From Amphiura filiformis (taxonomy: Eukaryota > Echinodermata > Ophiuroidea > Amphilepidida > Amphiuridae): a stretch of 64,000 bases of DNA. The stretch covers positions 775,501 through 839,500 of the forward strand of contig NW_027305497.1 in assembly GCF_039555335.1 (NCBI RefSeq), given 5' to 3'. Made by a program: the position numbers and the translations under genes. The notes under the pieces were generated by a model. That model was not told where the DNA came from. It saw nothing but the letters and a program-made list of their open reading frames with translations, and made no database searches. Below are positions 1 through 64,000 of this stretch, in pieces. The stretch's first letter is position 1; every line of letters begins with the position of its first letter.

Positions 1-236
1 CAGTTTGTAGAAAATAGTGGAACATCAGAGTGGAGGCGATCAAGCAAAATGAGTCGGTTGTCGAGCAAAGCCAATTTTAAAGTTTATTTTACACGTGCCA
101 TTTTCAGAGCTTTATTTTGAAGAAAATGCCAACACAAACAGACTTGCGGTTAAAGTGATATGGTTATTTTAGTGCTGCTATAAGAACAATGAAACACAAG
201 TTGAGCACTATTATTGGCTGTATCTCAAAATCAATA
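1..236. repeat. Partial MITE copy, TGTGAYG family
   Basis: The motif GATCAAGCAAAATGAGTCGG near the left edge and the tail TATCTCAAAATCAATAT match the full copies at 4950-5202, 8723-8969 and 60438-60689. Its right end is replaced by the TAAGGCGACG element that starts at 237, so this looks like a nested insertion. The left end lies at or beyond the window edge. Confidence 0.4.
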
Positions 237-508
237 TAAGGCGACGAAAAACGAAAACCCTGTTCTACGGGTCCGACCGACCCAGATTTTACCAGAATTG
301 GGACACACATTTTTCCTGTGCAACAGTGCAAATGAATGCCGACCCAGATTATGAAAATATTAAGAACAAAATTTTTCTTTGGTATTTCCCCACAGTGCAA
401 AATATTTACTGATTTTGGTAATGTTTGGGGTAAAAAAAACCCCGACCGACCGACCCTACTTGAAAGACCCGTCCGCCCGTAGAGCAGGGGTTTTTTCGTC
501 GCACCTTA
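237..508. mobile_element. MITE with TAAGGCGACG inverted ends
   Basis: The left end TAAGGCGACGAAAAACGAAA is mirrored by GGTTTTTTCGTCGCACCTTA at 489-508. Inside the ends, TTCTACGGGTCCGACCGACC also has an inverted counterpart. No coding capacity is seen. A diverged, truncated relative begins at 7931. The superfamily cannot be assigned. Confidence 0.6.
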
Positions 509-524
509 GCGACAAACTACTCAT

Positions 525-725
525 TAGGTTAGTTCGAAAAAGGTTAACGTTAGGTCAGGATTAGTGTTAGTTTGGGGTAAGGGTCAGACCTTGGATTAGA
601 GTCGGGGTTATATTTAGGAAAATAGGGTTAGGATTATGTTGATGTTTAGGGTTATGATTAGGGCTTTTGTTTTAGGTATCGGTTAGGTTCAAGTTTAGGG
701 TTATGGTAAACGTAAAGAGTAGGGT
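525..725. repeat. Degenerate GGTTAG/TTAGGG-rich tract
   Basis: About a dozen scattered copies of GGTTA, TTAGGG or GTTAGG occur in 200 bp, for example ATAGGGTTAGGATT and TTTAGGGTTATGATTAGGG. The units are imperfect and irregularly spaced. It resembles old interstitial telomere-like sequence, but could simply be a decayed minisatellite. Confidence 0.35.
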
Positions 726-876
726 TTATAAGCTACTCCGATTGGGTTTTCGGACTATAATGACCATTCGGACTATCGAACTGTAAACCGAAAGTAAGTC
801 GAATTTGCCAACGAAGTCTTCAATACGGACTTGTACCTTTTCATTTTAGCACTGTGTTTTGTATGATTATTCACAG

Positions 877-1083
877 GCAGAGCCCAAGGACTAACTCTAA
901 TACTAAATGCAGAGGAACATGAGGTTGTTGCAGCTCCGCGGGAAAACATAGGTTTCAAAATGCTTGCCCATCCACGTGGCGAGTTTCCTAACTTAGAGGA
1001 CAATGGAATAGAGTTAGCAACTGGAATGCATGTACCCATCAGACTGAAGGTTACTGATGTCAAGACACTGTCCTCGCCCTATG
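877..1083 (+). CDS. DEG/ENaC exon: palm/finger segment ending in LSSPYG
   Basis: The acceptor TTATTCACAG precedes the exon and the donor G|GTAATT follows it (phase 1 to 1). The translation begins RAQGLTLILNAEEHEV and continues through GFKMLAHPRGEFPN to LSSPYG. This matches the conserved family pattern GL.L.LN....EY, GF.V.IH and LPSPYG of ASIC and pickpocket channels. Confidence 0.85.
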
Positions 1084-2238
1084 GTAATTAAGACAACATC
1101 CGTTGATCATAAATTACTGTTAATCAGAAAATGCATGTCACAAACGTTACCGTCCAAATGTCACAAACGTTACCAAGGTATTACAAAAAACTTCTTTAAA
1201 ATTCTGTTTACCTTTGTATATATGTGATTTAAGAGTCTTATCATATCCAGCGGACAGCAGCATCTATCATCTCTTGTGTCTGATTTGAGCGCTGACATAT
1301 TGGAAAATGTTGCCAATCAATATTCATGAGAGTGTACATTCAACGTCCAGTTTTCGAAATTGGGTGGCTTGTGTTTGGCAGGTGTGAAATACGTCTGACT
1401 GGGTGTTTAATTACGTAACGCAAAAAGACATCATCGAATGGCTGCCTAGTGCTGTTATGTGTTTTTTATAATCTTTAATAATTATTCTTTTCCTTTTCCT
1501 TATACTTATACATCACATTCGTTGGGAAGAAAACAAGTAAATATGTACCAAATAATAAGAAGCAACTTCCGATGTCTTTTTTATCTGTTTTTTTTTCTCG
1601 CAAAAGGTAATTGTGGTACAAAACCATTGAAATATTTCACAACGGAGTATACAGCGTCGAAATGTTACTTAGAATGTGAAACGGACTACTTAGTGAGTCA
1701 ATGCGGATGCCGAAACTTTTACATGCCTGGTAAGTTGTGTCAAGTTATATATAAACTTTATATTGTTTGTGATCCTTGCGAACAGATGAATAATATAATA
1801 TGCTTTTAAAAGAAATCGGATCATGTTCAATTTATACCCCCCCCCCCTTCCCCTCCTGTATAACCCTCTGGGTCATCTTGGCAATAATAGACAAACCATA
1901 AGGCTTGGTAACCATCATATTTGGTATCTTTTTGGTATCTATCTATGGATATCTAGGGTATCAACAGGAAAACTTTCTGGGGTATTGACATCGAAAAATG
2001 TCTATTGAAACAACATATTCACAGCCTTTAAATGTGTAATTTTGGTGTTAATGCGTATATTACGCAAACGTGATTCTTATAAATATAAAAATGTGTACAC
2101 TTAGTATTTTAATAAAATGCGTACATGCTGTATTTTATATATTCAGCAGCGCCCTCTGTTGTTTGTAAGTAGAGCGGTTTTCCGAAAAAATAGCTGAACC
2201 ATTGGGTTATTATTATTGCATTATTATTATTAGTATTA

Positions 2239-2314
<76 letters not shown>

Positions 2315-3841
2315 TATTATTATTATTGGCCGTGTGTTCTGAACTCGCCACCCTTAGCGTTACATGACAAATATTATGAATTTTTACACCAACCGGGTTT
2401 CTAATTATCTCGACAATCATCAACCCTAAACTAGCAAAGGTATACATTTTTGAAAAGCTGAAGGCATAAGCAATTCAAATATATACATTTCAACTCATTA
2501 TACAGGGTGACCTTAGCTAATTTAGATGTTTGGAAATATTCGTACTTTGGTGTTTTAGTTAATGTTATAGGTAATAGTACATTGCCTAGTTAACGTCGCT
2601 GTGTGAAAAATAACCGGCCAATATTAAAAGTACTCTTCTAAAATTCTAGACAATATAGTTTTGTAACATGTCCTAAATTTTTAGCTAATTTAGATGTTTG
2701 GAAATATTCGTACTTTGGTGTTTTAGGAAGGATATGTAAACGACAGATAACACCAAAATATGAAGAAATTATTTCCAAACCGTGTTAAGGCCGTGTTCTG
2801 AACTCGCCACCCTTAGCGTTACATGACAAATATTATGAATTTTTACACCAACCGGGTTTCTAATTAGATTATCTCGACAATCATCAACCCTAAACTAGCA
2901 AAGGTATACATTTTTGAAAAGCTGAAGGCATAAGCAATTCAAATATATACATTTCAACTCATTATACAGGGTGACCTGTAAGTTATACAGGGTGGAATAA
3001 AAAGATTTTGATAAAAAAGGGTCACTCAATGCATTGCTTATTACCAACTTACAGTAATAAACTGGAAGTAAACAACATTCATTTGGTTAGAGGATATGGA
3101 GAGCCAACTGACTTAGGAACAAACCAAAATCACAGCTGTTTGGTAATCTAGGAATATTGGGTGTCCCAAAGTATGTTAGATTTTTTTACAATTCAACATA
3201 TTTTGAACCTAAACATTTTCCCCCTAACCCATACAGAAAAAATGTGTCCATATTTAGATTTCTCGTCAAATTTCCCTTCAGAAAATCTATACTTTGACTA
3301 TGATAGGATAAGTAATTAAAATTTTACAGTAACTTTTAGATTTTGAAGACATCTGCATTACTTACTACAGTGTTTAATATGACAACGGGTAGTTTTGTAT
3401 GGAAAAGTTTGTATTTTCTAGACTAAACCAATCATAAATTTTAAAAACAATTAGTAGAATTGTTTAGCTGTAAGGCCATGAGTGTTTTAGATGCTAAATA
3501 GAGTCCAAATCCAATTTACAGCCTTTACTGAAGCAGATTACGCACTAAAAATACCAATCCCATAGAGTTTGTGTGTACCACATCCCCCACCACCACATCC
3601 CCCACCACCGCCACCCTGCCCATTCTAAATTCTATGAAGCACAGTGTCAGTATTAAAAAGGTTCAAGTATTTCTTTTAACAGGGTTGAAAGTGCATTTTA
3701 TTTAGCAATAAAATGAGACCACAAGCATGACAATACCTTCTTGCTTGACAGAGATATCATCATTTGTTTTGAGTCGACTTTGGCAAAATGTAACGTCGCC
3801 ACCTTTTTTTGGTGGCGAGCTCAAGACACACGACCTATTAC

Positions 3842-3880
<39 letters not shown>

Positions 3881-6800
3881 CACTACTTCTACATTCTATG
3901 CAATTAAGGTAATGCTTCGTACTGTTCCCCTTTGGAGTTACTCAGTTGTTTGTACCCGCAGAACCGTAAGTATTTTCAAAATGGATTCTTTAAAAGATTT
4001 GGCAAATGTCGCACTATTAATGTACTTTATTGGATCTCAAAAGTACCATTTTGTATTAATCAGTCAGTAACTTTTTAGTTTGACATGAATTGGCATGTAA
4101 AATGAGCGCTACCTGCCGATCTAACATTGCCTCTGATTGGTCAACTACAATCATGATACCTTCATTTTAATCACCAATCAGAATGGAGCTTTGCAAATAA
4201 TTCACCCCAATGTTTTTGCGTGGTGAAACTATTCTAACAATGTTGCTGATTGGTCCAATTGGTAATAAAACTTCTTTTGGCCAATCGGCAGGTAGTTCTC
4301 ATGGGGTTAAATAGAATATCTTATAATGGTTTTCTTTTGTGAGACGATAATCACCACATCACCACGATGCACCATGCTTTTTGCAAAAACCCTAAATCTG
4401 GTTCCTGATGCATGCAAGTTTCCATTTACACGAGGGAGGGATGTACAGCAACAATATCACTGGGGTTCTTATCTTAGGTTTGGGTTGGGTTTTATGGGTA
4501 ACCGGTGTCTCACGTACTCATTATACAAGTGTTCAAATGTGAAGAGCTCGTGAAAGTAAGGCAAAATAGGGTCGGGTCAGGAAAATTGAAATGGAAAATG
4601 GGAACCAAACAGTTATTTGTTGACACTGAACTTCTCTTTTGATGTTCACTGATGTTTATTATGCATGGCCGGTAGCATCAAAAGACGCCTGCGATTATAT
4701 GCACCTAACCGTGACCGTCCAATTTTGGACGGACTCCACGGACAACCAAGAGTGCATCTTGGACGTCCAAGATGCAAGGTTAGGAGTGTAATCTTAGGCT
4801 TATTTTGATATGGCACAACAAGTCATTTAAAAATTGCGAAAAGAGTTTTTCTAGCATTTGAGCATGCAGATATTATCTACTCTTGCTTACCACGCTGTTT
4901 AATTTGCTGGTTTAGCTTGCGTTATCAAATTATTTGTGACTTCAGACTATGTGGTGTGATCAAGTAAAATCAGTCTAAAATCGGACATATTCAAGTTTCA
5001 GTTTTTATAGGAATTTAAACAGCATTTACAGAGCTACATTTTGCAGAAAACCCCACTGAATTTGGACAACCAGTTCAAAAGATGTGAGCAATTAAAAACA
5101 TTTCCAAAACAGGAGGAAACAAAAGAAAATATTTCCTCTGTTTGGCTATATCTCAAAATCAACATTTCCGACCTCCGACTGATTTTGTCTAATCACATCA
5201 CAAATATTCGCTGAAGGCTAGGTCGTGACACAATGCTCAGGTAAACAATGGATAATGGTCAAAGAGCTGGTGCACTAATGAAGTATATATTATACAAAGT
5301 TACAATGTGGCCGTACACGACGAATGAGCCGTAAATTCCGCCCGGTCAATTTTGCTTTATTTCGTGTTTAGAAAATATATATCATAAGCTTTAAAATGGT
5401 ATATCATTTGACTTCAAACGATATCCAGAAGCGGGGTTATGGTTTGTTGTTTGCTCCTACAACAAAGTGGTATACCTTTTTTGGTTCTCTTTTCGCATAT
5501 TGCCGGTAATAAATATCAAACAGTCATAATTGGCGGTCATTTTAAATCATCCTCAAGTCAACGAGGCTCAGGAATGTCCTCTCGTTGTTAATTGTTGGTT
5601 ATACATACCTAGACTAAATATGCAATGCTTTGTAACCCACCACTTGAACAGATATATTTAAGAATTTTATAGACATGGTAGAAGCTTAATATCCTTTTCA
5701 ACAATAGGATTATTTATTGGTTAAAAGGTGTCTGACTAGCGCTATCAAAATGAGATACATGTAGAACACTAACTTGAGGTACCTATGAATACGACCTTTA
5801 TGCACATTTTACACTGTAACTCAGAATACAATTTAGGAAATTTACGGCTCATTCGTGGTGTACAGTCACAAATAAGAAACATGAGTCGAATTAAAAACCG
5901 ATCCTTTGCATATTCTTTTAGTCTTCTTTGGAAGCAGTAAATACGAATATTGTGAATGTCCACCCGCCTGTCATGAAGTCATCTACACTCCAACTGTCTC
6001 CCAGTCTGCTTTTCCCTCCAATGGAGTAGCAACTTATCTTGCCGTGCAAAGCGATTATGAAATAATTAGCACGGCCTTTGGGGAAGTCATAAGGTTAGTT
6101 AATTATGATCAAGATAATGATCTGATTATAGTGCATTACATGCAAATATCTAATTATCGATCATGAGAGCCAACGTGGGTACGCACAGATATTTGCGTCG
6201 AACGTACTACGCAAAGACCACACTCTTATGGCGTGAGAATTGACCAATCACGGTTTTCGAATACGGTCGTCGCTAAGCAAGGTCAAAGTTCGGTCATGTA
6301 GGACGCGCGATCGTGTTATTCCACGAAAAGTACGCTGACGCAGAGGGTAAGCCCTACATCTTCTCATTATCGATAATTAGATATTGCCTATAGTCAAGAT
6401 AATCGCACCCGACTTTTGACTTGTATTGCCAGTTAGGACTAACTAACGGATTAGGATTAAGGTATGTTTCATTTGGCAAACCAGGATAATATTTTCTAAT
6501 CCCCAAAAATAGTGCTGTATTTTTCTGGAATAGGGGGTAGTAACATCTCCCTAGTTTCCTGGGACCTTTTGATGTTGTGAAAATGGTAATAGCGTCTTAC
6601 TATGTCACAGGGCTGTTTACATTATAAACAAGGGTCATTCAAAAAGTTCTACCTCCACCATCACATCTCTGTTATCTTACGTGCCAGGGTATTGAAATCT
6701 GTAATGATTTTTCCACATAGATGTGGACAACCCTTTAAATCAAAATCAACTTTTCTTTTCAGACCGTTTCCGTGTACCAATTCTGTATTTACTTTAGCCA

Positions 6801-7562
6801 ACATTATCTTAATAAAAATAAATCATATTTTAATCAAATTACATTTAAGCATGTTAAGAGTATAATTATGAGTAATTTCAATTTCCTGGCACGTAAGATA
6901 TTAAAGAGATATTACGATGGAGGTAGAACTTTTTGATTGACCCTCGTTTACATTTACATCTTTTAATTCATCAAAATTAAATCTCTAATAGAGGTTTCTT
7001 ATTTTGTACAATTTTAGACGGTCGCTTCCTTCCCGGAATATTTTCGGGTTCAGAAGCCAACTAACTCAATATCTATCATCATTGGAAAACCGTACCGATG
7101 GTTCCAAATTCGGCGACCTGTATCCAGACATAGTACCAGTGTTTACGAAATACCTCATGAAAGAAATCTTTGGCGATATCGAGTTCGAAATTTTCCTTAC
7201 CTTATGTGGACAAAGTTACGAATATCTCGTTCTAAATGAGGGTGATCTGAGCCCTGGAAGTGACTCCTACAAAATGATGTTTGATACCAAAGAAGATGAA
7301 TATATCTTGAGTGGCGTCTTTTTAGATGTCTTTACAAAGGCATTCGCTGAGGCTTCGGATGTACCACTCGATGATGCTAAAATATCGCAGAAGATATTTA
7401 TGGCGATTTCGGTGTAGAGAAAGCATTTAGTGACACATTTAACGTCATATATAACGAATCACTCTTTGAGATTCAAACTTTCGCCGAAACCTTGATGGAA
7501 ACGGTTGACTACTCTGCCATGGCTACCGACTACATGAGGTAAGTAGGACACGTAGGTGGTGG

Positions 7563-7600
<38 letters not shown>

Positions 7601-7626
7601 TTGATAATGATGATGATGATGACGAT

Positions 7627-7657
<31 letters not shown>

Positions 7658-7752
7658 ATGATGTTGATAACGATGTTGATGATGACGATGTTGATGATGA
7701 TGATGATGATGATGATGATGACGATGTTGATAACGATGTTGATGATGACGAT

Positions 7753-7783
<31 letters not shown>

Positions 7784-9864
7784 TTGATAATGATGATGAT
7801 GCCGATGATGACGATGATGATGATGATGTTGATAATGATGATGATGATGATGATGATGATGACGATGATGACGATGATGATGTTGATAATGATGATGATG
7901 ATGATGATGTACTAATGCAAATTTTGGTGTTAAGGCGACGAAAAAGGAAACCCCTTTTCTACGGGCCCGACCGACTCAAGAATTGGGAAACAATTTTTTC
8001 CCTGTGCAAATGAATGCCGGCCAAAATTTCGAAAATATCAGGAACATTTTTTTCTGTATTTCCCCAAATTGTAAACTATTTACAATTGTAAACTATTTAC
8101 AAGTTTTGGTGACTTTTTGGGTCATTTGCAAGAATAAATTTTGCAGAGGGTAATTTCTGATCAAGCAGGTCTGACCGGCTAGAGCAGTTAGGGTACTTTT
8201 ACCTATTGTCTAATACTCTGCAGGAAGAAGGAGATTATGAAACAAACAAAAGTTGATAAAGACGAAAATAAAATATATTGCCATCCTAATCGCTGTAGAA
8301 GTGGCGTAATAATCGGATTATCTACCATAGCAATAGACGAATACAATTTTGAATATATCGCCCAACACTACAAGCAGGTTGCACTCATCACCTGTGTTTG
8401 AAATCATAGATTGGATACAATACCGCTCTTTTCAAAGATACTAATCTTACAGGTGCGAGTGATCAGCATTTCTTTGACATCTGTGGTTCAATGGATATGT
8501 ACTGCGTGAACGTTGTAGTGCAGGGCGATATAGTCAACAATTGTATTAATCTATTGCAATGGCAGCCTTACGTCACTTCTACAGCGAATATATTATGTAT
8601 TCCTTAAACACTTACAGAAGCAACTACTTACATGTTGATATATTCATCGGTGACTTAAAGGTGGAACAAATATCAGAACATATTGCCTACCAATTTTTTC
8701 AGCTTATATGTAAGTAATAAAATGTGATGTGATCAAACAATGTCGGATGTCGGAAATATTTATTTTCAGATAGCCAGACCAAGACAATAATTTCTTTTGT
8801 GCATGTTGTTTTGAAAACTCTTTAACTTTGTATTTCTTTGGAACTAAATGTTTAATTTCAATGGAGTTTTCTGCAAAACGTAGCTTTGCAAATGTGTTCT
8901 ACAACCATCTAAAATCTAAAAATGGAATATGCCCGACTTATTTAGACTTATTCGCTTGATCACACCACAAATGATTGCAACATTACAATCTGGAACACAA
9001 ATCCTGTCATACACCCCATGGTTAATTTGTGAACAGTGCTTACTACTGAGTCACAAAGCAGGAATTGTCGTAATTTCGGAATTTTGATAGTTCCAGCTTA
9101 TAACGCACCCTAGTCAAAAGGTAGTAGTTGTCACAATTCCGGAATTGTGACAGTTCCTGGCTTGTGACGCATCCTGTCGATGTCAACAAATACGAATTAG
9201 CTGGAATTTTTGACAGACTGCATCAAAAAGAGAATATCGTTACAATTCTGGAATTTTTTCAACTCCTAATTTTTGACGGTCAGAATATTAATTATTATTT
9301 AATAAATGTTTTAAATAATGTAAAATAATCAGCCTGCTTCTTTTTTATTTATTTCACAAACCACACAGAGGTCATTTCGTACCTGTTTCGCAGTGTGAAA
9401 TGACACGAATAGTCACCATTCCAAGATTTGACAGTACCCACTGTCGCAATGCCGGAATTGCGACAATATCTACTGTCAAATAGTATGAGCTATCACAATT
9501 CCGGTAATTCCGGAAAGGCGACAATTCTGAAATTGTGGCTGCGTCAAAAACTGTACTGTCAAAAAAGTAAAATAAATAATGTAATTCTAAAAACGTTGGA
9601 ACTCGACAATGAATTCCATTGTAAAAGTATGTTGTTTTTCATTTTTTTTCCAATCTATTTTAAACGGGCCGTCAGCCTAGTAGTTTCATCAGCATATTCC
9701 GATTGATAAAAAATTAAATGTTTCCAATTAAATATCAATTAATAATATGCTATTTATTCTATCTAGGTGACCTTGGGGGAGCTTTGGGGTTGTTCTTTGG
9801 CGCCAGTCTTCTGTCGTTCATCGAAACAGCAGATTTTTGGTTTCATAAAGGATGCAAGAAATAG
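877..9864 (+). CDS. DEG/ENaC-family sodium channel gene (5' part and one or more exons missing, frame break)
   Basis: Six plus-strand exons with conserved GT-AG ends spell the extracellular domain and second membrane helix of a degenerin/ENaC/ASIC-type channel, an amiloride-sensitive Na+ channel subunit of the plasma membrane. Diagnostic pieces in order are GLTLILNAEEHEV and LSSPYG (exon 877-1083), NCGTKP and CGCRNFYMPG (1607-1729), CECPPACHEVIYTP (5922-6093) and GALGLFFGASLLSFIE with the GAS selectivity motif (9767-9864). The N-terminus and TM1 lie before 877 and were not found; position 1 may be inside the gene. The cysteine-rich piece that normally follows the MPG motif is missing between 1729 and 5922. 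Exon 7018-7538 contains a frame break, so this copy may be a pseudogene or contain a sequencing error. Introns are full of MITEs. Confidence 0.8.
1607..1729 (+). CDS. DEG/ENaC exon: cysteine-rich CGCR segment
   Basis: The acceptor CTCGCAAAAG and donor G|GTAAGT frame a phase 1-1 exon translating to NCGTKPLKYF, then KCYLECETDYLVSQCGCRNF and YMPG. The spacing C..C......CGCR and the MPG ending are the classic cysteine-rich region of DEG/ENaC channels. It joins in frame to the previous exon (PYG-NCG). Confidence 0.88.
2219..2327. repeat. (TTA)n microsatellite
   Basis: An almost pure TTA/ATT array with a few single-base variants abuts the left end of the element at 2328. A second TTA array abuts its right end, so the element probably inserted into TTA-rich DNA. 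Confidence 0.9.
2328..3835. mobile_element. Non-autonomous DNA element with ~25-bp TIRs in a TTA array
   Basis: The left end GGCCGTGTGTTCTGAACTCG pairs with the right end, whose reverse complement reads GGTCGTGTGTCTTGAGCTCG, followed by CCACC on both. Inside, a ~180-bp block (2328-2510, ending ATTATACAGGGTGACC) is repeated directly at 2789-2983, and AGCTAATTTAGATGTTTGG occurs twice (about 2515 and 2682). No transposase is visible. It lies in an intron of the channel gene. Confidence 0.6.
3836..3882. repeat. (TTA)n microsatellite, right flank of the 2328-3835 element
   Basis: The array consists of TATTACTATTATTATT-type units and is the partner of the TTA array at 2219-2327. Confidence 0.85.
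3883..4949. other. Intronic stretch without recognised feature
   Basis: This part of the channel gene intron holds no long ORF, RNA gene or repeat recognised here. The expected missing channel exon (after MPG) was looked for and not found. Confidence 0.4.
4950..5202. mobile_element. MITE, TGTGAYG family, full copy
   Basis: It starts TGTGGTGTGATCAAGTAAAA and ends CTAATCACATCACA, an inverted pair. The interior shares GAAATATTTCCT, TTGGCTATATCTCAAAATCA and TTTGCAGAAAACCCC with the copies at 8723 and 60438. It is non-coding. Confidence 0.65.
5306..5870. mobile_element. MITE with AATGAGCCGTAAATTC inverted ends (copy 1)
   Basis: The left end TGTGGCCGTACACGACGAAT plus GAGCCGTAAATTC is mirrored at 5830-5870 by GAAATTTACGGCTCATTCGT and GTACAGTCACA. 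The interior (CATTTGACTTCAAACGATAT, ATCAAACAGTCATAATTGGC) is shared with the copy at 13167-13756. Its end lies only about 50 bp upstream of the next channel exon. Confidence 0.7.
5922..6093 (+). CDS. DEG/ENaC exon: CECPPAC segment
   Basis: The acceptor is TATTCTTTTAG and the donor AG|GTTAGT (phase 1 to 2). The translation is FFGSSKYEYCECPPACHEVI then YTPTVSQSAFPS and YLAVQSDYEI. C.CPPAC....Y....S....PS is the second cysteine-rich motif of DEG/ENaC channels. The piece normally found between YMPG and this exon (with its own cysteines) is missing upstream. Confidence 0.85.
6627..6946. mobile_element. MITE with GGGTCATTCAAAAAGTTCTA inverted ends (copy 1)
   Basis: The left end AAGGGTCATTCAAAAAGTTC and the sequence ACATCTCTGTTATCTTACGT are mirrored at the right end by CTTACGTG.. 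reversed, GGAGGTAGAACTTTTTGATT and GACCCTCG. The same ends bound the 994-bp element at 27127-28120. The end sequence is typical of Tc1/mariner-type elements; no transposase is visible. Confidence 0.65.
7018..7538 (+). CDS. DEG/ENaC exon with unusual ~170-residue block and a frame break
   Basis: The acceptor ACAATTTTAG and donor AG|GTAAGT fit the neighbouring phases (2 in, 2 out), but the 521-bp length does not: one base is missing or two are extra. The first frame runs RSLPSRNIFGF to PLDDAKISQ and stops at about 7415. The other frame takes over near 7385 as IAEDIYGDFGVEKAFSDTF and reaches METVDYSAMATDYM at the donor. Both parts are rich in acidic and aromatic residues and read as coding. Typical family members have only about 30-40 residues between the cysteine motif and the pre-TM2 strand, so this block is an expansion of unknown role, with no domain recognised. 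The break could be a real mutation, an assembly indel or an unrecognised mini-intron. Confidence 0.65.
7557..7914. repeat. (GAT)n microsatellite with GTT/GAC interruptions
   Basis: About 355 bp of GATGATGAT broken by regular TTGATAATGAT and GACGATGTT variants begins 18 bp after the donor of the preceding channel exon. The patterned interruptions suggest slippage of a longer compound unit. Confidence 0.9.
7931..8180. repeat. Diverged copy of the TAAGGCGACG MITE
   Basis: It starts TAAGGCGACGAAAAAGGAAA and shares CCCTGTGCAAATGAATGCCG, AAAATAT and TGTATTTCCCCA with 237-508. The right end is degraded. Confidence 0.5.
8274..8596. mobile_element. Palindromic MITE (intact relative of the Merlin target site)
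   Basis: Left AATCGCTGTAGAAGTGGCGT and right ACGTCACTTCTACAGCGAAT form the ends; CATAGCAATAGACGAATACA and TGTATTAATCTATTGCAATG pair inside. The centre reads CATCACCTGTGTTTGAAATC. The same family, interrupted by the Merlin element, is found at 50642-50760 plus 56432-56650. Confidence 0.6.
8618..8709 (+). CDS. DEG/ENaC exon: strand before TM2
   Basis: The acceptor is TTAAACACTTACAG and the donor T|GTAAGT (phase 2 to 1). The translation is SNYLHVDIFIGDLKVEQISE then HIAYQFFQLI. Family members have a similar LxVxIxxxxLxxExxxxxxAYxxxQLL strand directly before TM2. The phases fit both neighbours exactly. Confidence 0.82.
8723..8969. mobile_element. MITE, TGTGAYG family, full copy
   Basis: The ends TGTGATGTGATCAAACAATG and TTCGCTTGATCACACCACA are inverted. 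It sits 14 bp after a channel-gene donor site. It shares the interior CAATTTCAATGGAGTTTTCTGC-type sequence with the other copies. Confidence 0.65.
9060..9560. repeat. Array of palindromic CACAATTCCGGAATTGTGACAG motifs
   Basis: Short blocks such as TCACAATTCCGGAATTGTGA recur, degenerately, near 9065, 9130, 9240, 9370, 9420, 9445, 9490 and 9520, spaced 30-100 bp apart. Each block is its own reverse complement. No coding potential is seen. Confidence 0.5.
9767..9864 (+). CDS. DEG/ENaC terminal exon: TM2 with GAS motif and stop
   Basis: After the acceptor TTATTCTATCTAG the exon reads DLGGALGLFFGASLLSFIET then ADFWFHKGCKK and TAG. This is the second membrane helix; GAS is the ion-selectivity signature and the FIE that follows is the usual end of the helix. 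The cytoplasmic tail is very short (about 11 residues). The last part of this exon is duplicated at 10054-10125. Confidence 0.9.
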
Positions 9865-10053
9865 AACGAGTTACGTCAAACGAGTGCCCACTCACAAGTT
9901 GCATTATTATTTTGGCAACTTTTAGTTACGGGTGGTCTTAACCCTAGAATTATGGAAACTTTGGGGTGTCATAACTTCTAAATTGTTGGTCTAATGTACA
10001 TAAAAGTATACATATTTAGGATGGAAATGACTTTTTGTGAGGTCAAATTTGTG

Positions 10054-10125
10054 AAACAGCAGATTTTTGGTTTCATAAAGGATGCAAGAAATAGAGCGAG
10101 GTACGTCAAATGAGTGCCCACTCAC
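10054..10125 (+). pseudogene. Direct duplication of the 3' end of the channel TM2 exon
   Basis: GAAACAGCAGATTTTTGGTT through GTGCCCACTCAC repeats 9827-9898 almost exactly, including codons for ETADFWFHKGCKK and the stop. It lacks the helix and an acceptor, so it is a non-functional fragment. Confidence 0.8.
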
Positions 10126-10149
10126 TGCAGATAATGTTTCAAGTAGCGT

Positions 10150-10990
10150 ATTGACCATACTATAGCCCATAGCTTACGATCATAAGTGGACTACTTTGTT
10201 TCAGAGGCAGACATAAGTGATTTGCATAAGCTACTGCATGTTCTTTGTTATCGTTGGATTTTTGTGCTAATGCTGAACCTATTGCAAATCCGCAAGCATC
10301 CACATATTGCTCATACTCTGGATAAATCAAAATGGGAGGTGACGCAATGTATGGAATTCATGCTCGCATTCTTCATTCCACTCAAAAGAGACACCCTTTT
10401 TGATTAAATGCAATAAAGGTTGCGCAATTTTGGCATAGTTCTTGATATATCTTCTATAAAATCCTGTCAATCCGAACCAGCATCATCAATAAAGAAACAA
10501 ACTTTGGTCCAATGTATTCCTTGAAATACAAGTTCCATGAGACGTTGAAAAGTGGCACTGCTATTCTTTAGACTCATTTGCATTATTTTCCATCTATACA
10601 AACCATGTCTCGTTTAATTAATACAGGTAGACCTAGTGGCTACATTTGCAACCAAGATACTTTAATGAATGTGAGAATCTGCTTCAAAATCCCTTCATAG
10701 TTACTAGATACACCCATGTCAGAATTATCACCATCTATAGTTTTGAGGTATAATCATATTGGAGATTGCTGGTACAATCAACGTTTCTGCCACCAATACA
10801 TTGCAAATTGTCAAGAGATATTTTCTTTGCATAACAATGAAATTTTCGTTCCTCAGAAAGGCAAGCTTCTAACAAAAGAATATCTATTTCATGTGCCAAA
10901 AGGAAATCCCAACCCAGAATAATTGACTGTTGGATATCTCTTGCTATCTTGAATGTGTTTACAAAATGGTCATTCCCCATTAATAAGTCT
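10150..10990 (-). pseudogene. Ty3/gypsy-type retrotransposon pol relic
   Basis: On the minus strand a broken open frame first gives the end of an aspartic protease (LMGNDHFVNTFKI and IILGWDFL), then reverse-transcriptase pieces (SLKNSSATFQRLMELVFQGI and CFFIDD) and an RNase H-side segment (FGLTGFYRRYIKNYAKIAQP and LLHLIKKGVSFEWNEECE). These motifs are characteristic of Ty3/gypsy pol. The order is collinear, but several stops, frame changes and a large RT deletion show it is dead. No LTRs were identified. Confidence 0.75.
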
Positions 10991-11892
10991 ACATCTATAC
11001 ATCCTATTATATCTATTGGGTGTCACCCCTAACTGAAGTGATTGAATTCTTTCTAATTGGTCTTAATGTTTTATTTTTCAAAGTAGGTACACCCCTGAAT
11101 AAACTTTCATTCATAACACATATATACAAGCATAGTATCAATATCAAGACAACTGTCGTTAAAATGTGGAGTACTCACATCAAATTATCACGGTGTTTTC
11201 ACATAATCAATCTACAAAACACCTATACAACACGTATAATGTATAATATATAAAAGAGATGTTATAAACAATATTTTACTAGTATAGAACAGAGAAGTTA
11301 AAGGCTATTCAGTAATTCCAGCAAATATTAATAAATTCCCTAAGATTGAAGGAAAAGTCATTAAAATTGTCATTAGGTATTTTTGTTATCAAAAATTTAG
11401 CAAAAATAAATCAATAAAATAAACGAGGAAAACAGCAGTATTGATAAAGTTGAAGTCCCATTCAAATACATGGAGTACACATTACAGATTCATGTGAAAT
11501 TATCTTTCCAGCTTTCGGCTTAACCACAGGTTAGGTTAGCACATCTATGACACTAGCAAAGGTGCTAAAATCTGAATTTTGATGATTTTTACGATTCTCC
11601 CGATGAGGCAATCACTGAATAGGCCTTTAACTTGTTATTTTAATTCTACTTCACACATGAAATACTCTTATTGAATTGTCTCTAGCGCAAATAAATACTA
11701 TCCCTACTAGCCCTATCCTATAAAGAATATGTAACCTGGCAGTTGGCAGTTTGTAGGTCATAACATGAAATTTAGACTCCGTAAATATAGTAAACTATAC
11801 ACTTTGTAAAAAGTAGGTAATGGTGAGTCCAACGGACGAGGACACAAAACACATCAAGGATCAATAAATGATACAAGAGGATACCTTGAATA
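10991..11892. other. AT-rich intergenic stretch, nothing recognised
   Basis: No convincing ORF, LTR or RNA gene is seen. Part of it may be the 5' region of the gypsy relic, but no repeat boundary could be defined. Confidence 0.35.
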
Positions 11893-12322
11893 AGAACAAC
11901 AGGAAAGAAAAGAAAAAAGCAAGGTACACCAACTTGATGTGGGGAAACAAGTAAAATGCAGACTAGACAGTATGCAGGGGGACACAAACAGCAAATGTAG
12001 GCAGAAGAAGTAGGCAAAGTTCGATAGCCAAAATGTACCAGTTCCAAGGCCCACAGAAGTAAGTGCTGATCCTGCAAAAACAACAAGGATCAATGGTAAT
12101 ACAAAACTGCACTAGAACAAGTGATGAAAATCACTGTGATCACTGTGCATGTAAACAGACAAGCGTAACCAAACATCCAGAGTAGGCACAAAACAGGCAA
12201 AGTTCGATGGCCAAAAATTGCCAATTCCAGAGCCCACAAAAGTGTCAGGAAAACAGTACACTGGAAGTGATGAAAATCACTGTGTACATAGCAGTCAAAC
12301 ACTAAACAGACAAAAAACAACC

Positions 12323-12355
12323 GACGTTTCGAGCAGATAAACTGCTCTTCTTCAG
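12323..12355 (-). ncRNA. Hammerhead-ribozyme-like motif, left arm
   Basis: Minus strand: CTGAAGA, then a 6-bp stem GAGCAG/CTGCTC with a 5-nt loop, then GAAAC and GTC. This follows the hammerhead core order CUGANGA, stem II, GAAA, cleavable UH. One extra A lies between CUGAAGA and stem II, and stems I and III look weak, so activity is uncertain. Confidence 0.5.
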
Positions 12356-12643
12356 GGACAGACAACAAAATATAAAGCAAACAACAAAAACTACATGCTG
12401 TAGTTTAAAAACAAATTCAAGTCAAAAAATTGAAGGCAAGTTCAAATTTAAATAAGTAGCAAAAAAGAAAAAGACAGCAAACTCAGAGCAAAATAAGTTG
12501 TGTCTTCTCTCATTGAGAGCAAATTCACTACGATTCACGGTAGTTATTTAAATTTGAACTTGCCTTCAATTTTTTGACTTGAATTTGTTTTTAAACTACA
12601 GCATGTAGTTTTTGTTGTTTGCTTTATATTTTGTTGTCTGTCC

Positions 12644-12676
12644 CTGAAGAAGAGCAGTTTATCTGCTCGAAACGTC
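12644..12676 (+). ncRNA. Hammerhead-ribozyme-like motif, right arm
   Basis: This is the same 33-nt core as the left-arm copy, in mirror orientation. Both arms keep the motif unchanged although other positions differ between arms, which hints at selection or recent duplication. The short stem III would favour a dimeric form, as proposed for Penelope-type hammerheads. Confidence 0.5.
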
Positions 12677-13166
12677 GGTTGTTTTTTGTCTGTTTAGTGT
12701 TTGACTGCTATGTACACAGTGATTTTCATCACGTCCAGTGTACTGTTTTCCTGACACTTTTGTGGGCTCTGGAATTGGCAATTTTTGGCCATCGAACTTT
12801 GCCTGTTTTGTGCCTACTCTGGATGTTTGGTTAAGCTTGTCTGTTTACATGCACAGTGATCACAGTGATTTTCATCACTTGTTCTAGTGCAGTTTTGTAT
12901 TACCATTGATCCTTGTTGTTTTTGCAGGATCAGCACTTACTTCTGTGGGCCTTGAACTGGTACATTTTGGCTATCGAACTTTGCCTACTTCTTCTGCCTA
13001 CATTTGCTGTTTGTGTCCCCCTGCATACTGTCTAGTCTGCATTTTACTTGTTTCCCCACATCAAGTTGGTGTACCTTGCTTTTTTCTTTCCTATACACTT
13101 TGTGTTAATTTGAGAACATTGTCATTGCAATTGGATCATTTTGAAAATTTTACCCATTTTCAAATT

Positions 13167-13756
13167 TGTGACCGTCCATGGCGAATGAGTCGTAAATTCC
13201 TCCCCGGTCAATTTTGTTTTATTTCGTGTTTAAAAATAAACATCATAAACTTAAAAATGGTATATCATTTGACTTCAAACGATATCCAGAAGCGGGGTTA
13301 TGGTTTGTTAAACTTTGCTCCTTCAACAAAATTATAGCTTTTTAAGGTTTCTACGTGTGTCTCTTTTTCCACATTGCTGGCAATAAATATCAAACAATCA
13401 TAATTGGCGGTCATTTCAAATCATCCCCAAGTCAACGAGGTTTAAGAAGGTTCTCTCATTGTTAATTGTTGGTTATGCATACCTATACAAAATACAATGC
13501 CTGGTAACCCACCACTTGAAAAGATTTAGCAAAAGCAAACAAAGACCAGAGCTATTAAAAGTTCTATAGCCATCTAAGGTAGAAGCTTATTATCCACTTC
13601 AATAATATGATTATTGATTGGTGTTGTGACTATCAAAATAAGACAGATGTCGCGCCAGCTTAAGTGACCGATGAATACGACCTTCGTACACATTTTAGAC
13701 CGTAACTCAGAGTACAATTTAGGGAATTTACGGCTCGTTTGTGCTGCCGGGTCACA
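13167..13756. mobile_element. MITE with AATGAGTCGTAAATTC inverted ends (copy 2)
   Basis: The ends TGTGACCGTCCATGGCGAAT and TTTGTGCTGCCGGGTCACA are inverted, continuing inward as GAGTCGTAAATTC and GAATTTACGGCTCG. The family is the same as 5306-5870, and the interior matches throughout. Confidence 0.75.
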
Positions 13757-14156
13757 TTTGTTTTTACCCTTTGACCAGTGACCTTTTTCATTAGGTCCTT
13801 GAAATGGATAAATGCATATTACTACATACAGAAAATAATAAAAATAATATACACTTTTAGAGCGCGTTACAAACTTACGTTTTTCAATATGCGCTTTACA
13901 AACAAAACAATCTTAACTACAAGATGTACTACAAATTTAAAAGCCCAATAGAGCAAGATACGGATAAATCAGCAATTTTAAAAATAATACAATCATCTGA
14001 GTAATAATAACATACAAAAAATGGCACAGAAGTATGAAATATCGTTTAATTAGTGGACCTCAACACGCAACACGCCAAAATATCTGCACTCTGGATGCAG
14101 CGTACAATTTTAATAACGTCAATACCGTCATGTGGGCGCATCGTGGTGGTGGTAAA
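13757..14156. other. AT-rich spacer, nothing recognised
   Basis: It contains no recognisable gene or repeat before the ACT microsatellite. Confidence 0.35.
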
Positions 14157-14362
<206 letters not shown>

Positions 14363-14447
14363 GGGTTGCACGATGAAGTCTTCAATAGTCGTAGTCGCGA
14401 CTCGCGACTGGTATTGGAAGTCGCCGCTTTTGATTATGACTTGGTGA

Positions 14448-14993
14448 CAGTGGCGTAGCAAGAGCATCAGGGGCCCATGGACAAGGATCAGTATGGGCCC
14501 CTTTAACCAGGGCGCGATTTACCTTATGGGGGCCCTGGGCCAGGCCAAAATTTAGAGGCCCTGAAGGCTCATGTGCCGAGGAAGGCATGTGCAATCAAGA
14601 CAGTAGCCAAGTTTTGGTTTTCATATATTATAGAGGGGGACTAACATATTTTGTTCTGATGTTTAATACTAGGACATTTGCACGCGAAAAAAAATCTATT
14701 TCAGACTATTTTAACCCCAGATCAACATGAATTACGCTATTTGAATGCGCGCGAAGCGCAGAAAAAAATGGTACAATTTTGCCCTATTTTGGTCAAAAAA
14801 AACATGCATAGGGCAATTTTGTGGCCCCAAAGGGCCCTGGACCCTGGCCCATCTGACCCAATGGTAAATTGGGCCCTGCTCTCCATTATCCCATTATCAG
14901 CCCTTATTTAATTTTCGTTTTTGTGTTCGGGGCCCCCTGAACCCTCGGGGCTTTTGGACTTCGTCCACCCTTCCCCCGCTTGCTACGCCCCTG
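14448..14993. mobile_element. hAT-type MITE, 8-bp TSD CTTGGTGA
   Basis: It starts CAGTGGCGTAGCAAG and ends CTTGCTACGCCCCTG, imperfect inverted ends. The flanks 14440-14447 and 14994-15001 are both CTTGGTGA, an exact 8-bp target duplication as made by hAT transposases. The interior is GC-rich (GGGCCCTGG blocks) and non-coding. Confidence 0.85.
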
Positions 14994-15001
14994 CTTGGTG
15001 A

Positions 15002-15589
15002 TGGCGATTATGTTCCCAAAAAGCATGTTTTGTAGTGTAGAAGCATAAACTCTCATGTTGCCTCATCTTCCTTATCGAATTCCCTGAAGGGGTACCATTT
15101 GTAGATCGGTGACCGTATCTTGTTTTTGGCATGTGGTTGGTTCATCAGCTATACCTATACAGTAGTACACAATTTTGAGAATATGTTTACTATACCATTT
15201 TAACCCTGATGTGGCAGTGACGTCAGTGGACATTTCATTGGGCGCAGTTTTGTAGTGTTCGCACAAAGCGGTGGTTTACATACACTCACCCTTAAAGTCG
15301 CTGCATAGATGCGAGTGCCAAACAGCTGCCTCAGTGCGTTGACGTCACAACCACATCAAAGTGGAAAATGGTATAGGTTCAACGCATTAAACGATTTCAG
15401 TATGTTTTTAAACACTCATACGTCATCGGTGGGCAAATAATACCCAACGCTGGTTAAATATCAAGTCTAAATTAATGGGCAAATATTAAACCAACATTTG
15501 GTGTAACTAAACTAAACTCCAGGCAAATTCTACCCATAATTGGTTAACTTCGCCCAATAACTAGATTCTTGTTATTTGCACTAACATTA
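15002..15589. other. Intergenic stretch, nothing recognised
   Basis: No long ORF is present. AT-rich text with several TTAAC/GTTAA words, also frequent at 17.4-17.8 kb, suggests an unclassified repeat. Confidence 0.35.
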
Positions 15590-16370
15590 GTCACTTCCGG
15601 TCAATGGCCAAAAATGCGTTACTTCTTCCATATACAAATAATACATAAAACAATGACGTCACATGCATTAGCTATAGCCAATGTCTAAAAGTTATTATCC
15701 AGAATTATTAGGGGTCAAATGTCATTTGGGGTTACTTCCGGTATTTAACGAGATATCTAAAAAATGCTGCTACTTCGGCCAATTACATAGAACAACGATA
15801 TCTCTTAGTCACTAGGACCAGTGGCTTGTAGCTCAAATGTCAACAATAAACTTTCGGTCAAAGCTTATCCACTTCCGGTCAATGGCCAAAAATGTGATTT
15901 TTACTTAAAAAAGCTATTCCTTCCACAAATTACATGCACGATGACGTCACTTTTACAGATGCATCAGCAACTGCCAGTGTCTAAAAATCATTATTCAGAA
16001 TTGGGGTCAAATGTCATTTTAGGGGTTACTTTTCGTTTATATTCCCCAAATGCTTTCACATTGTTGCTACTACCGACAACAACAATGTCACTTGGTCACT
16101 AGATCCAATTGCTGGTGGCACAAATGTCAAGTGACAACTCGAGCCAGAAAAACAATTTATTCAATTTCCAAAATTAGGGTCGGTATTCTTTTGTACAGTA
16201 AAATCTTTTTCCAGATTTTTAAAATTCGGGTCGGTCAGATGAGTAAACCAAACAACCTTTTCTTGGCCATAGCCAGTGTCTATACAGAATTAGGGTCAAA
16301 GGTCATAGAAAGTTACTTCCTGTATGAAACGAAATACCTTAGGAAATCGCGCTATAGCACATGGCAATGT
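15590..16370. repeat. Tandem repeat, period about 280 bp, ~2.5 diverged copies
   Basis: CACTTCCGGTCAATGGCCAA recurs at about 15593 and 15870. The downstream order GATGACGTCAC, CAATGTCTAAAA / CAGTGTCTAAAA, GGGGTCAAATGTCATTT, GGTTACTT and GTCACTAG is repeated in each copy, with a partial third copy near 16260. It is non-coding. Confidence 0.6.
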
Positions 16371-16441
16371 CGCACGGGAATATTTTAATGAATACTGAAT
16401 TAAAGTTTTAACTTCAACACTACACTATTTTTCTCTCACCT

Positions 16442-16478
16442 GGAACGTTTTCACTAGTTCGACTAGCGTCTTCAACAG
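16442..16478 (-). ncRNA. Degenerate hammerhead-like motif, left arm
   Basis: On the minus strand it reads TTGAAGACGCTAGTCGAACT then AGTGAAAACGTTCC. The first base of the CUGAAGA box is changed to U, so this copy is probably inactive. Confidence 0.35.
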
Positions 16479-16567
16479 ATGGTGATGCTGTGAAGATATC
16501 TTGATTACAATTGCGATATCTGTCACTGATGACGTCATATGATTGACAGAATGACATCATAGGATGT

Positions 16568-17038
16568 TACGGCATCAGCAGGTTGTCCCAACTAGGATCT
16601 ATTTCTAGTCCTTGGTCACGATTTAGTCTCGGTTTCTGAGTCCTTATCTGTATGGCTTCAAGAACTCTCCGGGAAAATTCTTTCTGTTCCCGTTCTAGCC
16701 CCGGGGTTGGAGCACCTTGACGTTTTCCCAATCAATCTGGTGGCCTTTAGATCTCACTACATGTTCTCTGACCGCTGATCTGGAGCTGTCATCGGTAGAC
16801 TTGTGTTCAGCCTTTTCTCAAGCTTCCTGGCAGATTCGCCAATATAACTCGCGTCACAATCAGCACAGTCGATTTGATACACAATCCCAGATTGTTTAAA
16901 CGGGTCTGCCCTGTCTTTAGGGGCTACTAGCGCACTCCTCAGTGTATTTTGAGGTTTGAAGGTGGTTGAAACTCCCGCAGTCCCGAACGATCTGCGTAGC
17001 TTCTCAGAAAGGCATTCTATGTAAGGTAAGGTTACAAA
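16568..17038 (-). pseudogene. Penelope-like GIY-YIG endonuclease, frameshifted
   Basis: One frame gives FVTLPYIECLSEKLRRSFG, then FKPQNTLRSAL, GIVYQIDCADCDASYIGES and ARKLEKRL, ending at a stop after PDQRSENM. Another frame then gives REQKEFSRRVLEAIQIRTQK, RLNRDQGL and DPSWDNLL. This is the linker plus GIY-YIG nuclease of Penelope-like retroelements, with the CxxC before YIGES that is usual in the family. The nuclease would nick target DNA for reverse transcription. At least one frameshift and a stop make it defective. Confidence 0.8.
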
Positions 17039-17236
17039 TCCTTTGTTGGCTGTTTCTGTGTCTTGGTTCTGAGAAGACCTGTCTTTTTCTTTGGGCTGAC
17101 CGCGAAAGAAAGTCCAGTCTTGGTAACCGCAGTTCTTTAGCGTGTTCTCCTATGACGTCATTCTTTCAATCATATGACGTCATCAGTGTGCGATATCTCA
17201 ATTGTAGACAAGATATCAACACAGCATCACCATCTG

Positions 17237-17268
17237 CTGAAGACGCTAGTCGGACTAGTGAAAACGTT
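17237..17268 (+). ncRNA. Hammerhead-ribozyme-like motif, right arm of the Penelope relic
   Basis: CTGAAGA, one unpaired C, a 6-bp stem GCTAGT/ACTAGT with loop CGG, then GAAAAC and GTT. It has the same layout as the 12.3/12.6-kb motifs but a different stem sequence, which is covariation expected of a structured RNA. Confidence 0.45.
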
Positions 17269-17330
17269 CCAGGTGAGCGAAAAATAGTGTAGTGTTGAGG
17301 TTAAAACTTCAATTCATTTTATCTACCACT

Positions 17331-17865
17331 ACCTATGAATATCCACTCGTATACTGAATAAGTGGTTAACAATTGAAACACGCTTGAATTTGGAATTTAT
17401 CTAGGGACGTGGCTAGATTAGCAGAAAAAATGAGAAAGAAATAACATTGCAGTTACAGACCACATGAATTTTGCAAATGGCTAAGGAATAATATTAACAA
17501 GAACAACAGCAATACACTCCCAGAATGCTGGTTAAAATTGTATTGGTTCAAATATTTTACCCAACATTAATTTCAGACATTTAACTAGAAGTTACAATGT
17601 AACCAAACATTGGTAAAATTATTTTAACCAACCGTTGAGTTAAAAGGTAAATATGACCAAATTGTAAAAACTTACATAAAATATGTCTTTTTAAATGAAT
17701 GTGTGCCTTTGGTTACCAATCAAACAACACAATAATTTGTTCAAATACGTTTACCCAATGTATCTTAGATTTTGATTAAATGTTGGTTAAAAACAAAATA
17801 AACGAACCAACCGATATTTAACCAGTGTTCTGAGAGTATAGTAACAACACAATTATATACCTTAC
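17331..17865. other. Region downstream of the last recognised kinase exon
   Basis: It is AT-rich, with repeated TTAACCA/TGGTTAA words. The C-terminal exon(s) of the kinase gene should lie here or further left on the minus strand, but no exon could be recognised. Confidence 0.35.
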
Positions 17866-18700
17866 CATCGATCACCTCCAGTGCTTCTTCAAGACTTGGA
17901 CGACACTTTGGGTCTGCATTCCAACAACGCGATATCAGATCTCCTAATGCTTCAGGGAAGTCAGGTGGAATATTCGGCTTTATGTTCTCTGTAGCTACTT
18001 TATATACCACATGCATCATATCTAGATTTTCGAATGGAGCCTTTCCCGAGCCTATTTCCAGTACCATCAATCCATACGCATAGATATCAGATTTGAAGGA
18101 GAAGTGATCATCTGTGTGGATTTCAGGTGCCATGTAGCGCCACGTACCTTTCGCGGTTGAAGTAGTCTCCGAGTCAACCATCTCTCTAGCTAGTCCGAAG
18201 TCCGATAACTTTAATACATCATCAAACAGCAGGGCGTTGGAGACTTTCAGATCTCTATGAAGGATCCGCCTTTTGTGAAGATATTGCAACGCTAAGGCGG
18301 ATTCTCTGGCCCATTTCTTCAACAACCTGACGGTTATTTGCGATCCTTGGTGCTGTGTAAGATAGTCGCTGACTGTACCATTTGGCGCGTATTCAAGTAA
18401 CAATATCTTTGTGCCCATGCGATCATCTAAGACTCCGTGAAGCTTGACAATGTTTGGATGATCTAGATCTTTCATCACCTCGGATTCCTCCTTTAGATCA
18501 TCCTCTGCTATACGTTTAGCGGCTGCTTCTACTAAATCTAAGAACGGTTTCTTAAATGTTACTCTATATACGATGCCGTAGCTACCCCTTCCAAGCTGTT
18601 TGTGAAACTCGAGGTCTGATACTTGTAGCGTTGTTGCCGTAAGAGGGGATGTTTGTATTTTCGGTACGTTAGAAGGAGGTGGTAATACTTCGGCGTCATG
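17866..18700 (-). CDS. Kinase exon: complete TKL/MAP3K-like protein kinase domain
   Basis: Acceptor TTCTATTCTGCAG and donor G|GTAAGG (phase 0 to 1) give 278 codons. Motifs in order are the glycine loop LGRGSYGIVYRV, AAAKRI with the ATP lysine, E in EESEVMKDLDHPNIVKLHG, hinge LLLEYAPNGTVSDYL, catalytic HRDLKVSN, DFGLARE, activation-loop end GTWRYMAPE, DIYAYGLMVLEI and the final arginine in CRPSLEEAL. All catalytic residues are present. K two after the catalytic D and GTxRYMAPE mark a Ser/Thr kinase close to MLK/TAK1-like or plant-type TKL kinases; the tyrosine-kinase AARN and KWMAPE motifs are absent. Open frame continues upstream to 18790 (ELATIFEASKNDQIINSIL), so a longer exon is possible. 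Confidence 0.9.
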
Positions 18701-21700
18701 CTGCAGAATAGAATTAATAATTTGATCATTCTTAGATGCTTCGAATATTGTGGCTAATTCTTTTAATGTTAATAAAACATTTTTACCCAAAATATAACCG
18801 TTTAGAACGTTTTAAAATGTTGACAAATTTGACCCCATGCAAAAGGTCATTGACCTTTGACTTGTTTCGGCCATATCTCCAAAACTAAACATCTCAGAGT
18901 AATGAAATGATTGACTTTTTTGTTCCTTGTACTAAGAGGAACATTTTGAGTTATATTTGAATTGATTCTGAGCATTTCTTGTTCCATTACCCCCTGTGAC
19001 CCCCAGTTGACATCTTTGGGTACGTTTATATTTTAATTGGCGTTTACAAACATGTTCACCAGACCCATACAAGCTAAAAAACAACATCAAATATAAAGTG
19101 GACACTATTTCCCTCTTGAGCACAATTCTGAGACCGACTAATAGACTTCCTTTAATTTTTGAGTATTTTAGCTCACAATTGGGAATTATATGCACCACTT
19201 TTAAACATAACATGACTTACCAATGCGGATAAGTCCTCGTTGTCTGCCATAGTAGTTCCAGTTATCTGAATTGCAGTAATTTATGAAAAACTAAATCAGT
19301 AAACCTGTTCAATCGCTTCAAATATTCACAGAAGTTTATGCTTGTCTTTTAACACCAAAAATAGAAATTATTTTAATATGGGAATCCCCTTGTCTTTTAA
19401 CACCAAAAATAGAAATTATGTTAATATGGGAATTCCCTGTTTTCCACTTAAACAATCATTCATACATACTCGCTATATAACAGCGCGCACGATTGGTCGA
19501 GAAATCCCAGAAGAGAAGAAAAAGCTTGTGCGGTGGAATGGTGTCAAAGAAACAGACCGGAAAGCGAACCAAGGATATGAGCCCCATGAACACAAGAAAG
19601 CCCTCACCAGCCTTGTCAAAGATGTTGATGAGGACATTTATTTATATGCCCGAGCAGTACAAGGAAACTTACTACATAGGATATACAAGTAGATACATCT
19701 TGGAATAAAGTATTGTTTCTTTGGTCTCCAGAACAACTTCCACGTAAACTCCCTCCACGACATCGACACATCCCCATCTCCAGCCAACCTTAAACTCGGG
19801 GAAAGACCAATCTAGGTTTATGCCAGCACTGCACCCTGTTTCACATCTCAATGCTAGCACTCCCTTGAAAATGGAAATTATAACAGGAGACACGATCAAA
19901 CGCTCAGAGCATAAGTCGAGGGTACGGTTCCTTTCATCCAAGAAGCAAACTCCCAAACGTCATGAGCAAGGAAATGTTCCAAACATATGATTCCAAACCA
20001 GGCAGGGAAAAGTATGTAGAAATCATTTTCCACTGCTACCAAGTGACACACTATCGCAAATTCTGAACCAAGGCAATAGCTGGAGTTCCTCATGGATGAA
20101 GAACACAATCAAATCGTATTCCCTCCACAAATTCTAAAGACTGCCAAGATAACAGAGAGTTTGCGAAATGAAGTTTGAAAATTTACTTCAACCTTAACGG
20201 TAAACGGTAACTGCGCATATATCTATTGGATTTCTTGCTCAGTTTTACTTCAACGCGAACGTCTGATTGGTTTCTACGCCAATAACGTCTTCTCGCTTAA
20301 AATCGGGACATATGTATCAATGGGCGATCAAAACAAGGGCATGTGTAAGTGACTGCTCCCTATTTGTGTTTGGTCAAGAATGTTATTGGTCACACTTCAA
20401 GACAAAAGACAAAAAACGATGAGGTGCTTCATTTCAATAAAGATGAATGGACTCGCAAGACGATGACCTCCTGAACAGCGCTAATCTCCTTATCATATTA
20501 TTTTTAAACTCGATATGATGTTTCGATTAAATATTCTTATGATAGTAAGCCTATAATATTTAATAAAGGCTCAATTATTAAATTTAATTTTAGCTTTGTC
20601 AATGTCATATTTCTATTTTATAACACAAAGCGTAATGAAAACACAAATTAATTCTTTCTTTCCCCTCCTTCTCTATCTCTCTCCCCTCCCCCTGCTGTTT
20701 CCCCTCCCCTTCTCGACTCCCCCCTCCCTCTCTCCTCCCTCTTTCTTTGCTCTCTCAAACTTTACCCCTCCTATAATACCCCACTCCCATTCGTATATAA
20801 GACGCCTGCAGGATTATTAGCGGCCACAACGCATAGAGAGCTGCACCTAGGTTTCATTATCATTGAGGTATAGGACTTTTTATTTTTTCGGAGAAGAGCA
20901 GGTAGGGCAACTACTTGATTATATGTCTACATGTTCATACTACATACTCTGAAAATTTCAGAAAATTCGCACGAGTCCATTTTTTTTAAATCACATTTTT
21001 GTTCCTAAAATGGGTGTTATAGCGCCCTCAACGGGCACTCTCTCCATAGGGCTACATGTAAAGACCAGTTATAGACAAATGGCCCTAAAATAAAACGGAC
21101 TCGTGCGAATTTCCTCAAATTTTGCATATGTTGTAGATTTAACATCTGAAATGTAATGCAAGTGATGTCGTTGCTGCTCTCCTAAATTCATTTTTAAAAT
21201 GTCCGCCCCAGACCAAGGTGAGAGACGAATAGGAATCGGAGCCCAAATCCGGTCATTTATCGGACGTTGAACGATCGGATATAATAAGACGCCTGCAGGA
21301 TTATTAGCGGCCACAACGCATAGAGAGAACGGGAATCGGACCCCAAATTCCACCGAATCTCCTGCCGGACTGGTGATTTTTCCACCGGATAAAATATTTT
21401 TGTATACGGTGATGTTCGTTAACCCAGTCCGTCAATAGTGTGACAGAGCCATAAGACGTTTGCAGGATTATTACAACGCATAGAGAAACGAACGGAAATC
21501 GGACCCCGAATCTATGCCGAACTGGTGATATTGCCCCTGATAAAATATGTTTGTATTTTTTATCCAGTCCGTCTAATTGTAACAAAGGCATAATATGAGC
21601 ACAAAGGATGGATCTACGAGTAGATTAAGTCATGTAGTGCAATCCCAATTATTTTTGTTTGCCGGATGAAAAACTAAAAATTGAACGGTGATATTCGTCT

Positions 21701-24700
21701 ACTCACATGCAACATGGAGATGTCAGGTGCACTGCGTTGTCTTCTTACTTTGTATAAAATGACGAGAAGAACTATGATAATAGCAATAATAATAACAACG
21801 ACTCCTCCAGCAGTTACTGCCCATTTGGCCTGTATGGATGTTAAACTAGAACTAGAACTTTCTGTAAATGAAAACAGTAACAAAATTACCATTAAATGAT
21901 ATAGGTAATCGCTAAGTAGGTGACTTTGACGAAGAGGCCTTATAAAATAATTTTATATCTTCCAATGCGTTTTATACCAATAAACACGATAAAAGATTTT
22001 ATTAGAGAAATCGCTTTCAATTTTGCAACATCCCATTAATCGTTTGTCTTTCTTGCGCATCTTTAATAACAATAATAATAATTGCACTGCGTATTAATTT
22101 CTGTTTCTATATTCCGTTCAATAGGTGGCATCACACCTAACCGATCAACAGAAAGAATAGTTCCTTCCAACAAACAGAAATACGGATTGTTTCTCGCCTC
22201 CACAAATTTTGAGCGTCACACTCTCTCGGGCTATAGTCAATAGGACTGGCCAAATAAAAGTATTTTTATGCTGGTTTAAGACGACCAACTGAGGCCTAGT
22301 CCTTGAAGACAAGGTCACGCAGGGTGAGAGAGTCGTAGTCGTACGAATCAGGAAAAGGTACCTTTTGTAGTTACCAGGGCCGTTCCTAGGGATTTTGCCG
22401 CCCTAGGCAAAGCCTCTCCCTGCAGCCCCGCCAAAGCATCCAAAAAAAGTGTTAAGGGGGTTACCTCATTGAGAACTCATCAGTTTTGACCCATACTGCC
22501 CACGAACGATTCCTCAGTGGCGTAGATTTCTTTTTGACATTGGAGGGATGGGGTTGGAAAAAATTCTTGAAGTAGGCCCTATAGTGAACAGCACCTTTTG
22601 GCGACATAATATTATAAAGTTCGTGGTACAAAATTTTGCCATTTTGAAGCTAAACTGTTGAAATGTGGTGCAAAAATGGAATAAGTTCGCGCGAAATGCG
22701 AAACAAATTGCACTTTTGGGACTAAAATGGCCAAATATGAGATTAATTTGTCAGAAACCCACTTACAGGCGTCAACATTTACTAGGGGGGATGATTGTAT
22801 GGACCATCCCTGGCAAAAATTTGGGGAATTTATCCCACCCCATCCACCCGGGATCTACGCCTATGGTTTTCCTTCTTTTCTGTATTTTTATCCCACTTTT
22901 TGTTCTTTGTGTTTTCTGTTTCTTTTCTCCTCTCTTCTATTTTTGCTTCTGCTTTTCTTTTTTGCTTCTGTTTTTTCACCGCCCATTTTCATCTTCCTTT
23001 TCTCCGCCCCGTTTCTTCTTACTTTTCCGCCCCATGTCTTCTTTCCTTTTCTCTGCCCCGTTTCTTTTCTTTCCTTTTTCTCAGGTCCCCCTTTTCCTTT
23101 CCGCCTTGTTTTCTGTTTCTCTGTTCGCCCCCTTTTTATTTTCCCTTTTATCCGCCATCATTTTTTCTCCCCTTTTCTTTCTCCATTCCCGTTTTTTCTT
23201 TTTTTTTTTCGCCCCTCTTCGTTTGCCGCCCTAGGCGACCGCCTTACCTGGCCTAATGGTCGGAACGGCCCTGGTAGTTACGGACATTGTCGCCTGCATT
23301 CCATGTAAATGTACTGGTTCCTTATTTGCTCTTATAGTAATGTCATATGTTGTAGCTGCATCCAAGTTTATCAAACTTCTCTTCAAATTATCGAAGTCCT
23401 TGTGGTTTATCAATGTTTTTTGTGTCAAAGTGTCATTGGCATCATCCTTTTGTTCAGTGTAAGTAATCTGTATTAAAACATTGACATATACATACATACA
23501 TAACAACAACAAGCAAACAAACACATACAATCGGTCGTTTCAAATAATAAGTTTTGGTATTGGTTTTGCTTTTGATCACGTAGTTTCTAGTATCCTGCTA
23601 AGCTCAGTCACGATATATTTGTCTGTACCATTTGTTAGAAACTTCAAATTTGTAGAAACCAGTTTCGGTTTTCATTTCAGTTTGTTACATAATCGTAAAA
23701 CCGCAGAATATCAGGTTTGAAGATACCTTGATCAAAGTTTACAAAAGAGGTTTTTAAATTCCGCAGTGCAATATTCACGAGCAGAGAAGTCGAACAAGTC
23801 AATCTACATTTTAAAGCGTGGGTTCGATTTCCGAATAAGCCTTAGCTTATTTCTCTGTGAAAAAAATATAGACCATCAAATTATTTCAACCAAAATTACA
23901 AAAGAATAGACACTTGAAGTCTACCCGAGTGTGTATTTTAAAAATACACGGGGATCGATTAAAGCTATATTACATCCAATATAGACTAGTTGACTTGTAT
24001 TCACTTCCTTATTTATTGGTCGAAAGAAATGAAGAGAGAGAGAGAGAGAGAAAGAAAGGGGGAGGGGTGTGTGTTGGGGGGGAGGGCGAGGTGGGGAAGA
24101 GAGAAAGGGAGGGAGATCGGAAGAGGGAAGCGAAGGAGTGGGAGAGTAGAGCTCGAGAGTGGAGTGGAATTGTGTGCAGGGGAGAGGAGATATTGAGTGT
24201 ATGGGAAGAAGCGCGGGGGAGAAGGAGACACTGAAGATATGGGAGGAGTCCGAGGAGGAGAAGGAGTAAGAGGAGGTAATATAGGAGAGTGAAGACGGGA
24301 GTCTAGGTAAGAGGTATGGGTTGTGATTTCTGGGGACAATAGACTGATTCATCATGCATCGCTTATGTCTCATACAAACGAACAAACAAACCGAAATTTT
24401 ATGACGCTTATATTTCCATCACCCACACGTGATTGATATCCAATCCATATATAATTGTCTACATTCAATTCAAACACAAAGGTGGATATGTAACCGAAAA
24501 TAAGCTTAGCACAATCATGACATTGGGCTAAATGTTAATTTATTACTCTATCACTGAGCTAAATGCGGTTGACGAATGAGGTAGTGGTGCTTCTTCGCTG
24601 TCGCTCAGCGATGTAGGATAAATTCAGCTTTAGATGTTATGATTGCAGACAAGTTCTGCCCCTGATTTTTAGTTTCTGAACAAAAGAGAAACGAAAACTC

Positions 24701-27700
24701 ATTACTTGAAACGAGGGACTGTAAACCTAAAAACCACCCCAGGCATTCTGGTATACCAGACACGAACGCCTTTCTAATCCTAAATCACATAAACCTATCC
24801 CACCCCACACACATTTACATTTAATATACACATATCAAACAGCGAAGAATGACATACCTGGTAGTACTTTAAAACACCGTTTGGACTAAGAGGTCTAGTC
24901 CACTCTACTGTTACACTGCTTGCAGTGACTTGAGTAACTGTCAAATTTCGTGGCTCGCTGGATACTGAGAAGAAATATTATTAACGAGAACTTTGTTAAT
25001 CACAAGAATAAATATGGAAATAAATAATTTATAGATTTAGAATTAAAGGCTTTCTTACTGGGTTTCATTTTTAAATTAACCCTACCTCCTTCCTCCGTTA
25101 TCTTTTCAATTTTACTCCAGGGACTTTGCAAACCGTCACCTGCAATGGCCGACACCTATACATGCAAAAACAAAACTATAATAAAACAAATTCATAATCG
25201 CATGTTAATGAGGTAATAAACCAACATTAACAGCTGCCTTTTGATAAGTGCGTTGTATGCCTTGATTTTTGTTAATACCTGGCAGAATAATTAAAACATT
25301 TACGCGCGCGTATTTCTGCGAGTAGTTGCGCAGTATCGTTGGTTCGAAATCATTACTAGACCCTTCTTCGGGTCCGTGGATAACGGATGGTAATGTAAAC
25401 TTCATAAATATTAATCAACCCAATACACGGACCATCTCAAATTTGTACACATTTTTACTTCCACTTCCCCCGAGTTCGGGGGGAAGTTCTCCTTTACCTA
25501 TCCTGGGTCGGCGAGTTTTCTATATATCACGTCCGTGGTCTCACAGTCTTGCTACTAAGCCTGACCAATCAATGTATATCTCAGCAAGCAAGTCGATATC
25601 TGAAGTGTTTTTCATTGATAGTCTATTCGCTATCGTAGACATGACGTCATTATTGGTGACCCAGGGGCGTTACCATAGTCACTGGATCACGCTTTCATGA
25701 GAACCGCAATGGCAATATCAATGTATGGAATTTATTTATCCAATTTTTAAATTACCAGTCATATTTAAGACCTAAAACCTCGTGATTTCAGAGGGAAAAC
25801 ATCTTGCAAAAGCTTACTAGGCAGTGAAGCCCATAAGGAATGGCTAAAACTTGATTTTCAAACAGCAGAACATCAACGTGTACAGCGTAGATAGCGTTGT
25901 TATACAACAGCTTGATCCATCACTGTGGAAGTAGTTGTGACCTCGGCAGGAAGTGACGTCGGACTACGACAGCGAATTGATAATAACCAACGCGTTCGCA
26001 AAATGACAATAGAACTGGGTCATGCATGTCATGTGTCTACCATATTCGAATTGACAATGGGGCGTAGCTATCATAATTGACGCCACAATCACGTTACATA
26101 GCTTGAAAATTATTTTTAAGGAACTTTTATATTCAAAACACAACAGTCTCGGAGACATAAGGAGAGCTATTAGAAAAAAATAACGAGTTGGTCTGTAGAT
26201 TAATTGAGTTATCCTCGACACACAGTGCTCCAGGGGTACTACAACTTTGTTGCTGGTAGTTAGCCTTGTTAGGCCGGGGTTACGGTTGTGACAACTTTAT
26301 TGTGATAGGTGGTTATCTGTGGTGTGAAGGAGAGGTGGATTTAGCTCTGAGTATTTACCTTGAGGTGGATCCGAGAATGTGGGATAGTCTAAATTATTGC
26401 CGGTAGTTGATGACATTTCAGACCACTCAGGAATTTTTCCATTGAATTTGCGATTTTGAAAGGATATTATACTTTTTTTAAGAACTTGTGAATAAGGTTA
26501 TTGATTAGGCATGTTTGACATTCAAATGACAAATTTCAAACCTCTTAATTTATATTTTCCCAATGCATTCCCCTTCGGGGTCGTGAATTGGTCTGTAAAA
26601 ATAAAAAGGCGCGTGCTTTGATATACATTCAGTGCTACATCCCATTTTAACTTGAGCAGCAAAATCATTAGTCCTGACCCTCTAAAAAACGTAGATAAAT
26701 AGCACAAAAGAGATTTGTACCCGTTTTAACAAAAAGAAGAAGGAGAAAAAGAAGTGGAGGAGAAGGGATCAAGAAGAAGAGGAAAAAGGAAAGTCAAAGT
26801 AATAAAAAGAAATTTAAAAAAGAAAAAGAAGGAAGTTAACTATCATCATTTGCACCATGACATACCTGAATTTCGTAAGTCCTATAACTGGTGAGATATT
26901 GCAAATCATAGCTATAGTAATTTGGCAAAAGTACCACCGATTCATATGTACCTCCCTTGATACGATACTCTATAGCATAATTTGTAATTTGTACATCAAC
27001 ACAAAAACCAGATAATTGTGGTTGATTCCATTCAATTGTAATACTATTCAAATCTGCATTTCGAGCTCGTAGGTTGGATGGTCCAGGAATCCCTGCATAA
27101 ATATATGATAATTATTATGCTTTGTAAGAGGGTCATTCAAAAGTTCTTCCTCCATCGTCACATCTCTGTTATCTACGTGCCAGGAAGTTGTAATTACCCA
27201 TGAATATACTCTAAAAGCTTGGCTACAAAATAAAAGTTATTTGACTACAATGTAATTTTTGGTTGTTAAGATGTGTTGGATAAAGCGAATATAGAATTGG
27301 TATATCGCAAACGATCTGAAGAGAAAGACCAATTTTGGTAATAAAAGGTTGCCCCAGATCTATACAGAAATCATTGCAGATTTATTTCTGAAAATGATTA
27401 AAATGCTTTATTTCTGTTCAAATAATATCGTGTCTTTTGCACAACAAAACCGATACATGTTCAGAATATCCTTTATAATGACCCTTTTCCATAGGTTGTT
27501 GACTTCGATCGGGTGAGCACTTGTTGGTTCAAGTCGTATTAATCAGGTCATAAGTTAAAATCAAATAAGTCGTATGCACATATTTTGTATTTTGTAAGTA
27601 TATACAATGTTATTAACAAATAGCTCATCTTATTTCTACTTCAAGATACATCCATTGCTTAAAATAAGGTCGTAATTACGAATTACCCCTAAACGTGGTA

Positions 27701-30700
27701 TAGTTGAAATGTGGCAAATTCCACTAGTATTAATTGTGTGTCTGTTGAACCCATTGAAGTTTTCTTCTCATATAAAAGGTGTTTTATTTTATTTTGAGGT
27801 GCCAAAGCATTTGAGGGACCTCAAATAGGAACAAAATATTTATTAGTGTTGGACAATAGCATCTTAAAAACATTTTGATGGGGATTATCCAAAGCTACAA
27901 TATGATGCTTACCTAACTTTTGGCTTCAGTTTTAACCGTTTCTGACGTACCAAATCTGTATTCGCTTTAACCAGCATATCTAAACAACCAAAAATGTTAA
28001 TCAAATTACTTTTATTTTGTTGCCGTGATTCAAGAGTATAATCATGGATAATTTCAATATCCTAACACGTAAGGTAACAGAGATGTGATGATGCAGGTAG
28101 AACTTTTTGAATGACCCTCGTATAAAACTAAATTGGAAGGAAGTCTGAACATTTTCCAGTATGATATAACATACGTATTTTTAGACTTGCCAATAATCGT
28201 ATTTGCAAATCAGCAAAACTGTCATGACTAAACTCAGGTGCCTGAAGAAGAAGGATGTTCCAGACGCAACAAATGCCATGATTTACTGCAGAGTTACACA
28301 GTATCCATAGGTTTGGTTTATGATGTCCACTGTAACATCAACCAACATCCTTACCTTTGATACCTGCTGAGATCGGATCTGAGGATGCTCCTATACCCAT
28401 ATCAGTGTCGGCAGCAACTACAAAGTAGTATTCGATACAGAGTAGAAGGTTGTAAAATGTTATGTTCGTACCTTGAGTAAAACCTGTAATATAATTTTAA
28501 AAATGTCAAAATGTAAAGACTCTAACATAATAGGAGAGGTGTAGAAAGGTGTGAACAACGGGTTGCTATCGCATTCAATGTGCCTTGTGTCAAAGTGTAG
28601 GAGCAGAAGAAACTAAAGGTTCGGTGTGGTTAAAAACTTAATGAGTCGCTGTCAACCAACTCTTGCAACTACTGCTTTATAAATTCCATCACAGCTTAAA
28701 TTTGAAAGCCTCCCATGATAAATTCAACATTGGTTGGGATTAAACTCCACAATGGTGAATTTTGTAGATAGTAAGCATAATGTATAAAGGTTGGCATCTT
28801 GCTAGTATAGCCGGGATGCACATGTCAGTCTGACACATCGCTAATCCGATACGTCGCTGGTCCGACACGCCGCTAGTCCGACAACACAAAACTCATATAC
28901 TTAGAGGTGCGTTAACCGCGTTAGCCCGAAAATAAAAACCAATGCAACAGTCCGACACTGCGCTAGTCCGAAATTTAATTCTGAAAAACACGCAACTACA
29001 GTAGCGCAGTGTTTTATTACAATTCTGAAAATGCCGCAGGTCCGAATCTAAACAACAATATTCGGTACACGTCTGAATACGAAATACACCACGCTAGTTC
29101 ATTTCATTCGGCTGCGAAGCAGGCGACTACAAAGTTTCTCCATGTACTACGATCTGAAGCCAAAGTGGCAATGGCATCTGGCAGTAGAAAGTTGTCGCAA
29201 TCCCCCAACAGTTTTTGCACATAAGACAAGTAGGATGTTCTTTGCCTTCCAGGTCTTCTTTTACCATGTAATGGGGTGTAGAGAGCATATCTTCTGCATG
29301 GTTCATCTTCCTGCATCCTCAGGGTATGTCCAATCGTAGTTGTCGTGATCTGACAGAGTTGATAAGAGGCACAGTGTTGGTGATGGTATAGACCCTTTCA
29401 TTACTAACATGGTCGGTGCGCTTGATGTTCAGCATTATCCTGTAACATGATGTACCAAAAGCGTTGATCTTATTTTCCATATCAGTTGATATCACCCTGG
29501 ACTCACAGCCATAGAGCAATACTGTAACACAAGTGGTGTTAAACAGCTTGACTTTTGTTGCAACCGTGATTGTTGGACTTCTCCACAGATGTTCCAGTTT
29601 CCAAAATGCATACCAAGCAAGCGCCTTCCGTCGGGAGAGGTCACTGGTGCTAGAGCCCATCATGGAACCAAGATATTTAAAATCAGTGACATACTTGATG
29701 GGTTCTCCGTATACTTGGAGTGGTGGCTGAGGATTGCAGTTGATGGTCATGTACTCAGTTTTGGGAACACTGATGATGAGACCCAGGCTTTCTGCTGCAG
29801 CTGCTGTTCTGGTCAGCTGTGCCTGTGCTCGAGGGATGGAAGATTCAAGCAAGGCAATATCATCAGCGAAATCCAAGTCGTTCACAACCTTGGCAGGATA
29901 ACGCCCGGAGCGACGTGGGTGTGTTTCAACACCGCTGTTATTCCCCTCGGTAGCCATCGTCATCAAATAGTCGATGAGAACAATGAATAGGAATGGGGCT
30001 AGAACATCCCCTGCAATACTCCAGTAGTCACTAGGAAGGGATCCGAGATGTTGCCATCTACCAATACGGCACTTTGCGAATTAGTATACAGTACACGTAT
30101 TGCCTTTACGATGCTCTCAGGGATACCATAGTGCCGCAAAACAGAAAACATCATCTTCCTGTTGATTGAATCAAAGGCTTTCTTGAAGTCAATGAATGTT
30201 ATAGTTAGTGGAAGTTGGTAACTATGGAAAACCTCCATGATTCTACGGAGGATATGCGTTTGCTGTGCACAGCTTCTGCCTGGTCTAAACCCGGCCTGGT
30301 TACTTCTTATTACAGGATCAACATGGTCCCTAATTCTATTCAGTAGGATCCTATTGTACACCTTAGCTGCAACTGACATCAGTGTGATTCCTCTATAGTT
30401 GTTCATGAGGCTGAGGTCTCCTTTCTTTGGAAGGGGAACAATAACATTGGTAATCCACTGTTCTGGTGGCGTAAGCTTTGTAAAAACTTCTACGCAGAAT
30501 TTATAGATGATGTCTACCATAGCTTCACCACTACCCTGGAGTGCCTCAGTGGTAATCGCACAGTCCAGACCAGCAGCTTTGTTTGTTTTCATTGCTCAGA
30601 TGTTGGTGGTCCATTGTCATTGTTCAGCAAGGCACAGAAGTAGTCCTTCCACTCAGCAAGTAGTTCTTTGTCGCTTGAGGGGATTGTCCCATCTCTCTTC

Positions 30701-33700
30701 TTTACTTTGGGATTTGATCTCTTCTTCTTCTTATTTTCCATGTGGTGTTGTAGTTGCCATTTTCATTTGCTACTTGCAGGTCTTCCATCTGCCTGTGTAT
30801 AGAGGCAAGTTCATCAGCCCTATATGACTCGTTGAGCTGGGTGTTGAGCTTTCTCCACACTTCTCTGGCATGATGAGTTCTAACAAGTAGATATGTCTTC
30901 TTGGCTGCATCTCTTTCTGATCTTAACTTGAGGGTGTTGTCTGTCACCCAGCTTGGCATTCCACAAGGGCTACATTTTCCAACAACCTCTTCCGCGACTT
31001 CTTCGACTGCTTTCTCAAACATTTCATACCTCTCACTGGTCGTTGTCGTCAGACTGGAGGACCTGGAATCTGTTTGAAAGTTCAATCTGGAAATGGTTCT
31101 TAGTAGGAGCATGAAGCAGCTTCTTCCAGTTGTACTTAGGCCTCTTACAAGGTTTACCTTTGGTGGTTCGGAGACTGGTGTGCAGTCGTATGCTGAGTAT
31201 TCGATGGTCTGAATCCAGCTCTACAGAGTTATAGGCTCTGCAATTGCGCAGGGAATTAACCCACTTGCTGTTGACAAGGATGTGGTCCAGTTGGTGTTTT
31301 GAGCCCGTTGGGTGCATCCATGTCCAGAGACGACTTTTGGGTTGGGGAAATCTTGATTGTGAAGGACGGAGCTTGAATTCCTGGCATAAATTCACTAGTC
31401 TCTCTCCATTGTCATTTGTTGTGTCGTAAAAACAATGAGGACCAACCACAGCTGGATGAGATACATGGCTATCTTGGCCAATTCTGGCATTGAAATCACC
31501 AATAACGAGGTGGATGTTGTGCCTCTTCACCTTTTCAAGATGGTCTTCTAGTGGATTATAGAAACTGTCCTTTTCTCCTGAGGTTGCTGATTCAGTTGGG
31601 GCGTAAATAATTGTAACCGTAAGCTGGGGGTTCCCATTAAATGAAGCTGTTAGTATTCTTTGATTGATGGTCTGCACGCTCTGAAGACACCTATGGATGT
31701 GCCTTGACATTAGAAGTCCAACACCACCCTGCCTCTGGTCTGTGGCAGAACTGTAAATAAGTACCCAGTTCTTGTCGTCTGACCATAACTCGTCAGTGGG
31801 GGATGATGTAATAAGACAGTGTTCTTGCACACCGACAATGTCGACGCCTGCATCGCTACAACCCGTAAATAGTTTATGGGTTTTTCCTTGTTGGTGTAGT
31901 GTACGCACATTTTGAGGAGGATCATGGAAGGCTTCAAGGAGTACCAACTTCCCTTAACAGTCACTTTTGTGGACTTCAAAAAAGCCTTCGACTCCATCAA
32001 CAGGTCCGTCATGTTTTCAGTGCTGCGGCATTATGGAATACCAAAGGTTGTGGTCAATGCCATCCAGGTGCTCTACAAAGACTCCAATAGTGCCGTTATG
32101 GTAGATGGCAGTATCTCGGAGCCTTTCCAAGTAACAACTGGAGTGCTTCAGGGTGATGTGTTGGCACCATTCCTGTTTATTATCCTGGTAGACCACCTTC
32201 TGATGAAATCAACTTCTGGAATTGACGCTGGAATTGTTACCTATCCACGTCGGTCAAGCAGGTATCCTGCCAAGATGCTGAATGACCTGGATTTTGCTGA
32301 CGATATTGCCCTGCTGGAATCTTCCATAGACCGGGCCCAGTCACAGCTTACTAGGACTGCAACTGCAGCAGCAGATCTAGGCTTTGTAATCTGCGCACCT
32401 AAGACAGAATATATGACTGCAAACTGTAACGCCCAACCAGCACTTGAAGTCTATGGTAGTACCATCAACCATGTCACAGACTTCAGGTATTTGGGTTCCA
32501 AGATGGGCTCTAGTGTTGGAGACCTAAAAAGAAGAAAAGCACTAGCCTGGGCAGCTTTCTGGAAACTGGAACGCCTTTGGAGAAGCCCGTCCCTGCCAAT
32601 CGAAACAAAAATCAAGCTGTTTCAGACAACGTGTGTTACTGTCTTTCTGTACGGGTGCGAGTCATGGGTAATTACCAAGGACATGGAAAACAAGATCAAT
32701 GCATTTGCAACATCTTGCTACAGAGTCATGTTAAACATCAAGCGTGTGGATCGGATTCCAAACGAAACCATCTACAACCTGACCAACACCACTCCACTGG
32801 TTGCCAGAGTCAAGATTCATCAACTCAAATTTCTCGGCCATATACTGCGTCTTGAAGATGGCGAGCCTGTGAAAGAATATGCGCTTTATATTCCACCACA
32901 TGGGAAGAGGAAACCGGGACGGCCGCGCACACTGTACTTACAGTATGTCCAGCACCTCCTGGGAGATACTGAAGGGATGCTGCAGCCAAACAAAATTGTT
33001 TCGCTTGCCCAAGATCGCATTAGTTGGAGAAAGCTTGTAGTCGCCTGCTCCGCAGCCGACTGATGATGATGATGATGATGACGCACATTGTAGGTGGATA
33101 CTACAAGTGGTTTGAAGGTAGGTAGACGAGACATATCGGGACCAACAGTCTGTGATGGTGTGCCAGGTTCCCGCTGGCCTGTCATAGAGTCAGAAGAAGA
33201 CGTCTGCCCAGCTACCTTCGATCTAGTATTTGGATATTTGTTTGTAGTTTTCGTAATCATTTGTTGGCCAGACTTATTTTAGTCCGTGTCTGGCAACTGA
33301 ACGGGTGATCAGCCCTGAACAGCATATTTCCGGAGGCAACAGCAGCCGAAATCCACATATTTATAGTGGCACGCCCCTGGCCCGGAACACGTTGGCCAGT
33401 GAAGTTATTTATATGGTGACATGTTCAACACCATCCTGTTGACCGTTGGAATGACATAATCATTCTCATCCGCTCTTTAGCCGTTGAGAGTTGTACTCTT
33501 CATCCGCCATTGGAATAGGTGGTTCCAAACTATTTGAACCATAGCTGGATTAGATGAAGGATACTGAGTGGACACTGAATGGATAAAGGCTATAGTAAAG
33601 TGAGACATGGCAGAACACCTTGGAACTAAGACTAAACCTACCAGAATACAACACATGGTCTAACCGCACTGTTCTCCAGCAGTTTAAGGAACAAGTCCAG

Positions 33701-36700
33701 CCGGCACAAGTCGAGAAATTTTGTTCAAAAATTTATATCAAAGTTGCTCATTTAAACAGTATCTGATTAAGTTTTTGTGTATGGCTGCATTATCCGGGGC
33801 GGGAGTGACAGAGGGGGATTCCCCTTGGAATCGAGAAAATTTTGACAAAATAATATGTCTAAATCGTACATTTTAAATGTATCTCTTTGAGTATTTCTGT
33901 GCCGCCAATTGACTCGTACTGGGGGGGGGGGGCTTTACCGAAAACACTTTGGTAAAGCGTATCGCTGATTTAAACAGTACCTGATCAAGTTTTTTTAGAC
34001 TTGTCTTTGGGGATCCGACGGGACCCCCCCCCCGTGGATTCGAGAACATTTGCCAAAAATTATGCCAAAACTGCCCATTTTAGCAGGAAAACCGAAGCGG
34101 GAAAACCCAAGAATAGGGTACGGAGGAATGTTCCATGTCCCTTCGTATAAGTCGTATTTCGGCATTGGTAGGCAAAGTGAATGGGCGCTGGAACAAGCTG
34201 AATGACAATTAATTAAATATGCTTTATGCTTCGGTCCAAAAATACAGCGTTAGTCAGAATTTGAGAAAGAATGCGCTTGTCCGAATATTGATTTGGACTA
34301 ACACAATGTTTTTCAGATTCGGACTAACATAATGTCGCACTGAAGAAGTGTTTACTATAGATTCGGACTAGTGCAGTGTCGGATTAAAGCAGTGTTTTCC
34401 AGATTTAGAATAGTGGCGTGTCGGACTAGCACATTGCATTCCATATTCAGACTAGCGACGTATCGAACTAGCACAGTGCAGTTTAGATTCGGACTAAATA
34501 AGGACATGATCACGTTGATTGTGGTTTTTAGTTACAAAGAACAAAACCGGACGGAATCAACGCAGGAAAAAAGAAAAAAATACAAGGAGTAAAAAAATAT
34601 ATATAGGCTTCGATGGTGACAATGTTGATGCTTTACCAACGACTATTCCTCAACGACACTTTTCATTGCTCTACACTAGTCCTGCCTGCTGCCTTACATC
34701 ACCCCGAGTGGACCGTTGCAACGGTGTGGCACTTGCTAGTGTAGCTTAAGCCCTGTTATTCATAGGCTTAGGTACAAGATGATTTTGTTTGTTAGTTAAA
34801 CTGCAACAAGGTGATTTTTCCAATTTTGTCATCTTCCAAGAGAGAACTACACCAGGAGTGCTCATCTTGTGAAGGGTGAAATTAGACTCCGAAGATGACC
34901 GCGCTGGTGATCTACCAATGAACTACCTCATGAATTTAATGAGAAGAATATTTCGTATCCTACTCACCTATGGTATCGTTTCTTTTGTCACCAGAAAGTC
35001 TGTAGTTATAACATTCTACACTAGTACAACTTGAAGTTTGTGCACAATCAACTTGACTCCATGTAAAACGCAAATTTCCATTTATGACCTGATAATCAAC
35101 TGAGTATGGTGCCGGGATATCTGGATTAACAAAGAAAATTATGATAGTAATGTATATATGACTTTTAAATGATATTTTAACTCGTTTGTTTTGCCTTTCT
35201 AATACTGGGTTTCATTCTAAAATTAATCCTACCTCCTTCCTCTGTTATCGTTTCGATTTCACTCCACGGACTTTGCAAACCCTCATCTCCATTGGCCGAT
35301 AACTATGTATGCAGAAACAAAATAATAATAATGATAATGACAACAAAAATACTGTTTGAATATTCATTAGGCAATTAACCTATAGCTGTTCACCTTTGAT
35401 AAGTGCGTTTCATGCATTGATTCCTGTCAATGCACATTACTCGCTGGTTCGATTTCACTGCAGGTAGACAACGACATTTCAATCCAATAATGAGAATGGG
35501 TTTATCTTTGAATTTGGGATTTTAAAAGTCAATTAAAATACATTTTTATGATATTTTTGAACGTGGTTAATGACTACATATGATTTTCATCACAAGCATT
35601 TTTGGGATCGTGTTTCGTACAAAAATAAAATGGCCCGTGCAGGGCCGTGCATCGATATTGACTAAAGTACATTTTTCGGCTTATAATTGGTGATAACTAA
35701 TAAAACTCATAACAATGTGCATTAATAAATGGCGTGCACGCAGTTGGGCGTAGCACATAAGCTAGTTGCGAGTTAAGTAATGCGTGACCGGCGTACGCTT
35801 ATCTGAATTTAAGTAGTAACAAAAGCAAAATATTCTGAACCAAAAGTCATAAGATATTTGCACCAACGATATTTGCATCAGATTTTTTAATCACAAGGTT
35901 TGTACTTGAATCGGACATATCGCGATGCAGTCGATAAATAGCTTGCGTTGAGGATGTACTAAAGGGTAGTTTTAACATATGATGAAAATTATATTCCACG
36001 AAGCAATATTTAATTATTCTTATAGGTGAACTGGTCGCATGTCATAAGTTGGGTATGCTAAAAGGGTGGAGGGATTACACTTTTCTGAAAATTGGGATAC
36101 AAATTTGATTGGCTTTCCGTAACCCCATATCCTACAGCAGTGGTTGATACCTCATTTTAAGCCTAATATTATACTCTTTCAGTCTACCGAAGCATATAAT
36201 TATACATTATTCAGTAAAAAAATCACATCTGTTGAAATGAAAAATGCCAGGGGTGGAGGAGCAGGCGGATGTGGAGCAGGCGGATGCGGGAGTGTGCAAT
36301 TGGGCTTATGTGAAAATTCACACATCAGCATGTCAAAACTACTGGTTACTTTTTCAAATCTAGGGAGGCTATGATGTATTGACAGCTTTGAATGTTGAAT
36401 TTGTACAACTAAAACAATTACTGACTACTTAAGGTGGTACTACACCCTCTGATAAATTTTGTGACTAATTTTGCATTTTTCTCAAAAAGTAACTGCACAC
36501 TGGTAACAAAAGTTATATGTATATTATAGGGGAAATGAATCCAATTACGTCACTGAAATTTCAGTGATTCAAGATTGTACCCAACTTATAACATGCAACC
36601 AACTCAATTTCTTTCAAGCTACTTTATTTGCTAAGAAACGACCAGTCTTTTTTAAAAAAAAACCCATTTGTACCTCTGAGGCCTCTAACCTTAAACATCT

Positions 36701-39700
36701 GGGGCCAAAATGGGAGAAGGCACATTTATAAGTTTATGGTCCATATGTGTGCCATATTTGAGCCGTAGTGGATTTGAGATATTCTTGTGAAGAAGGAGAA
36801 GGAGAAGGAGAAGGAGAAGGAGAAGCAGAAGAAGAAGAAGAAGAAGAAGAAGAAGAAGAAGAAGAAAGAAGAAGAAGAAGAAGAAGAAGAAGAAGAAGAA
36901 GAAGAAGAAGAAGAAGAAGAAGAAGAAGAAGAAGAAGAAGAAGAAGAAGAAGAAGAAGAAGAAGAAGAAGAAGAAGAAGAAGAAGAAGAAGAAGAAGAAG
37001 AAGAAGAAGAAGAAGAAGAAGAAGAAGAAGAAGAAGAAGAAGAAGAAGAAGAAGAAGAAGAAGAAGAAGAAGAAGAAGAAGAAGAAGAAGAAGAAGAAGA
37101 AGAAGAAGAAGAAGAAGAAGAAGAAGAAGAAGAAGAAGAAGAAGAAGAAGAAGAAGAAGAAGAAGAAGAAGAAGAAGAAGAAGAAGAAGAAGAAGAAGAA
37201 GAAGAAGAAGAATATATTAACAACACAATCAGGATGTCTATGGTCCGTTACACGGTCATATATCGATAAGAATACGACTAAACAACATATGCAAAATATC
37301 CATGCCATTGTCAAAGAAAAAAAGATAAAACCGGTACTATTTGTACCGTACCATACCCGGATTACGTAAGTCTTGTTACTGGTGAGATTTTCCAAATCCA
37401 GTTTATAGTAATTTGGAGCCACTATCACCGTTTCATATGTACCTCCCTTGATACCATACTCTATGGTATAACTTAAAATCTGTACATCGGTACAAACACC
37501 AGATAATTTTGGTGGGTCCCATTCAATTGTAATGTTATTCAAATCGGCATTTAAAGCTCGTAGGTTGGATGGTTCAGGAAGCCCTGCATAAATAAAAGTA
37601 TAATTTTTATGAAATTAAGTCGGAAGGAAGTTCAGTATCTTCCCAGTGTAAAACATAAGTATTTCAAGGTATGAATGTTTGCATTCGTACTAATTCATAT
37701 TTGCAATTATGAAAACCGTTAATGACTTTCAAAGTTTCACATTTCTCAATTTACAGGTTTATTCATTTATTTATTTATATATTATTCATTAGTAATTTCA
37801 ATAATAATAAAAAAATAATTAGACCAGCATGCAAGGGTTGACATGGTCCAGCAAAAGCGACAAATTAATCACTGACATCTGAGAAATAAGTGCACTCCAC
37901 CCTTGCAAACTGGTCATAAAACATAAGCGAAAGTACTGCACTATAATAAATATACATACAAATTACAAAGATATTAACATATTAACATATTATTTTTTTT
38001 TTAAACATCACTATATTAAAAGCAAGAAGCCCCTAAATATATACAAGAGAGCCAATATATATCAATATATTGCACCTAGTCAAGCAGGATAAAATAACAC
38101 CTCAACAAGATAATACCCCCACCCCCCACCTCCCCACCCCATCTCCACAAAACATAGTTGCCATTTAGGGTTACATTTTTGAATGGACTGAAAGTAATCC
38201 CCCGAATGGAATTTGAAGCAGTTTAAACTATTGCACAAATAAATATCCGTAATGTGGCGGGGAAGGTCAGATCATTTTTTAGGGAAGCGTTGGATGAAGT
38301 TATAAAGAAAGCATCATTTTTGGCTCTGGTACATAAGTTGTTTTAAGTTTAGAAATCAGGATGTTATGTGATTTACAGTCAAAAGCTTTGCTGTAGTCTA
38401 GAGAAATGAGGAAATTAGGAAATGATTTGAGCATATCTTAAGCAGATTAATTGAGTTGGGTAATGTAGACTGATCAATATGCCTTTTGTTTGACGCAAAT
38501 CGGACATACGGTTTCCACAATACATCAAATTATATTTTCTTTGTATCCAACTGCTTTTATCAATAATCAATACAGTTAATGAGCTAAAAGGTCATTAATA
38601 TATAATTTTTGCCAATATTTTGCTAAAAATCAATTCATATGTTAATGGTACTTTTATTTTGCATACTTTTGCCCTGAAACTTGGCCAAAGTGTTCCTAAT
38701 ATGTTTTAATGTATTATATAATGAAGCCGCCCCCTAATTAGCATATTTGCCTAAGTAATTAGCATTTATGGTTTTAAACATAAATGCTTAAACTATGAAA
38801 CCACTGAAATGTGTAGAATCAATTCCCAAAGCATGGTTTCAAGGTTATATAGCGTCCTTAATTCAATTCAATTCAAATTTTATTTATACACGGAAAGGCC
38901 CAGATCAGCCCTTGAGCTGGTCTTCCCTGGGGCCGTGTTTTACAACAAGTATAAACAACGATATAATATCAAAAAATAAGAACATATACAATGTGAAATT
39001 AAAAACATATACATACAAGCAGTAGGAAAAATAAGTAATGCAAAATAACTAGGTAAAATTTAAATCATAATCACTGAATAACAGTCTTTTGAAGGAAGCA
39101 AGACTTACAGAGGACTGTGCTGAAGATGACAAATTATTCCACATAGTAGCACCTCTGTAAGAAAGACTACGCTTCTTATAGTTATTTGAAGGAAAAGGAA
39201 TATTAACATTTCTTGGATTGCGCCTGAGGTCGTATTTATATTCCTTTTCCGTAAATAACTTACATATATTTTCAGGAAGTATATTGTTTGTCACTTTATA
39301 CATAAATTCAGCAAGATGGATATTTCTAATCTTATCAAGAGATAACCATTTAAGTTGTTCCAGAACTTCAGCTCCTGGGGTATCCCAAGGAACATTACAA
39401 ATATATCTAGCAGCTCTTGCTTGTAATCTTTGAAGCTTAATAGAATCATTTTTGCTACAATTGCCCCAAATTACATCACAATAGTTGAAGTGTGGTGCAA
39501 CAATAGAGTTATAGATAATTTTAAGGGTACTTTTAGAGACAAAATATGTAGCCCTTCTGATCATTGAGATGTTTCTTGCAGATTTTTTACAAACATTTTC
39601 CATATGATCATGCCAATTTAAATTACAATCAATTATTACGCCTAGATGAGTGCTGGAGTAAACCTGACTTATAGCATTACCATTTATATGTACATTTAAA

Positions 39701-42700
39701 CTATTGTTATTAATTTTACTTAGTCGCTGCGGTGAACCCATCATCATAAATTTAGTTTTATTCTCATTCAGACTCAGTTTATTATTGTCTAGCCATAATT
39801 TGATACTCGACAGATCATTATTTAAGCTATTTACAATATCAATGTCATTTTTGGCAGAGCAGTAAATTATAGTGTCATCAGCATACATACTGATTTGAGA
39901 AAAGTGAAGACAATTAGGCAAGTCATTAATAAATAGAATGAAAAGGAGTGGTCCTAGGATTGAACCCTGAGGAACACCATAATTTATAGAATCAAAGTTA
40001 GAAAGTGTACCATTTACAAAAGTAGCTTGAGTACGATTAGAGAGATAACTTTTGAACCATCCAATACTGTATTTGCTAACTCCAAAATGTTTCAGTTTTT
40101 GAATCAGAATATTGTGATTTACAGTGTCAAATGCCTTTCTTAAGTCAATTAAAGCAATGCCAATTATATTACCATCATTAATAGCACCATACCAGTCTTC
40201 AGTTATGGAAGCAAGTGAAGTTGAGGTAGAATGTAGAGGTCGGAAACCAGACTGATTGGGAGAAATAAGACTATGAGAATTTAAATAAGTGTAAAACTGA
40301 TCAAAAATGGCTCTTTCAATAATTTTTGATACAACAGACAAAATGGAAATGGGCCTATAATTATTTGGATCACAATGCTGACCACTTTTAAAAATAGGTG
40401 TGACTTTGGCTTTTTTCCAATTTGTAGGAAAAGTACATGACATAATAGAATAATTAATAATGTGAGTTAATATTGGTGCAATAACATGTGCTCCTGCTTT
40501 CAATAATTTGGCAGAAATCTCATCAAGACCGGTTGCCTTATTGGTAGGAATATTACATAATTGTTTGAGTACATAGTCAACTGTAACTGGGATAATATCA
40601 AAAGACATTACATTATTTACATCATCATCACAACCATTATTATATTTACAAGTATCATTTCTACCAAGTTCAGCAGCAAGATTAGAACCAATAGATGTGA
40701 AAAATTTATTGAGTTCATTAGAGATTTCTTTGTTATTGCTAACCTCACCATCTTTGGTTTTAATGCAATTGATTTTTGAATATGATTTCTTAGATGGCAC
40801 GATGTGGCGCAATTGCTGCCATGTTTTCTTAGTGTTACCTTTACAAGAAGCAAGTGAATCGGTAAGATATGTGCGCTTACTTTTCCTTATTGCACTGGTA
40901 ACCGTATTTTTAATAGCACGATAATGAGCCCAGTCCTCAGATTTATTTGATTTAATAGCATTACATTTTGCATTATCGCGATCACGCATCAAATTAGTTA
41001 CAGCAGGAGTTAACCATGGGCTTGTATTTGGTTTAACTCTTCTCTTTTTTAGAGGTGCATGATTATTTGCAACATTTAAAAATATTGATTCAAATTTATC
41101 CAAAGCCAAATCAACATTTGCTGCTTGATACACAGAAGCCCATGACACATTCTTAAGTTCGTCTACAAAAGAATAATGATCAAATTGTTTATAAGACCTG
41201 GATTTAACATATTTGTGACCATTATTGAGATGCTGTTCTTTTCCTTTTATAAAATATATAAGTGAGTGGTCACTAATACCATTATGAATAACACCTGAAT
41301 GAGTTACTTTACTAGAATTTGATGTATGAATATGATCAATAAGAGTTTTAGAGTATTGAGTGATACGAGTAGGTTCCTTAATAAGCTGATTAAGATTATA
41401 AAATGAACTTAAATCCATTAACTTCTTAGTATAACAATGAGGATGATCAGAGAGTAGGTCACAATTGAGATCACCTATCAGGAAATAGTCCTTATTTTCT
41501 GAATCAACTTTGGAGAGAACAGTGTCAATGTGATTAAAGAGATCAATAGATGAATTAGGTACTCTATACCAATAAATCATAATATAAGGTTTACAATGTT
41601 GAGGCATCAATTCAATACATATAATTTCAAGATCATTTGGCATAAGATCATGGCGGATATTATAATTTATATTATCCTTAATGTATACAGCTACTCCGCC
41701 GCCACCCCTATTTCGATCAGAACGATGAATTGAAAAATTATCTATAGAAACTTCACTATCAGAAAAAGTGTCATCAAGAAGAGTTTCACAAAGACCAATG
41801 ATATCAATATTATTAATATGAGCAACATAACGAATATCATCAATATATTTGGGGAGACTGGCAATGTTTAGATGTATTATTTTAGTACCTTTTACATTAG
41901 GAATAGATTTTACATTATGTTTACAATCAGAAGTGTTATCATTTAAAACATATGTATTACTCGGTGACATAAATGCATCATTAGAAGATGTGCTACAAGG
42001 AAACACTGTACATGTATTTGTATTATCATTTGAAGAGCAAACTTCAACATCTGAAATATCAGAATAATCATGTTTTGAAACATTTCTATAAGAAAATGTA
42101 TTCTTCTTTGAAACATTTGCATCAATATCATTTTCAATTTGTATATTATTATCAACATTATTAGAAACATCAGAAATCATATCATTATCAACAGCAAAAG
42201 ACTCATTATGATGAGATATAGCATGAGTGTTACCAAAATCAGACCAATTTGTTGTCAAGGTATCAGAATAATTTACATGGTTAATATTGACAGAGTTATC
42301 ATCATAGTCTTGATCTGAAAGAGTTACATTAACACTATTATTTTCATTTAACCCCTTTTCCACGATGAGAGATCTTGGAGAAAAGGGGATTTATCCAGTC
42401 CGCGAAGATAGTCAATATAATTTTTAGCAAGAGCAAGAAGTCCACTTGGTTTCAAGTGAATTCCATCAGCGAAAGCTACATGGTGAAGATTAATGTTATC
42501 ATTGGCAATGTATGTCCAGCCCTTCGTCTTACATAGGTGGGCGATTGCACGGTTGATGGTTACAACATATGATTGTCTCATCATCTTCATCTGAGCAGTC
42601 AGTCCAGAGAAGGCAAGATGAACATCATCTCTTCTCATTATGAGTTCACCAAGTTGTTGCAGTATGTTCATGCAGGATGCTGGTTGTTGGAGATGGATAT

Positions 42701-45700
42701 TGTTCGTCCCACAATGAACGATGACAATGTTCGGCTGAATTTCAGTCAAAATCGAAGGTGCAAATTTCAGCCACATTTCAGGAGTACTGCCAGGTAGACT
42801 GTAATTAACAACTCGGTAGCGACTTGACAGTCTCCTACCAATAAGTCCTTTGGGGATGGAATCGCCCATAATTAGCACGACTCGCTTCTTTCTTGGATCT
42901 ATAGGAGGTTTCTGTGGTGCAGCCGGTGATGAAGGTTTAGGTACCTGGGTTGATGGTTTTGACAATGCTGCTTCCAAATAAGTTTTGTCAGTTGTTCTAT
43001 TTTTCTGTGCTGTAGTTTTCTTGACGATTTTATGGCTAGGGGTTGTGTAGCTTTGTGAATGGGCAGCCTTACTGGTCCAGCTGGAGGTATAACTTCATTA
43101 CAGTCCTGTACCTCAAGAGCATAAAATCTATTTGCAGTTGAGATGCTGTTGGATATACAGTGAGAAGTGGGTGCAGTTTTCTTTGGATGTACGAAAGGTT
43201 GTGATGATCTGGGAACATTTTCAAGAGATTTTGATTTGGTTTCCAAAACCGCGTTTCTGTCGGAGAGTTCCTTATAGGAGGAGGATAGTTGTACATATGC
43301 TGACCTAAGTTCCCTGAATTCAGTAAGTTGCTTTTTCAAGTCATTATTTGAGTCTGTTAAGCGCCTGATTTCATTCCGCAAGTCAGTTTCAGTGTCAATA
43401 TGTTGCTTCCGTAGTTTAGCATCAGTGTCTCCAGAAGATGTAGTTTGAATATGTTTTGTTACATATTTAACTGATGCTTGGACTTCAGTACAGTTAGTTG
43501 ACACTTGAGTTTGTGCAGAGCTTGAGACATGTAGAGCATTTTCTTCATGTGGTGTTGGGCAAGGAGATGGTGGACAGTCATCATAGTTGAGAGAGAAGTT
43601 AGGTATTGGCGCAGAAAAGTTATTTACTGGCATAGGAGTTGATGTCACAGGATCAACAGTAGATAGGTCATTCTTATCAGACAATTTCTCAGCAATTTCT
43701 GGAAGAACAGTATCTACCCAAGTAGAATGTCCAGTACCCTGTACTGATACTGTGTTTGTTGATGAGTAGCAGGTGATTGTGACTTGTTCTAGAGTGTCAG
43801 GCATTAATGTTCTGTAGATAAGTCCACATTTTCTGTTATTTTGCGGAGAACCATAATGTGTACTCAATTCATGATTCAGGCGCTCAAAGATATCTGGATG
43901 TACTGCTATGGTTGTTGACTGTGTTTTTGGTTCTATTTTCCACATTGAGTTATCATATATTTCCTTGTTTGTAAAACCACTAAAAGTACCATTGAATGTG
44001 GCATTGAAGGAGTGCCATAGATGGGTGACTCCCTTTGTTATCCTCGTTAAGTCCATTGTGAAGAGGCAGGATGTTCAGCAATTGACACAGCAAAAAATCA
44101 ATACAGTCATGTACAGGTGTGTGTATACCAATAGATGAAGTTTGTATTATAACAGGAAAATTCAGATATAAAGTCACAAATTTCTCCAAAATAATGATGA
44201 AAACCATAAAACAAAGTTTATCTGCAGATTCTTGGTATCAAGATGAACATTTCCATATATAAATCAAGTGGTAGTTGTAAGTAAATCCAGTATAATCATA
44301 TGATAGAGTGAGAGCTGATGGAGTGTGCTGCTCACTGTTGCCCCAAATTACTGGTCTACCTTAGGTAGACTACAGGGTGTCCCAGAAAAAGTACCGGGCA
44401 AATGAATGTGGACGTAAGTCGAGAAATAGACATCAGAATCCAAAAATCTAAACAGCAGCGAATAGCCAATCTTATGCTGCATCTTATACGCAAATTTTGA
44501 CAGACTGTGAAGAAGAAATGAGCGGTTACATAACGCATGCGTCAATTTACTTCATTTCATTCCAAGCTTGAAAGAAAGACCATTCAAGACAATGCGCACT
44601 AGTGTTTAACACTGTCAATGGGCTTCATATTTTGTTCGGTGAAATCCTTTTCGTTCTTTTTAAACAATCTGTTCTTGCAGAACATTTTATTAGGTTTTGT
44701 TAAAATTTGAAAACCTGCACGATATAGAAAACGACAGCTTGCATATAATATGATGTTCGGTATTGTAAATATCTTTTTTCGTTAATGTTGCATGAATTTA
44801 AGAATTATTGCATAAAGAATTCTAGGTGGCTTAAAACAATTCCCACACACATTACATGTACTACTTTTGGAATTTCCAAGAATTTGTAATGCAAAGTTTA
44901 AATCTTTTAAAACTGCACTACTAATGTTGCATGGTATCAAACATCACACATAAAGCTGTGAGCACTTGATCGTTGTCATTCTTGGCTCAAATTAGTTAAA
45001 AAGTTAAAATATAACATATTTGCACAACCTTAAGAATTAAAGTTGGAAAGCTTCCAATTGCAGAAATCAATTTTTTCCCGGACAAACTGTTTTTCATCTT
45101 CAGTGAAAGCATGAATAACATAACACCGTCGGATTATAAAATAGATAATGTGGACTAAATTTAATGAGATACACAAACTTTAGGAAGCGGTGAACGAGCA
45201 TGAAAAACGCGCCTGTTGATCAAACTTGGAATGAACTGCATTGATGCGCGCAATATGTAATCGTTAATTTCTTCGCAACCAGTCAACCGAATCATATAAT
45301 ATTTGCGTATGTGATGCACAATAAAATTGGCTATGCGCTACATTTATTTATTTTTTGATTTTGATGTGTATTCCTCGACTTACGGTCAATTTTATTCACT
45401 CGGTATTTTTTCTGGGACACCCTGTATCCACCACACAGAAATGTAACGTCAACTCACATCCTTACCTTTGATACCTGCTGAGATAGGATCTGAGTATGCT
45501 CCTATACCTTTATTAGTGTCGGCAGCAACCACGAAATAATACTCGGTACAAAGATGGATGGTCTCAAATGTAATTTCCGTGCCTTGTGTAAAACCTATGA
45601 TAAAATTTGATCATTAAAATGTAAAAATTCTAATTACATTAAGAATAGGTAAAAAATGTATACATTAAGTTCCATATTATTTAGACCAAAGCGTTGCTAT

Positions 45701-47914
45701 TGCATTCATGCCAATATTAATACATGCAGGTCACATTAATGTAATCATACTGCAAGGTAATACAAGTATACAGTTTGCTAAAAAAAGTCAGCCAACTTTT
45801 TTTTTATAATTTAAAATTATTTTTTCATAAAAAAATTGGATGTGCTTTACAAAATAACATGTATTGATAGAATTATAATACCCTTTGTTATTTATTATTT
45901 CCCTAGGTCGGTCAGGCTAGCTTGAAATGAAATTAATAACAAAAAATTGAAGGAAGTTTTTGGTATCAGAAGTGTTTGGCAGCTATCATGATAGAAGTCG
46001 ACAAAAGTAGGCTAATGAAACCACACTTGAAAGAAGATAAAGAAAAACATATACGAAAACAAATACGAAATTGATCCAGGTAGAAAGAAACAATACGAGG
46101 AATAGATTACACTAGATCAAATTAATGAGAAGGAAATTCGTTTTATTTGTTCTTTAAACTGGATTACTAATTACTAAATAATCATCTGTATTTCCATGGG
46201 GGCCAGGGATAGCATCAATAAAAATTCACCTATGTTATTCCTTGTTTTGTCAGCAGAAAGCCTGTAGTGATACCCATCCACACTCGTACAATTCTGTGTG
46301 CAATTAACTCGACTCCATGCAAAACGCAAGTTTTCGTTTATGACCTGATAATTAACTGAAGATGGTGCTGGGATATCTGGAATAATAAAGAAAATCATGA
46401 TAATAATGCATGCATTTAAAAGTATTTGATCGAAAAAAAATCGGCAATATTCTGTCTTTCATTATATGATTTCCTCGACTGTCTTTAATTTGATAACCAA
46501 AGAACTAATCACCGATTTTGAAACCGGAGATCCCAGAGAAAACCTGCGAGAGCGAGTATGGATCAAGATATACGCAGTGCACATACAGTCATTGGGCACG
46601 GCCCCGCCGGGGCTTGAACCCGGGACTCTTACTAGTGGTGCAAGGCGAGGGGACAGTCGCTGCGCCAATTCGCTCTCCCATGGCGACGTTGGGATATTAG
46701 CAGTTTTGAGGTTGCAAGGGTTCAGAAAATACAGATATTTTAAAACCAACTTCATAACTTTAAAATGCTTTTTAGGGGGTCGAATTTCGTATCATCACTG
46801 ATCCGAGCTGAAGAAGGGCCTAAATCCATCAGTGGTTTTATTCTGTAAACCTAAGTGCTTATTCATTTCAATTAAAAACACATTTTGTAATGAATATTTA
46901 TGTACAATTTATTTTAAGATTATTGAAACTGATTGTCAGTAACAAAATAAGCTGTTTTGGGGTTATTAAGGCATGGGATATGAGCGACCTTGAAGTACAG
47001 GTATCTGGAGAAGGGAAGCAACGAGTTACCCCGAATCACAGCGACAGGTAGTGACTGGGCCGCCGAGTGCTAATATATATTTATTTTGGAAGGTTCGTGT
47101 TTGTTTTAAATTTTGGGGCGTTTTTCCAAAATTATTTCATATTTTTGGCAATATTTCAAAAAAGCGACATGCCAAAGACAAATCTTTTTGCACATACTTT
47201 GTTATTGCTAATACAACTCTTTTCTGCATACCTACGTTACAATTCGTTGTGGTGATTTAGTAATATTATAAATTTTGTGACTGCATTTTGGCGTTTTCGG
47301 TGCGATTTTAGGCTTACCGTGATTTAACGTCTTGCTCCTTTTATAATTTTACGTTGATCGTCGGCTTTTGTAAATAACAGAATGTAGATTGGCTCTGAAT
47401 AAGTATCGTAGTCCTCTTGGTGGGTTTTTTCATGATATAATTAGTTTGTATTTGCATGTAACAACCCAAACTCGACCTCTGAATTCGGGGTTGAAGGCTG
47501 TTTGTTCGAATACCTGTGGACTCAAACAAGTGCACGAGTGGCGACTATGGTTTTATACTTCCCGCATTCAACGCCTAATAATATACTTCTTTGTATAGGT
47601 TGACTGTAGCTGGTATACGGCTGGTATACAAAGAATTGGTTACATGTCAATGACCATTAACTTCAGGGATAGACCCTTTGCACGCCTTTCTATCATGCAG
47701 TATCTTTACTTGATAAAGCTAAAGGTTAATATATTTTTTTGACATTGAGAGGACTGTGCGCTTCTATGGCCGAGCGGTCTAAGGCGTTGTGGCCCGTTTC
47801 TTCGTTGCTGTTCAGAGCGTCGCTTGTTCGAAACCGTGCGTCTGTTACTTTTCTTATGCTGCTTTATTTTTCCAGCGTACGGCCTAGAAAAACTAATTTA
47901 TAATTTCTTTTTGT

Positions 47915-48002
<88 letters not shown>

Positions 48003-48064
48003 CTTATTTATTTATTTAATTTATTTATTTAATGACGTTTTGGGGCTCGATAGAACGGACACAT

Positions 48065-48107
<43 letters not shown>

Positions 48108-50969
48108 TTTTTCGATTGATAATTTGATGATCGAGTGAGCAGATTTATCGATTGCTACTTTAGTTGTGGGACTTCTATTTGATTTTGAATGACATCGTAC
48201 ATTAGTATTGATTTTTTCCGTTAAACTTTATCAAGAATTAATATCACAGGTTTTAGTGCAGATAGGAAGTTGGCTTAGTGATACTATCCGTTGATTCAGA
48301 ACCGGAAGGTGCCGGGTTCGATTCCCACCTATGCCTATTTTTTAAAGACTTGGAAAATTACTGCAGTAAGTTTATTTGGCGCGCGATCTCAGTTATTCAT
48401 TTTCTGATGGCTGTGCCTCTTTACAGACACCCTCCCTCTGGAATCCAAACCACGGTTCGCTCATTACACCTCCCTTAACTCTGCAGCTTTTCAGAAGTGT
48501 GGTTATATTTGTAGAGATAGGACAACAGTATGTGTGACATGTGACTTGATATATATTATGGTGTTTTGTCATAATGTTGTTCGTTTTAAGGTAATAATGC
48601 ACAATTTTAATGGTTTTGATTTAAGGATGGTCTTACCTTTTGTGCCTCATAACTGCTAAATTGTTAGTCTAAAGATTTAAAAGTATCAGAATGGCAATGA
48701 CTATGATGACTTGACGAATTCATATGTGAGGTCAAATTTGGGCAAAAATGTCAGTTTTGGAGAAAATTTAAAAAAAAAATGTTTTCGGGCAACATAACAA
48801 AAAAATTCCTTTGCTACAATAATTTGACAAGTTTAAATGCTTAAATCTCAAAATGCCAAAATTGGACTTTAAAGACTTTGGAGCACTTCTCCAGCTTAGG
48901 TCTTCTAGGATGGGTCTTCACATAAAGGGAACGTCTACTTTGCAGAACTACTAATAGTTCATCCTGAAGAATTCAGGTTCAGAAATTCTAATGAAAGATT
49001 GACGGTTTTTATACTATAACCGATGAAAAACCAGTTAAAACCTTCCTTCCTTACTATAAACGTGCTGTACCTCAATTTTGAGTATTGTCGCACGGGCTTT
49101 ACGTGCATAATTTCCCTATGCACCATCCTGTAACCTAGGATTTATTGCAGATATCAGAACCAGGGATGGCCCCTTCACTTTTCGAGTAGCACTGACACTT
49201 AACGTGCACAGGGTTTGACTCTTCCTGTACACAGGACCAACAGCTTTGCGAACCGAACCACGACGAGACATCGCACATGTATATTATAATTATAGACTTT
49301 CTTCTAAACCCTATACACTGCTTATCACGTACAGATAATGGTCACGTAAAGTCACGTAAAGCTGTTGGTCCCGAGTACAGGAAGAGTCCAACCCTATCAA
49401 ACCCACGTTACGTGTCAGAGCTATTCGAAAAGAGAAGTGGGACCATCCTCGGTTCTGCAATCAATCCTAGGTTCCAAGATCGTACATAGGCAAACTGTAC
49501 ACGTAAAGCCCGTGCGACAATACTCAAAATTGAGGTACAACACGTATATATAGGAAGGAAGGAAGTGCTAAGCAGAGCATGGGGTGCAGAAGAAACTCTA
49601 TAATTATATCCTGTACAGTAACTGAACACAATTGCAGGATATCCGATCTTATAGGAACATCTTGGGAGAGGAAGAGAATTCTCACCTAGGGCAAGCTTAA
49701 TAAAGACTCGAACCATCGCCAATCGTATTCTCCCGGCCGACAGCGCAACGCCTCCTTCAACATGTATATATGATGTGAATCAGCCTACCTGATTTCAATG
49801 TCCTCGTTATTACTTCAACTGGATCACTGGGCATAGTTGCTTGTGACTGTACAGTAAAACTGTATTCTGTATCTGGTGAAAGACCTTGATAGTTGTAAGT
49901 TCGATAATTTGCCGGAGTTGTTGTTCGGATGGATACGTCTGATCTGTCAAGTGCACTAAGTGTGACTATGTAAGTCGTAATATCAGCTCCTCGTTGACCA
50001 CATGGTGGACCATCCCACTCAAACACTAGAGTTGTTGTGTTTATGAAGGTGGTGCTGACATTTCGGGGAGAGCCAGGTTTAGCTTTATCAAATAAATAAC
50101 ACGATATTATCATTGCAGTCGACAAAAAAATTGAATATCAAGGAATAATGTCAGCATCAATTTTTTAAAGCGGTAATGGTCAAGATCTTAATTTTTAGCG
50201 TTCATTTGTAACGCAAATACAAAACTTTAGCATATAAGCTCTATCATGTGAAAGAAAAATAAACAAAATAATAGAAAGTTTTACGAAATGTGTTCAAGAG
50301 CACAAACATCAACGTCTAGATGATTATAGAGGATTATCTATTTAAAACCATTATACCATGAAAGCGGTGAGCAGAACAAAAATACGTCAATTTAAGAACA
50401 ATAGTTCCCACATTTTATTGACAGCAAAATTTTGTATTATCTGTTAAAAGACAAATTATTGGAAATCTAATTCTGTTTGGGTAAAAAAACAACGCATATT
50501 GTTGAAAATTAGTGATTGATTTAGGTTAAAAATTGTTTTGTTCCAAACGTCAAGCTTTTGTGTGTGGTCACGACGTAAAAACAATTTGCGAAATCGCGTT
50601 TAGTGAAAACTTCAACGGTAAGAGGATTTTAATCCTCTTACCGTTGAACCCGTATACACCGTCGAAGTGATGTAATAATCGAATTAACTACTATAGCAAT
50701 AGATGAATACAATTTTTGAATAGAAAAGCAGGTTGCCTGATCACCTGTGTACATGTGTTGGGCATTGTCCTCTTAAAAGCCCGTATAAAATAAAGACCCC
50801 CTAGCTTACTGAAAATATACGCGTATTGTACGGCGCACTCAAAGCAAAGGTCGCGCTACGACGCGCCCTGCACAGCACACCGCGCAGCGTGAATAAAAAT
50901 GATTTAATAAATGATTTAATAAATAATTAAATAAATAAATAATTAAATAAATAAATAATTAAATAAATA

Positions 50970-51018
<49 letters not shown>

Positions 51019-54000
51019 AAGGCCTAAATAAATAAATAAATAAATAAATAAAAGGCCTAAATAAATAATAGGCCTAAATAAATAAATAAATTTAATAAAT
51101 AATTAAAAAATAATAAAGTAAAATAGCTAAATAAATGATTTAATTTTTTTAAATTCATTTAATATAATAATAAATTGCTTAATAAATTAATTAATAATTT
51201 AAAACAAGATTTGATAAATATTTTGATAAATACATCTAATAAATAAATAAGTAATGAAATAAATATATAAATAATCTTTAATAAATTCATAAATAAATAA
51301 ATAAATATTTTAATAAATAAATAAACGATTTAATAAATATTTTAATCAATACATTTCATAAATTTTATTTATTTAATTAATATTTTAAATAAATAAAAAA
51401 ATAAACTAAGTAAATATGTTTTTAAATAATTTAATAAATAAATATATGAACATGGCATTTATTCCGTTGACATATGAAACAATAATGACCATTTTCAATA
51501 ACTAGCGCTTTCCAATTTAAACGGAATAAATAGCATGATTAGGCCTACCCATGATTGTCCTATGAACATCATAGCATTTATTCCGTAGATATATCAGGAA
51601 ATAATAATGAGCAAAATTGTTTATAAAAAAAATATATATAGGCCTATATATAATTCTTGCAGGCTTAGCCCTTTCCAATTCAAACGGAATAAATAGCATG
51701 ATGATATAAAAATTATAATTTGTCCTATAAGTATAGCATTTATTCCGTAGAATTAATAAGGACATAATTATCATAATTAGGCCTACTTCAGCTCAGACCT
51801 GTCCAATTCAAACGGAATAAATAGCATGATTATATAAAAATTATAATTTGTCCTATAAGTATAGCATTTATTCCGTAGAATTAATAAGGACATAATTATC
51901 ATAATTAGGCCTACTTCTAAGCTCAGACCTTTCCAATTCAAACGGAATAAATAGCATGATTATATAAAAATTATAATTTGTCCTATAAGTATAGCATTTA
52001 TTCCGTAGAATTAATAAGGACATAATTATCATAATTAGGCCTACTTCTAATGACTAGCGCTTTCCAATTCAAACGGAATAAATAGCATGATTATATAAAA
52101 ATTATAATTTGTCCTATAAGTATAGCATTTATTCCGTAGAATTAATAAGGACATAATTATCATAATTAGGCCTACTTCTAAGCTCAGACCTTTCAATTTC
52201 AAACGGAATAAATAGCACGATTACACATTTTTTATCCTATGAACATAGCATTTATTCCGTATTCCATAGGACCGTAATAATTAATTTTGAAATAACATTT
52301 GATTTCTTGTAGGCTTGTCCACTTCCAATTTAAATACGTCCATCAGAATAAATAAGCCCCCCTGGAACAAATAGGCCCGTCTGAAACAAATAGATCCGTA
52401 ACCACTTCTTGCTTAACCTTCTTCCCCCCAAAACTCTCCTAGCCCCTCTTTTGCTGGAAAATATATCCCCCAAAAGAAATCCCCTTTTCTCGTCCGGGAC
52501 CCGGTATTAATATAAACTTGTTTGCTATTGTATTATTTTTATTATGGTCAGACGCTATATATTAGTCCCTTAATAAGCCTGTATTGGTACTTTTTACGTG
52601 TTGAAACTCCATAGGACGGGCCTATTAAGGGACTAATATAAAGCTTGACGATATCCAACACACTTATATTAGTCCCTTAATAAGCCCGTATTGGTGATTT
52701 TAACGTGTTGAAGCTCCATAGGACGGGCCTATTAATGGACTAATATAAAGCTTGACGATATCCAACACACTTATATTAGTCCCTTAATAAGCCCGTATTG
52801 GTGATTTTTACGTGTTGAAGCTCCATAGGACGGGCCTATTAAGGGACTAATATAAGCTTGACGATATCCAACACACTTATATTAGTCCCTTAATAAGCCC
52901 GTATTGGTGATTTTTACGTGTTGAAGCTCCATAGGACGGGCCTATTAAGGACTAATATATAACGTCCGACCAAAATAAAAATAGCAAACAAGCTTAAATT
53001 AACACCCGCCCCGGAGGGGTGAGAAAAGGGGATTTCTTTTGGGGGATTTTATGACCAGCAAAAAAAGAGGGGCTAGGAGAGTTTTGGGGGAAGAAGGTTA
53101 AGAAAGAAGTGGTTACGGATCTATTTGTTTTAGACGGACCTATTTGTTCCAGGGGGGCTTGTTTGTTCTGACTGGAAAATTACACATTTTTGTGTAGCGA
53201 TTTCAGGGGCCGCTTTGCATTGATTTGAATCATTTAATTCTGTTGCCTTGGATTATAATTTTGTCATGGATGCCCAAGAGTCAAGAAATCGCAGAATTTA
53301 CAGTCTTTGGGATGACATACAAGATATAGTTGGAGCAGCAAGGCATTGGCCTAGAATTATAAGACGATTATTTTGGAGCAGGAATTTAACGCATTTTCAG
53401 AGAATTTTAGTTTGCTCTTTTTGTTATGTGAATGGTCTAAATCCAGTTGTTTTCCGTGAATGGGCTGATCTGTTACATTTATGCCGTGATCGTGCAGCAA
53501 TAAATCACATTTCATCCCTTTTTCGACTTTTTGAATCAGGGAGAAATTACCGCCTGTATGCCTACAATATAACAATGGGTCGATATGAATACCTGGATGG
53601 TACAGTAAGACTGTACACCCACAGAAGCGATAGACGCTAACCATGTTAAACGGTAAGGAAATGCCATTGAATATACATGTACCATTTATTTAGCTAAAGC
53701 AGCCACTGTGCAAAAACACGCCATGTAGAGAAGCATGTACAAAACAACATGCAGGGCCGGCGTTGCATCGCCCCTTCGTGCTGATTGGTTGTAAGTTCAA
53801 TCAGGCACAATTCCACACAGCGCAGTAGGTCGTTCAAGTCTGACAGTGCATGATCGAGTACACGTCCATGCATACTGACTTGGGCGCTTCGTGGATTTAC
53901 TGCATGATCAACTTAAAACCAATCAACTTGAAGAGGCTGTGCATAATGAGAAATATTGTAAACGTTATGCGCAATGGATATGAATATTAAATGATGAAGG

Positions 54001-57000
54001 GTGTCAAGAAAAGAAATAGGATTGAAAAAAAAACGAAGAAAAGGAATTACAGAAGTGCAGGTAAGGGGGCTTTTAAGTTATTTTTACTCCACATATGAAA
54101 TGTATTTATATTATGATTGGTTGTTTATATTAATATGATTGATCTTACCATCTTATTTATCACTTTAATTTGGTCATTATTTTGGCCACCCCTCCCTAAT
54201 TTTGTTAAAGACCATAATTAATTCAATAGACCATTTATGGAATTTGTATAATTAATTAGCATTTCTAAAAAGGCAAGCCGTTTCTTTCGCTTTTCAAGCA
54301 TCATGGACGCCGCTACAACAAGAGAAAGGGGTGGTTTTTTTCGTGATTATCAGGTTAACCCGGATGAAATTTCATTCAAGAGTTTCGAGAATGCTTGGAC
54401 TTTCCATGCCTTTTTCCTCCGGGGACCATTCATATGGGTACCATGGCTGATAGCGCAGGGAATTTTAGCGAATAATGACCAGATGAAATGTAAAAAATGT
54501 GGTGGACCATGTTCTTTACAGAAGAGAGAGAAAAAGATAGACGGATTTACATGGCGCTGTAAGGAAAACAAAAATCACGAGACAAGCGTGAGACATGGAT
54601 CATTCTTTAGCGAATCTAAGCACGCAGTACCTGATAAACTGTTGTTTGTTAAAAACTATCTTGATAAACTATCACTGAAAAGGTGTTCGCAGTTCTCCAA
54701 TGTGGCATACAAGAGCACTGCAGTAGAGTGGGGCAAAGATATCCGCAATGTTTTTATGCAATACGTCAGAGAACAGGTAATCTCCAATAACATGAAACTA
54801 TCAGGCATTGTCGAAATTGACGAAAGTCACTTCGGGAAGAAGCACAAATACCACAAAGGTAAAGTGACGTCAAAGATTGATGTGTGGATTGTTGGATTGG
54901 TAGAGAGAGGCTCGGGAAAGATCATCCTCTACCCGGTGGAGTCCCGTGACAAGGCTACCATGAATAAGATCGTTACACGCCATGTAGAACAAGGCTCTAC
55001 CATATATACAGATGGCTGGTCCGGGTATAGTGGTTTGAATGGAATAGGTTATAGACATTTTAGTGTTATCCATAAGGATGGTTACACCAAGAGGTACCGA
55101 AACGCAGCGACAGGGGAAGTAGTGGAAGAGGAAGAAGAAGTGATAATAGTACATACAAACACAATCGAGGGGACTTGGCAAACTGCGAAGGAACATTTCA
55201 AAGTACGTCGAGGGGTAGAAATAAGTACATTTGAAGGGCATGTAGCTGAGTTAATCTGGCGAAACCACCACAGAGGAGACCCCGGAGATATATATGAAAG
55301 CTTCCAGTTTCTCCTGAATCACACCTACAATCATCAGGGTCCACCACCTGACTTGGATGACCAGGGCACCCTTTTCGACACATGGAAAGGTGTTGAGGAT
55401 TCTGACAAAATTCACGCTGAATTACCAACCATATCCAGGATGCAGATGGCAGCAGAGCATGATCACCCGTACTCATCATCAGCCCCAGAAGACGATGCTC
55501 AACCAGGCTCTGAACCAGGATCTTCACCATCACCACCAGGTCCATCACCAGGTCCTTCACCACCACCAGGTCCATCACCAGGTCCTTCACCACCACCAGG
55601 TCCTTCACCACCACCAGGTCCATCACCACCACCAGCACCAGGTCCATCACCACCACCACCACAAGGTCCACCACCACCACCACCACCTTCGTCAGACTGC
55701 ATCCCGTCAACTTCGGGCACTTCTGCAACTCGCGGCTACCGGCATCTCTACTGCCCTGCAGGATGGGTCGTTCACGAGTCATCAGATGAATTTCAAGAGG
55801 ACAGGAAAAAACGGCCAAAAAAATTCCGACGCAGGCAACAAAAGCAAGGAAAGAAGAAGGTATGCAAGAATTTGCATGAAATATATCCATTGTCGTCGGA
55901 CAGTGACTTTGAATAATTTTGACATTTTTGTTGTTACAGTATGCTGTTGAACTTTGAACTGATTTTCGTGATTGTTGGACTACAAATGAAGAAATGATCT
56001 GTTGCTGTTGAACTTTTTGAACTTTTAAATTACCGTGATTGTTAAAGTTGGACTTTACAAATGAAAGTGAAGAAATCATCTGTTGCTGTTGAACTTTGTT
56101 GAACTTTTTATACCGTGATTGTTGGACTTTACAAATGAAGAATGAACACTGAGTGAAGAAGGGGACAAAATTAAGGTAAGTGAATATAATTTATTATACC
56201 ATTTGAAAATTCAATTTCTTTAATTAAGTTGTAAACATGTTAATTATTGCACAGATTAATATTTTTATTATGTTTGTACCCATCATCAAATAATGAAAAT
56301 GTATTGAAATATGCATACGGCGCCCGATATTTAATGTCATCACGTCCAGCACCCTCTGCATGAACTCGCGTACTTTTTTTCAGTAAGCTAGGGAGTGCCG
56401 CCATTTTACGGGCCTATTAAGGGACAATGCCATGTGTTGTGTATGTCTGCAATCATAGATTGAATACGCGCTCTTTTCAGGTGCGAGTGATCAGCATTTC
56501 TTTGATATCTAATGTATGGCTCAATGCATAGGTCGGGGCCATAGGTACCGCGTAAACGTTATAAAGCAAAGCGATCTATTCAAAAAATGTATTCATCTAT
56601 TGCTATGGTAGTTAATCCTGTTACATCATCACTACGACGGGGAATATTTGCAATTTGCAATGTAAACTGGAACTAGAAGGCTATATATTTGTACACAAAT
56701 ACGGCTATACCCGCATGTTATCGGTGTACCCAAACTTACAGTCCTTATTTGCTGAGGACTTAAAATAAAGAAATTGTAAAAAGTCGCCCAATCGGGCAGA
56801 AAATGTGTAAAAAGTGAAAGTCAAAGTCACAAGCTTTAATTGAATGTAGGTTGCACTGTCGTAGCACTTAAAATAAAGAAATTGTAAAAAGTCCCCTCCC
56901 AGGGGAGTTGTCACTCTTACTCTCCATAGGTTGCTGTTGTCAGTATCTCTTACTCACAGTGAGGCTATGCAATATGATTAGGGGGAAACTATTCAAGAGG

Positions 57001-60000
57001 GAGTATGTAAATTAAATGGAACAGCCATGTCAGAGGGAGTATGTAAATTATACGGAACAGCCTTTTTTGAGGCCATTTCAGAGGGAGTATGTAAATTAAA
57101 TGGAACAGCCAATGGGTATGTAATTTAACTGGAACAGCCTTAACGCTTCACGCTGGTATTTCCAATTATGATATAATACGATCTGTCTGTTTAGTCCTAC
57201 GTGTGTGGGGTGGATGAGTGTGTGGGTGTTAGTAACAGTATAATTCTCAGGTGCTATCTGTGTACATATGCTGAGCCCGGAAGCTGCTTTCTTTGATGAG
57301 AAACGGCCCGCCCTTTATTTTAACATTTGGGGCCATGGGGCCCATAATATTTGACTTATGAGGCCCATGTACATAATTATGTTGAAGTATAATTCTCTAG
57401 TGCTATCAGTAGACTCAAGCTGGCCACTGTAGCTACTTTATTTACTGAGTAACGGCCGGCCCTATGTTTTAGCGTTTGGGGCCCTGGGGCCAATAATATG
57501 TGATATATGGGGCTCATATGTACATATAACAATGTAATTCTCAGGTGCAATCTGTGTACAAACTCTGAGCCATAAAGCTGCTTTATATGATGAGAAACGG
57601 CCGGCCCTTTGTTTTAACATTTGTTGCCCTGGGGCCCAATATATATGACTAATGGGGCTCATGTACATATGTTGAAGTATGATTCGCAAGTGCTATCAGT
57701 AGACTCAAGCTGGGCATTGTAGCTGCTTTATTTACTGAGTAACGGCCGGCCCTATGTTTTAGGGTTTGGGGCCCTGAGGCCCATATTGTGTGACACATGG
57801 GGCTCATACACATATAACAATATAATGCTAAAGACCGTTTAGTGTACCAAATCTGAACCCTGTAGCTGCTTTATTTACTGAGTAACGGCCGGCCCTATGA
57901 TTTAGCGTTTGGGGCCCTGGGGCCCATATAATGTGATATATAGGGCTCACATGTACATATAACAATATAATTTTCAAGTGCAATCTGTGTACAAACTCTG
58001 AGCCCTAAAGCTGCTTTATTTGATAAGAAACGGCCGGCCCTTTGATTTTAACATTCGGGGCCCTGGGGCCCATAATATTTGACTTATGAGACTCATGTAC
58101 ATATGTTGAAGTATGATTCTCTAGTTCTATCAGTAGATGTAAGCTGGGCACTGTAGCTGCTTTATTTACTGAGTAACGGCCGGCCCTATGTTTTAGCGTT
58201 TGCGGCCTTGGGGCCCATATTATGTAACACATGAGACTCATATATACATATAACAGTATAATGCTGAAGACCTATTAGTGTACCAAATCTGAACCCTGTA
58301 GTCATTTTATTTGCTGAGAAATGGCCGGCCCTTTATTTTAACATTTGGGCCTCTGGGGCCCCTAGCCTTGAACATCAGGGGCCAAAATGGGCAAAAGGCA
58401 CATTTACAACTTAGGTCTCATACATGTACCACATATGAGCCCTAGTGCCCTTATAGTTTTACAGCTAGCCTTGTCAATCTGTTGCCGCTTATTTTAACAT
58501 TTGGGGCCCTGGGGCCCATAATATATGACATATGGGGCTCATGTAAACTTGCGTATATAGAATACCCCTGGGGCTATCAGTGTACCAACCCAGGGCTCTG
58601 AGGCTGTTTCATTTGACGAGAAACAGCATGCTTTGTATTTTTACATTTGGGCCCCTGGGGCCCGTGACCTTTGACCTATGGGGCCAAGATGGGCAAAAGG
58701 CACTTCTACGGGTAGGGCCAATAAGTGTACTACATATGGGCCCTGGGGCCTTTGTAGTTTTAGCGCTAGCCTTGACAGAATGATGTGTTTGATAGGAAAA
58801 GAAGGAGGAGGAGGAGGAGAAGAAGATGAAACCACAGAATGGGAATATACCCGTCCATGCTTCGCATGCGGGTATAAATATGAAATTGACAAAGCTAACG
58901 TTAACTTTAATCACATACTGACGTATTCGACATTTTAAATTTTTTTGAGAAAATTGGTACATTAGTTTGTTATGTTCTACTTACCAAAAATCATGCCTCA
59001 AAGTGGCTTAATTAGTAAGATATTAATTAATTTAATTATGTCGTATTTGCAAAATATTGAAATGTCTGTATCACATAACGACGTATTTGCCGATCACCTA
59101 TACTGCGCAAGCCCAGTACACCGTATCTGCAATTTGAAGAATTTGCCGTTTCACATAGTGACGTATTTGCGCGACTTTGTCATTGCGCGGTAAAATTGTT
59201 GTTTTGTCCTTTTCACACAGTGACATATTTGCGCAACTGTTTCACATTGTGACGTATTTGCACGACGTATTTGATTTAATATTGAGATTTTTGCCGAATA
59301 AGTTATGATCTGATAGTGATAATTGAATTACATCGAAAGTATGGTGTATTTGCATTACTTTTAACCAGGTTTTAATCGACAATAATGTTTTAATCAAGAT
59401 TATGCAGCAAATGAAAATCGCTAAATTTTCAAATTCGATGCAAATACGTCAGTATGCGATAAGGCCGACGAATTGAGCCTTTTTAACTAATACATGTACG
59501 AGGGTTGGTCAATAATATCCCGCAACCTCTCCGCTCATGCATGACTTAGATGACTGTTACTTACGATCAATAAAGTTTGTACCTTTGTCTTTCAAAACGC
59601 ACAACAATTTGTATCAGAGTACCTTTAATTACGTGGCTTTGAGGAACGTGTAATAAAAAGAAGCAGAAGTAAGGACCAAAGCAATTTATAAGCCTTATTT
59701 TTGGTATGAGGTAATCTGAGTATATTCAATTGATAATTGTGAAAGAAGAAATGTATCCGTCAACAGATGAGGAAAGGGACCGTCTTTGAACTTCGCCAAA
59801 AATAGGCCTATAACAACAAGCAAAAATGAAAAAAGTGAAAATCGCGAAAAAGAGCCCACACAGCAGAAGAAAGAATCCAAATTATCTCAAAAATAAAACA
59901 AAACCAAATATGGTTATTGGTATGGTATTAGAGATCATAGTCAGGACAATAGAATTTGTTGCAACAAAAATAGAAATATGCGCATGCGTTGATGGTATGC

Positions 60001-63000
60001 ATGATTGAAAGTACCAAAAATGTATGAAAAAAGTAAAAATTCATCAAAAACGCTCTAAAAATATGACTAATACAAGGTTTGCGGAACAGTAGCTGTGTGA
60101 GTGAATTGCTATACCAAGTCTTATGCTAAAATTAGACACACCTTTCGAAATTCAAATTTCTTATTCAATCCAGAGCCTCTACGGTGTGCTACTTTAATTA
60201 CAAAAACAAGACCTTTTGAAATTAAGGGTTCATTAAGAAAGAAATGTTTATGGTTTCACCACTGGGACCTCCCTTTTTTATAATCAGTAGATACCCAATC
60301 AAACCAGGTACCATTGGTTAAATTTTGTCATCGATTAATCTTTCTATCTATTATTATGTAAAGAACAATGGGTGATAAAGCCTACTAAAAATTGGAGATA
60401 TTCAACACGATTTCTTTTCTTTAATAAAAATGGTATATGTGATGCGATCAAGCAAAATCAGTCGGAACTCGGAAATATTGATTTTGAGATATAGCCAAAC
60501 AAAGGAAATATTTCCTTTTGTTTCCTTTTGTTTTTGAAACTCTTTAATTGCTCATATCTTTGGAACTGGTTGCTCAATTTCAATGGGGTTTCTGCAAAAT
60601 GCAGCTTTGCAAATGCTTTTTACTATCATATAAGAAACTGAAAATTTAATATTTTCGAGTTCCGACTGATTTTGCTTGATCGCATCACATATGTCTAAAA
60701 AGAGTCCAGCATCATGCCTATGTTATCGGTCTACAAAGCTGCAAAAACAGTGCCAGATTCTATACTTTTATTCAAGAGATATTTGGAATTATGTATCAAT
60801 ACCTCAATTTGGCGTGAGATTTTCTTGACTACTTTTCACCATAAATCAAGCAGTGCCCATACCCTGTTGTGTTTATGCTAATGTCATTACGTAATCAAGC
60901 ATTCAGCATCGCTAATACATATTCGTTTTGAAAGACAAAAGTACAAACTTGAATTTAGCGGAAGTAACAGCCATCCAAGTCATGCATGAGCGGAGATACA
61001 CCATAGTTGCGGGAACTTATTGACCAGCCCTCGTATAGGCATATAACTATCATAAAAATATAATTGAAACGTATAGCTAGTTTCAAAATAATATGATAAG
61101 GAGATTGGCGCTGGGTCCAAACATAATCTTTGCTGAGAAGTATAGCGAGTTCGTTTATGTTTATTCAAACGAAGCGCCTAAATTCTTTTGTCTTGAAGTG
61201 TGACTGATAACTCATTTGACCAAACAAAAGGGAGACATTTTGATGCAACCGCTCACAAGCTCTTACACATGCCCTTCTTTTGATCGCCCACTGGTACACT
61301 TGTCTCGAGTTTAAGCGACAAGGCACTGTTGGTGCAGTAAACAATCAGACGTTCGTGTTGAAGTAAATTTAAGCAAGAAATCCAATCGATATATCTGAAG
61401 TTGTATTGAAGCAATTTTTTAAACTTCATTTCGCAAACTCTCTAATAACTCAAACATCACGTAATAATACTTGCCCTCTGCCAACTGATTCACACTCTCC
61501 GCAAACTGCGTTTCAATTGAATAGTTATAAATAATATCAGTAGGCGAATAGGCCCGCACACAAACACAATTTTGCAGACGATATTGCACTTCTAGCTGAC
61601 AACCTCAAAGACGCGCAAGAACTGTTACATCTTGTTGAAGCTGCTGCACAGAAAGTTGGACTATCAATGAATGCCAAGAAGACCAAGGCAATACTGCACA
61701 AGGAAACTCCGTCTTCAATAAAAACACTGGACGGAAGCGAATTAGAGATAGTGCATGACTTCATATATCTAGGTGCATGGACTGCCAGTAGTGAGAAGGA
61801 CTTCAACATCAGAAAGGCACTTGCTTGGAAAGCATGCAACAGCATGGACAAGATCTGGAAAAGTAATCTGCCAAGAGCTCTATAAAGATCAAGTTATTTA
61901 TCACCACTGTAGAATCGGTACTAACATATGGCGTTGAAACATGGAAAATAACAACCAAAATGAGAAAAGCTTTGGATGGCTGCTATACCCGTCTCTTGCG
62001 GAAGGCACTAGATATCTCATGGCAAACTCACACCACCAATAAAGAACTATATGGGAATCTGTTACCAATCTCTGAGAGACTCAGGATTAGAAGGTTAAAG
62101 TTTGCAGGGCACTGTGCAAGAAGCGAAGAGGAAGCAGCTTCAACTGTTCTTATGTGACAGCCCAAACATGGAAAGAGAACAAGAGGTCCACCCAAGAAGG
62201 ATTATATTAAGATGTTGGCAGATGATACGGGATTAACAGGCCCAGACATCAAAAATTGTATGCTAGACAGAGCAGTTTGGAGAGCCAAGAGTCGACATAA
62301 GCGAGTAAGCAAGCAATATCAGTAATCTTAATGCTTAATCACAGGCGATGGTTGCCATTATACAGGGTGTATCAAAATTAAGTATACAGTTTGAAAAATG
62401 CCGCTAGATTAAAAAGTATGAGGTCTTTGGTCAAAATTCTCTAGCTGATAACTAAATCAACATCTTGTCCTCCTACAGCTGAAAAATCACTGGCGTGTGA
62501 CCATTAATAAGGATTTGGTGGCTACTTTTGTGAGCCGTGTACAAAAAGCAGTTGCGCGAAGTCAATTAGGTTTAAATGCCCGGTGCTTGTTATTGTTGTG
62601 CAGTCAAGAGATACATGCAGGTGTACAGATAATTTGTCCTCATTGTTAGGGTTCCAATTCTGTGCATGTGTGAGTTACATTTTGGTAAATCTGGGCAACT
62701 ATCTCCTTACATATGCTAGGTTTTATTTGACAAGGAGAATAGCAACATTAAAATGGATACTCCACAGTACACGCCAGAGTAAAGGGCATTCCTTATTGCA
62801 ATGTACCATCGCACCCAGAGTCTAGCAGAAGTGCTTCGGAGATTCCGTCAGCAGTACCCAAATGCACGCCCCCTTCACGTGTCGCTATTTACAAAAATGT
62901 TGCGAAGTATGAGATAACTGGAACGAGTCGTAATCTGAACAGAGAACATTGTGGTCGCCCCGAACTGGAAGATCTGCTACTAATATCCAAGCAGTCCATA

Positions 63001-64000
63001 ACACTCTGCAGGCGGTGCAAGCAGGAGGTCAAATTAGCTGCCATCGAAATGGACTTGGAATACCATCTGCAACCTTTAACAGAATAACTCGTTTATGACT
63101 TGCGATCTCATCCCTATCAGACGATAAGGAGACATCAAGTTCAGCAAGCAGATCAACAACGTCGCACTGTGTTACGTCAGTAACTTCTTGCCCACCCTCT
63201 ACGTTTCCTGGAAGATTTCATCATTGGCGATGAAGCAGAGTTTGCAATAAATGTTTTCACAAGTCCTCCTGATGAACTTCAGAGACGCATAATTACACAA
63301 GTTGACATTCTCAGGCAGGACAGACATCTCATTAGACGTGGTGTGAACGCCATGTTGATAAGAGCCGAAATCTGCATACAGAAGAATTGTGGGCATGTGG
63401 AAGACTACGACTAAAACTGTCAATAACTGTAAACAGTAAAGAAAGTGGTGAGACTTTTTTGTGATTTGTATGTTGTTTTGATTTTGATTGACTTCGCGCA
63501 ACTGCTTTTTGTACTCGGTTCACAAAAGTAGCCACCAAATTCTTATTATTGGTCACACGTTAGTGATTTTTCAGCTATAGGAGGACAAGATGTTGATTAA
63601 GTTATCAACTAGAGAATTTTGACCACATATCTCATACTTTTTAATCTAGCGGCATTTTTCAAACTGTATACTTAATTTTGATACACCCTGTATCCTAAAT
63701 GTTGACCTTGTCATCGGTTTATAACGTAAATACAAAAGTTTTTCAATTCATTCCAAATTAAAATCATATTACCAATCAATTATTTTATTTTATTCTATAC
63801 CGACCTGATATGGTATGTTGCCACATTGACTGTTGCCAGCTTGTCATTCATCGTATGCTTTTCTTTTATGAACATGGTGCGATTATTTATCATGTTTTCA
63901 TATCATCAGGATAATAAATTGTTTCATATCCATGAATGTGAAAGAAAATCAAACGCAATGATAATTTAAACAACTACGTAATACCAATACTTACCTCCTG
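17866..64000 (-). CDS. FN3-repeat single-pass receptor with TKL/MAP3K-like Ser/Thr kinase domain (5' partial)
   Basis: Fifteen minus-strand exon pieces form one collinear model: an exon cut by the right edge, FN3-A (one exon), FN3-B and FN3-C (two exons each), a second B-C pair, FN3-D (two exons), a transmembrane exon, a 45-bp exon and a kinase exon. Every junction that can be tested agrees in phase, and the FN3 domain borders are all phase 1, the usual metazoan rule. The protein would sit in the plasma membrane with FN3 repeats outside, probably binding a protein ligand, and a kinase inside. The kinase has HRDLKVSN and GTWRYMAPE, that is Ser/Thr TKL type rather than receptor tyrosine kinase. 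The signal peptide and 5' exons are beyond the window and the C-terminal exon is not found. FN3-D is interrupted by a hAT element. Linkage of kinase to receptor is inferred from order, strand and phase. Confidence 0.72.
18701..19220. other. Intron before the kinase exon
   Basis: It is AT-rich with no recognised repeat. The part next to the acceptor stays open in the kinase frame for 30 codons. Confidence 0.4.
19221..19265 (-). CDS. Small juxtamembrane exon (15 codons)
   Basis: The acceptor TGCAATTCAG and donor TTG|GTAAGT bound ITGTTMADNEDLSAL, phase 0-0, matching both the transmembrane exon (ends phase 0) and the kinase exon (starts phase 0). It could be an alternative cassette; skipping keeps the frame. 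Because it contains an ATG in frame it might also serve as the first coding exon of a receptor-less kinase isoform. Confidence 0.5.
19337..19434. repeat. Tandem duplication, ~50-bp unit, two copies
   Basis: CTTGTCTTTTAACACCAAAA followed by ATAGAAATTATTTTAATATG repeats once directly, with one base change. Confidence 0.85.
19478..20160 (+). pseudogene. Coding-like but broken segment, family not recognised
   Basis: A frame from about 19480 reads RTIGREIPEEKKKLVRWNGV to YARAVQGNLLHRIYK and stops at 19692. Further coding-like text with stops follows (NNFHVNSLHDIDTSPSPANL, NQIVFPPQILKTAKITES). Composition looks like decayed protein-coding sequence, perhaps a processed pseudogene or transposon ORF. 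I do not recognise the family. Confidence 0.3.
20154..20530. repeat. Dispersed repeat, inverted relative of 61070-61445
   Basis: GAGAGTTTGCGAAATGAAGT, GGATTTCTTGCT, ATGGGCGATCAAAA and GCGCTAATCTCCTTATCATA all recur in reverse complement and in the matching order at 61.07-61.45 kb. It is non-coding. Confidence 0.6.
20795..21600. repeat. Repeats built on a TAAGACGCCTGCAGGATTAT unit
   Basis: TAAGACGCCTGCAGGATTAT plus TAGCGGCCACAACGCATAGA occurs at 20797 and 21284, and a diverged copy (AAGACGTTTGCAGGATTATT) at 21452. The last two head ~165-bp direct repeats (GGAATCGGACCCC, ACTGGTGAT, ATCCAGTCCGTC). Between them, 20940-21130 holds an inverted pair TCGCACGAGTCC / GGACTCGTGCGA. Confidence 0.6.
21707..21861 (-). 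CDS. Receptor transmembrane exon
   Basis: Acceptor TTTACAG and donor CAT|GTGAGT, phase 1 to 0. The translation ESSSSSLTSIQAKWAV continues into a hydrophobic helix GGVVVIIIAIIIVLLVILY, then the basic stop-transfer KVRRQR and SAPDISMLH. This is a standard single-pass type I segment: serine-rich stalk outside, positive charges inside. Confidence 0.85.
22362..23467 (-). pseudogene. Membrane-proximal FN3 second-half exon, split by a hAT element
   Basis: The acceptor TTTTAATACAG starts ITYTEQKDDANDTLTQKT and the exon runs to LDAATTYDITIRAN and ATMSVTT, where the hAT element (22375-23273) begins. Five bases after the element the donor AAAAG|GTACCT follows. Without the element and one 8-bp duplication the exon would be 199 bp, phase 0 to 1, exactly the phase pattern of the other FN3 second-half exons and compatible with the transmembrane exon. 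With the element it gains stops. A GTAACT inside the duplication could act as a cryptic donor, but it would give the wrong phase. Confidence 0.75.
22375..23273. mobile_element. hAT-type non-autonomous element, 8-bp TSD GTAGTTAC
   Basis: The ends CAGGGCCGTTCCTAGG and CGGAACGGCCCTG are inverted. The flanks 22367-22374 and 23274-23281 are both GTAGTTAC. The interior is strongly pyrimidine-rich (22870-23220, CTTTTCTCC runs) with no intact transposase; the long open frames over the CT-rich part are compositional. Confidence 0.85.
23468..24857. other. Intron within FN3-D, includes a GA-rich tract
   Basis: 24030-24290 is purine-rich (GAGAGAGAGA, GGGGAGGGCGAGG, GGAGAAGGAG) on the plus strand, hence a pyrimidine tract in the transcript. 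Nothing else is recognised. Confidence 0.5.
24858..24964 (-). CDS. FN3-D first-half exon
   Basis: Acceptor TTTCTTCTCAG, donor CAG|GTATGT, phase 1 to 0. SSEPRNLTVTQVTASSVTVE followed by WTRPLSPNGVLKYYQ is a textbook FN3 start (P..L.V......V.V.W..P...NG....Y). Confidence 0.9.
25086..25155 (-). CDS. FN3-C' second-half exon (70 bp)
   Basis: Acceptor ATGTATAG, donor G|GTAGGG, phase 0 to 1. VSAIAGDGLQSPWSKIEKIT then EEG is the end of an FN3 domain. It has the same length and phase as its cassette partner at 35233-35302. Confidence 0.85.
25156..26865. other. Intron in FN3-C', no recognised element
   Basis: The intron sequence just upstream of the small exon (TTTTGATAAGTGCGTTGTAT) resembles the corresponding intron at ~35.4 kb, a remnant of the cassette duplication. 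A GA/AAG-rich stretch lies at 26735-26835. Confidence 0.5.
26866..27092 (-). CDS. FN3-C' first-half exon
   Basis: Acceptor TTTATGCAG, donor CAG|GTATGT, 227 bp, phase 1 to 0. PGPSNLRARNADLNSITIEW is followed by an FN3 core with IEYRIKGGTYESV and TYEIQ. It is collinear with 37357-37583. Confidence 0.9.
27127..28120. mobile_element. Tc1/mariner-type element, GGGTCATTCAAAAGTTC ends (copy 2)
   Basis: AGAGGGTCATTCAAAAGTTC at the left is mirrored by GAACTTTTTGAATGACCCTC at the right, with TA on both outer sides. Subterminal CATCTCTGTTA pairs with TAACAGAGATG. The 994-bp interior has no intact transposase. Confidence 0.7.
28355..28483 (-). CDS. FN3-B' second-half exon
   Basis: Acceptor ATATTACAG, donor G|GTAAGG, 129 bp, phase 1 to 1. 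FTQGTNITFYNLLLCIEYYF then VVAADTDMGIGASSDPISAG. It has the same length as 45466-45594 and about 80 percent of its residues are identical. Confidence 0.9.
28800..29100. repeat. AGTCCGACAC repeat cluster, left of the RTE block
   Basis: CGCTAGTCCGACA-type words occur six or seven times. The same motif in the opposite orientation (CGGACTAGTGCAGTGTCGGA) clusters at 34250-34490, so the two clusters form an inverted pair around the LINE block. Confidence 0.55.
29104..33300 (-). mobile_element. RTE-type LINE (apurinic endonuclease + RT), frameshifted, interrupted at 31912-33080
   Basis: Minus-strand pieces in order: a start near 33260 leading to FKPLVVSTYNVR, then (after the inserted copy) TLHQQGKTHKLFTG, VGVQEHC, IYAPTESATSGEKDSF, VIGDFNARIG, LDHILV and SDHRI (endonuclease); TNKAAGLDCAITTEAL, NNYRGITLMS, NQAGFRPGRSCAQQ, FIDFKKAFDSINR, GVLQG and FADDIALLE (reverse transcriptase); then a C-terminal YGCESRVIS to WRNFVVACFAAE. 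Several frame changes (near 31040, 30700, 29990 and 29320) show it is inactive. The clade is RTE-like by motif feel; a tree is needed. It lies in a receptor intron in sense orientation. Confidence 0.8.
31912..33080 (+). mobile_element. 5'-truncated RTE-type LINE copy with 9-bp TSD, nested in the minus-strand copy
   Basis: An open frame of 383 codons runs from LRRIMEGFKEYQLP, inside the RT domain, through VDFKKAFDSINR, GVLQGDVLAPFLF, FADDIALLE and YGCESWVITKDMENK to ACSAAD and a TGA-repeat tail (TGATGATGATGATGATGATG). ACGCACATT flanks it at 31903-31911 and 33081-33089. Truncated 5' end, microsatellite tail and target duplication are the hallmarks of target-primed reverse transcription. Because the frame is unbroken, the insertion is young. 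Confidence 0.9.
33301..34249. other. Probable 5' region of the minus-strand LINE and flank
   Basis: 33300-33600 is relatively GC-rich and probably 5'UTR of the LINE. Further right, short direct similarities (TTTAAACAGTA.CTGAT at 33755 and 33970; GGATTCGAGAA at 33825 and 34038) show small duplications. No gene is recognised. Confidence 0.35.
34250..34490. repeat. CGGACTAGTGCAGTGTCGGA repeat cluster, right of the RTE block
   Basis: Several TCGGACTA..GCAGTGT units occur, inverted relative to 28800-29100. The host repeat may be a fold-back element into which the LINE inserted. Confidence 0.5.
34968..35120 (-). CDS. FN3-B' first-half exon
   Basis: Acceptor TTAATCCAG, donor G|GTGAGT, 153 bp, phase 1 to 1. 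IPAPYSVDYQVINGNLRFTW then SQVDCAQTSSCTSVECYNYR and LSGDKRNDTI. Extra cysteines (C..SSC and C) are shared with the partner exon 46230-46376, suggesting a conserved disulphide in this FN3 subtype. Confidence 0.88.
35233..35302 (-). CDS. FN3-C second-half exon (70 bp)
   Basis: Acceptor ATACATAG, donor G|GTAGGA, phase 0 to 1. LSANGDEGLQSPWSEIETIT then EEG. It is the cassette partner of 25086-25155. Confidence 0.87.
35303..36690. other. Intron in FN3-C, nothing recognised
   Basis: No ORF or RNA is supported. GGTGGTACTACACCCTC at 36432 resembles a DNA-transposon end, but no partner was found. At 36690-36780 the text GGGGCCAAAATGGG plus AAGGCACATTTATA resembles the 57-58.8-kb satellite. Confidence 0.4.
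36785..37211. repeat. (GAA)n microsatellite, ~125 pure units plus GAGAAG head
   Basis: A GAGAAG-type head (36785-36826) is followed by ~385 bp of nearly pure GAA. On the receptor-gene sense strand it is (TTC)n, starting 146 bp after the donor of the exon 37357-37583. Open frames in it (poly-Glu, poly-Ser, poly-Phe, poly-Arg) are artefacts. Confidence 0.97.
37357..37583 (-). CDS. FN3-C first-half exon
   Basis: Acceptor TTTATGCAG, donor CGG|GTATGG, 227 bp, phase 1 to 0. LPEPSNLRALNADLNNITIE is followed by IEYGIKGGTYETV and TYVIR. An alternative donor 13 bp downstream (G|GTACAA) would break the phase match. Partner of 26866-27092. Confidence 0.88.
38270..38420 (-). pseudogene. Short CR1/L2-type reverse-transcriptase relic
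   Basis: The minus strand reads FPNFLISLDYSKAFDCKSHN and ILISKLKTTYV, the RT motif LDYSKAFDxxxHxxLxxKL, in an otherwise decayed context. It is separate from the intact LINE next to it. Confidence 0.6.
39049..42363 (-). CDS. LINE ORF2: endonuclease-reverse transcriptase, 1104 codons, unbroken
   Basis: Residues 1-155 are Asn/Ser/Asp-rich and of unknown function. An APE-type endonuclease follows (about 160-375: IIHLNIASLPKYIDD, CETLLDD, IGDLNCDLLSDH, HSGVIHNGISDHSLIYF with the catalytic SDH). The reverse transcriptase is at about 640-900 (NYRPISILSVVSKIIE, NQSGFRPLHSTSTSL, ALIDLRKAFDTVNH, GVPQGSILGPLLF, and the catalytic YADDT). A C-terminal domain has CDVIWG and NIPFPS. All catalytic motifs are intact, so this copy may be recently active. 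The frame opens with GTG at 42363 overlapping the end of ORF1; the first in-frame ATG is about 60 codons in, so translation may depend on re-initiation or frameshifting. Confidence 0.9.
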   Translation of the reverse strand: MEKGLNENNSVNVTLSDQDYDDNSVNINHVNYSDTLTTNWSDFGNTHAISHHNESFAVDNDMISDVSNNVDNNIQIENDIDANVSKKNTFSYRNVSKHDYSDISDVEVCSSNDNTNTCTVFPCSTSSNDAFMSPSNTYVLNDNTSDCKHNVKSIPNVKGTKIIHLNIASLPKYIDDIRYVAHINNIDIIGLCETLLDDTFSDSEVSIDNFSIHRSDRNRGGGGVAVYIKDNINYNIRHDLMPNDLEIICIELMPQHCKPYIMIYWYRVPNSSIDLFNHIDTVLSKVDSENKDYFLIGDLNCDLLSDHPHCYTKKLMDLSSFYNLNQLIKEPTRITQYSKTLIDHIHTSNSSKVTHSGVIHNGISDHSLIYFIKGKEQHLNNGHKYVKSRSYKQFDHYSFVDELKNVSWASVYQAANVDLALDKFESIFLNVANNHAPLKKRRVKPNTSPWLTPAVTNLMRDRDNAKCNAIKSNKSEDWAHYRAIKNTVTSAIRKSKRTYLTDSLASCKGNTKKTWQQLRHIVPSKKSYSKINCIKTKDGEVSNNKEISNELNKFFTSIGSNLAAELGRNDTCKYNNGCDDDVNNVMSFDIIPVTVDYVLKQLCNIPTNKATGLDEISAKLLKAGAHVIAPILTHIINYSIMSCTFPTNWKKAKVTPIFKSGQHCDPNNYRPISILSVVSKIIERAIFDQFYTYLNSHSLISPNQSGFRPLHSTSTSLASITEDWYGAINDGNIIGIALIDLRKAFDTVNHNILIQKLKHFGVSKYSIGWFKSYLSNRTQATFVNGTLSNFDSINYGVPQGSILGPLLFILFINDLPNCLHFSQISMYADDTIIYCSAKNDIDIVNSLNNDLSSIKLWLDNNKLSLNENKTKFMMMGSPQRLSKINNNSLNVHINGNAISQVYSSTHLGVIIDCNLNWHDHMENVCKKSARNISMIRRATYFVSKSTLKIIYNSIVAPHFNYCDVIWGNCSKNDSIKLQRLQARAARYICNVPWDTPGAEVLEQLKWLSLDKIRNIHLAEFMYKVTNNILPENICKLFTEKEYKYDLRRNPRNVNIPFPSNNYKKRSLSYRGATMWNNLSSSAQSSVSLASFKRLLFSDYDLNFT
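42348..44056 (-). CDS. LINE ORF1: N-terminal domain, coiled coil and SGNH-hydrolase (esterase) domain, one frameshift
   Basis: An ATG at 44056 starts MDLTRITKGVTHLWHSFNAT, a conserved-looking N-terminal module with SVQGTGHSTWVDTVLPEI at its end. A charged heptad-like stretch (RNEIRRLTDSNNDLKKQLTE then FRELRSAYVQLSSSYKEL) is probably a coiled coil. Frame changes near 43060. The second frame contains RVVLIMGDSIPKGLIGRRL, IVIVHCGTNNIH and ADGIHLKPSGLL, the GDS, GxxN and DxxH blocks of an SGNH/GDSL hydrolase, all intact. Esterase-type ORF1 proteins are known from CR1-group LINEs. The lack of an ATG at the start of the second part supports a single ancestral ORF broken by one indel. Confidence 0.8.
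44373..45424. mobile_element. Tc1/mariner-type non-autonomous element, TA target duplication
   Basis: CAGGGTGTCCCAGAAAAAGT at the left is mirrored by TTTTTTCTGGGACACCCTG at the right; TA flanks both sides (44371-44372 and 45425-45426). GTAAGTCGAGAAATAGACAT has a diverged partner near the right end. The 1,052-bp interior shows no transposase. Confidence 0.8.
45466..45594 (-). CDS. FN3-B second-half exon
   Basis: Acceptor TTATCATAG, donor G|GTAAGG, 129 bp, phase 1 to 1. FTQGTEITFETIHLCTEYYF then VVAADTNKGIGAYSDPISAG. Partner of 28355-28483. Confidence 0.9.
45595..46229. other. Intron within FN3-B, nothing recognised
   Basis: AT-rich sequence without a recognisable repeat. Confidence 0.4.
46230..46376 (-). 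CDS. FN3-B first-half exon
   Basis: Acceptor TTATTCCAG, donor G|GTGAAT, 147 bp, phase 1 to 1. IPAPSSVNYQVINENLRFAW then SRVNCTQNCTSVDGYHYRLS. Two codons shorter than its partner 34968-35120; the C..NC pair is kept. Confidence 0.88.
46590..46690 (-). repeat. tRNA-derived SINE head
   Basis: The minus strand carries an A-box-like TGGCGCAGCGA and a B-box GGGTTCAAGCCCC, 45-50 nt apart, within a poor tRNA fold (GAGAGCGAATTGGCGCAGCG onward). A tRNA-unrelated body would extend left, towards 46500. It is unlikely to be a working tRNA gene because the acceptor arms do not pair. Confidence 0.5.
46691..47754. other. Intron, nothing recognised
   Basis: AT-rich, no supported gene. The short open frames have no conserved motif. 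Confidence 0.4.
47755..47850 (+). repeat. tRNA-Ser/Leu-like SINE head
   Basis: TGGCCGAGCGGTCTAAGGCG is a typical long-variable-arm tRNA A-box region, and TTGTTCGAAACC fits a weak B box. No clean cloverleaf can be drawn. The (ATTT)n array follows. Confidence 0.5.
47907..48111. repeat. (ATTT)n microsatellite in two blocks
   Basis: TTATTTATTTAT tetranucleotide arrays at 47915-48030 and 48062-48111 are separated by a ~30-bp unique segment. They sit between two tRNA-like segments. Confidence 0.95.
48268..48335 (+). repeat. tRNA-like segment with A and B boxes
   Basis: TTGGCTTAGTGA (A box) and GCCGGGTTCGATTCCCACC (strong B box) are spaced as in a tRNA. The rest does not fold into a cloverleaf, so it is called a tRNA-derived SINE piece. 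Confidence 0.5.
48336..49064. other. Intron; relative of 9930-10050
   Basis: 48640-48740 (ATAACTGCTAAATTGTTAGT, AATGACT, GTGAGGTCAAATTTGGG) resembles 9930-10050 (ATAACTTCTAAATTGTTGGT and GTGAGGTCAAATTTGTG), a dispersed repeat of unknown type. Confidence 0.4.
49065..49541. mobile_element. Fold-back MITE with ~40-bp arms
   Basis: TGTACCTCAATTTTGAGTAT to CGGGCTTTACGTG is mirrored by CACGTAAAGCCCGTGCGACA to TTGAGGTACA. A second nested pair (CTCTTCCTGTACACAGGACC; GTCCCGAGTACAGGAAGAGT) lies inside. The element can fold almost end to end. Superfamily unknown. Confidence 0.6.
49789..50082 (-). CDS. FN3-A exon: a complete FN3 domain in one exon
   Basis: Acceptor TTTGATAAAG, donor AG|GTAGGC, 294 bp, phase 1 to 1. 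KPGSPRNVSTTFINTTTLVF, then EWDGPPCGQRGADITTYIVT and GLSPDTEYSFTVQSQATM, ending VITRTLKS. It holds all the FN3 core positions (P, W, Y, L.P.T.Y.F.V). Confidence 0.92.
50083..50641. other. Intron, contains a perfect palindrome at 50612-50646
   Basis: ACGGTAAGAGGATTTTAATC then CTCTTACCGT is an exact inverted repeat next to the MITE hosting the Merlin element. Otherwise nothing is recognised. Confidence 0.5.
50642..50760. repeat. Left half of a MITE split by the Merlin element
   Basis: ACCGTCGAAGTGATGTAATA, CTATAGCAATAGATGAATAC and CAGGTTGCCTGATCACCTGT match the left half of 8274-8596. The right half resumes at 56432. The last 8 bases (ATGTGTTG) are the target duplication. Confidence 0.75.
50920..51430. 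repeat. (AAAT)n-type low-complexity block inside the Merlin element
   Basis: Repeated AATAAATAAATAAATAATTA with variants and embedded AAAGGCCTAAATAA units. It is non-coding. Confidence 0.85.
51431..52265. repeat. Satellite inside the Merlin element, ~130-bp unit, about six copies
   Basis: AAACGGAATAAATAGCATGA recurs at about 51518, 51682, 51809, 51940, 52071 and 52201. Each unit contains the inverted partner ATAGCATTTATTCCGTAG ~50 bp later, so every unit can form a hairpin. Later units are nearly identical. Confidence 0.85.
52338..53178. repeat. ~840-bp palindrome with a hairpin-repeat core, inside the Merlin element
   Basis: The left arm (52338-52545: AATAAGCCCCCCTGGAACAA, ACTCTCCTAGCCCCTCTTTT) is mirrored by the right arm (52975-53178: AAAAAGAGGGGCTAGGAGAG, TTGTTCCAGGGGGGCTTGTT). 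The core has about four units of ~106 bp starting TTATATTAGTCCCTTAATAA and ending CCTATTAAGGGACTAATATA. Each unit is a hairpin whose arms resemble the transposon's outer ends (TTGTCCCTTAATAGGCCCGT). Confidence 0.85.
53248..53640 (+). CDS. Merlin accessory ORF, 130 residues, unknown function
   Basis: The ATG at 53248 has an alternative at 53266 (MDAQESRNRRIYSL). The protein is basic and rich in Arg, Leu, Trp and aromatic residues: DDIQDIVGAARHWPRIIRRL, FWSRNLTHFQRILVCSFCYV, then HLCRDRAAINHISSLFRLFE and a C-terminal YEYLDGTVRLYTHRSDRR. It looks like a compact helical protein that could bind nucleic acid; no known domain is recognised. It sits between the left palindrome and the transposase, same strand, 660 bp upstream. 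Merlin elements usually encode only a transposase, so this is either an accessory factor or a captured gene. Confidence 0.65.
   Translation: MDYNFVMDAQESRNRRIYSLWDDIQDIVGAARHWPRIIRRLFWSRNLTHFQRILVCSFCYVNGLNPVVFREWADLLHLCRDRAAINHISSLFRLFESGRNYRLYAYNITMGRYEYLDGTVRLYTHRSDRR
53641..54302 (+). promoter_or_regulatory. Spacer between the two Merlin ORFs, possible transposase promoter
   Basis: 660 bp without an ORF. No defined TATA or initiator can be assigned; an AT-rich stretch lies at 54080-54260 just before the transposase ATG. Confidence 0.25.
54303..55916 (+). CDS. Merlin transposase (ISXO2-like DDE family), 537 residues
   Basis: The ATG follows the sequence CAAGCATC. Residues 63-86 form a zinc-ribbon-like C..C...C plus C86 (MKCKKCGGPC, WRC). 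The ISXO2/IS1595-type catalytic core spans about 165-330: first Asp in VEIDESHFGKKH (D173), second in IYTDGWSGY (D237), Glu in NTIEGTW (E289). All three are present. The acidic insert VVEEEEEVI before the Glu is unusual. Residues ~405-475 are proline-rich (PSPGPSPPPGPS repeats), and the C-terminus is basic (KKRPKKFRRRQQKQGKKKV), a probable nuclear-localisation signal. The enzyme would cut and paste the element via its inverted ends. The frame is intact and intron-free, suggesting a recent arrival. No host-gene features are seen. Confidence 0.92.
   Translation: MDAATTRERGGFFRDYQVNPDEISFKSFENAWTFHAFFLRGPFIWVPWLIAQGILANNDQMKCKKCGGPCSLQKREKKIDGFTWRCKENKNHETSVRHGSFFSESKHAVPDKLLFVKNYLDKLSLKRCSQFSNVAYKSTAVEWGKDIRNVFMQYVREQVISNNMKLSGIVEIDESHFGKKHKYHKGKVTSKIDVWIVGLVERGSGKIILYPVESRDKATMNKIVTRHVEQGSTIYTDGWSGYSGLNGIGYRHFSVIHKDGYTKRYRNAATGEVVEEEEEVIIVHTNTIEGTWQTAKEHFKVRRGVEISTFEGHVAELIWRNHHRGDPGDIYESFQFLLNHTYNHQGPPPDLDDQGTLFDTWKGVEDSDKIHAELPTISRMQMAAEHDHPYSSSAPEDDAQPGSEPGSSPSPPGPSPGPSPPPGPSPGPSPPPGPSPPPGPSPPPAPGPSPPPPQGPPPPPPPSSDCIPSTSGTSATRGYRHLYCPAGWVVHESSDEFQEDRKKRPKKFRRRQQKQGKKKVCKNLHEIYPLSSDSDFE
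55917..56330. repeat. Merlin 3' region with short direct repeats
   Basis: GATCTGTTGCTGTTGAACTT-type units containing CGTGATTGTTGGACTTTACA and AATGAAG are repeated three times between 55940 and 56140. The region leads to the right inverted end. Confidence 0.6.
56432..56650. repeat. Right half of the MITE split by the Merlin element
   Basis: It starts with the ATGTGTTG duplication, then CAATCATAGATTGAATACGC, GCGAGTGATCAGCATTTCTT and ATTCATCTATTGCTATGGTA, matching the right half of 8274-8596 and ending in a partner of the left half. Confidence 0.75.
56740..57150. repeat. Two short tandem repeats
   Basis: ACTTAAAATAAAGAAATTGT plus AAAAAGTC occurs at 56757 and 56867. GAGGGAGTATGTAAATTA and GGAACAGCC recur four times between 56990 and 57145 (the last copy is partial). 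Confidence 0.7.
57230..58780. repeat. Satellite array, ~144-148-bp unit, about nine copies
   Basis: AACGGCCGGCCCTATGTTTT recurs at about 57450, 57598, 57742, 57886, 58030, 58178 and 58322, with outer degenerate copies. Each unit also has GGGGCCCTGGGGCCCATA and ATGGGGCTCATATGTACATA. Units alternate between two types (TTTACTGAGTAA and TTGATGAGAAA), suggesting a ~290-bp higher-order repeat. A dispersed piece lies at 36690-36780. Confidence 0.88.
58910..59465. mobile_element. MITE rich in TGACGTATTTGC motifs
   Basis: CGCATACTGACGTATT-type ends (58912 ATCACATACTGACGTATTCG; 59444-59465 AATACGTCAGTATGCGATAA) are inverted. Inside, about seven TCACATAGTGACGTATTTGC variants are in direct orientation. 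Confidence 0.55.
59499..61033. mobile_element. Tc1/mariner-type element, TA target duplication, ~115-bp TIRs
   Basis: CGAGGGTTGGTCAATAATAT at the left is mirrored by TTATTGACCAGCCCTCG at the right; further in, TCATGCATGACTTAGATGAC pairs with AGCCATCCAAGTCATGCATGA-type sequence. TA lies outside both ends. No intact transposase is found. A TGTGAYG-family MITE is nested inside at 60438. Confidence 0.8.
60438..60689. mobile_element. MITE, TGTGAYG family, best-preserved copy
   Basis: TGTGATGCGATCAAGCAAAA and TTTTGCTTGATCGCATCACA are perfect inverted ends. The inversion continues inward (TCAGTCGGAACTCGGAAATA against ATTTTCGAGTTCCGACTGA). Confidence 0.85.
61070..61445. repeat. Dispersed repeat, inverted relative of 20154-20530
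   Basis: TATGATAAGGAGATTGGCGC, TTGATCGCCCA, AGAAATCCAATCGATATAT and AACTTCATTTCGCAAACTCT match 20.15-20.53 kb in reverse complement, in order. Confidence 0.6.
61565..62324 (+). pseudogene. 5'-truncated LINE reverse-transcriptase relic
   Basis: It begins inside the RT catalytic motif (FADDIALLADNLKDAQELLH), continues LSMNAKKTKAILH, FIYLGAW, DFNIRKALAWKACNSMDKIW, then after a frame change near 61885 YGVETWKITTKMRKALDGCY and LRIRRLKFAGHCARS, KHGKRTRGRPPKDYI to KQYQ and a stop. The C-terminus has the WRAKSRH ending common in related LINEs. Frameshift plus truncation make it inactive. Confidence 0.8.
62363..63690 (+). mobile_element. Tc1/mariner-type element with ~215-bp TIRs and a degenerate transposase
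   Basis: CAGGGTGTATCAAAATTAAG is mirrored by CTTAATTTTGATACACCCTG, with TA outside (62361-62362, 63691-63692). The inverted ends extend ~215 bp. The interior (62740-63420, plus strand, several frames) gives a DUF4817-like helix-turn-helix (SLAEVLRRFRQQYPNARPPS, RVAIYKNVAKYEITGTSRNL) and, after frame breaks, FIIGDEAEFAIN with a catalytic Asp and RRGVNAMLIRAEICIQKNCG. The middle of the DDE domain is deleted. Confidence 0.8.
63995..64000 (-). CDS. Edge of a further upstream receptor exon
   Basis: The last six bases followed by GTAAGTATTG on the minus strand (CAGGAG|GTAAGT) form a strong donor site. It is probably the next 5' exon of the receptor gene, continuing beyond the window. Confidence 0.4.

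What the first reader, a model, noticed from the sequence alone, without database searches (positions are those of the whole stretch)
50761..56431. Oversized, intact two-ORF Merlin-type transposon with exact 8-bp target duplication
Both ends (GGCATTGTCC...), the duplication ATGTGTTG on either side, an uninterrupted ISXO2-type transposase with D173, D237 and E289, and insertion into a recognisable MITE are all directly visible. Known Merlin elements are usually one-gene and short; this one is 5.7 kb, carries a second ORF, structured repeats and a transposase with a proline-rich, basic C-terminal extension. It may define a new Merlin lineage and could be active.
Basis: partly seen in the sequence, partly recalled or inferred. 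Interest (0 to 1): 0.88.

Follow-up and report, generated by a model that had tools for sequence, protein, structure and literature searches.

The report
Merlin transposon with conserved partner gene
This is a whole cut-and-paste jumping gene of the Merlin type in a eukaryotic, probably animal, genome, and beside its transposase it carries a second, strongly conserved small gene whose predicted shape resembles a DNA-handling part of primases and photolyases.

Summary
Window 50761-56431 (5671 bp) has imperfect 63/65-bp inverted ends starting GG, an exact 8-bp duplication and an intact 537-aa transposase with the IS1595/ISXO2 DDE domain (E 9.7e-19). It sits in a MITE-like repeat, of which an uninterrupted relative lies at 8295-8575. 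It is a Merlin.

Seven internal copies of a 19-bp TIR core stand in a palindromic array; none in 60 shuffles.

Untested: whether other Merlin copies carry ORF2, copy number and activity; no genome was held.

The parts
50753..50760 (.). left target-site duplication ATGTGTTG
56432..56439 (.). right target-site duplication ATGTGTTG
50761..50823 (+). left terminal inverted repeat (63 bp, begins GGCATTGTCC)
   Evidence: alignment to right end; score 59 vs shuffle maximum 23
56367..56431 (-). right terminal inverted repeat (65 bp); source of the 19-bp core used in the scans
50904..51445 (.). A+T-rich low-complexity array (AATA/TTAATAAATAAA), about 9% G+C over 50880-51450
51663..52223 (.). 130-bp tandem repeat, 4.3 copies, 95% matches; related partial units extend over about 51451-52261
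52339..53176 (.). large imperfect palindrome; one strand folds as one long hairpin with interior loops (DNA z-score -33.7 against 20 shuffles)
   Evidence: 690 of 886 alignment columns identical to its own reverse complement
52558..52984 (.). 107-bp tandem array inside the palindrome; carries the 19-bp TIR core GTCCCTTAATAGGCCCGTA in alternating orientation: 7 copies with at most 2 mismatches plus one with 4
53266..53640 (+). ORF2, 124 aa, intact member of an unnamed conserved family; predicted primase-large-subunit-CTD / photolyase-like helical fold
54303..55916 (+). transposase, 537 aa: N-terminal CxxC...C region (zinc-ribbon-like, inferred), DDE_Tnp_IS1595 domain (residues 165-320), proline-rich repeat, basic tail ending SSDSDFE
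55531..55687 (+). tandem repeats that encode the proline-rich stretch
55987..56139 (.). 81-bp repeat, 2 copies, downstream of the transposase ORF
50653..50760 (.). left part of the host MITE-like repeat into which the element inserted
56440..56646 (.). right part of the host MITE-like repeat
8295..8575 (+). relative of that host repeat without the insertion (paralogous empty site)

Best explanation
A complete, two-gene Merlin cut-and-paste transposon. Shown: its transposase is of the IS1595/Merlin type with an intact DDE triad, and the element lies between exact 8-bp duplications inside a MITE-like repeat. Inferred: the transposase binds a core inside the terminal repeats, near GTCCCTTAATARGCCCGTA, cuts at GG...CC and inserts at 8-bp staggered cuts. 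Inferred with moderate confidence: ORF2 is an accessory DNA-binding protein of the element with a primase-large-subunit-CTD / photolyase-like helical fold. It would bind single-stranded or junction DNA, such as ends, gaps or extruded palindromes, during or after transposition. Inferred with low confidence: the palindromic array of TIR cores upstream of ORF2 is an internal binding site for the transposase, which would control ORF2 expression or titrate the transposase.
Confidence: 0.6

Rival explanations
1. ORF2 is a shared module that travels among several kinds of eukaryotic mobile element, and this Merlin merely picked it up; it is not a regular Merlin gene.
For: ORF2 relatives are closer to the query (50-72%) than the transposase relatives listed (29-50%). 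The two hit lists share no contig that could hold both genes: one longest-contig length, 1203, occurs in both, but is too short for a 327-aa and a 123-aa gene. GC3 differs. KolX is a precedent: an accessory protein of Kolobok with partial relatives in a few piggyBac families (PMC9587614, passages read).
Against: ORF2 lies on the same strand between intact ends and is itself intact. In the stretch tested (52200-53265 against 53641-54302) the longest inverted repeat flanking it is 13 bp without matching 8-bp flanks; 18 nine-base pairs against a shuffle mean of 4.8 and maximum of 22. The transposase search was cut at 7990 candidates, so the lists cannot be compared fairly.
Confidence: 0.3
2. ORF2 is a captured host gene, carried as a passenger without a role in transposition.
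For: Transposons can capture host genes (general knowledge); no test here favours it.
Against: Relatives are short stand-alone proteins (82-217 aa; candidates of other lengths were outside that search); none of 54 longer candidates matched. Only 1 of 35 has a source name, a 'hypothetical protein' of Batillaria attramentaria. Invariant residues point to one maintained function.
Confidence: 0.07
3. ORF2 is an ordinary small helical DNA-binding protein, and the PriL-CTD/photolyase likeness is only a common helical arrangement.
Against: Two models agree, and the listed rows for the second are almost only the two families already known to share one fold (49 of 50); some key residues share spacing.
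Confidence: 0.35
4. The internal TIR-core array is a relic of nested fold-back insertions or replication slippage, without function.
For: Internal tandem repeats, and a region duplicated in opposite orientation, occur in other Merlin families (PMC8101967 section 11); the two main arrays here are 95-96% homogeneous, as expected from recent expansion.
Against: The repeated unit contains part of the terminal repeat, in alternating orientation, upstream of ORF2.
Confidence: 0.5

Closest known systems
Merlin superfamily (Feschotte 2004, recalled, and as described in Lopes 2021, PMC8101967)
   Same: 8-bp TSD, TIR beginning GG, DDE_Tnp_IS1595 transposase, internal tandem repeats in some families
   Different: 5.7 kb, conserved second gene, transposase of 537 aa with a long C-terminal tail, TIR core repeated in an internal palindrome
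Bacterial IS1595/ISXO2 family
   Same: profiles align over 291 columns (hhalign E 8.2e-43)
   Different: the bacterial relatives used (17 of 80 loci) are proteins of 271-313 aa without the C-terminal tail
Primase large subunit C-terminal domain (PriL-CTD/p58C)
   Different: no Fe-S cysteines, no K363 counterpart, stand-alone 124-aa protein, no Pfam match to the primase family
Photolyase/cryptochrome C-terminal helical domain
   Same: 34 of 50 listed fold rows for the second ORF2 model
   Different: ORF2 is far shorter and lacks the rest of the enzyme; profile similarity not significant
Uncharacterised small proteins labelled CRESS-DNA virus (A0A345MQ97, A0A345MY62)
   Same: best Foldseek matches to both ORF2 models, E 4.0e-4 to 9.3e-4, TM 0.46-0.67
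   Different: 17-25% identity; function unknown; comparison is of predicted models only
KolX accessory protein of Kolobok transposons (PMC9587614, passages read)
   Same: small second protein of a DDE transposon family
   Different: KolX has 7 conserved cysteines and a P2X7 cytoplasmic-ballast fold; ORF2 has no invariant cysteine

Membership tests
Merlin superfamily | 8- or 9-bp target-site duplication | tested here: met
   ATGTGTTG exact on both sides
Merlin superfamily | TIRs of 24-462 bp with terminal GG | tested here: met
   63/65-bp imperfect TIRs starting GGCATTGTCC
Merlin superfamily | DDE_Tnp_IS1595 (PF12762) domain | tested here: met
   68.3 bits against cut-off 27, residues 165-320
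Merlin superfamily | intact DDE triad | tested here: met
   D173 nearly invariant, D237 and E289 invariant in A2
Merlin superfamily | transposase groups apart from bacterial IS1595 | tested here: met
   18 rows with the window split from 14 bacterial-side rows at 100/100; organism is known for few of the 18, and no Repbase reference could be included
Merlin superfamily | absence of the Zn_Tnp_IS1595 domain (stated for known Merlin and IS1016) | tested here: inconclusive
   no PF12760 hit; CxxC...C is present and lines up with the bacterial zinc ribbon, but in a forced global alignment with only moderate confidence there
Merlin superfamily | multiple mobile copies in the genome | not testable with these tools
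   no genome held; one copy in the 64-kb window
NCBIfam IS1595 family transposase (NF033547) | score above curated cut-off 75 | tested here: not met
   71.6 bits
PriL-CTD / photolyase helical fold (ORF2) | structural similarity to solved members | tested here: inconclusive
PriL-CTD / photolyase helical fold (ORF2) | significant sequence or profile similarity | tested here: not met
   against photolyase-related proteins 7 of 150 permutations reach the score and the reversed profile is higher; no Pfam match to either family among 36 members; PriL itself could not be compared by profile
PriL-CTD / photolyase helical fold (ORF2) | conserved R355, F361, L367, W375 equivalents | tested here: met
   R46, F52, L58, W66 at one offset; L362, I365 and F374 do not match
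PriL-CTD / photolyase helical fold (ORF2) | conserved K363 and H401 equivalents | tested here: not met
   position 54 is Y/F/W/L in 36 of 36 rows and H401 falls on G92; a gapped match of H401 to invariant H81 is possible, not tested
PriL-CTD / photolyase helical fold (ORF2) | four Fe-S cysteines (primase) | tested here: not met
   no invariant or nearly invariant cysteine in A1
KolX (Kolobok accessory protein) | seven conserved cysteines | tested here: not met
   against PMC9587614 passages

The most novel reading that the evidence does not exclude
A lineage of animal Merlin transposons regularly carries a dedicated accessory protein with the PriL-CTD/photolyase fold, shared with orphan proteins of CRESS-DNA viruses. 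This protein binds single-stranded or junction DNA at transposition intermediates, so that a eukaryotic cut-and-paste transposon and rolling-circle ssDNA viruses use the same unrecognised DNA-handling module.
Probability: 0.3. Interest if true: 0.8.

Novelty: new variant of a known kind. Interest (0 to 1): 0.58.

Why it matters
In the papers I could search and read, no accessory protein of a Merlin element is described; the word 'accessory' does not occur in the main text of Lopes 2021, and the one extra ORF inside a Merlin element that I saw it mention overlaps the transposase backwards and is judged a chance ORF. A conserved second protein would change how Merlin transposition is studied, since a reconstituted system might need both proteins. 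If the fold holds, it links DNA transposons, CRESS-DNA viruses, primases and photolyases through one small DNA-binding domain. The intact element gives a concrete pair of genes and ends for testing.

Tried and rejected
Chance or non-coding ORF2: rejected, because 35 relatives with shared invariant residues exist, most with the same start and end. ORF2 as KolX: rejected on cysteines; P2X7 chains also do not appear among the fold or profile matches listed, which alone excludes nothing. ORF2 inside a separate nested element: no support in the stretch tested. Sequence relatives of ORF2 outside eukaryotes: none passed in viral contigs (0 of 35 stretches) or genome contigs (0 of 19), both searched through two short peptide patterns only, nor in phages by tblastn. 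Fusions of ORF2 with longer proteins: none of 54 candidates. Weak PDB hits of the single relative P0035 (clostripain-related, E 0.039) and of the transposase (best: a pollen allergen at E 0.0077, in the proline-rich stretch) look like chance or composition matches. Six IMG/VR contigs encode distant IS1595-type transposases (26-32%) but no ORF2 relative in open frames of 50 or more codons. The 25-bp right-end TIR has no exact match in viral contigs. Host identity: not determined; Rfam gave no hit in the window. Proof of photolyase likeness by profile comparison failed, and primase large-subunit sequences could not be fetched.

Literature: that no Merlin accessory protein is in print rests on the listings of searches (some cut to part of the papers found, e.g. 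25 of 98) and on open-licence PubMed Central papers only. Searches were for primase/photolyase, CRESS, KolX and IS1595 passenger genes. Of PMC8101967 I read the abstract, sections 3, 10 (part 1 of 2), 11, 14, 15 and passages; of PMC2852410 the abstract and section 4; of PMC9587614, PMC4434180, PMC4202319 and PMC13155389 passages only; other papers were seen as listings. Feschotte 2004 and Repbase were not seen.
Full report
What is there. The element runs from 50761 to 56431 (5671 bp). It is flanked by ATGTGTTG on both sides, and its ends pair over 63 and 65 bp with some mismatches and gaps. The TIR alignment scores 59 against at most 23 in 300 shuffles. The flanking DNA is a MITE-like repeat with 72-nt inverted arms. 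A relative of that repeat at 8295-8575 runs through the same place without the element. So insertion is supported by the duplication and by a paralogous empty site.

The transposase. ORF 54303-55916 codes for 537 aa. It matches Pfam DDE_Tnp_IS1595 with 68.3 bits against a cut-off of 27, and NCBIfam IS1595 with 71.6 bits, just under its cut-off of 75. A search of about 5.8 billion proteins gave 22 relatives among the 7990 candidates that were scored; that list is cut off by candidate number. Three carry an organism name: sea urchin, the clam Mercenaria and the mite Oppia. D173, D237 and E289 are conserved. A profile of 9 Merlin proteins aligns with 17 bacterial IS1595 proteins at E 8.2e-43. In that global alignment the CxxC...C of the N-terminus lies on the bacterial zinc ribbon, with moderate confidence only. 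Lopes 2021 states that known Merlin lacks that domain; here too no Pfam hit is found, but the cysteines are present. In a tree of 32 rows (first 400 residues of the window protein) it joins P0001 and P0011 (84/98, not a strongly marked fork), within 14 Merlin-side rows (96/78), apart from the bacterial-side rows at 100/100. The proline-rich stretch is coded by tandem repeats and is not seen in P0001 and P0011. An RGY..CPAG-type motif after it recurs in P0001, a basic CKNLHE.YPLSSDSDF end in P0011, and similar acidic ends in several others.

The second gene. ORF2 (53266-53640, 124 aa) has no significant Pfam or NCBIfam match. Its search gave 35 relatives out of 37 scored candidates, all with E of 1.5e-24 or better and BLASTP identity of 50-72%. 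Over the alignment of 36 rows, identity to ORF2 is 48-71% and 8 columns are invariant. Relatives are 82 to 217 aa long; that search only considers proteins of 0.55 to 1.75 times the query's length. A search for longer proteins (about 364-1157 aa) holding this domain found none among 54 candidates. No relative was found in viral contigs, prokaryote genomes or phages (the first two through two peptide patterns). One relative has a named source, the snail Batillaria attramentaria.

Viral likeness. In the library of predicted viral structures, the best matches to both models are uncharacterised proteins labelled Circoviridae sp. (A0A345MQ97) and Cressdnaviricota sp. (A0A345MY62), E 4.0e-4 to 9.3e-4 and TM 0.46-0.67. 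Several further high-ranking rows have no name. Among listed rows with probability 0.9 or more, the named ones are CRESS or other circular DNA viruses. An archaeal-virus primase large subunit appears lower, at E 0.4-0.7.

Internal repeats. An A+T-rich stretch, a 130-bp array and an 838-bp palindrome fill most of the 2.5 kb between the left end and ORF2. The palindrome folds as one hairpin with z -33.7 against 20 shuffles. Its 107-bp units carry the TIR core GTCCCTTAATAGGCCCGTA, as read at the right end, in alternating orientation: 7 sites with up to 2 mismatches and one with 4. No site with 2 or fewer mismatches occurs in 60 shuffles of the inner element (at most one with up to 4), and none with up to 4 in the rest of the window. 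The left end itself differs from this core by small gaps and changes. Internal tandem repeats, and a region duplicated in opposite orientation, have been reported in other Merlin families, so repeats as such are not new; the reuse of the TIR core is the notable part.

Mechanism. Merlin membership I put at about 0.97. That ORF2 is a regular accessory protein of this Merlin I put at about 0.6, and that it acts by binding single-stranded or junction DNA at about 0.45; the combined statement carries 0.6 as a whole because its firm half dominates. The role of the array as transposase binding site is a guess (about 0.4).

Limits. No genome is held for the window, so copy number, activity and the ORF2 pairing in other copies remain untested. 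The host is an unidentified eukaryote; the named nearest proteins are mostly from marine invertebrates, which is only a hint.

Noticed in passing
window 39049-44074: Non-LTR retrotransposon-like ORFs on the minus strand: an endonuclease/reverse-transcriptase-like open frame of 1113 codons and two further open frames beside it (named from reading the translation).
   Followed up: no
window 29319-33063: Reverse-transcriptase-like fragments on both strands, apparently two related pieces (from the translation).
   Followed up: no
window 17765-18811: Protein-kinase-like open frame on the minus strand, 348 codons (from its translation).
   Followed up: no
window 36730-37270: Very long trinucleotide-type repeat that reads as poly-Ser, poly-Leu, poly-Glu or poly-Arg in different frames; the minus-strand frame beside it looks like a fibronectin-III exon (from the translation).
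   Followed up: no
window 54489-54578: CxxC...C pattern in the Merlin transposase and relatives that may correspond to the bacterial IS1595 zinc ribbon, although Merlin is described as lacking that domain.
   Followed up: partly
L094-L099: Six IMG/VR viral contigs encode distant IS1595-type transposases, 26-32% identical to the query.
   Followed up: partly
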